Virus record (IMG/VR): IMGVR_UViG_3300035665_000207
Coordinates: 1 to 26,596 of that record
Length of the DNA stretch: 26,596 nt
Reading direction: 5' to 3' (one strand)
Origin: a virus
Made by a program: the position numbers and the translations under genes. Of this stretch, positions 1 through 26,596 are shown in pieces. Under the pieces are notes generated by a model. The model was given only the letters and a program-made list of their open reading frames with translations. It was not told the DNA's origin and searched no databases. How positions within the stretch are numbered: the stretch's first letter is position 1; the number at the start of each line of letters is the position of its first letter.

Positions 1-110
1 CAAATCGACCGCGAAACCGTCTGCGGTTCGTACGTCTTTGATTGGCCGAATGACACCGAGGCAAAACAGCCTGCGATAAACGCTGCGAGTAAAGTGATCC
101 ATGTTTTCAT
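1..110 (-). CDS. Secreted protein with lipobox-like signal peptide, partial
   Basis: The gene runs off the left edge, so only the first 36 codons are seen. ATG at 110 follows a GGAAG ribosome site at a good distance. The product starts MKTWITLLAAFIAGCFASVS: one lysine, a hydrophobic stretch, then I-A-G-C, which fits a lipobox with the modified cysteine at residue 15. A signal peptidase I site further on (near SFGQS) is the alternative. It would therefore be exported and perhaps lipid-anchored. In phages such proteins are spanins, superinfection-exclusion lipoproteins or other morons, but nothing visible chooses among these. It is read in the same direction as the recombination operon, behind a possible terminator at 281 to 308. 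Confidence 0.6.
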   Translation of the reverse strand, partial: MKTWITLLAAFIAGCFASVSFGQSKTYEPQTVSRSI

Positions 111-147
111 TGTGCTTCCTTTCGAGTAATAAAACGCTTGAAATATC

Positions 148-279
148 GGATCGGGCAGGAATTGCACCTGCTCAGTAATGCAGCAACTAACATTTCAGTT
201 AGCCACGGTGACCTTTCCCGCATGGCTTGACTGCATCACACTCTTTCGTCATATGTGTCACTGTCCACACCGCCGATCC
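148..279 (-). ncRNA. Possible structured RNA with tRNA-like ends
   Basis: No gene fits the 250 bases between 110 and 361. On the minus strand a 7-bp stem GGATCGG/CCGATCC (273-279 with 148-154) closes a 132-nt region. Inside the 5' arm, after two bases, is a 4-bp hairpin GTGT/ACAC (255-270) with an 8-nt loop. Directly against the 3' arm is a 5-bp hairpin GCAGG/CCTGC (155-171) with a 7-nt loop TGCAATT. These are the acceptor, D-arm and T-arm geometries of a tRNA. The interior is about 83 nt and holds further hairpins (AGCCA..TGGCT with CGG/CCG, and CTAAC/GTTAG) rather than an ordinary anticodon arm. No CCA is encoded. It is not a normal tRNA. It could be a tRNA-like element, a processed leader, or chance pairing. 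Confidence 0.3.
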
Positions 280-280
280 A

Positions 281-308
281 TAAAATCGCACCGTTTAACG
301 TCCGGTGC
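281..308 (-). terminator. Possible terminator after recT
   Basis: On the minus strand GCACCG (303-308) pairs with CGGTGC (288-293) across a 9-nt loop and is followed by GATTTTAT. The stem is only 6 bp and the T run only four, so it would be a weak terminator. Its place 50 bases past the recT stop suits the end of the recombination operon. Confidence 0.4.
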
Positions 309-360
309 CACGACGCCTCGCAATGGAGTTGCAGTAGTTTTGCTCGACGGGAGCCGCCAC

Positions 361-1008
361 TTACTGCGCGACGGAGCGTTCGTCGTCAACAACACCGACA
401 GGCTGCTCAGCCTCTTTGTGTGATACATCAAATATATCAGACCTTGACTCTGCAAGTGCTCGAATCGATATGGATTTGACCGGCTGAATGTCCTCGACCT
501 CATCGGCCACCGGAAAGCCTAATGTCAGTTCTGGTGCCGTCGTGCGAACAAAGAACGTCGCAGCTCGGTAGCGAAGCATTAGTTCTGGCATACTCTGCCA
601 CTTGCTACCCGACTTCGATAGCCAGCCTTCCTTCTTGGCAATTGCCATCGTGACCGGCGGACCTTCAAGGATCTCTCCAGTGCGAAGATCGACCGCTTTG
701 GCGTAGCAGCCATAGCCGTCCGTTCCAGGTTCACCGAAGAACGTATAGGTGATGCCTGAGAACTTGCCACATTGGTTGAACGCAGCAATGAGGAATTGGC
801 TCGACCACGATGGTTTGCCATGGACGATGTACAGGTTCTGAAGAACCATTAGCGGCTTCATGCCAAGGCTGTCGGCAACATCGAGTGCAATCATGCAGTT
901 CGATACGTTGCCTTGGAATTCCTTCGGTATCAGCGTCGATGTTGACAACGCCTTCGCCTTCCGCTGATGTAGATCAAATTCCTGTGATGCGATTAACTCT
1001 GTAGTCAT
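361..1008 (-). CDS. recT: RecT-family single-strand annealing protein
   Basis: The 215-residue product would coat the 3' single strand left by an exonuclease and anneal it to a complementary strand during phage recombination or replication restart. The family is recognised by the LDVADSLGMKPLMVLQNLYIVHGKPSW region (residues 42-68) and by W-x-x-MPELMLRYRAATFF near 137-153, which matches the conserved MPE-M-RYRA block of phage RecT proteins. An in-frame ATG 13 codons upstream exists, but the ATG at 1008 has the ribosome site (GGTGAGG) and is preferred. The tail after residue 175 is acidic and probably disordered. The partner exonuclease lies 16 bases upstream in the same operon, as in RecE/RecT and Red systems. 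Confidence 0.85.
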   Translation of the reverse strand: MTTELIASQEFDLHQRKAKALSTSTLIPKEFQGNVSNCMIALDVADSLGMKPLMVLQNLYIVHGKPSWSSQFLIAAFNQCGKFSGITYTFFGEPGTDGYGCYAKAVDLRTGEILEGPPVTMAIAKKEGWLSKSGSKWQSMPELMLRYRAATFFVRTTAPELTLGFPVADEVEDIQPVKSISIRALAESRSDIFDVSHKEAEQPVGVVDDERSVAQ

Positions 1009-1024
1009 TTCCTCACCTTTCGAT

Positions 1025-1837
1025 TTATAAAGCCCAACTTGGAACACTTACCTGTAACAAACTTCGTTCACCTTCCTCGGACCAATCATCACTTGCCGTT
1101 CGTCGCTTGTAGTCTTCCAGCAACCTGTGCATTTCCAGCTTGCCCGCGAACAACGACGGCTCATCGATTTCCATCGCGTAGACTCGATATGGTTCTTTTG
1201 TCTCGACGACGATTAGAGCGAACCGTGACTTTGGCTCCTCGTAGTACCGCGATGCGCCCTGAAGATAGAACGCACCCTGAAGATGGTAGCCAAAGTCCGC
1301 GATCTTATTCGACGTCAGCTTATCCTTACCTTGCACGAATCCCGTTAGGTCATTCGTCGTCTTGATATCGATCACCCATTCATTCGAGCACACGATATCT
1401 GGAATGCCTTTGCATTCAACGCCCGTCTCTTCGTCGGTCCACCTAATCGGCATCTCGACGTTGCGTTGCCATTCAAACACTAGCTTGTAAAACGGATGGT
1501 CCCAGACTCTTTCAGAGATGATATTCGCACGGCGAAAATCTCCGGAACGAATCAGGGTCTTGCCGGGATTCGCGTCGACAAATGCGTCCCACGCTTTGCC
1601 ACGACGCTGACCATTGCTGGTCAGTGCTTCATCCGGTATCGACACGTACTGATCCAAGACAAGATGCGGCTGCAATGTCATCGAGTGAACCAGCGAACCG
1701 AACTCCATAGCATCAGTCGGTTCAATCGATAATGTCTTTGTGACGTAAGTGGCTTGGTATTTTCGCGGACTTTCTTTCAGTAGCTTTAGCTGGCTCTGGC
1801 TCACTGCCGAGCTGTGATTGTAATCCGTAGGTCTCAC
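1025..1837 (-). CDS. RecE/Cas4-like PD-(D/E)XK exonuclease
   Basis: This 270-residue protein resembles the C-terminal nuclease part of RecE (the DUF3799/PDDEXK group), which degrades the 5' strand of double-stranded ends. The core is visible: H51 in GSLVHSM, D147 in CKGIPD, then D157 and K159 in VIDIKTT, and the downstream HLQGAFYLQG block (185-194) typical of motif IV. The open frame extends to a TTG at 1855, but the GTG at 1837 has an AGAGAGG ribosome site six bases ahead and gives the natural VRPTDYN start. It overlaps the end of the zinc-finger gene by 116 bases in another frame. It feeds the RecT protein encoded just downstream. Confidence 0.85.
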   Translation of the reverse strand: MRPTDYNHSSAVSQSQLKLLKESPRKYQATYVTKTLSIEPTDAMEFGSLVHSMTLQPHLVLDQYVSIPDEALTSNGQRRGKAWDAFVDANPGKTLIRSGDFRRANIISERVWDHPFYKLVFEWQRNVEMPIRWTDEETGVECKGIPDIVCSNEWVIDIKTTNDLTGFVQGKDKLTSNKIADFGYHLQGAFYLQGASRYYEEPKSRFALIVVETKEPYRVYAMEIDEPSLFAGKLEMHRLLEDYKRRTASDDWSEEGERSLLQVSVPSWAL

Positions 1838-2090
1838 TTTTTGCCTCTCTTTCAAGTTCGAGTTTTTGTTGTTGACGTTTGCTCATATCGCAAGCAAAGC
1901 ATGTTTTTAAATTGATGAGTCGTCCACATCCACCGCAGCGATGCGGCTCGACTGTTTCGTAACGCTTTTCTAGGTATGCGGATTTGTTCCGATACTTCTG
2001 CCTGTAGAGTGCGTTCTTACACGTCTTCGAGCAGCAAGAGTGCTGTTTGCTGCTGAGCGGTATGCCGCATATCACGCACCTACGCGCCAT
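1722..2090 (-). CDS. Small two-zinc-finger protein
   Basis: The 122-residue protein has two cysteine clusters: C5-x2-C8 with C19/C20 and C24, then C52-x2-C55 with C64-x2-C67. The spacing fits two zinc ribbons or fingers, with a basic stretch between them that could bind nucleic acid. After residue 68 the chain is charged, Gln/Glu/Lys-rich and probably disordered. This tail is encoded across the start of the exonuclease gene, so its length may be shaped by the other frame. Its ATG lies inside the last codons of csrA (11-base overlap), so translation is probably coupled. Small zinc proteins are common beside phage recombination genes, but no specific function can be assigned. Confidence 0.7.
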   Translation of the reverse strand: MARRCVICGIPLSSKQHSCCSKTCKNALYRQKYRNKSAYLEKRYETVEPHRCGGCGRLINLKTCFACDMSKRQQQKLELEREAKSETYGLQSQLGSEPEPAKATERKSAKIPSHLRHKDIID

Positions 2091-2259
2091 TGATGCGGTC
2101 CTTCTCGATTAAGGTGCCCCGTAGTATCTTGACATCCTCTGGTGCCGATACGCTGACGGAAGTGCGGTTACCTTGGATTCGTTCGATAGTCACGATGATA
2201 TCGCTACCGATCAGAATCCACTCTTTTTCTTTGATCTGTAGTACTAGCTTCCCTGCCAT
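2080..2259 (-). CDS. csrA: CsrA/RsmA-family RNA-binding regulator, phage-encoded
   Basis: This 59-residue gene starts at ATG 2259 behind GGAG and ends TAG at 2080. The whole length aligns with bacterial CsrA: KLVL opens strand 1, ILIGSDIIVTI matches MIGDEVTVTV, then IQGNR, then SVSAPEDVKILRGTL matches GVNAPKEVSVHREEI. CsrA is a dimer that binds GGA in RNA hairpins, usually at ribosome sites, and blocks or stabilises the mRNA. The key strand-5 arginine (E. coli R44) is kept as R47 and the L4 equivalent as L7. The R6/R7 pair is I9/K10 here and VRIG is TSVS, so RNA specificity or affinity may differ. It sits between a 64-residue unknown gene, whose stop is 11 bases upstream, and the overlapping zinc-finger gene, inside the recombination operon. 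Confidence 0.85.
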   Translation of the reverse strand: MAGKLVLQIKEKEWILIGSDIIVTIERIQGNRTSVSVSAPEDVKILRGTLIEKDRINGA

Positions 2260-2270
2260 GTGATTTCTCC

Positions 2271-2465
2271 TTATTCCACTTCTTTGATCGTCATATATGG
2301 TGATGTAATTACCGAACTTGCATCCAAATTATCAATACGGTAGTAGCCCCTGAAGTAACTCATCTCTGGGATAAACGCCTTCAGCGGCTTGTTATACGTG
2401 TAGCGGATCGTAACGCTACCATCTGTGATGTCGTACTTTTTGCCATGCACAAACTCCTCTTGCAT
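2271..2465 (-). CDS. Hypothetical protein, 64 residues
   Basis: I do not recognise this family. The start ATG at 2465 follows AAGGA, which is inside the last codons of the preceding gene. The stop TAA abuts the ribosome site of csrA, so the two are surely co-transcribed. The product is mixed charge with many Tyr and Ile residues (for example VTIRYTYNKPL and YFRGYYRIDN), suggesting a small beta-sheet domain with no signal peptide or membrane segment. Its position directly ahead of csrA makes a partner or regulator role conceivable, but there is no sequence evidence for that. Confidence 0.6.
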   Translation of the reverse strand: MQEEFVHGKKYDITDGSVTIRYTYNKPLKAFIPEMSYFRGYYRIDNLDASSVITSPYMTIKEVE

Positions 2466-2471
2466 TGCGAT

Positions 2472-2693
2472 TTAATCCTTGTCTAGGAATTGAATCTTAA
2501 GCTTGCCGTTGCCGGCACGATAAACATTGCAGTGGCGACCAAGCTTGCGGGAGTGTCTACGCAAAGCCTCAGTGACAGCCTGTCGACTTCGTTTCATTTT
2601 TGCATAATCGATGACATGTACGTCACCGTTCGTCCATTTGTCAAATGGATAGCTGGCGGGCCGACCGCCGAGATTAACCTTCGTCTTCGTCAA
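2472..2693 (-). CDS. Small basic protein, possible nucleic-acid binder
   Basis: The 73-residue product starts at a TTG (2693) with GGAG nine bases upstream, inside the end of the preceding gene (20-base overlap). It opens with VNLGGRPASYPFDKW, continues with a strongly basic helix (KMKRSRQAVTEALRRHSRKLGR), and ends in a short strand-like KLKIQFLDKD. The basic helix suggests DNA or RNA contact. I recognise this layout only as a common type of short phage protein of unknown role. It overlaps its upstream neighbour and is seven bases from the next gene, so it is part of the early operon. Confidence 0.55.
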   Translation of the reverse strand: MTKTKVNLGGRPASYPFDKWTNGDVHVIDYAKMKRSRQAVTEALRRHSRKLGRHCNVYRAGNGKLKIQFLDKD

Positions 2694-3021
2694 AGCTGAG
2701 TACTCCGTAGATAGCAGAGGCTAAATCTGCTTGGTTAATTTGATCGCCAAACCGCTCAAGCATTAACAGCCCAGCGGCTGTCCCAAACTGGTATAAGTTG
2801 ACGCTGTAGCCGGCACATGACATAGCAGCCATCACAAGGCGTGCATTGTGTGCCTGTGCATTGCATTCTCCCGCGACAATCTTGGCGAGATTGCCGATGT
2901 AGTTAAGCCGAAATTCGACATTCGATTCGAGCAACTCTTCGTCCGTAAGCTTGTTGGCTTCCATGGTGCGCACCACATCCTCAAATCGATGCGATGCACA
3001 AAGTGATAAGTAGTCTTTCAT
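2674..3021 (-). CDS. Hypothetical protein, first gene of the early operon
   Basis: This 115-residue protein is not recognised. It appears mostly helical, with an acidic C-terminus (FDEDEG) and a Gly/Ala-rich middle (AGYSVNLYQFGTAAGLLMLERFG). There is no signal peptide. It is the first gene after a strong promoter at 3059-3087 and has the tandem-hexamer leader, with CGGAG as ribosome site eight bases before the ATG. As promoter-proximal gene of the recombination operon it is probably made early and in quantity. Confidence 0.65.
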   Translation of the reverse strand: MKDYLSLCASHRFEDVVRTMEANKLTDEELLESNVEFRLNYIGNLAKIVAGECNAQAHNARLVMAAMSCAGYSVNLYQFGTAAGLLMLERFGDQINQADLASAIYGVLSFDEDEG

Positions 3022-3029
3022 GTGCGACT

Positions 3030-3087
3030 CCGAAAACTAAAACGAAAATGTTTCTGACAAGATAGGGTTCGTCACCAGAGATGTCAA
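3030..3087 (-). promoter_or_regulatory. Sigma70-like promoter with TTTCGT triplet leader (minus)
   Basis: The -35 box is TTGACA (3082-3087), the spacer 17 bases and the -10 box TATCTT (3059-3064). Starting a few bases into the predicted transcript are three tandem hexamers, TTTCGT, TTTAGT and TTTCGG (3047 to 3030), which run into the ribosome site of the gene at 3021. The same arrangement precedes three plus-strand genes. Confidence 0.8.
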
Positions 3088-3106
3088 TCTTGGAAAACAA
3101 AAAAAT

Positions 3107-3281
3107 AAATTTTGGGATAGACCGATGTTTTTCTATTTTTGATTTCCAAGAAAAAAGCAAAGCGGAGTCCCGAAAAAATCAGTACTAACCAAATGCCGGC
3201 AGTTTTTGGAAATTAGAAAAGCCTGAATCAATCAGATTCTGGGGGGTGATCCCAAAATCGGGTGAGACAGAGAGTGTGCGG
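3107..3281. repeat. Control-region repeat, copy 1 (about 175 bp)
   Basis: This gene-free stretch lies between the divergent promoters at 3059 and 3347. It aligns over its length, with several small gaps, to 4678-4854. Shared blocks include AAATTTTGGGATAGACCG at the left end, an A-rich block after GGAG, GAATCAATCAGATT (3225-3238), a G run and GTGTGCGG at the right end. In this copy ATTTTGGGAT near the left end is the reverse complement of ATCCCAAAAT at 3249-3258, so the ends could pair. No ORF is conserved between copies. Confidence 0.75.
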
Positions 3282-3346
3282 CGGAAAAACGGTGTCGGCG
3301 GCAACAATAGCGGCGGCTGCCTGGGTGAAAAAAAGAAAGAAAAAGA

Positions 3347-3402
3347 TTGACAAGATCGCGGCGGAAATGTCGAATAGCTGTATGTTCCGTTTCCGTTTCC
3401 GA
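3347..3402 (+). promoter_or_regulatory. Promoter with TTCCGT triplet leader (plus, first)
   Basis: TTGACA (3347-3352), a 17-base spacer and TCGAAT (3370-3375). TTGACAAGAT and TCGAATAG recur at the same distance in the next promoter (with GTGACA), which supports them as real boxes. The leader carries TTCCGT, TTCCGT and TTCCGA in tandem at 3385-3402, followed by the AGAAGG ribosome site of the 3418 gene. Confidence 0.75.
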
Positions 3403-3417
3403 GAAAGAAGGTGCAAT

Positions 3418-3657
3418 ATGGCAACAAAGACAGCAGTGAAGAAAGCAGACATAATCGAGGAGCTTGAATATCTGTATCAGCAGGTGGTGCAAGATATGGC
3501 AAATTGTGAAGCAAGTGCGATTCTGTGTGATGATGGCAGCGTGACAATCAGTGTCGACTGCGACTACAGCGACCGGCTCGCATGTGACATCTTCGCGATA
3601 TCTGCGCGTATCAATCGAATCGAGTTCGAAATTTGCTATGTCACTCGAGAAGTGTGA
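3418..3657 (+). CDS. Hypothetical protein, 79 residues
   Basis: I do not recognise this small acidic protein. The frame is open from 3262, but the ATG at 3418 has AGAAGG before it and lies behind the promoter at 3347, so the upstream part is leader, not coding. Residues 9-30 look like an amphipathic helix (ADIIEELEYLYQQVVQDMAN). The rest reads as strands (SAILCDDGSVTISVDCDY), perhaps a small alpha-beta domain. Its stop codon overlaps the -35 box of the next promoter, so each gene of this pair has its own promoter. Confidence 0.65.
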   Translation: MATKTAVKKADIIEELEYLYQQVVQDMANCEASAILCDDGSVTISVDCDYSDRLACDIFAISARINRIEFEICYVTREV

Positions 3658-3709
3658 CAAGATTCCCAAATGTGCGTCGAATAGGTATTAGTTTCGTTTC
3701 TGTTTCTGA
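3654..3709 (+). promoter_or_regulatory. Promoter with TTTCGT triplet leader (plus, second)
   Basis: GTGACA (3654-3659), a 17-base spacer and TCGAAT (3677-3682), followed by TTTCGT, TTCTGT and TTCTGA in tandem at 3692-3709. The predicted start falls at or just before the first hexamer. The -35 box includes the stop codon of the upstream gene. Confidence 0.75.
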
Positions 3710-3730
3710 TCTGTTTTAAAGGTTCCAAAA

Positions 3731-4201
3731 ATGACAACAAACAAAGAAATCAACAAGATGAGTCTAGAGATGTGCAACGAAGAACTGGGTGCAATGTGCC
3801 AAGAGTCAACGTTTTCCTGCGTGCATGAAGCCCGCGAAGCACTTATCGAGGCGACACAGAGTATGTATCGATTTGACATCACCGACAACAACCACGCAGA
3901 GTACGACCTGCGATTTTGCGAAGCCGTTGGCGTTATCGCCGACTGGTACGGAGATATCGCCGACTGGTCTGAACTTGACCTAGACGACCGACGCACAATG
4001 CGATGCGAGGTCCGCGACGCTATCGAGTCTATCGCAGCTCCGGCTTCGGGAGATGTCGATACACTGCGAGATTACGCACGACTCGTCTGCGCAGCGGTTG
4101 CCACGGTGATCGGTGCTCACGATTTTGCTGGTCATGCTAGCTATCGAGTGACTGCTGCGGAATGTCGCGGCTTGGTCTTACGGATTGAGTTGGCAGAATA
4201 G
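3731..4201 (+). CDS. Hypothetical acidic protein, 156 residues
   Basis: The family is not recognised. The ATG at 3731 follows AAAGG and the leader of the promoter at 3654. The protein is acidic and apparently all helical, with several cysteines spread along it (residues 15, 23, 30 and later). An acidic middle (IADWYGDIADWSELDLDDR) precedes a run of small residues (LVCAAVATVIGAHDFAGHA). There is no signal peptide or clear membrane segment. Small acidic early phage proteins are often inhibitors of host enzymes or defences, but that is only an analogy. The next gene follows 55 bases later without its own visible promoter. Confidence 0.6.
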   Translation: MTTNKEINKMSLEMCNEELGAMCQESTFSCVHEAREALIEATQSMYRFDITDNNHAEYDLRFCEAVGVIADWYGDIADWSELDLDDRRTMRCEVRDAIESIAAPASGDVDTLRDYARLVCAAVATVIGAHDFAGHASYRVTAAECRGLVLRIELAE

Positions 4202-4217
4202 TTTCAGAACGCCCTTC

Positions 4218-4236
4218 TGCCGGGTAGGCTCCGGCA
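4218..4236 (+). promoter_or_regulatory. Intercistronic hairpin
   Basis: TGCCGG (4218-4223) and CCGGCA (4231-4236) form a 6-bp hairpin with a 7-base loop between two plus genes, about 10 bases ahead of the GGAG ribosome site of the next gene. Only ATTT follows, so it is more likely an mRNA stability or translation element than a terminator. Confidence 0.4.
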
Positions 4237-4256
4237 ATTTCCCTTGGAGATAACAG

Positions 4257-4613
4257 ATGAAACCAACATCATCGGACTGCGAAACGATCCGCCAATTGCT
4301 CGATGCGGGTCGGGAAGAGGAGGCGCTAGTGCTAGCGACAGCACTACTTGATGCATGCGAGGGAACGGGTGCCGATCAGTATTTGCGGCCCATATTGTTC
4401 GCGGTCGCCCCCGAATGCTTTTTGGGGCATCCACATTGCAATCGCAGGCTGTATCCACGATGGCGCTGCACATTTCAGGGTGTATCGACGATTGTTCGCG
4501 CAGCAACTCAGGAGGAGGCTCAGTATGCTGCAGCGCAGGTACTGATGGAGATATCTAGTATTCACGCTGAGCGCTTGATCGATAACGTGAGTCGCGTTCC
4601 GTCGTATGTGTGA
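4257..4613 (+). CDS. Hypothetical protein, 118 residues
   Basis: ATG at 4257 with GGAG seven bases upstream. The first 35 residues form a TPR-like helical pair (CETIRQLLDAGREEEALVLA, then TALLDACEG). A Cys/Pro/Arg-rich middle follows (APECFLGHPHCNRRLYPRW) and then another helix (QEEAQYAAAQVLMEISS). I cannot name the family. It shares the transcript of the 156-residue gene, and a strong terminator follows 17 bases after its stop, so this two-gene unit ends here. Confidence 0.6.
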   Translation: MKPTSSDCETIRQLLDAGREEEALVLATALLDACEGTGADQYLRPILFAVAPECFLGHPHCNRRLYPRWRCTFQGVSTIVRAATQEEAQYAAAQVLMEISSIHAERLIDNVSRVPSYV

Positions 4614-4629
4614 GTGATCCCAGCGTTGA

Positions 4630-4662
4630 AAGGGTCTTGCAAAAATTGCGAGGCCTTTTTTT
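4630..4662 (+). terminator. Rho-independent terminator
   Basis: AAGGGTCTTGC (4630-4640) pairs with GCGAGGCCTT (4648-4657) with one bulged G and G-T wobbles, around loop AAAAATT, followed by seven T. It closes the plus unit 3654-4613. Confidence 0.8.
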
Positions 4663-4677
4663 ATGCGCGGGCGAAAA

Positions 4678-4854
4678 AAATTTTGGGATAGACCGCACTT
4701 TTTTGTTTTGCGTTTTTCCGGAAAAAACGGAGCTCGAGTTCGAAAAAAACGGATTTCACGCTGGCGGCCCCTGATTTTAGAATTCTCAAAAACCAGGAAT
4801 CAATCAGATTTCAGGGGGTGGTACAGCTTTCGGGTGTGCGGGGGGGGTGTGCGG
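4678..4854. repeat. Control-region repeat, copy 2 (about 177 bp)
   Basis: This is the second copy of the element at 3107-3281. It starts with the identical AAATTTTGGGATAGACCG and shares GAATCAATCAGATT (4797-4810) and the terminal GTGTGCGG. This copy has its own palindrome, TTTTTCCGGAAAAA, and a CCCCTGA/TCAGGGG stem around the shared core. The terminal match of copy 1 (ATTTTGGGAT/ATCCCAAAAT) is absent. It lies between a terminator and the TTGCAA array in a 520-base stretch without genes. Confidence 0.75.
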
Positions 4855-4887
4855 AAGCTCACGCATGTACAGTAGCCGATTTTCTTC

Positions 4888-5016
4888 TTGCAATAAAGTT
4901 GCAACTTACTTGCAATCGTTGTGCAACTTACTTGCAATTCTATTGCATGCTCTTGCAATCATTGTGCAACTTTTATGCAACTTGATTGCAAGTAAACTTT
5001 GGTTGCAGTTTTGCGC
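4888..5016. repeat. TTGCAA array with 11-bp phasing, candidate iterons
   Basis: TTGCAA or a one-base variant starts at 4888, 4899, 4910, 4921, 4932, 4943, 4953, 4964, 4975 and 4986. That is ten copies at 11-base steps with a single 10-base step. Two looser copies (TTGCAG at 5003 and TTGCGC at 5011) follow out of phase. The five bases between hexamers vary, though CTTAC and TCRTT recur. Spacing of one helical turn puts all sites on one face of the DNA, as in arrays read by cooperative binding proteins. The parC site of plasmid R1, with ten 11-bp repeats for ParR, is a close known analogy. Origin, centromere or operator are all possible. Confidence 0.85.
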
Positions 5017-5022
5017 TTAGAG

Positions 5023-5120
5023 AATATTCGCGAGAATTGGCCGAATATTGGAAAAACGGTGTGGACAATATGCCGAATAAAGCTACTATGGTTGTAGTTT
5101 CGTTTTCGTTTTCGTTTCAG
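5023..5120 (+). promoter_or_regulatory. Promoter with inverted repeat and TTTCGT triplet leader (plus, third)
   Basis: TGGACA (5062-5067), a 16-base spacer and TACTAT (5084-5089). Transcript start near 5096 leads straight into TTTCGT three times (5098-5115) and TTCAG, then the AGAGAGG ribosome site. Just upstream an inverted repeat AATATTCG/CGAATATT (5023-5030 with 5042-5049) may be an operator. The promoter drives the three-gene cassette 5134-6217. Confidence 0.7.
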
Positions 5121-5133
5121 AGAGGGTACAGCT

Positions 5134-5322
5134 ATGTCTTTTGTGGCAAAATTTTTCAGTGGTTGGGATATGATGAAGGTAGAACGATTCGTATGGGCTC
5201 ACGAATTGTGGGAAGACTGTGAAGGCTTCTCGCTGGAGTATCAATTGTTGGCTATCCAGGCCTACCTACGTGAACGCGCTCGAGAGCGCGTAGAGTATCG
5301 ACGATTGCGGGGGGAGCTCTAA
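5134..5322 (+). CDS. Hypothetical small protein, 62 residues
   Basis: ATG at 5134 follows AGAGAGG at ideal distance. The protein is unrecognised. It begins with aromatic, hydrophobic residues (MSFVAKFFSGWDMMKVERFVW), has an acidic middle, and ends in a highly charged helix rich in Arg and Glu (YLRERARERVEYRRLRGEL). It is the first gene of the cassette. Its TAA overlaps the ATG of the following microprotein (TAATG), so translation is probably coupled. Confidence 0.65.
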   Translation: MSFVAKFFSGWDMMKVERFVWAHELWEDCEGFSLEYQLLAIQAYLRERARERVEYRRLRGEL

Positions 5323-5390
5323 TGTCGACTGAATGCGTATTGTTGCTGGTTATCATTTTTGTGTTATTGAGCAATAGGGGTGATTTATGA
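5322..5390 (+). CDS. Membrane microprotein, 22 residues
   Basis: A short frame links the two larger genes exactly. Its ATG overlaps the upstream stop (TAATG at 5320-5324) behind a GGGGGGAG ribosome site, and its TGA overlaps the next start (ATGA at 5387-5390). After MSTEC the chain is almost wholly hydrophobic (VLLLVIIFVLL, then SNRGDL), long enough for a short single membrane span. Both overlaps and the ribosome site argue for real translation. The alternative is that it only serves to couple translation of its neighbours. Confidence 0.5.
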   Translation: MSTECVLLLVIIFVLLSNRGDL

Positions 5391-6217
5391 AGCTTTGGAA
5401 AGTTACTGTATTGGATGAGCTACCTACGTTTGCGCGCGATTCTCGCGACAACGTTTATAATTCGTTTGGCAAGGGTTGCGATACTAGCTTGGCGCTCAAT
5501 TTCGGCATATCAGCAGGGGAGAATTGCGACCCTGGGTGTCGCATGCATCCCGAATCGACATCGCCCGACAAGATCGGTGGTTGTTATGCGACAACGATAG
5601 AAAAACAGAGGCCGGCCGTTCTAGATAATCTGGCCATTAAAGAAGATCTTGGCGCGCTTAAGGTAGTATCGCTCGCGATTATGCAATGGGGGGAGCTCCA
5701 GGTATTAATTCGCGATAATGATCTCAGACAAGTAAGTTGGGTGCGCATTTCTTCAGGAGGCAGTGTACCTGCTGAAGATCAAATACCCGTACGGTATCAT
5801 AAGCGCTATAAGGCCTTATTTCGCCAACTAGTGCAATTGTGGCGGTCCGTGGGGGCAATGGTTCACTTTCCTGTGGAAAGCATTGACAAGGCCGCCTGGT
5901 ATCGTTCGTTCCTAGGTGATCTAATTGTCATTCGTTTAAGCGCTCAGAGTCAGGATGAATTCTCTGGGGACAATGGAGCTATGTCGTTTGTGGTTGGTGA
6001 GCATATCACTAGTAAGAATAGCAAGCGCGTAAAGCGCGACAGGGTAGCTTATGCGAGAACATATGCTCGTGAGCGCAAGCAGAATACTGGAAGGCCTACG
6101 ATGCATTGTGGGGCAATTGAGAGTACTTTCCTACGCCGAGAATTCAAGCAGAAGTGCGGTATTTGTAAAGCTTGTGCGATGGACGATATCGATATCCTGT
6201 ACAGCAAGCATAATTGA
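5387..6217 (+). CDS. Gp88-like cysteine protein (phage accessory)
   Basis: The 276-residue protein resembles phage Gp88/Gp37-Gp68-type families, which share an N-terminal Asn/Lys-rich segment followed by a C..C..CY cluster and a late Cys cluster. Here these are NSFGKGCDTSLALNFG, ENCDPGC and GGCYATT in the first 70 residues, and MHCGAIE with KCGICKAC near the C-terminus. Metal or Fe-S binding is therefore likely, and distant kinship to radical-SAM folds has been considered for such proteins, but no reaction is known to me. RISSGG near residue 120 could be part of a barrel. ATG at 5387 has AGGGG ahead and overlaps the microprotein stop. A terminator follows at 6245. Confidence 0.55.
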   Translation: MKLWKVTVLDELPTFARDSRDNVYNSFGKGCDTSLALNFGISAGENCDPGCRMHPESTSPDKIGGCYATTIEKQRPAVLDNLAIKEDLGALKVVSLAIMQWGELQVLIRDNDLRQVSWVRISSGGSVPAEDQIPVRYHKRYKALFRQLVQLWRSVGAMVHFPVESIDKAAWYRSFLGDLIVIRLSAQSQDEFSGDNGAMSFVVGEHITSKNSKRVKRDRVAYARTYARERKQNTGRPTMHCGAIESTFLRREFKQKCGICKACAMDDIDILYSKHN

Positions 6218-6244
6218 GTATAGGCGACAATTCGAAACTACAAT

Positions 6245-6274
6245 AACCCAGGCCTGACAAACCTGGGTTTCTTT
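6245..6274 (+). terminator. Rho-independent terminator of the plus cassette
   Basis: AACCCAGG (6245-6252) and CCTGGGTT (6262-6269) form a perfect 8-bp stem with a 9-base loop, followed by TTTCTTT. It ends the unit 5096-6217. Confidence 0.85.
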
Positions 6275-6286
6275 ATGCGCTGAGCC

Positions 6287-6377
6287 CAACTCGAGTTGTC
6301 TACCCGAGTTCTACCCGAGTTCTACCCGAGTTCTACCCGAGTTCTACCCGAGTTCTACCCGAGTTCTACCCGAATCC
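6287..6377. repeat. 11-bp tandem repeat TACCCGAGTTC with flanking palindrome
   Basis: Six exact copies of TACCCGAGTTC run from 6301 to 6366, and a seventh, changed at the end (TACCCGAATCC), reaches 6377. Immediately before lies the perfect palindrome CAACTCGAGTTG (6287-6298), which shares CGAGTT with the repeat unit. The period is again 11 bp, but the unit is unrelated to TTGCAA. It lies in the 431-base gap between converging transcription units, so it is unlikely to be a promoter-proximal operator. Simple slippage expansion is possible. Confidence 0.9.
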
Positions 6378-6399
6378 GTTCCGAATTTTATTTTGGAAC

Positions 6400-6528
6400 T
6401 TGACACGTTTATCCGGTTCGTGTACACCCGGGCATCACATTTTTCTACTACACTTGAGCTAGCGACCGCAGTGGCTCCCCAACGTTAGCCAAATGCCTCA
6501 AATAAACCCCTATTTAGGTGGTTTTTTT
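6400..6528 (+). ncRNA. Possible small RNA unit between converging operons
   Basis: TTGACA (6400-6405), a 17-base spacer and TGTACACC as a poor but extended -10 (6421-6428) precede about 90 bases without an ORF. These end in a hairpin AACC-CCTA/TAGG-T-GGTT (6505-6523) with seven T, a terminator on the plus strand. The interior can pair GAGC with GCTC and GCTA with TAGC. The hairpin alone may simply be a two-way terminator, since the late minus operon also ends nearby (6649). Confidence 0.3.
6505..6528 (+). terminator. Bidirectional-type terminator between converging units
   Basis: The stem AACCCCTA (6505-6512) with TAGG, a bulged T and GGTT (6515-6523) is followed by a T run to 6528 on the plus strand. 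On the minus strand the same hairpin is followed by TTTATTTG, so it may also stop the late operon that ends at 6649. Confidence 0.65.
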
Positions 6529-6648
6529 AGCTTGACCCTAGATATTTTCCCATTTCCGCGACCAAGATGTGCTGTATTTTGACCGTACGCTGCATATACG
6601 CTTATTACGCACGTTTTGCCGAAGATTCCGGCCAATGAGTCGAGTTGA

Positions 6649-7902
6649 TCACTCGATGCCTAAGAACGCACGCCATGCATTAATTGCTGCTTGCCCATGG
6701 TGCTGCATTACCCATTGTGCTACCTGCTCGCAACCGGATCGATCAACTTCTGTGATGGCAGTCACCCAGTCCGATGGGTCCGAACTCTCTACGATTTGCG
6801 CGGCAATGCTCGGGCCGATCCCAAATGGGCCACATACGACAGGGACTCTAGCAAGCGCAGCTTCTGCCATTGAATAGCCAAAGGCCTCTTGATTTGCCGT
6901 GGACAAAAAAATGTCGGCGCTCTTCAAATGATTTACGTTACTGGGGTGCTGTCCGATGTTGACGCAATTGCTGGGTAGCTTCGTCCCCCGAGGTGCAGAG
7001 ACAAATACTTCATATTCTGCCGGCAGTGCCTCTGCGATCTGCATCATTAGTTCCGGCTGCTTCTCGATGCTCCAGCGGTGATTCCACAGGATGCGAACCT
7101 TACCGTCGGTGCTGCCGATCGATCGAACGCCTGAGTCAGCGATCGGATTGGGTAGGTAGGTGACATTCCAGTGCCTCGCCACATCCTCGTTAACTGCGAT
7201 TCCGCCATGACAAAAAGGCAGTGCCTCACCAAAAGCTTGCTGTGCCCACGTAGAAAGTAAACTGCCGTGATGGACCGCTAGGAACTTCTTGTCTGGGAAC
7301 TCTTGGATGATCGCTTGCAGGTTTGGGATCTGACCCCAAACGAGCACAATTTCCGATGCGTCGACTAGGGAGGCTTGAGATTCAAGGTCCAGACAGATTC
7401 GGAGGCTGCTGTCAGTGCAGTTGCTCTTGGTTGCGTAGATGCCGCTGTAGGATTTGCCCAGCACTTCTTCGATTAGAATCTTGGCCCAGGTCTCCATGCC
7501 ACCGGATTGATTGAATACCTGCAACAGGAATCCGATCTTGGCGTCAGGGAAATGCCTTCGGTCATCGCAGTCCAGGCACATCGTGCAGCCCGCGACCATC
7601 TCTTTGGTCATCTTCGGCAGTTTTCGAAGGTATGCTTCGCCGTGCTTTGAGCACTCGTAGATTTTCGGCTTACCGCTGCACCCGCAATTGATTTCACGGA
7701 GTGGCTGGCCACGATACATGCAGGGCAGGTCAGGTGTGGCTACCTTGACTGCAGATCGTCGTTCCGCTCGGGATAAGATAGGCGCAGGCTCAGCATATGT
7801 AATCTCATCAAGCCTCTTGCCGCATGAGCAGTAAAAAGGCAAGACTTTGACTTCAAGCCTGTAACTAGTTCGGCAAAAAGGACAGCTGAAACGTGTGGTC
7901 AC
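6649..7902 (-). CDS. GT4-type glycosyltransferase with N-terminal zinc ribbons
   Basis: The 417-residue protein has two parts. Residues 1-115 hold paired cysteines (C7/C10, C25/C27, C61, C73/C75, C84, C106/C109/C112), which suggest several zinc-binding ribbons. From about 122 a GT-B fold follows: NQSGGMETW (131-139) is the donor-side glycine loop and EAFGYSMAEAA (339-349) is the E-x7-E block of GT4 enzymes that contact the nucleotide sugar. It would transfer a sugar to a virion or cell-surface acceptor. GTG at 7902 overlaps the Cys-rich gene by 38 bases, so it belongs to the late operon as its last gene. Zinc ribbons in front of a GT4 domain are unusual outside phages. Confidence 0.75.
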   Translation of the reverse strand: MTTRFSCPFCRTSYRLEVKVLPFYCSCGKRLDEITYAEPAPILSRAERRSAVKVATPDLPCMYRGQPLREINCGCSGKPKIYECSKHGEAYLRKLPKMTKEMVAGCTMCLDCDDRRHFPDAKIGFLLQVFNQSGGMETWAKILIEEVLGKSYSGIYATKSNCTDSSLRICLDLESQASLVDASEIVLVWGQIPNLQAIIQEFPDKKFLAVHHGSLLSTWAQQAFGEALPFCHGGIAVNEDVARHWNVTYLPNPIADSGVRSIGSTDGKVRILWNHRWSIEKQPELMMQIAEALPAEYEVFVSAPRGTKLPSNCVNIGQHPSNVNHLKSADIFLSTANQEAFGYSMAEAALARVPVVCGPFGIGPSIAAQIVESSDPSDWVTAITEVDRSGCEQVAQWVMQHHGQAAINAWRAFLGIE

Positions 7903-9115
7903 TTAAGTCGCACTCCCATCCGCCCGGCCTTGAGACTGTGGTGAAAACAGGCGAGTCGCCACAATCAAATACATCAGTTTCTGCGCGATAAAATTCAGAT
8001 CCATTTATCCCATAGAGCACTAGTTCGGCGGTAAATTTATCACACGAAAGACATAGAACTCTGACAATAACTTCGTCAAGCAAATAACAACTGTTAATTA
8101 TGCTACCGAACTCAACCCTGCACGGCACCGTTTCAAACAAGGCGTTGTTTCCGACTGTTCCTATTGCCGTAAAGTTTTCAACTGGGCCACTGACTGTCAG
8201 GACGTATTTGTCGTTGCGAAAGCCCGTACAATTAAAACAGTCGCACGCACAGCAGCCAATCCTTTCAAGCGATTCTTCTGGCCCGCTAGATTCAGCGTAT
8301 CCACTATATAAAGTGACAACCGCCTCTTCAGTATTGCATGGATCTGGCACGCTGCCTGCACATGAATCTACACTTGTAGTGGAGACGTAGGTAAACGGAT
8401 CGAATAGTTCGGCGCAGTCGCAGTATTCCAGTTCAAACGTATGTGTGTATTCTGTCCATTTCGGATGATCGCACCCTTCTCCGCCGTCAATGGGGAGTTC
8501 TCCAAAGCCGGCCTCCAGTTCGACGACCGTGTATTTGATCTGAAGTGTAATTTTTCCACAGGAACCATCCCATTCATTACCGCTGAGTATTAGCAGGTAA
8601 TTGGGGCTCTCGTCGCCACCTGGGTCTGACCAGGAACTGCCAATACCTATATTTGAACTGGGACATGACTCTGTGTCTTCTGCCGAATCGTATGGGCATG
8701 CGTAGTCGTTTGCCCTCCAGCAATTCGCCCAGTTAACACCATAAGCCGTTCCGTCAACGATAAGTGATCCGCCAGTATCAAATGCTCGATACGCGAAGTA
8801 AGCGACCCAGTCTTCGCAGGTATTTTCGATGGGAGTTATGGCACTATAACTAGTGCATCCAAATTGCCCAAGAGTAAAGCGATTATCGAGTTGCCGATAG
8901 CAGGCCCAGCACGGTGCGTCCTCGGGGCATTGGTCTGGTGGTAATAAAAGCGGATCAATCCCTGTCTCGTCTGGCACAGGCATCTGGATATCGATACCGC
9001 ATACCGAACAATCGCTTGGGAGTAGCCCGTTGGCGCATGGAAAAAAGCAGCCATCAAGACATGATGGCGCATCGCAATCACATGGACAGCCTGGACTACC
9101 TTTTTTGAAGTTCAT
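7865..9115 (-). CDS. Cysteine-rich late protein, probable tail-tip or adhesin
   Basis: The 416-residue product has about 33 cysteines, many in dense clusters (CPCDCDAPSC at the start, CCACDCFNC near the middle). Most of the rest reads as beta strands (YVLTVSGPVENFTAI, VEFGSIINSCYLLDEVIVRV). It may be built from small disulfide- or metal-bound beta domains. It lies after the tape measure and tail-tip genes, where receptor-binding or tail-tip proteins are found. The frame is open to 9148, but ATG 9115 overlaps the previous stop (ATGA) and is preferred. There is no signal peptide. I do not recognise a named family. Confidence 0.65.
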   Translation of the reverse strand: MNFKKGSPGCPCDCDAPSCLDGCFFPCANGLLPSDCSVCGIDIQMPVPDETGIDPLLLPPDQCPEDAPCWACYRQLDNRFTLGQFGCTSYSAITPIENTCEDWVAYFAYRAFDTGGSLIVDGTAYGVNWANCWRANDYACPYDSAEDTESCPSSNIGIGSSWSDPGGDESPNYLLILSGNEWDGSCGKITLQIKYTVVELEAGFGELPIDGGEGCDHPKWTEYTHTFELEYCDCAELFDPFTYVSTTSVDSCAGSVPDPCNTEEAVVTLYSGYAESSGPEESLERIGCCACDCFNCTGFRNDKYVLTVSGPVENFTAIGTVGNNALFETVPCRVEFGSIINSCYLLDEVIVRVLCLSCDKFTAELVLYGINGSEFYRAETDVFDCGDSPVFTTVSRPGGWECDLSDHTFQLSFLPN

Positions 9116-9465
9116 TCGGTTGGGCAACTTTCCATTACTACGACCCATTTACCAGACACAAATTCTTTAGTAATTACGATATAGGCATCACCAGCAATTT
9201 GCTGACCGGATAAATTGTAAGCTTTGAATGTCATGCTTGTTGTGGCAAGGGAGTCCGAATCGCCAATCTTCATGACACCAACGACTGCAGTTCCTGGCGT
9301 GTTGTTAGTTCTAGCTGGAATGCCTGTTGATCCGGTCTTCGCAATCGCGATCCTGCGATTCTCAGGAGGCGAAGGTATGTTGGTCCCCTTGACACCTGAT
9401 TCGCGCACGAGATTGCGCACTCGGATCGCAGTGTGTTTTGAAAAGCCAAATACCTTCGGGTCCAT
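9112..9465 (-). CDS. Hypothetical tail-region protein, 117 residues
   Basis: Coupled by TAATG to the gene upstream and by ATGA to the Cys-rich gene. The N-terminus (MDPKVFGFSKHTAIRVRNLVRE) is a helix. The middle contains GIPARTNNTPG, a block I know only from uncharacterised phage tail-region proteins, and the C-terminal half is beta-rich and ends MESCPTE. Probably a minor structural protein of the tail tip or fibre; no enzymatic motif is present. Confidence 0.6.
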   Translation of the reverse strand: MDPKVFGFSKHTAIRVRNLVRESGVKGTNIPSPPENRRIAIAKTGSTGIPARTNNTPGTAVVGVMKIGDSDSLATTSMTFKAYNLSGQQIAGDAYIVITKEFVSGKWVVVMESCPTE

Positions 9466-9824
9466 TAGGTTTCTAATGCCTCAATTTGAAGTCGACTTGT
9501 TCCGGTCGTGGTCTGGACACGCACTGTAACCGATGGGACAAGCGGAACGACAGCTGGCTCTCCTGCCTTGAGCTGCATGAACGATACGAGCGCTGTGCCG
9601 GCACCAACATTGATAGGATTGGTTCCGATGTTCCGAAACAATGCCCAGCGTGGCGCAGAGACGCTACCAAATCCAACGCTCGCTTCGGTGGTGCTGACGT
9701 CGATCGTTCCAGGGTTTGGCCCTCGAGCGGTCGTCTGATCGGCAGCGACACTGTAAGACTTCGTAAAAGATAAATTTCCATTGGTGCAGGTAAGCCCTGC
9801 GGTGACCCGAATTTCATTTGCCAT
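9465..9824 (-). CDS. Beta-rich structural protein, 119 residues
   Basis: ATG at 9824 with AAGGAG. The sequence is Thr/Ser/Val/Gly-rich throughout, with short strands (RWALFRNIGTNPINVGAG, then AVVPLVPSVTVRVQTTTG), as in small beta-sandwich tail or decoration proteins of siphoviruses. It holds no cysteine pairs beyond C13. It lies between the putative distal tail protein and the Cys-rich protein, so a tail-tip or fibre-attachment role is likely. Confidence 0.6.
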   Translation of the reverse strand: MANEIRVTAGLTCTNGNLSFTKSYSVAADQTTARGPNPGTIDVSTTEASVGFGSVSAPRWALFRNIGTNPINVGAGTALVSFMQLKAGEPAVVPLVPSVTVRVQTTTGTSRLQIEALET

Positions 9825-9837
9825 AGAGTACTCCTTG

Positions 9838-10746
9838 TTACTGCGTTTCCCTTATGCGTATCCACGAAAAGTCTACGGGCACTGGCCCTGCCGCAATGCG
9901 ATAAATTACATCACCTGCTTGATTTGCTAAAAAAAGTCCGTCGGAGCCGAGCTTCCCGACATCGCCCTGATTTTCAAATTGAAAACTAAATGGCTTGCTG
10001 TTTTTATCCACTGTGTCAAGCTGAGGGACGACAGTATCCCAGAAACCTACGAATGTGGGCTCTGGCGCTTCGTTTGCAACAGCGATACTAAATTGTTCTC
10101 GCTCTGCCCATCGTAGTTCAAAATTGACTTTCCAGCACCTGACACCATTTGTAACGCCAAAGCTTGCACCTGCGATATTAAGCAGCCAAGATCTGCTTGG
10201 AGCACCTAAAAAAGCAGTATTGTTACTGACATGATCGTAGTCTTTTACTAAATCATACACACTCAGGGATTCCGGCATGTATTGCGTAAACTTAATTACG
10301 ATGATTTTGCGCTTTATCGTAATTGGTGGAGAATAGGGCCGGCCCGCAAAATTTACAGCGTTTATCGACTTTTCATAAGTCTCAAAATCGAAGTTGACGA
10401 TCGAATACCAACTGAGCGGATTCCCGCTATCTTGTTCGTTGCCGCCAGTATCGGACTGATTGTCTTGTGGTTCGTTATCAAAGTCTGCACTGACGGTCCA
10501 GTATTTGTTGTTGTTTTCAAATTGCTCCGCACTCTTGGACTTGCACAGAAGTGGTGCTGGGATACCATCAAAAAAGTAAAATGCATTGACCAGAGGGATG
10601 CCGGATGTACCAAGGATATCGCCTTCACCAGCAGTGCCTGTCTGATCATAGACAATGTACTCACGGGTGGCGTTATAGATCAGCCGCTCACCGTCCGTGG
10701 TAACTTCGATTTGCCTGCCTTTTTTCTGACCAATGAGTGTTGTCAT
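9838..10746 (-). CDS. Probable distal tail/baseplate protein
   Basis: The 302-residue protein follows the tape measure directly (TAATG overlap), where distal tail (Dit-like) proteins are encoded. It is beta-rich and aromatic, with no obvious coiled coil. Residues 80-120 contain a polar low-complexity segment (NEPQDNQSDTGGNEQDSGN). I cannot match it to a known Dit by motif, so the call rests on position, length and composition. Confidence 0.5.
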   Translation of the reverse strand: MTTLIGQKKGRQIEVTTDGERLIYNATREYIVYDQTGTAGEGDILGTSGIPLVNAFYFFDGIPAPLLCKSKSAEQFENNNKYWTVSADFDNEPQDNQSDTGGNEQDSGNPLSWYSIVNFDFETYEKSINAVNFAGRPYSPPITIKRKIIVIKFTQYMPESLSVYDLVKDYDHVSNNTAFLGAPSRSWLLNIAGASFGVTNGVRCWKVNFELRWAEREQFSIAVANEAPEPTFVGFWDTVVPQLDTVDKNSKPFSFQFENQGDVGKLGSDGLFLANQAGDVIYRIAAGPVPVDFSWIRIRETQ

Positions 10747-13508
10747 TATAAAATTAAACCTATAAAGCCTTGTTTTTTCTGCTCTTCAAGTAATTTATTG
10801 TTTATCTCCTGCAGACGTGTTTGTTTTTTCTGCTCTTTCATCGCTTCAGTGGCTTCAGTGCTCTTTCTCTGTGCCTCAACCTTGTTCACAAGATCTATCA
10901 TCTCGGTTCGGCTCATCGCCCCTGCAGGTAAATTACGACCAGCCTCCAATGAACGCTCTTTGTCAGCGTCATCTTGCTGCAAAAGTGCCTTCCGCTCCTC
11001 CAGTAAAGATTTGATTCTAGATTGTCTGGCTTTTGCAGCATTTCGGACAGCATCATCCGCCAGACCTTTGAGAGACTCCTCTGTTCCCTTCATTGAATCA
11101 GCAAAAGCCTGTGCGGACTGGGCGACTGCATTCATGGCAGAATCAATCGCATCAGAAATGATTCGACCGGCAGTTTCTTTGCGTCTCTTTTCTCGTTGCT
11201 TTTCTTCTGCGACCAAGTCTGCTATTTCAGCGTCTCTAAGTCGCTTTCGCTCTGCAGGTGTCATTCCGGTTGCTTGATATTCCATTAACTCGAGCGGGCT
11301 CAGTGGTGCCAGCGCATTTCCAAGTTCTGTGCCCTTAATTCCGCCTTGCATGAAATCAAAAAATGGTCCCATGCGACCCTCTTTTAAGAATTTAATTTCG
11401 TCTGTAAAAATTTTTATCGCGTCTGTGATTCTTGTTATCTGTGAGACGTCTGCTAATTCTCCAATCGCTTCTTTAAATTTTGTCCACTCGCTGGTCATTT
11501 GATTAATCTTGCCAGCCAGCTCTTGTGACTGCTTTGCGGCCATTCCGAAAAAACGCCCACCTTCCTCTGTGGCGGTCTTAAAGGTATTGGCGGTCTCTTG
11601 TACGGAGAGGTTACCAGCCTCCATTTCTTTTCTAAGTTCTGCCATCGACCTCCCGCTTGTGCGAGCCATTTCGGCAAGCGGAGAAAAGCCAGCATTAACA
11701 AATTGGAGCACTTCCTGTCCAGTAAGTCTTCCGGCTGCAGTTACCTGACCAAACGCTAGCGCTAGTGACTGCAATCGCTCCGATGATCCAGCAGAAATTT
11801 CAGCCAAACGCCTTACGGTCGGGACAAGATCTTCCGTACTAACACCAAACTGCGCCATAACAACGGCGGCCCTAACGACTTCGTTTGCCTGAAGGCTAGT
11901 CTGAACTGCCACCTGACGCAGCGCAGAAAAGGTTCGCATTGCTTTAGCAGTGCTTCCGAGGACAACTTCCAGTTTAATTAAGGCAGTCCTCATATCCATG
12001 TATGCTGCCGCAGACTCTTTGGCAAAATTGATCGAGCCAGCGCCGATCTGGTATCCGGCCGCAGCAGTCGTGATAGCGCCAAACGGCGATAAACCAGAAA
12101 GCAGGGCACCACCGAATTCCATGCCCATGCCTTTTTGGCCCTGAACCGAAAGATTCTGCCGCTGCCTTGCAAGCGATTGTAATGCTGCAGTCAGTTGCTG
12201 TGTGCTTATGAGGCCTTTTTGCTGCAGAGAAATAAGTTCGCGCTCTTGCGCGATAAGTCGCTCATGTGCACTCATTCCTTGCTGCATTACTTGAGCAAGA
12301 ATCTTTTCTGCATTTGCTTTTTCTCTTTTGGCTTTTATTGCATCTTGATCGGCTTTTTTCTGTGCGTCATTTTGCCGAAGTTCCCTTGCTCGGGCCCTTA
12401 AAGCAGCGTTAACAGCAGCCTGTTCGGCTTCAGTTGCACCCACAAACTGTTTTTTAAGTCTCGATAGATCTTGCAGGGTCTTCGCGCCTGCAGCGTAGTC
12501 TTTAGCTGCCTGAGCAATGGCTTTATTGACTTGATCCTGGGTTGTTTTGCCAGTTTTCTGGACTCGAGTGATGGCGTCGAGCGCGATGCGAAGTTTACCT
12601 GCCTCACCGGCCTGCTTGGTCAACAATCCATTAACCAGCGCCATGTCTAATTTCATCTGCCGATCAGCGTCCTTCTTGGCAGCAGCAGCCTCTTTTTTCG
12701 CCGTAGCCGCAGCTTTTTCGGCAGCGGCCTCAGCATTGAGTTTGTTAACAATCTGATCGATCCGATACTGAAAATGTGGATACATCGCCGTCAACTCGGC
12801 AATGGCTGCCGCCTGATCCTTTGGTCCTTTTGCAGATCGCAGAAAGCTCTCCAAGGTCTTATTAATGGCTTTATCTGCAATGTCCGTACTGACCTTATGT
12901 CGACGATACGCCTTGTCCACCATGTCTAAATCACGAACAACTTGCTTCATGCCGGAACTGTGCCCGGCTGCCATTTCCTTGACGGAGTCTGCTAGTTTCT
13001 TGTTGGCAGCCTTACGAGCATCGGCATCTCGCTGTGCCTTTCTAGCTGCCCGCTCCGCTTCGCGCTCTTGCTTGCGAACATCATCCATGGCTTGTTCGCG
13101 GGCCATTTTTTCCAGCTTTCTCGTCTGGCGAGCCTTCGCAGCAGCCAATGCCTCTGCGTCGGCATTATCCTTAAACGCTTTTGCCATTGCCTCAAGTTGC
13201 GGCTTAAGTGCTGGAATGGTCTGGATAAGGTGCTGAATTATCTTCTCGTACTCAGCAACGCTTTTAGCGCCCTTTAGATATTTATTGACGATTGCATCAA
13301 GCATCTCCTTGGACTGCTCGCCGCTTAACTTTCCCTCTTCTTGTAATTTCACAAGTCTGGCTAGATTTCTTTCGTACGACCCTGCGGCCCCCTTGGCTTC
13401 ATTGACCACTCGGGTTAGCGCTGCCATATCGGTGCGCATGCCTCGAACGCCTTTGGTGTCAACAAAAACGTCGAGACGAATGCCACCGTATTGAATCACA
13501 CCAGCCAT
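10746..13508 (-). CDS. Tail tape measure protein (TP901-type)
   Basis: The longest gene, 920 residues. The first 440 residues are almost continuous Ala/Lys/Glu/Gln-rich coiled coil. About 465-490 is a hydrophobic Gly/Ala segment (LLSGLSPFGAITTAAAGYQIG), followed by the TP901-type core (MRTALIKLEVVLG, VVMAQFGVSTEDL, GQEVLQFVNAGFSPLAEMA), then a second coiled coil to the C-terminus. The protein sets tail length and helps DNA pass the membrane. By the usual rule of about 0.15 nm per residue the tail would be near 140 nm. It follows the frameshifted tail chaperones, as in lambda and HK97. Confidence 0.92.
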   Translation of the reverse strand: MAGVIQYGGIRLDVFVDTKGVRGMRTDMAALTRVVNEAKGAAGSYERNLARLVKLQEEGKLSGEQSKEMLDAIVNKYLKGAKSVAEYEKIIQHLIQTIPALKPQLEAMAKAFKDNADAEALAAAKARQTRKLEKMAREQAMDDVRKQEREAERAARKAQRDADARKAANKKLADSVKEMAAGHSSGMKQVVRDLDMVDKAYRRHKVSTDIADKAINKTLESFLRSAKGPKDQAAAIAELTAMYPHFQYRIDQIVNKLNAEAAAEKAAATAKKEAAAAKKDADRQMKLDMALVNGLLTKQAGEAGKLRIALDAITRVQKTGKTTQDQVNKAIAQAAKDYAAGAKTLQDLSRLKKQFVGATEAEQAAVNAALRARARELRQNDAQKKADQDAIKAKREKANAEKILAQVMQQGMSAHERLIAQERELISLQQKGLISTQQLTAALQSLARQRQNLSVQGQKGMGMEFGGALLSGLSPFGAITTAAAGYQIGAGSINFAKESAAAYMDMRTALIKLEVVLGSTAKAMRTFSALRQVAVQTSLQANEVVRAAVVMAQFGVSTEDLVPTVRRLAEISAGSSERLQSLALAFGQVTAAGRLTGQEVLQFVNAGFSPLAEMARTSGRSMAELRKEMEAGNLSVQETANTFKTATEEGGRFFGMAAKQSQELAGKINQMTSEWTKFKEAIGELADVSQITRITDAIKIFTDEIKFLKEGRMGPFFDFMQGGIKGTELGNALAPLSPLELMEYQATGMTPAERKRLRDAEIADLVAEEKQREKRRKETAGRIISDAIDSAMNAVAQSAQAFADSMKGTEESLKGLADDAVRNAAKARQSRIKSLLEERKALLQQDDADKERSLEAGRNLPAGAMSRTEMIDLVNKVEAQRKSTEATEAMKEQKKQTRLQEINNKLLEEQKKQGFIGLIL

Positions 13509-13517
13509 GTGCTTCGC

Positions 13518-13847
13518 CTATTTGATAAGCCTGAGACCGGAAACAACTTTTTGCTCAATATCAGACGAGGTTTGCACGCCATGTTCGACTTTATACCTGA
13601 GTCTTTTTGGCAAGAAGTCGTTTTCATGCAAGACATCTAATTGCACCCCATGAGACGACGCGAACAAATTCATAAATCTGTGCAGCATAGTAATCATTGA
13701 TGCAAATTCACGCTTATGCTCATCGTAGGAATTGATCGGATACATGTCATCGTACGCCTCCCAAAAATCGACCACTCGAGGGTCTACGTTTTCCATAAAC
13801 TGAAAAACATCGATCTCGCCAGTGCGCAAGCAAAGTTCCGCGATCAA
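13518..13847 (-). CDS. Tail assembly chaperone, T part (reached by -1 frameshift)
   Basis: The 109-residue frame has no ATG and no ribosome site; its first possible start is a TTG that overlaps the upstream TGA. It is open further upstream and joins the G chaperone frame at the A7 slip site 13871-13877. Ribosomes that slip back one base would make a fusion of about 236 residues (119 from the G frame, 117 from this one). In lambda the G-T fusion bridges the tape measure and the tail tube subunits. The content (FWEAYDDMYPINSYDEHKREFASMI) is acidic and helical, fitting T domains. It is probably not made as a free protein. Confidence 0.6.
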   Translation of the reverse strand: MIAELCLRTGEIDVFQFMENVDPRVVDFWEAYDDMYPINSYDEHKREFASMITMLHRFMNLFASSHGVQLDVLHENDFLPKRLRYKVEHGVQTSSDIEQKVVSGLRLIK

Positions 13848-14227
13848 TCGGAGTCTTGCGCTGTTTCGGATTTTTTTCTTAGGCTACGGCGAGACTCCAA
13901 ATCAAAGCCGATGTGCCGACGCGCCTCATCTCCAAGGACTTCCATATCCAAGGAATCGATCGTCGCAAGAAGTTCGTGCTCATGATCATGAAACATGCGA
14001 TTGTTTTCGCTGTCGACCAGCATTTTGCACACCAGCATCACTGTGCCAAGCGTCAACTTCTCTTTGTCGATTTCGCCTTTCTTATCGAGTAGACCAGAGT
14101 TGTACTCTGATCGCTCAAGCTCCGTAAGGCTTTGCAGTCTTGCTGTGCCTCCGCTTGGCAACTCAACATCAATGTACCTTCGCTTGGTTTTCTGTAGGAA
14201 TGAATCCCGAGATAATAACTCACTCAT
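13844..14227 (-). CDS. Tail assembly chaperone, G part
   Basis: The 127-residue protein lies between tail tube and tape measure genes, the conserved place of the G chaperone. It begins in strands (RRYIDVELPSGGTARLQSLTE) and ends in helices (TIDSLDMEVLGDEARRHIGFDLESRR), as in HK97/TP901-like tail chaperones. It contains the slip site near its end: codons AGA AAA AAA at 13879-13871. It overlaps the preceding 98-residue gene by 8 bases. Confidence 0.65.
   Translation of the reverse strand: MSELLSRDSFLQKTKRRYIDVELPSGGTARLQSLTELERSEYNSGLLDKKGEIDKEKLTLGTVMLVCKMLVDSENNRMFHDHEHELLATIDSLDMEVLGDEARRHIGFDLESRRSLRKKSETAQDSD
13871..13877 (-). promoter_or_regulatory. Programmed -1 frameshift slip site A AAA AAA
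   Basis: Seven A in the coding strand lie in the X-XXY-YYZ register of the G frame: the last base of an AGA codon, then AAA AAA. A -1 slip enters the frame that continues without stop into 13518-13847. Position, register and lack of an independent start downstream match the conserved tail-chaperone frameshift of siphoviruses. Confidence 0.75.
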
Positions 14228-14516
14228 CTTCTTCGCCTTTCTCTAGAGACTTAAAGTGTTCAGCAACTTCCTGATCAGTTGGCGGCATCACAACGGGAAC
14301 TGAGCGGCCCAGGGTCTGCTCAATACATTTCTTCATTTCGGACAGCATCGATTTGTGCATTTCTGCGAAAATATTGATCGGTGCACCTTCCTGCTTTCCG
14401 ACATAGCCTACGTGCAGACCGTTTGCATAAATCATCCACTGATCGTGCTCGACTTCAATGGGACCGAACATGCTACGCTGGATGCCTTTGTGAGGCTTCA
14501 ATTCAATCTTGTACAT
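14220..14516 (-). CDS. Hypothetical tail-region protein, 98 residues
   Basis: ATG at 14516 with AAGGA. It begins MYKIELKPHKGIQRSMFGPIE, has a short strand pair (HDQWMIYANGLHVGYVG), a helix (AEMHKSMLSEMKKCIEQTLG), and an acidic end. It lies between tail tube and tail chaperone genes. I do not recognise the family. It overlaps the chaperone gene by eight bases. Confidence 0.6.
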   Translation of the reverse strand: MYKIELKPHKGIQRSMFGPIEVEHDQWMIYANGLHVGYVGKQEGAPINIFAEMHKSMLSEMKKCIEQTLGRSVPVVMPPTDQEVAEHFKSLEKGEEDE

Positions 14517-14543
14517 AGTAAATCCTTAGCCCAAGGAAAAAAA

Positions 14544-14999
14544 TTACGCCGACTTGGTAAATGTTGGACCTGTGTCGCCATCAAATTTAAACACAAAGGT
14601 CGCTTCCTGCAAATTACCGAGTTGCAGGTTAGGAAACTGGAAGCTTTTAAAGTAGCCAGTTCCGGCAATATTTGCCGCCGTGGTCTCGTTGCTGGTCGTG
14701 GTGGTGGAGGCGACTTTTCGCAGGGGGAACGTAATGGTGCATGTTTCTGTCACGGTCGCTGCAATAGTCGGAAGTGTCAGTGACGTTGGAAACAGGCATG
14801 TCACAGAGACTTCGCCCGGATCGACGAGATCGCTTGGGACAAATTCTTTGTACGACGTTGTGTCCAAGGTCGACTTTTCCAAGTCATCTACGGTCCAAGT
14901 CGGTAACTGGATGGAACGGATTTTGGCAGCGAACGTCGTGCTGGAAAAGCTGATCGTTGCACCTGCGCCTGTGTCGGCATGTGTTTCGGTGATTGGCAT
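14544..14999 (-). CDS. Major tail tube protein
   Basis: The 151-residue product is Thr/Ser-rich and beta-stranded, with the layout of siphovirus tail tube proteins: an N-terminal arm (MPITETHADTGAGATISFSS), a core with IRSIQLPTWTVDDLEKSTLDT, where a substitution-tolerant loop leads into the DxxxLxT motif of tube subunits, and a C-terminal strand pair. ATG at 14999 with AGGAGT. It lies between the tail terminator and chaperone genes. This is the standard order, and tube subunits would assemble around the tape measure. Confidence 0.7.
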   Translation of the reverse strand: MPITETHADTGAGATISFSSTTFAAKIRSIQLPTWTVDDLEKSTLDTTSYKEFVPSDLVDPGEVSVTCLFPTSLTLPTIAATVTETCTITFPLRKVASTTTTSNETTAANIAGTGYFKSFQFPNLQLGNLQEATFVFKFDGDTGPTFTKSA

Positions 15000-15010
15000 C
15001 CGAAGGACTC

Positions 15011-15472
15011 CTATTGATCATAAAACGAGACGAGAAATTCTAAAACAGTCAGATACCGGCGGTCGTCCCCACCATCGGTAGCCAGTTCGGTTGAAGTGCG
15101 TGGTCCGCTTGAAACCATGCAGTCAAAAATGTTGACGCCTCCGTAGACTCCACGCAGTCTCTGAGTGGGTCCAGCAGTGTAGTCTAGGATCGTATCTGCG
15201 AGCGTTTGCGACTGTGACCTTGTATTTGCGTAGCACTCAATTTCAATCCTAGCGACACCAAATCCGCCGCGCCCCCAGTCCGCAGTCCCACCGCTAGAGA
15301 TGATGTGCTCATTGCGCGTTGTCATAGTCATGTAGGTGCAGGCAGGCAGATCGCAATTCTGCGCTAATTCGTCAGGATAAAAACGTGCAGCAGTCCCAGA
15401 GCCAATAAGCGAAGTAATCGCGGTTCCAGTGTTATTCAGCAAATACGTTCTCATCGCAGCGGCTGGGCTCAT
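15011..15472 (-). CDS. Tail terminator protein (DUF3168-like)
   Basis: The 153-residue protein starts in an ATGA overlap. The start (MSPAAAMRTYLLNNTGTAITSLIGSGTAARFYPDEL) and the later TMTTRNEHIISSGG..IEIECYANTRSQSQTLADTI follow the DUF3168/gpU pattern: an N-terminal helix, P-D-E/Q, then IQI.CYA-type strand and L.D..... helix. Such proteins form the hexamer that stops tail tube growth and joins the head. Order (gp10-like, terminator, tube) agrees. Confidence 0.65.
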   Translation of the reverse strand: MSPAAAMRTYLLNNTGTAITSLIGSGTAARFYPDELAQNCDLPACTYMTMTTRNEHIISSGGTADWGRGGFGVARIEIECYANTRSQSQTLADTILDYTAGPTQRLRGVYGGVNIFDCMVSSGPRTSTELATDGGDDRRYLTVLEFLVSFYDQ

Positions 15473-16002
15473 TTCTTCATGCTCTGCTCAAAGGCGTTAT
15501 TGACTTCAGACATAAGCATCCCGACGATCCTTGGCGTTTCAGTATCGTTGATCATTTTGGCAACCCAAATCTTTGTCTTTCGTCTCTTCCTGTAATTTTT
15601 ACTTCCTTCTTTTGCCCAGAAAGACATCATGCGATCGGTGGTTCCCATGTAATCAAAAAACATTTTATTGCCTGGGCTTTTTCCTCCGCGATCGGTCAAC
15701 TCAGGACCGACAAATACCGATGTGTTAACGCGATCCCAAGGACGAATAGCAAAGTCGATCGACGCGACAATATCAGGAACGCCGGCCCATTTTGCTTTGT
15801 GTGACCTAGACTGCTTTGCACGATCCTCATCGTTACCCATGGGTACTTTGGCGTAAAAAGCCCTACGCAGTTCGTTGGCTGCTTTCGGGATAGCAGTCTT
15901 CCGAAGCTGTGCTGCAATCTGACGTGGCAGCAATTCAACTTTTTGAATCGCTCGATGGACTTCCGCCATATCCATTGCGATGCGAAACTTTGCCTTCGTC
16001 AT
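15469..16002 (-). CDS. HK97 gp10-like tail completion protein
   Basis: The 177-residue protein has the opening of gp10-type proteins: MAEVHRAIQKVELLPRQIAAQLRKTAIPKAANELRRAF (helix pair) followed by small-strand segments and a loop (DIVASIDFAIRPWDRVNTSVFVGPE). The typical late GxKSPGNKMF..DYMGTTDRMMSFW part follows. It overlaps both neighbours by four bases. These proteins sit at the head-tail neck. Confidence 0.7.
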   Translation of the reverse strand: MTKAKFRIAMDMAEVHRAIQKVELLPRQIAAQLRKTAIPKAANELRRAFYAKVPMGNDEDRAKQSRSHKAKWAGVPDIVASIDFAIRPWDRVNTSVFVGPELTDRGGKSPGNKMFFDYMGTTDRMMSFWAKEGSKNYRKRRKTKIWVAKMINDTETPRIVGMLMSEVNNAFEQSMKK

Positions 16003-16364
16003 GCAACACCTTCATTATTGACGACATTGCAGTGTAATTCCAAATACCGCTTTTGCCCGGCAACCTGTCGGACGTTAGTGATGCCATAGTACTGACCATC
16101 GAAATAGACGCGCATCAGCGGGGAATACCCTGGAAGATAGCGAACCGTAAAAACAGCCTGGGCCTGTGCCTCGAGCTGAGATCCTCGCAGGTTTTCACCG
16201 CCTCGCCTATCACTAAACATGGCAGGGACATTGCTGGCAAAGCTACTCCAAGTCCTGGTAGGCTGTCCGGTGGTGGTGTCAGCGGTCTCGACCATTTGCT
16301 GGACGATAATGCGGTGCCTCATGGCTCCAAGCGAAATGTTGCGTTGCCCTTGATAGATGGTCAT
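15999..16364 (-). CDS. Head closure / head-tail adaptor protein
   Basis: The 121-residue protein shows the gp16/SPP1-type head-closure pattern: SLGAMRHRIIVQQ, TTGQPTRTWSSFASNVPA (the W-x-x-hxx-xVxA signature), then RGSQLEAQAQAVFTVRYLPGYSPLMRVYFDGQYYGITNVR. It closes the capsid after packaging and receives the tail. The gene starts in an ATGA overlap with the connector. Confidence 0.75.
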   Translation of the reverse strand: MTIYQGQRNISLGAMRHRIIVQQMVETADTTTGQPTRTWSSFASNVPAMFSDRRGGENLRGSQLEAQAQAVFTVRYLPGYSPLMRVYFDGQYYGITNVRQVAGQKRYLELHCNVVNNEGVA

Positions 16365-17014
16365 GGATAGTTTGGCCTCGCAAATCGTGCCAATAAGTAT
16401 TCGTACGCACCAGCCAATTTAATGTTGTCGGCAATAGATTCGCCTCGATGCTCAAACAGGGTGGTCGCCATCAGCAGCATGGCTTGCTTATGAATTTGAG
16501 GAACGCCGCTAGCAGTTGCCGAATACCCAGTAACATAACGTATCTCCACAGCGTCCCAGCGATCTGCCAAATCGGGCCAATCCTGATTGTACTTAAGTAG
16601 TATTCGGCTATTTCCGCCGGGCACAGTTCCGGTTGCACCATCGAGAGCATAAACGCTCGTCGATAAGGTCTGCAGTGTGTTTCCTGCGTCGTAATACTTA
16701 AAGTGTGTAATCGATGAGATCGGCCTATGATGCAAATCGATGTAATCACCATGAAGCTGATCTAGCGTCATGTTCCATGTTTCGTACGTCATTTTTTGCT
16801 GTGTGTCGTGCTCGTACACCTGCGTTACGGAGTACACGATATTTTGCAACAGCTCGTCATGAGCAGTATCGACGTCCGCGATTTGCAATTGCGCTTTCAC
16901 CTCGCCAACCGTGAGAGGCCAAGAGGTCTTATCGGTGACCTGCGTAAGACTGGTATATGCATTGCGTAGTGGCTTGAGTCTTGGGTTATCCAACTTCCTC
17001 TTCCTTTGCTGCAA
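16361..17014 (-). CDS. Head-tail connector (phiE125 gp8-like)
   Basis: The 217-residue protein has a helical N-terminal half (LTVGEVKAQLQIADVDTAHDELLQNIVYSVTQVYEHDT), then strands TYETWNMTLDQL and IDLHHRPISSITHFKYYD, then VEIRYVTGYSATASGVPQIHKQAMLLMATTLFEHRGE, characteristic of the phiE125 gp8 connector family. It sits under the portal. The ATG at 17014 overlaps the glycosyltransferase gene by 29 bases. A TTG at 16993 (codon 8) with GGAAGAGG ahead is an equally possible start. Confidence 0.75.
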   Translation of the reverse strand: MQQRKRKLDNPRLKPLRNAYTSLTQVTDKTSWPLTVGEVKAQLQIADVDTAHDELLQNIVYSVTQVYEHDTQQKMTYETWNMTLDQLHGDYIDLHHRPISSITHFKYYDAGNTLQTLSTSVYALDGATGTVPGGNSRILLKYNQDWPDLADRWDAVEIRYVTGYSATASGVPQIHKQAMLLMATTLFEHRGESIADNIKLAGAYEYLLARFARPNYP

Positions 17015-17702
17015 TCGCTAAATGAGTTTCCTGATCACCGCCGCTCGACCACTGCTTCCAGGCCTTCGGATACATGTGCACAATTTGCATGTTCTGATCG
17101 TGAATCGCTACCATCTCCTCCATGTGCCCGATGCAAACATTCGGGTCGACATAAACAGAGTTCCCGCAAGCGCCCCAGGCTTTCCAGAAATAAATGTCGT
17201 CGTCAATTTTACCACTATCGTCTTCCCAGTCGCCTTCAGTGCCAGGAGTCGACCAAAACCAAGGTTTCGGCATTTCAGCAAGTTTGTTTAAGCGTATGGC
17301 TGTCAAGCCGAAGTGTGCGGTGGATACCTTTAATGGGGCACCGTCCCAAACAACTTCTTTCTCTCCGCTTATTGTCATTAGTGGGAAGTGCTGCCCGCGC
17401 CGAGCCTGCATCGCAGCACATGCGTCGATGTGAGGATTGTTTGCCATGACTTGCAAAAGTTTCATGATGTCTTTGCCCGTAAAGACGCTATCAAAGTCAA
17501 TGGTGATTGCGAGATCGATTCCAGCCTTGATCCCGCGATCAAATAGTCGCTGCATACATTGTCCGTAAAAAACTCCTTGTGCAGTTTGCAGTGGAATTCC
17601 GATTTCGCGAAGAGCGGCATCGATCACATTCCTGCAGTACACGTTTTCGTATCTTGGCAGCGTCATCATTGCCGCTACCTTAAATTCAGTGCTTTCACTC
17701 AT
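16986..17702 (-). CDS. GT-A-type glycosyltransferase
   Basis: From the ATG at 17702 (AAAGG upstream, two bases after the FkbM stop) the product has 238 residues. The open frame extends to 17756, but without a ribosome site. It has ITIDFDSVF (66-74), in which D69 and D71 form a DxD metal/UDP-sugar site, then DDDIYFWKAWGACG (167-180) and a late VDPNVCIGHMEE (185-196) with conserved D and H, as in GT-A enzymes acting on polysaccharide or glycoprotein. The enzyme would be cytosolic. It lies between the methyltransferase and the connector gene, inside the head operon, so its substrate is plausibly a virion protein. Confidence 0.7.
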   Translation of the reverse strand: MSESTEFKVAAMMTLPRYENVYCRNVIDAALREIGIPLQTAQGVFYGQCMQRLFDRGIKAGIDLAITIDFDSVFTGKDIMKLLQVMANNPHIDACAAMQARRGQHFPLMTISGEKEVVWDGAPLKVSTAHFGLTAIRLNKLAEMPKPWFWSTPGTEGDWEDDSGKIDDDIYFWKAWGACGNSVYVDPNVCIGHMEEMVAIHDQNMQIVHMYPKAWKQWSSGGDQETHLAIAAKEEEVG

Positions 17703-17704
17703 AG

Positions 17705-18319
17705 TCAGCCTTTCACAACCATTGGGTGAGTATCTAAAACAGCAAAAAGATCCCAAGCAACAAGCTTAATTAGGTAATTTCGTTCCGTAAGCCACTGAAT
17801 AATGTAGCTTATGGATTCCGGCCTTCCGTTATGCTCAATCGTCCAGCATTTTATTTCGTAGTCGCTGTCATCAAAGCCTTCAAGGACATCGCATTCAGCG
17901 CCTTCGATATCCAGTGAAATATAATCAATTTCATTGGGGGCATGATACTTCTTCAGCAGGTCATTAAGTGAAATGCTCAAAACCTCTTCGCCAGAACTGC
18001 TAAGCTGTGACAGCAGCGATTCTTCATGCTGATGAAACATTAGCGGCAAGTTCGATTCGCTGTAAATGGCTGCAAATTCTACAGGGGCGACCCGACTAGC
18101 CGTTGCCTTCTGAAATGCTCTTGCGTCAGCATCAACGCAAATCCCATCCCAGCCAATTTGCTCAAAAACAAGGGTATTGTTAATAGTGACTCCGTCATTG
18201 CATCCAAGGTCAACAAAGTAACCGTCGTTCATACTGTGCTTTAGTCTAGACAGATGATGGTACACCCATCGATCTTGCAACAGCTGTCCGCGAAACTGCA
18301 ATCCATCTGGTATCGACAT
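17705..18319 (-). CDS. FkbM-family SAM-dependent methyltransferase
   Basis: The 204-residue protein shows the SAM-binding loop FVDLGCNDG (35-43), the acidic end of strand 2 (GICVDADA, 59-66) and the FkbM hallmark DYISLDIEGAE (132-142). FkbM enzymes O-methylate sugars or polyketides, often sugars added by neighbouring glycosyltransferases. ATG at 18319 has AAAGG ahead. Together with the GT-A gene downstream it could make a methylated glycan on the virion. It starts after the double hairpin at 18338-18398, so its expression may be set apart from the capsid genes. Confidence 0.85.
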   Translation of the reverse strand: MSIPDGLQFRGQLLQDRWVYHHLSRLKHSMNDGYFVDLGCNDGVTINNTLVFEQIGWDGICVDADARAFQKATASRVAPVEFAAIYSESNLPLMFHQHEESLLSQLSSSGEEVLSISLNDLLKKYHAPNEIDYISLDIEGAECDVLEGFDDSDYEIKCWTIEHNGRPESISYIIQWLTERNYLIKLVAWDLFAVLDTHPMVVKG

Positions 18320-18337
18320 ATTTGCCTTTCAAGCCCT

Positions 18338-18398
18338 AAAACCCTCGGTAGCTAGGGCCATCACTACCGAGGGAACCTGCCGAAAGGCTAGGCAGGTT
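18338..18398 (-). terminator. Tandem hairpins after the capsid genes, likely partial terminator
   Basis: On the minus strand AACCTGCC/GGCAGGTT (18374-18398) is followed at once by CCCTCGGTAG/CTACCGAGGG (18342-18373) and TTTT. Both stems are perfect (8 and 10 bp). The first begins at the stop codon of the 142-residue gene. The pair should reduce read-through, leaving capsid transcripts in excess over downstream genes, and could protect the capsid mRNA end. Confidence 0.75.
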
Positions 18399-18826
18399 TA
18401 ACCGATAATAACAACGTCGCCTTGTCCGGTTGTGCCGATCGGAGAAATCTGCTTGTAGAGATTGCTTTCGACCGCTGCAACCAAAACATCGTTGCTGCTA
18501 TTTGGCATCGTCAGTTCAAGCCGCAGGTAGCGCTTTCGCGGTTTGGGGTCGATGTGATAGACAAGCAGTTTGGCACTTGTGCAATCCTCAGCGGTTCGGT
18601 TGAACGAAGCATTAAAGGTTGCGAAGTTTGCTACGACTGTGTCATCCGACTCTTTCAGCGAAATCGTTGGGCCAGTGGCGTTGGTGTTTAATTCTGCTCC
18701 TAGCTGGATGGACAGTGAGCAGTAATCCGAACCCGCTAGATCAATTCGAGCGGTGGTCGTCGTGTTTGACGCGCACGACTGTGGTGCGATGGCAATCGAT
18801 CTTTGAACTAATTGTGATTGAATCAC
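18398..18826 (-). CDS. Probable head decoration or minor head protein
   Basis: The 142-residue beta-rich protein (ARIDLAGSDYCSLSIQLGAELN, PTISLKESDDTVVANFATFNASF, RYLRLELTMPNSSNDV) is encoded straight after the major capsid gene with CTGGAG before the GTG start. Its transcript ends in the tandem hairpins, so it should be made in capsid-like amounts. These facts suit a decoration protein or spike, but no family motif confirms it. Similar beta-sandwich proteins also occur in fibres. Confidence 0.6.
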   Translation of the reverse strand: MIQSQLVQRSIAIAPQSCASNTTTTARIDLAGSDYCSLSIQLGAELNTNATGPTISLKESDDTVVANFATFNASFNRTAEDCTSAKLLVYHIDPKPRKRYLRLELTMPNSSNDVLVAAVESNLYKQISPIGTTGQGDVVIIG

Positions 18827-18871
18827 AGGTTATCTCCAGAAAATGTTGTGTTTACGACTAAATCAGAAAGA

Positions 18872-20176
18872 TTAGGCAGTGCCCATCTTCAGTGCAATCA
18901 TTGGGCCCGCAGCGCTGGCGGTGCCAGTCTCATGAACCACAATGTCATATCGCTGGGTGCATCGAATCGCGATTTGATCGTATTCGAAGTACCGACTGCT
19001 ATCGCTTACAATGGAGATCCCGCTGCGTGACCCCATGGTCGCGCACATGGAAAGATCACCAAAGAATCCAACAACCGTCGATGCAAGCGTGGTCAAGGCG
19101 CTTGGGAGTGCATTCACCAGTACGACCGGGTAGCCCATAAACGATAAACCAACAGGCCCAGCCTGAACGCTTGCGATGTTGTTTCCGCCGGCAGCGTTAG
19201 CCAGTCGAACCATTGCATTCCAGTATAGTGCGTTATGGACGTACCATGCTGGGCGGATGCCTGGGAATCGCGGAAGCTTTCCGACTGCATTCTGGAAAAA
19301 TGCAAACTCGAGTTCCTCGAAAGTATCATCTCCGTTTGCAGCGGTGACGGTTGAGCCAGCGAGCAAGGCATTTCTCAGGCCTACGATACCACCGTAGGTT
19401 GATGTTCCATCACCGATAAAACCAGCCTGATCTTCCTGCACCGCAAAGGCGTAAGCCATTTCGTTCGCCACAAAATCTGCTAGCGAAACAATGGCGTCGT
19501 CCGACAATTCCTGGCTCAAGCGAGTCAAGATCATCAGCTTCTTAGCGTCCAGCTTGACCTGAGAGAAGCTTGCATCACTTTCCGTTCCTTGGCTGTTTTC
19601 GCCAACGTAGTAGGCTGTAAAGCCACTCTGTCGACGAGGCACATAAACAATAGGTTCCGACATCGGATAAACTCGAGCGTTTTGGCGGAAGACGCCATAT
19701 TCTTCTCGAAGGTTGATGATGGCAGACTCAAAGCCCTCTGGGACCAGATAGCCACCGGCACTATTGGTGGTTGTGCTGTGAACGTTCAGAATTCCATGTT
19801 CCTTGCACCAAGCGATCGCTTCCTTGTTATCGGCTACGGTTGCCCGCAAGAACTGACCTGCAGAGTATGCTTCGAAATCGCTCTTGAAAGCACGAAGCTT
19901 GCCGTGTCGCTTTACAGTTGCCGGAAGGGTATCCTTGGCAGTAGCTGCCTGTGGTCCCACGGGGCGAACCGCAAGAATCTCCTTGGCTTTCGCCTCGATC
20001 GTCACAGCCCGCTCAAGATCTTTTTTGAGAGCCTCGGTTTGTGCAAGGATTTCGTCTGCCTGCGCTTTTTCCTCCGCAGTCATGTCACGGTCTTCTTGTT
20101 CGGCTAGAACTTGGATCGCTTGAACTTGCGCAATCTGTTCAGCCATTTGATTGCGAATTTTGTCAGATAACGACAC
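18872..20176 (-). CDS. Major capsid protein, HK97 fold
   Basis: The 434-residue protein starts at GTG (20176) behind AGGAG. Residues 1-70 are a helical scaffold-like delta domain (MAEQIAQVQAIQVLAEQEDRDMTAEEKAQADEILAQ), which the nearby protease should remove. From about 100 the HK97 fold follows: TTTNSAGGYLVPEGFESAI, REEYGVFRQNARVYPM, AYYVGENSQGTESDASFSQVKLDAKKLMILTRLSQELSDDA and a final DQIAIRCTQRYDIVVHETG. These blocks are the usual landmarks of HK97-like capsids. It forms the head shell. Confidence 0.93.
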   Translation of the reverse strand: MSLSDKIRNQMAEQIAQVQAIQVLAEQEDRDMTAEEKAQADEILAQTEALKKDLERAVTIEAKAKEILAVRPVGPQAATAKDTLPATVKRHGKLRAFKSDFEAYSAGQFLRATVADNKEAIAWCKEHGILNVHSTTTNSAGGYLVPEGFESAIINLREEYGVFRQNARVYPMSEPIVYVPRRQSGFTAYYVGENSQGTESDASFSQVKLDAKKLMILTRLSQELSDDAIVSLADFVANEMAYAFAVQEDQAGFIGDGTSTYGGIVGLRNALLAGSTVTAANGDDTFEELEFAFFQNAVGKLPRFPGIRPAWYVHNALYWNAMVRLANAAGGNNIASVQAGPVGLSFMGYPVVLVNALPSALTTLASTVVGFFGDLSMCATMGSRSGISIVSDSSRYFEYDQIAIRCTQRYDIVVHETGTASAAGPMIALKMGTA

Positions 20177-20218
20177 TTTTGTGTCTCCTGTAGAAAATGA
20201 AACTTAGCAGGAGCGCAC

Positions 20219-20269
20219 AAAAAAGTGGCACCTGCAAATCAAAACGTGTTTGATCCGCATCATGCCACT
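20219..20269 (-). promoter_or_regulatory. Stem with T run in the capsid leader (possible attenuator)
   Basis: On the minus strand AGTGGCA (20263-20269) pairs with TGCCACT (20224-20230). Inside, ATCAAA pairs with TTTGAT around a short loop. The outer stem is followed by six T (20219-20224), in the form of a terminator. It lies between the promoter at 20302 and the capsid start at 20176. It could attenuate, end upstream read-through, or stabilise the capsid mRNA 5' end. Confidence 0.55.
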
Positions 20270-20301
20270 CACTAGCTGCGATGATTGGTTCGTCGCGTTA
20301 C

Positions 20302-20329
20302 ATATTAACAAATTTGATCTGCGTGTCAA
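20302..20329 (-). promoter_or_regulatory. Candidate promoter for the capsid gene
   Basis: TTGACA (20324-20329), a 16-base spacer and TAATAT (20302-20307) on the minus strand. The -35 overlaps the stop codon of the protease gene. It would give an extra transcript for the capsid and decoration genes. It has no TTTCGT triplet leader, unlike the early promoters. Confidence 0.55.
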
Positions 20330-20994
20330 ATTTCCCGAAAATCGAGAGACATAAGTTCGCGAATTTTCATGGCAAGTTTCACTTGGTCGAGCCGCTTGGT
20401 TGACTTTATTTCGATCTGATTTACATCTTGCGGAACATTCTGAAAGACGTTCCTTGGCACCTGCGCAGCTTCCTTCGCGACGCCTTCAACAGAATCTGCA
20501 AAGCCAAGTTCCACAGCTTCTTTTTCGGTCATCCATGTTTCATCGGCCATCATCTGCATCACTTGCTGGCGATCTAAGCCGCTTCGATTGACGTAAATAT
20601 CTACAAGGCCTTCTTGGTATTTATCAAGTAACTCTGCCATTTTTCGCATGCCGTCTGCGTTTCCTGCAGCGATCGTCCAAGGCTTATGGATCATGAGCTT
20701 TGACCCCTCTGACATAATCACCGTATCGCCAGCCATGGCAATCACCGATGCGATCGATGCGGCTATGGAGTCGATGTAAACCGTAGTCTTGCCACGCCGT
20801 CGCTTAATGGCATTGTAAATGGCAACGCCCTGATCGACGCTTCCGCCTGCAGACATAATTCTTAGGCCAATATCCTTGCCTTGAAACCCACTGATCGCAT
20901 CAATGAAATCCATGGCACTGATATAGCCAAGTTCGCTGGGGCCGATGAGACCATAAAGAAACAGTTCATTTCCCTGAATATTAAGCATCTTCAA
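20326..20994 (-). CDS. ClpP-like head maturation protease
   Basis: The 222-residue serine protease has IMSAGGSVDQGVAIYNAI (oxyanion-loop region), the nucleophile S80 in DSIAASIASVIAMAG and H103 in LMIHKPW; D132 is a possible third residue. It ends with TWMTEKEAVELGFADSVEG, the usual end of ClpP/S14-type phage proteases. It cuts the delta domain of the capsid protein and other prohead parts. It overlaps the portal end by 14 bases and lies just before the capsid gene, as in HK97. Confidence 0.88.
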   Translation of the reverse strand: MKMLNIQGNELFLYGLIGPSELGYISAMDFIDAISGFQGKDIGLRIMSAGGSVDQGVAIYNAIKRRRGKTTVYIDSIAASIASVIAMAGDTVIMSEGSKLMIHKPWTIAAGNADGMRKMAELLDKYQEGLVDIYVNRSGLDRQQVMQMMADETWMTEKEAVELGFADSVEGVAKEAAQVPRNVFQNVPQDVNQIEIKSTKRLDQVKLAMKIRELMSLDFREI

Positions 20995-22960
20995 GCACCT
21001 TATCGGTTAGAGTATCGATACGCTTGCCCCAAGTCGCGAATTCTTCTTCAATCTTTGAGATAAGCTGATCGGGTTGGCATTCGGAAACCTGTAACAAAAT
21101 CTGACGACTCTGATCGCACCAGCCTTGGGCTTTGCCATCATCTGTTGAAAACTTAGCGATCGCAGCTGCAAGCGTGGTGCTAAACTTAGAATAAAATGCT
21201 TCGGATTTGTCGGTAAACTTCTTCGGGTTTTTTGCAAACTCGAGAATTCTTTTTTGCTCGACTCCTACGAGATGCTCTAGGTGAGACCTGATTGCAATCC
21301 GCTCTGCCGAACGAGAGGGTCCATTTTCTTGAGCATTCGCCTGACTGGACTCCATCTGCCTGACTAGCTTATTTGCCCACGCTTGACCGGCATCGCCACC
21401 CCAAAGTGCCCATGCGATTCGGCCTGCACTTGGATATCCATCTTCGCCCGGAGAAAAGCCCTTGCCCTTTTTGTCGACCTCATGCCGTGCAAAATACGAC
21501 TTCATACGCTTGGCGGTATCTGGAGAGATATTCTTGCCAGAAGACAAATCTCGTGCCCTAGCCACGCCCACAGCGGTTCCCCCACGGTTGTATTGCCGTC
21601 GCCACTCAAGGCCTTTTTTCGCTTCACTACGAACGCCCTCTGGTGGAGTAAAATTGATGCCTTCGTATTGATTGCTAGGCCCAGCAATGTCTGGCGCGTC
21701 TTGGTCATCCTCCTCCTCTTCAGGCTCCTCTTCCTCCGGCTCTTCTACCTCGACCGTTGCCTGCTCTGGGGACATGGTATTCGGGTTAATAAAGTCATCG
21801 CCACCCTCTCGGCGATTGAAGTCAAGGATATCTCGAGCCTCATTAGGCGAAAGAATTAGAGCTTCAACGCCACTTCTGAGCGACTGCATGGTAGTTGCGA
21901 AATCAGCACGCAAGAATGCTCCAGTGTTAAATTTGAAGAAATGACTGTCGTTTCGAATCTCCCTCGATGAGAGAAGCTTGCAGTTGAGTTCCTGTTCCCA
22001 TTTAACGATCCATGTCATTAGGCAGTTTGTCAGATACGCCATGTTTTTGTGCTCAAACGACCTGTAGGTCTCGGATGATCCGTCACCAAGAATCGTTTCG
22101 AGCATAAACCATAGCGCCGCTTCCTGTCGCTGATAACGCCTGTTTTCAAGGAACTGTGCATCCTGATTGCTCATCGCCATGGTTTGCAGTTTCATGCCTT
22201 CGCGAAGCAGTCCGACCTTATCGGAGTTTTCGGGGCCGGCATGATATTCATTAAACATGTGCAAGAACTGTTTAGCGTCTTGCTCATTGCGAAACATCCC
22301 ACTAGGTGCCTCAATCATGAACTTGGCCGCGAATCCTTTGCTTGCCTGGGTATTGTATCGCTTGTCGCCGCTGATGCCTGCGTTCCAGCTTCTGGCCGCT
22401 ATCTGCAGCAAAGAAAGGCCTTCAATGCCATCGTATCCAAAGCCTGGAATGTGCATTACCTCGCTATCTCGCAGGATAATGACATCTCTCATGCCTGTTT
22501 CATTCGATAAGGTCTCGAAGAGATTGAGGCGATCATGAGCATCGGGTTTCGTCAGGTGATACTTTTCGCCTTCGATAAGGACTGTAATTGTCCGATCTGG
22601 CAGGATTGGTATTAGTTCTGCAATTCTTCTCCCAGAACGGTTGATATAGGCCCTGCCATTTCCCCATAGCAGTGCATGTGACATCACCTGGGACTTAAAA
22701 ATGCAGGCAGTCTGAAACGCATTAGGTTTAAGGTGCAATAACATGTGCCGATCGTCATCGTTCGCCCGCTCCTTGCCGTCGTCAGTGCGGCGGTAGAAGT
22801 TAAGCGGCAACTGACCAATGTTGTTGCAGATCTTATTGACCGCATACCAAATCGGTGCGTACGATAGTGCGGAATCTGGCGTAACCCTGCGATCGCCCTC
22901 ATTAGCGCCGCCGGTAAAGAAATCAATTAACCATTGCACTGGTCTAGCCAATGTCGCCAT
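20981..22960 (-). CDS. Portal protein with C-terminal extension
   Basis: Residues 1-400 form an HK97-type portal (TPDSALSYAPIWYAVNKICNNIGQLPLNFYRR, NGRAYINRSGRRIAELIPILPD, IPGFGYDGIEGLSLLQIA). It forms the dodecameric ring through which DNA enters. A Glu-rich linker follows (403-425), then a separate module (about 437-536; RRQYNRGGTAVGVARARDL, PSAGRIAWALWGGDAG) that I know as a repeated phage head-associated domain, and a helical tail to 659. Usual HK97-type portals end near 400-450, so the extension of over 200 residues is notable. It could be a prohead or scaffold part cleaved by the protease. Confidence 0.9.
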   Translation of the reverse strand: MATLARPVQWLIDFFTGGANEGDRRVTPDSALSYAPIWYAVNKICNNIGQLPLNFYRRTDDGKERANDDDRHMLLHLKPNAFQTACIFKSQVMSHALLWGNGRAYINRSGRRIAELIPILPDRTITVLIEGEKYHLTKPDAHDRLNLFETLSNETGMRDVIILRDSEVMHIPGFGYDGIEGLSLLQIAARSWNAGISGDKRYNTQASKGFAAKFMIEAPSGMFRNEQDAKQFLHMFNEYHAGPENSDKVGLLREGMKLQTMAMSNQDAQFLENRRYQRQEAALWFMLETILGDGSSETYRSFEHKNMAYLTNCLMTWIVKWEQELNCKLLSSREIRNDSHFFKFNTGAFLRADFATTMQSLRSGVEALILSPNEARDILDFNRREGGDDFINPNTMSPEQATVEVEEPEEEEPEEEEDDQDAPDIAGPSNQYEGINFTPPEGVRSEAKKGLEWRRQYNRGGTAVGVARARDLSSGKNISPDTAKRMKSYFARHEVDKKGKGFSPGEDGYPSAGRIAWALWGGDAGQAWANKLVRQMESSQANAQENGPSRSAERIAIRSHLEHLVGVEQKRILEFAKNPKKFTDKSEAFYSKFSTTLAAAIAKFSTDDGKAQGWCDQSRQILLQVSECQPDQLISKIEEEFATWGKRIDTLTDKVLEDA

Positions 22961-22969
22961 CGCGTACTC

Positions 22970-24661
22970 CTAGTAGACGAATAAGTTACCTTTGGGCTTG
23001 GGAGGGGAAAGCATTGCCAGTCGGAAGGCCATCAGGCATGCAACCAGTGGATCGATCTTATCTTTGCTGCTTTTCTTGCACGGCATCCAGCGATCGGCGC
23101 TGTCACGCTTAATGGCTAGGTTGCCGGCACACCAACTTAGCATAGCATTTCCGTCATGCCGAATTTTTTGGCGTTCTATCAAAGATAAAAAGTTGTGCAG
23201 CGGTTCGTTGTACATCAGGAAGTTCTGCCGGAAGCTCACGGCTTTAATTCCAGCGGAGGTCAACTCCTCACCGAGTTGTTGTGCGTTAAATTGATCGTAG
23301 GCAATACTTTCAAAGCCGAATGTCTCATGATCGGCCAGGATTTGCCGCTTGATTGCGGCGATAACAAATTCTTCGCGCCTTACAAGGCCGCTATGACACC
23401 AATCGACCCAAGGGAGTTTACTGACATCACGCTTGCCGGTCGTATACAGGTACGCCTGCGTTTTAAATTCGTATCGGTAGCTAGTTCGCTCGCTGCCGTC
23501 TTCGCCAATCTCTGTCCCGTCGACAAATCTAGCACAGTACGCCACACCCGCCAAATCGTCCCAGCCGCCTAAGTCAAACCCAACGGTGATGACCTCAGCT
23601 TCTTTCCAGTCGCTGAGCGGAGATGCCAATGCATTCCACGCCTGCAGGTCGATGCCCCATTCTGTCGCAGATACAACGCGATTGCAGTGATATCTCAGAA
23701 ACTGATTTCTCTTTTCACTGTTATGGCGAGCAGCATTACAGAACTCCGACAAGTATTCAGGCTTTACACTTACGCCCAAATTGGGGTTGGCTTTAACCCA
23801 TACGGCTGGATCGTCCCACTGATCCTTTTCATCGATCGCGTAAAGCATAGCAAACAGCGTTTCGTCCTGATACAAATCTTGCAGCACTCCATAGCAATAA
23901 TTGCGCTCGTTGATCCATAACTTGCTGTTAGTATCGCCTTCGGTCGTAATGACGAGCAGCAGCGGTTGCCGTCTTGCAGCACCAGCAGTCACCATGGTAT
24001 CAAAAAACGGCTTGTGGTGATCGCGCCAAGCGTGCAATTCATCCAGCACGATTCCATGCGGATTCAACCCGTCAAACGGCTTATCTGAGCCCAGGGGCAT
24101 AATTTTGCTACCAGTGGATGGAAACAAAATTCTGTGGTGCCGGCACGTAGCATGCTTTGCCAGTGCAGGGGCCTTGTTTACCATTCGCTCTGCTTCATCG
24201 AAGAGGACCATAGCCTGATCCTTCTTTGTTGCTGCGCAATAGACTTCTGCGACTGCCTCCTGGTCAGCGACCGCCGTCTTGTGCGCGATGCCTGCACCGA
24301 GCTGCGTTTTGCCGTTCTTTCGAGCCACAAGAATGACTGCCTTACGAAACCGGCGTGTGCCATCTTCGCGCTTCCATCCAAAGATATTCCAGATGATAAA
24401 TGCCTGCCATGGCTCGAGGCCAAATGGCTGACCTGCCCATTCGCCTTTGCTATGACGGAGAACCTTCGGGAAAAAGCGGCATGCCTTTTCAGCTTCTGCT
24501 TCGTCTATATGGAAAGGAAACTCGAGCGTATCTTGCCGCTGAAGATCCTTAAGATACCGATCAATCGCCAGCCGCACCCACCTACCAACTACGATGCTTC
24601 CTTCTAGCACCCCAGCGACATAGGAATCGACTTTATCCTTGGCGGTTACGTTGGCGATCAT
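22970..24661 (-). CDS. terL: Terminase large subunit
   Basis: The 563-residue packaging motor has Walker A VARKNGKT (112-119), Walker B IVLDELH (204-210) with the catalytic DE, and a C-terminal RNase H-like nuclease domain with D363 in GFDLGG, D456 in AYDQFNA and D534/D538 in KSSKDKIDP. It cuts concatemers and drives DNA into the prohead through the portal. It belongs to the HK97/P27-type Terminase_1 family. The gene starts four bases inside the small subunit and ends nine bases before the portal start. Confidence 0.95.
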   Translation of the reverse strand: MIANVTAKDKVDSYVAGVLEGSIVVGRWVRLAIDRYLKDLQRQDTLEFPFHIDEAEAEKACRFFPKVLRHSKGEWAGQPFGLEPWQAFIIWNIFGWKREDGTRRFRKAVILVARKNGKTQLGAGIAHKTAVADQEAVAEVYCAATKKDQAMVLFDEAERMVNKAPALAKHATCRHHRILFPSTGSKIMPLGSDKPFDGLNPHGIVLDELHAWRDHHKPFFDTMVTAGAARRQPLLLVITTEGDTNSKLWINERNYCYGVLQDLYQDETLFAMLYAIDEKDQWDDPAVWVKANPNLGVSVKPEYLSEFCNAARHNSEKRNQFLRYHCNRVVSATEWGIDLQAWNALASPLSDWKEAEVITVGFDLGGWDDLAGVAYCARFVDGTEIGEDGSERTSYRYEFKTQAYLYTTGKRDVSKLPWVDWCHSGLVRREEFVIAAIKRQILADHETFGFESIAYDQFNAQQLGEELTSAGIKAVSFRQNFLMYNEPLHNFLSLIERQKIRHDGNAMLSWCAGNLAIKRDSADRWMPCKKSSKDKIDPLVACLMAFRLAMLSPPKPKGNLFVY

Positions 24662-25050
24662 GTAAACTCGGTTAGTTCATCCTCTTCTTCTTTTGGTGTG
24701 GCAATCTGAATTCTCTTGCGGTCTGCCGGCGAAAGACCGAACAGTGCGGAAAGCGATTGTATTTTCTGCGTTGTCTGATTCTTGATTTTGGCAAGCACAA
24801 CGTCCGACGGATCGACGAGCCACTCACCCATTACCTTCTGACTGGCAACGATGTAGCCTGAAAGTTCAAAAAGTAAATAGCTGTCGCACTTGCGTAGTGC
24901 CTCTTGTGGCAATCGGCTAATTACCTCATCCCAGGCATCCGATTGCGCCTGCGACATGCCTTTCGGTTTTATTGGACCACCATCGTACTCAGAGGTGTCG
25001 TAAGTTCCGTGTAATCTACCTCCACCGCTTCTACCTGCAATCCCGCTCAT
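24658..25050 (-). CDS. terS: Terminase small subunit (P27-like)
   Basis: The 130-residue protein lies between HNH and large terminase with ATGA overlaps at both sides. It shows a disordered start (GIAGRSGGGRLHGTYDTSEYDGG), then the helical core (AQSDAWDEVISRLPQEALRKCDSYLLFELSGYIVASQKV), and the ending SALFGLSPADRKRIQI, which matches the LSP.dR.r. ending of P27-family small terminases. It recognises the packaging site and stimulates the large subunit. Confidence 0.8.
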   Translation of the reverse strand: MSGIAGRSGGGRLHGTYDTSEYDGGPIKPKGMSQAQSDAWDEVISRLPQEALRKCDSYLLFELSGYIVASQKVMGEWLVDPSDVVLAKIKNQTTQKIQSLSALFGLSPADRKRIQIATPKEEEDELTEFT

Positions 25051-25367
25051 TCGCCTTTCTCCGTTCTCACTCTATGACACTCCCTGCAAAGAGGAATAAC
25101 ATTATCCCTCGCCAATCTTAAGTGGGGAGCGTCTTTGATCTTGACTTTATGGTGGCATTCATCTGCTGGGCTGACAAATCCTCTTTCAAGGCAGTCCACG
25201 CACAATGGTTCTTCCTTTCGAACCAACTCAGACATGTATCTCCACTTGCTATCGTAGCCTCGCTCTTTTGTTGTTTTTTGGTGCGACGGGACTCTCCCAT
25301 GGCGGCACTTGCCACATGCCTCGTTTTTTGGATGACAATTACCACAAGCACATAACGTGAGTGCCAT
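25047..25367 (-). CDS. HNH endonuclease, packaging-associated
   Basis: The 106-residue protein has zinc-binding C56-x2-C59 and C94-x2-C97 around the HNH core: ECHHKV (70-75) holds the first His pair, N89 is in ARDNVIPLC, and H98 is in ECHRV. An extra Cys group lies at the start (CACGNC, CGKC). In HK97-like phages an HNH protein next to terminase is needed for specific cutting of packaged DNA. Coupled to the fibre gene by TAATG. Confidence 0.88.
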   Translation of the reverse strand: MALTLCACGNCHPKNEACGKCRHGRVPSHQKTTKERGYDSKWRYMSELVRKEEPLCVDCLERGFVSPADECHHKVKIKDAPHLRLARDNVIPLCRECHRVRTEKGE

Positions 25368-26398
25368 TAGCTAATCCTTGCAGCAGGATCAACAACAAAG
25401 TCCCCGTACGCATACACTTGATTATTGCTCGTCCGGCGTAGTGCCCAGCGGTAAATACCTGTCTTCGCGACACTGTCACTGTTAGGGGTAAATGTGACCT
25501 GATTATTGCTGACTCCGCTGATTGTTGGTGTAAGGTTGGCTAGGATTGTCCCGTCCACTTTTTCAATGCAAATCTTAAGCGTTAAAGCACTGAGATCCAC
25601 AGCATCGCCATCGGCATCTGTGATGGCAATCGGGCCAATACTGGAGGTGTCACTGATATAAGTGACAACCTCTGTGCCAGCAACACGATTAGGCGCAACC
25701 GCTTGAAGCGGTGCCACATTCACTACACCCGGACCAGCCGCATCACTGATCTTCTCCAGTGTATCACTTGCCGAACTCCAGCCCGCTCCCTTGATCTCCG
25801 TGAACGCACTTGTAACACCGCTGCTTGTCGCTAGCCCGCTCTGCAACTCCGTTACCGCACTCGCTGCAATCTGGCTCGACGTTATCGAATCGGTCGCTAG
25901 TACCGTTGACGTTATTGCACCGGCTGCAAAATCTGCCGCTGTGATTACGCCGGCTTGCAACTCGTGAATATCGGCTGCAACGTGATTGCTGCCTGTCACC
26001 TGAACTTCGTGATTGCTGTTCGCGCCAATCAAAATCCTAGCTGCATCCTGTGCCGATCCAACAAGTTGCTGAATGTCGATCTGCAACAAATCTGTACCAC
26101 TAACAATCGAATCGTAAACCTGGGCTGCAATCACATTGTATCGAAACACGGTCATCGACATTGCAGTGTTGTTGACAAACACCTCGAGGTTTCCAAGTGT
26201 ATTTGTGTTGCCGCTGGTTAAAGCTAACGTGTAGTAACCGTTCGCAACATGCGTGAGCGTCTCCGTCGTCAGCGCTGCACTGCTGCCGTTTTTGACGAGG
26301 CTAAAATTAGTCACGACTGCCGTTGTCACGGCTGCACCGTCGGCATCTAGCACTGGGCCAATCGTAACAGTCGTTGCTGTGCTTAGTTTAAGTAACAT
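25367..26398 (-). CDS. Tail fibre protein with beta-sandwich ends
   Basis: The 343-residue protein has an N-terminal beta domain (ATTVTIGPVLDADGAAVT, NGYYTLALTSGNTNTLGNLEV), as in many phage fibre or baseplate proteins. A repetitive fibre segment follows (DSITSSQIAASAVTELQSGLATSSGVTSAFTEI, then GWSSASDTLEKI). The second beta domain (ALTLKICIEKVDGTILAN, TGIYRWALRRTSNNQVYAYGDF) recalls the BppU/DUF2479 type. It probably serves host attachment. It lies ahead of the packaging genes, apart from the rest of the tail genes. Confidence 0.7.
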   Translation of the reverse strand: MLLKLSTATTVTIGPVLDADGAAVTTAVVTNFSLVKNGSSAALTTETLTHVANGYYTLALTSGNTNTLGNLEVFVNNTAMSMTVFRYNVIAAQVYDSIVSGTDLLQIDIQQLVGSAQDAARILIGANSNHEVQVTGSNHVAADIHELQAGVITAADFAAGAITSTVLATDSITSSQIAASAVTELQSGLATSSGVTSAFTEIKGAGWSSASDTLEKISDAAGPGVVNVAPLQAVAPNRVAGTEVVTYISDTSSIGPIAITDADGDAVDLSALTLKICIEKVDGTILANLTPTISGVSNNQVTFTPNSDSVAKTGIYRWALRRTSNNQVYAYGDFVVDPAARIS

Positions 26399-26399
26399 T

Positions 26400-26596
26400 C
26401 TATGGCATACCTGTTAGGATTCGTCGTCGTCGTGCGCCACTTGGAAACTGGTAAAACGTGTTGCGGTGCGACTCTTGGCGTAGGCCGATGCCTGGACGCG
26501 ATGCTAGGAGTTTGATTTCGGATTCGGAAAGAGCGCGGTTGTAAATGCGAACGTCGTCTTGCCCACCGGACGCATACGAAAAAATGCTCGCCCCTA
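26400..26596 (-). CDS. LamG-domain protein C-terminus, partial
   Basis: Only the last 65 codons lie in the window. SGGQDDVRIYNRALSESEIK is the classic final strand and helix of LamG/concanavalin-type sugar-binding domains (D-D-h-R-h-Y-N-R-x-L-S-x-x-E-I). A basic end (ARRRILTGMP) follows. The TAG at 26400 is one base from the start of the next gene. It is probably a tail or receptor-binding protein that binds glycans. Confidence 0.75.
   Translation of the reverse strand, partial: GASIFSYASGGQDDVRIYNRALSESEIKLLASRPGIGLRQESHRNTFYQFPSGARRRRILTGMP

Follow-up and report, generated by a model that had tools for sequence, protein, structure and literature searches.

An array of ten TGCAA-core units with an 11-bp period lies at 4888-4996 of a viral genome fragment, within a 195-bp segment that stands in one of two paralogous leaders and is missing from the other. 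Its cores were retained between internal duplicates while the spacers diverged, and other phages have comparable, shorter arrays at their late promoters and replication genes. We tentatively favor the view, with a confidence somewhat short of even, that the array serves a rightward promoter near 5062-5089 as a multi-site operator or enhancer, on which a protein would assemble cooperatively. The window, that is the whole stretch of DNA analyzed, is an entire linear IMG/VR viral record (26.6 kb; 26,596 nucleotides), and the genome is incomplete.

Units and cores of the array

The array and its parts are as follows.

4888-4996, + strand: array of ten TGCAA-core units, 11-bp period, one 10-bp step
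Units 1-3, + strand: 4888 TTGCAATAAAG; 4899 TTGCAACTTAC; 4910 TTGCAATCGTT
Units 4-6, + strand: 4921 GTGCAACTTAC; 4932 TTGCAATTCTA; 4943 TTGCATGCTC (10-bp step here)
Units 7-10, + strand: 4953 TTGCAATCATT; 4964 GTGCAACTTTT; 4975 ATGCAACTTGA; 4986 TTGCAAGTAAA
4910-4995, + strand: 43-bp internal duplication (4910-4952 and 4953-4995), cores kept, spacers diverged
5003-5008, + strand: eleventh near-copy, TTGCAG, out of phase, 17 bp on from 4986

Eight of the steps between units measure 11 bp and one measures 10 bp. TTGCAA is exact in six of the ten units and carries one mismatch in the other four, while TGCAA is exact in nine. When sites with at most one mismatch were chained at a step of 10-11 bp, the longest chain comprised ten sites, compared to a maximum of three in 100 windows simulated with a first-order Markov model of the window. 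These results bear out the preliminary description, which had noted ten TTGCAA-like sites every 11 bp with one 10-bp step. It had also called the spacing exactly one helical turn; the 11-bp regularity holds, but a turn is ~10.5 bp, hence an 11-bp step drifts in phase by ~17 degrees per unit. Column information is concentrated in TGCA (2.0 bits) and the last A (1.5 bits), with 0.8 bits in the first T and at most 0.7 in all other columns, and we therefore take the core to be TGCAA rather than TTGCAA. A coding role is unlikely, as only short GTG-initiated frames traverse the array. No Rfam family was found, and plasmids yielded no match to the array; the only match, an array-like one, was in an archaeal virus (vir323).

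Units 3-6 are a copy of units 7-10 (43 bp), and units 1-2 match units 3-4 over 22 bp (4888-4909 versus 4910-4931). Between the 43-bp copies, 1 of 20 core positions differs, compared to 10 of the 23 remaining positions (Fisher p=0.004). With both duplications taken together, the differences amount to 1/30 in cores and 15/35 elsewhere (p=1.6e-4); the core was picked after the array had been viewed, hence both p-values are somewhat optimistic, although their direction still supports selection on the core. That spacers diverged while cores stayed points to a selected, putative binding site. The variable spacers noted earlier are not independent of one another, given the 43-bp and 22-bp duplications.

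The inserted segment and its surroundings

The array lies in a rightward gene block, between an upstream gene that ends at 4613 and a gene that starts at 5134. The relevant features are listed below.

361-3021, leftward: early genes, including RecT, an exonuclease and others
3103-3420, + strand: promoter-leader module copy 1, without the array; TTGACA-17-TCGAAT at 3347-3375 (by reading)
3418-6217, rightward: gene block between the leftward early and leftward late genes
4633-4662, + strand: terminator-like hairpin and T tract closing the upstream rightward genes (by eye; not reported by the scan)
4674-4854, + strand: promoter-leader module copy 2, TTTTGGGATAGACCG ... AATCAATCAGATT ... GTGTGCGG
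4855-5049, no strand assigned: 195-bp array-bearing segment, missing from the paralogous leader 3103-3420 (leader alignment)
5023-5049, no strand assigned: perfect dyad AATATTCG-N11-CGAATATT, operator-like, between array and promoter
5062-5089, + strand: predicted promoter TGGACA-16-TACTAT, a weak match (9/12)
5134-5322, + strand: 62-aa ORF, first gene 3' of the array, no family match
5387-6217, + strand: 276-aa Cys-rich protein, second gene 3' of the array, no family match
6299-6373, + strand: another 11-bp array, 6.8 perfect copies of TCTACCCGAGT, beyond the 62-aa and 276-aa genes
6649-26398, leftward: late genes (terminase, portal, capsid, tail, glycosyltransferase)
3385-3401, ~3680-3700, 5098-5117, and near 3022-3050 on the minus strand: TTTCGTTTTCG-like sequence

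The region 4674-4854 has diverged from its copy at 3103-3281, and the two modules stand ~1.6 kb apart. Exact TTTTGGGATAGACCG and AATCAATCAGATT are common to the modules 3103-3420 and 4674-5133, and their alignment scored 67, compared to 35 for the best of 300 shuffles. The 195-bp insert is clean: past 5050 the similarity returns with GGAAAAACGGTGT, followed by a TTTCGTTT-rich leader ahead of each gene. The module had no match in other viral contigs. Since the array segment is absent from an otherwise similar leader, the simplest reading of the sequence is that a control segment may have been added to one of two similar promoters. Several early genes, some rightward and some leftward, are also preceded by an initial transcribed sequence resembling TTTCGTTTTCG.

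According to the operator/enhancer reading, a phage-encoded DNA-binding protein, probably encoded outside this fragment, would bind the TGCAA cores side by side, with one protein per 11 bp on nearly the same helix face. Its cooperative assembly would control the rightward promoter, which would drive the 62-aa and 276-aa genes; the array ends ~70 bp upstream of the predicted promoter and ~140 bp upstream of this gene pair. Overall, promoter matches in this region are no commoner than expected by chance (7 found versus 4.8 expected). Activation is slightly preferred as the sign of regulation, because the candidate promoter has a non-consensus -35 whereas the array-free paralogue has TTGACA. Against a regulatory role, no regulator gene adjoins the array, the array stops short of the predicted -35 whereas Ltr-type arrays abut their promoters, and no relative carrying the array locus was found. 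If the reading is true, the array would be unusually long for a phage regulatory array that acts cooperatively.

Neighboring genes were also inspected. Relatives of the 276-aa protein were sought in viral contigs and phage records and none was found, and its predicted fold had a mean pLDDT of 37.5. A likeness of this protein to GP88, noticed by eye only, was rejected as Pfam and hhalign lent it no support; genes truly matching GP88 (PF17338) lie 553 bp and 477 bp from TGCAA arrays in two other contigs (L076 and L086, respectively). The gene upstream of the array (4257-4613) had no family match. RecT relatives in a scan of genomes were spread over many phyla and gave no host assignment, and no cultured close relative of this phage lineage was found. 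A phage-encoded CsrA-like protein occurs at 2080-2259 on the minus strand, and another in the related contig L203 (6709-6969); the assignment is based on PF02599 (E 8.5e-12, one member of the protein set), and the placement at 2080-2259 was made by reading.

Arrays in other viruses and in relatives

Viral contigs yielded at least 120 stretches with four TGCAA words on an 11-bp step, compared to 34 for the reversed word in a complete scan; the reversed word contains CpG and may be depleted, so this excess is indicative only. When 2.9 million viral contigs were scanned completely, five consecutive units occurred just 29 times. Among the matches listed, identical spacers were seen in 18/101 TGCAA arrays versus 18/34 control arrays (p=1e-4), and all-different spacers in 50/101 versus 8/34 (p=0.006). 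Sixty-two of the 101 distinct TGCAA arrays among the matches listed fell inside a called ORF and 39 outside, although short ORFs are unreliable.

Three contexts recurred: inside replication-initiator genes, beside late transcription regulators, and near integrases. Proteins encoded by array-containing genes matched Lin1244_N (6/20), DUF1376 (2/20) and HTH_36 (2/20), and some intergenic arrays adjoin primase or helicase genes. The 80 neighbor proteins of arrays outside replication genes included regulator matches to phrog_36 (12), phrog_248 (9) and the Alt-like phrog_2198 (2), as well as nine integrases; those regulator families were absent among the 25 families listed for neighbors of control-word arrays. 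At late-regulator loci the word was mostly TTGCAG or TTGCAC, just before the promoter, and TTGCA ran along transcription in 10 of 12 loci. At one contig end (L337:12660-13010), an 11-bp array of TAGTTGTCGAA continues in phase after a five-unit TTGCAA array.

The survey suggests that the same short core and spacing serve unrelated phage functions. The preliminary description had ascribed the constant phase to selection for a cooperative protein. A repeated, phased, selected site is supported by the fixed cores in diverged duplicates and by the recurrence in phages of 11-bp TGCAA arrays with variable spacers; cooperativity we infer. A bolder and improbable extension is that TGCAA on an 11-bp step would be a widely shared docking code in phages, read by unrelated late activators, initiators and perhaps integrase accessory proteins, with the ten-site array as a long-form enhancer of an accessory operon for a protein family as yet undescribed.

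Among relatives of this phage, L214 has a terminase that is 93% identical and shares 76% nucleotide identity over 5.6 kb; it represents the other, early half of such a genome. A lambda-O-like initiator (phrog_678, E 1.9e-8) is encoded there, as is a possible helicase loader; the initiator gene has internal 23-bp repeats that bear no relation to TGCAA, and the contig carries no TGCAA array. L203 (RecT 70%) is syntenic and spans the locus, but the whole block is missing and a small HTH_17 gene stands instead. At the corresponding locus (L203:5893-5920), a likely promoter, TTGCAA-16-TACAAT, has a TTGCAA hexamer as its -35. L252 is identical to 6477-14902 (8426 bp) and ends at 6477, hence it supplies no second copy of the array region; none of the contigs with a shared terminase reaches the array locus.

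Alternative readings and known systems

The main rival, possible but doubtful, is that the array comprises replication iterons, perhaps of a secondary origin, where an initiator made elsewhere would open nearby DNA. The arrays inside initiator genes and those adjoining primase or helicase genes favor it, as does the somewhat AT-rich composition of the array. However, AT content around the array is 0.55-0.70 with no sharp peak, no strongly AT-rich unwinding element is apparent beside it, and no initiator gene was found in the window. The O-like initiator of L214, with its own repeats, is encoded in the genome half missing here and, together with the absence of the block from the syntenic L203, argues against the array being an obligatory origin of the lineage. 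A GC-skew switch, proposed earlier as a check, coincides with the rightward genes at 3418-6217; the skew change follows gene direction and gives no evidence for an origin.

It is unlikely that the array is nonfunctional today, a tandem repeat in decay whose regular spacing is left over from slippage and duplication. The 43-bp and 22-bp duplications are visible inside it, and the perfect TCTACCCGAGT repeat, 1.3 kb away just after a terminator-like hairpin (6245-6269) between convergent operons, indicates that simple expansion can generate 11-bp repeats in this region. Nevertheless, differences between the duplicated segments avoid the cores, and, by the spacer counts above, plain tandem repetition accounts for most control-word arrays but for a minority of TGCAA arrays.

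We give less credence still to a role in attachment or recombination, with the units as arm-type or excisionase sites, or to a boundary at which an exchangeable block meets the late genes. In four contigs (L003, L041, L053 and L105) a comparable array is flanked by an integrase on one side and by the lysis or tail end on the other, integrases recur among array neighbors, and the block that contains the array runs opposite to the late and early genes on either side of it and is missing from L203. On the other hand, neither the block nor the window yielded an integrase or excisionase, and arm sites are usually few and spread out.

Action as a folded single strand, an RNA or DNA hairpin rather than duplex DNA, is very improbable. 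Relative to dinucleotide shuffles, folding is much stronger on both strands (z -4.0 to -5.5), but when cores were kept and spacer order was permuted, 119 of 400 versions folded equally well, and the best structure accounts for little of the ensemble; we rejected this reading since the good folding follows mostly from the palindromic cores.

A partition site like R1 parC or tubC is barely credible, despite the ten direct 11-bp repeats that had suggested parC, reportedly a subject of Dam and Gerdes in 1994, as the closest parallel. No ParA-type ATPase (AAA_31) was found in four records, all fragments (G000, G003, L203 and L252; control positive 14/14), and the repeats are contiguous rather than split around a promoter. 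As in the earlier remark on the window, no partition gene was found; StbA/ParM gave no match either, in a search whose control was equally silent, and the genome is incomplete.

Three known systems come closest to the array. R1 parC likewise comprises ten direct repeats of 11 bp; its core sequence differs from the TGCAA core. ParR repeats of 11 bp are discussed in PMC9426499. Unlike at parC, no par genes were found here in the incomplete records and no promoter splits the ten repeats. Iterons in initiator genes (lambda O type; Lin1244_N/DUF1376 genes) have TGCAA cores on an 11-bp step in several cases. The array here, by contrast, is intergenic, with no initiator in the window, and the O-like gene of L214 has other repeats.

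A closer parallel than parC is offered by the late-activator sites of Alt (TP901-1), Ltr and ArpU-RinA in phages of Gram-positive bacteria. The sites of Alt are four imperfect direct repeats spanning -76 to -32, and binding to sets of four imperfect repeats is general among Ltrs (PMC13123087). In the Alt/Ltr loci that we examined, four TTGCA-core units are set 11 bp apart, with spacers that vary. Like them, the array here consists of direct repeats with a constant step upstream of a (weakly predicted) phage promoter. Unlike them, it has ten units and ends ~70 bp before the predicted -35 at 5062 instead of abutting the promoter; its asymmetry is slight, with TGCAA on the + strand, the orientation opposite to that of Ltr-type arrays. 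No activator gene lies directly upstream, where 4257-4613 stands, and the rightward genes 3' of it (5134-6217) are not late, the structural genes (6649-26398) being leftward. The array thus falls outside the Ltr class on distance, neighbor gene and orientation, while sharing with it direct repeats held at a constant step.
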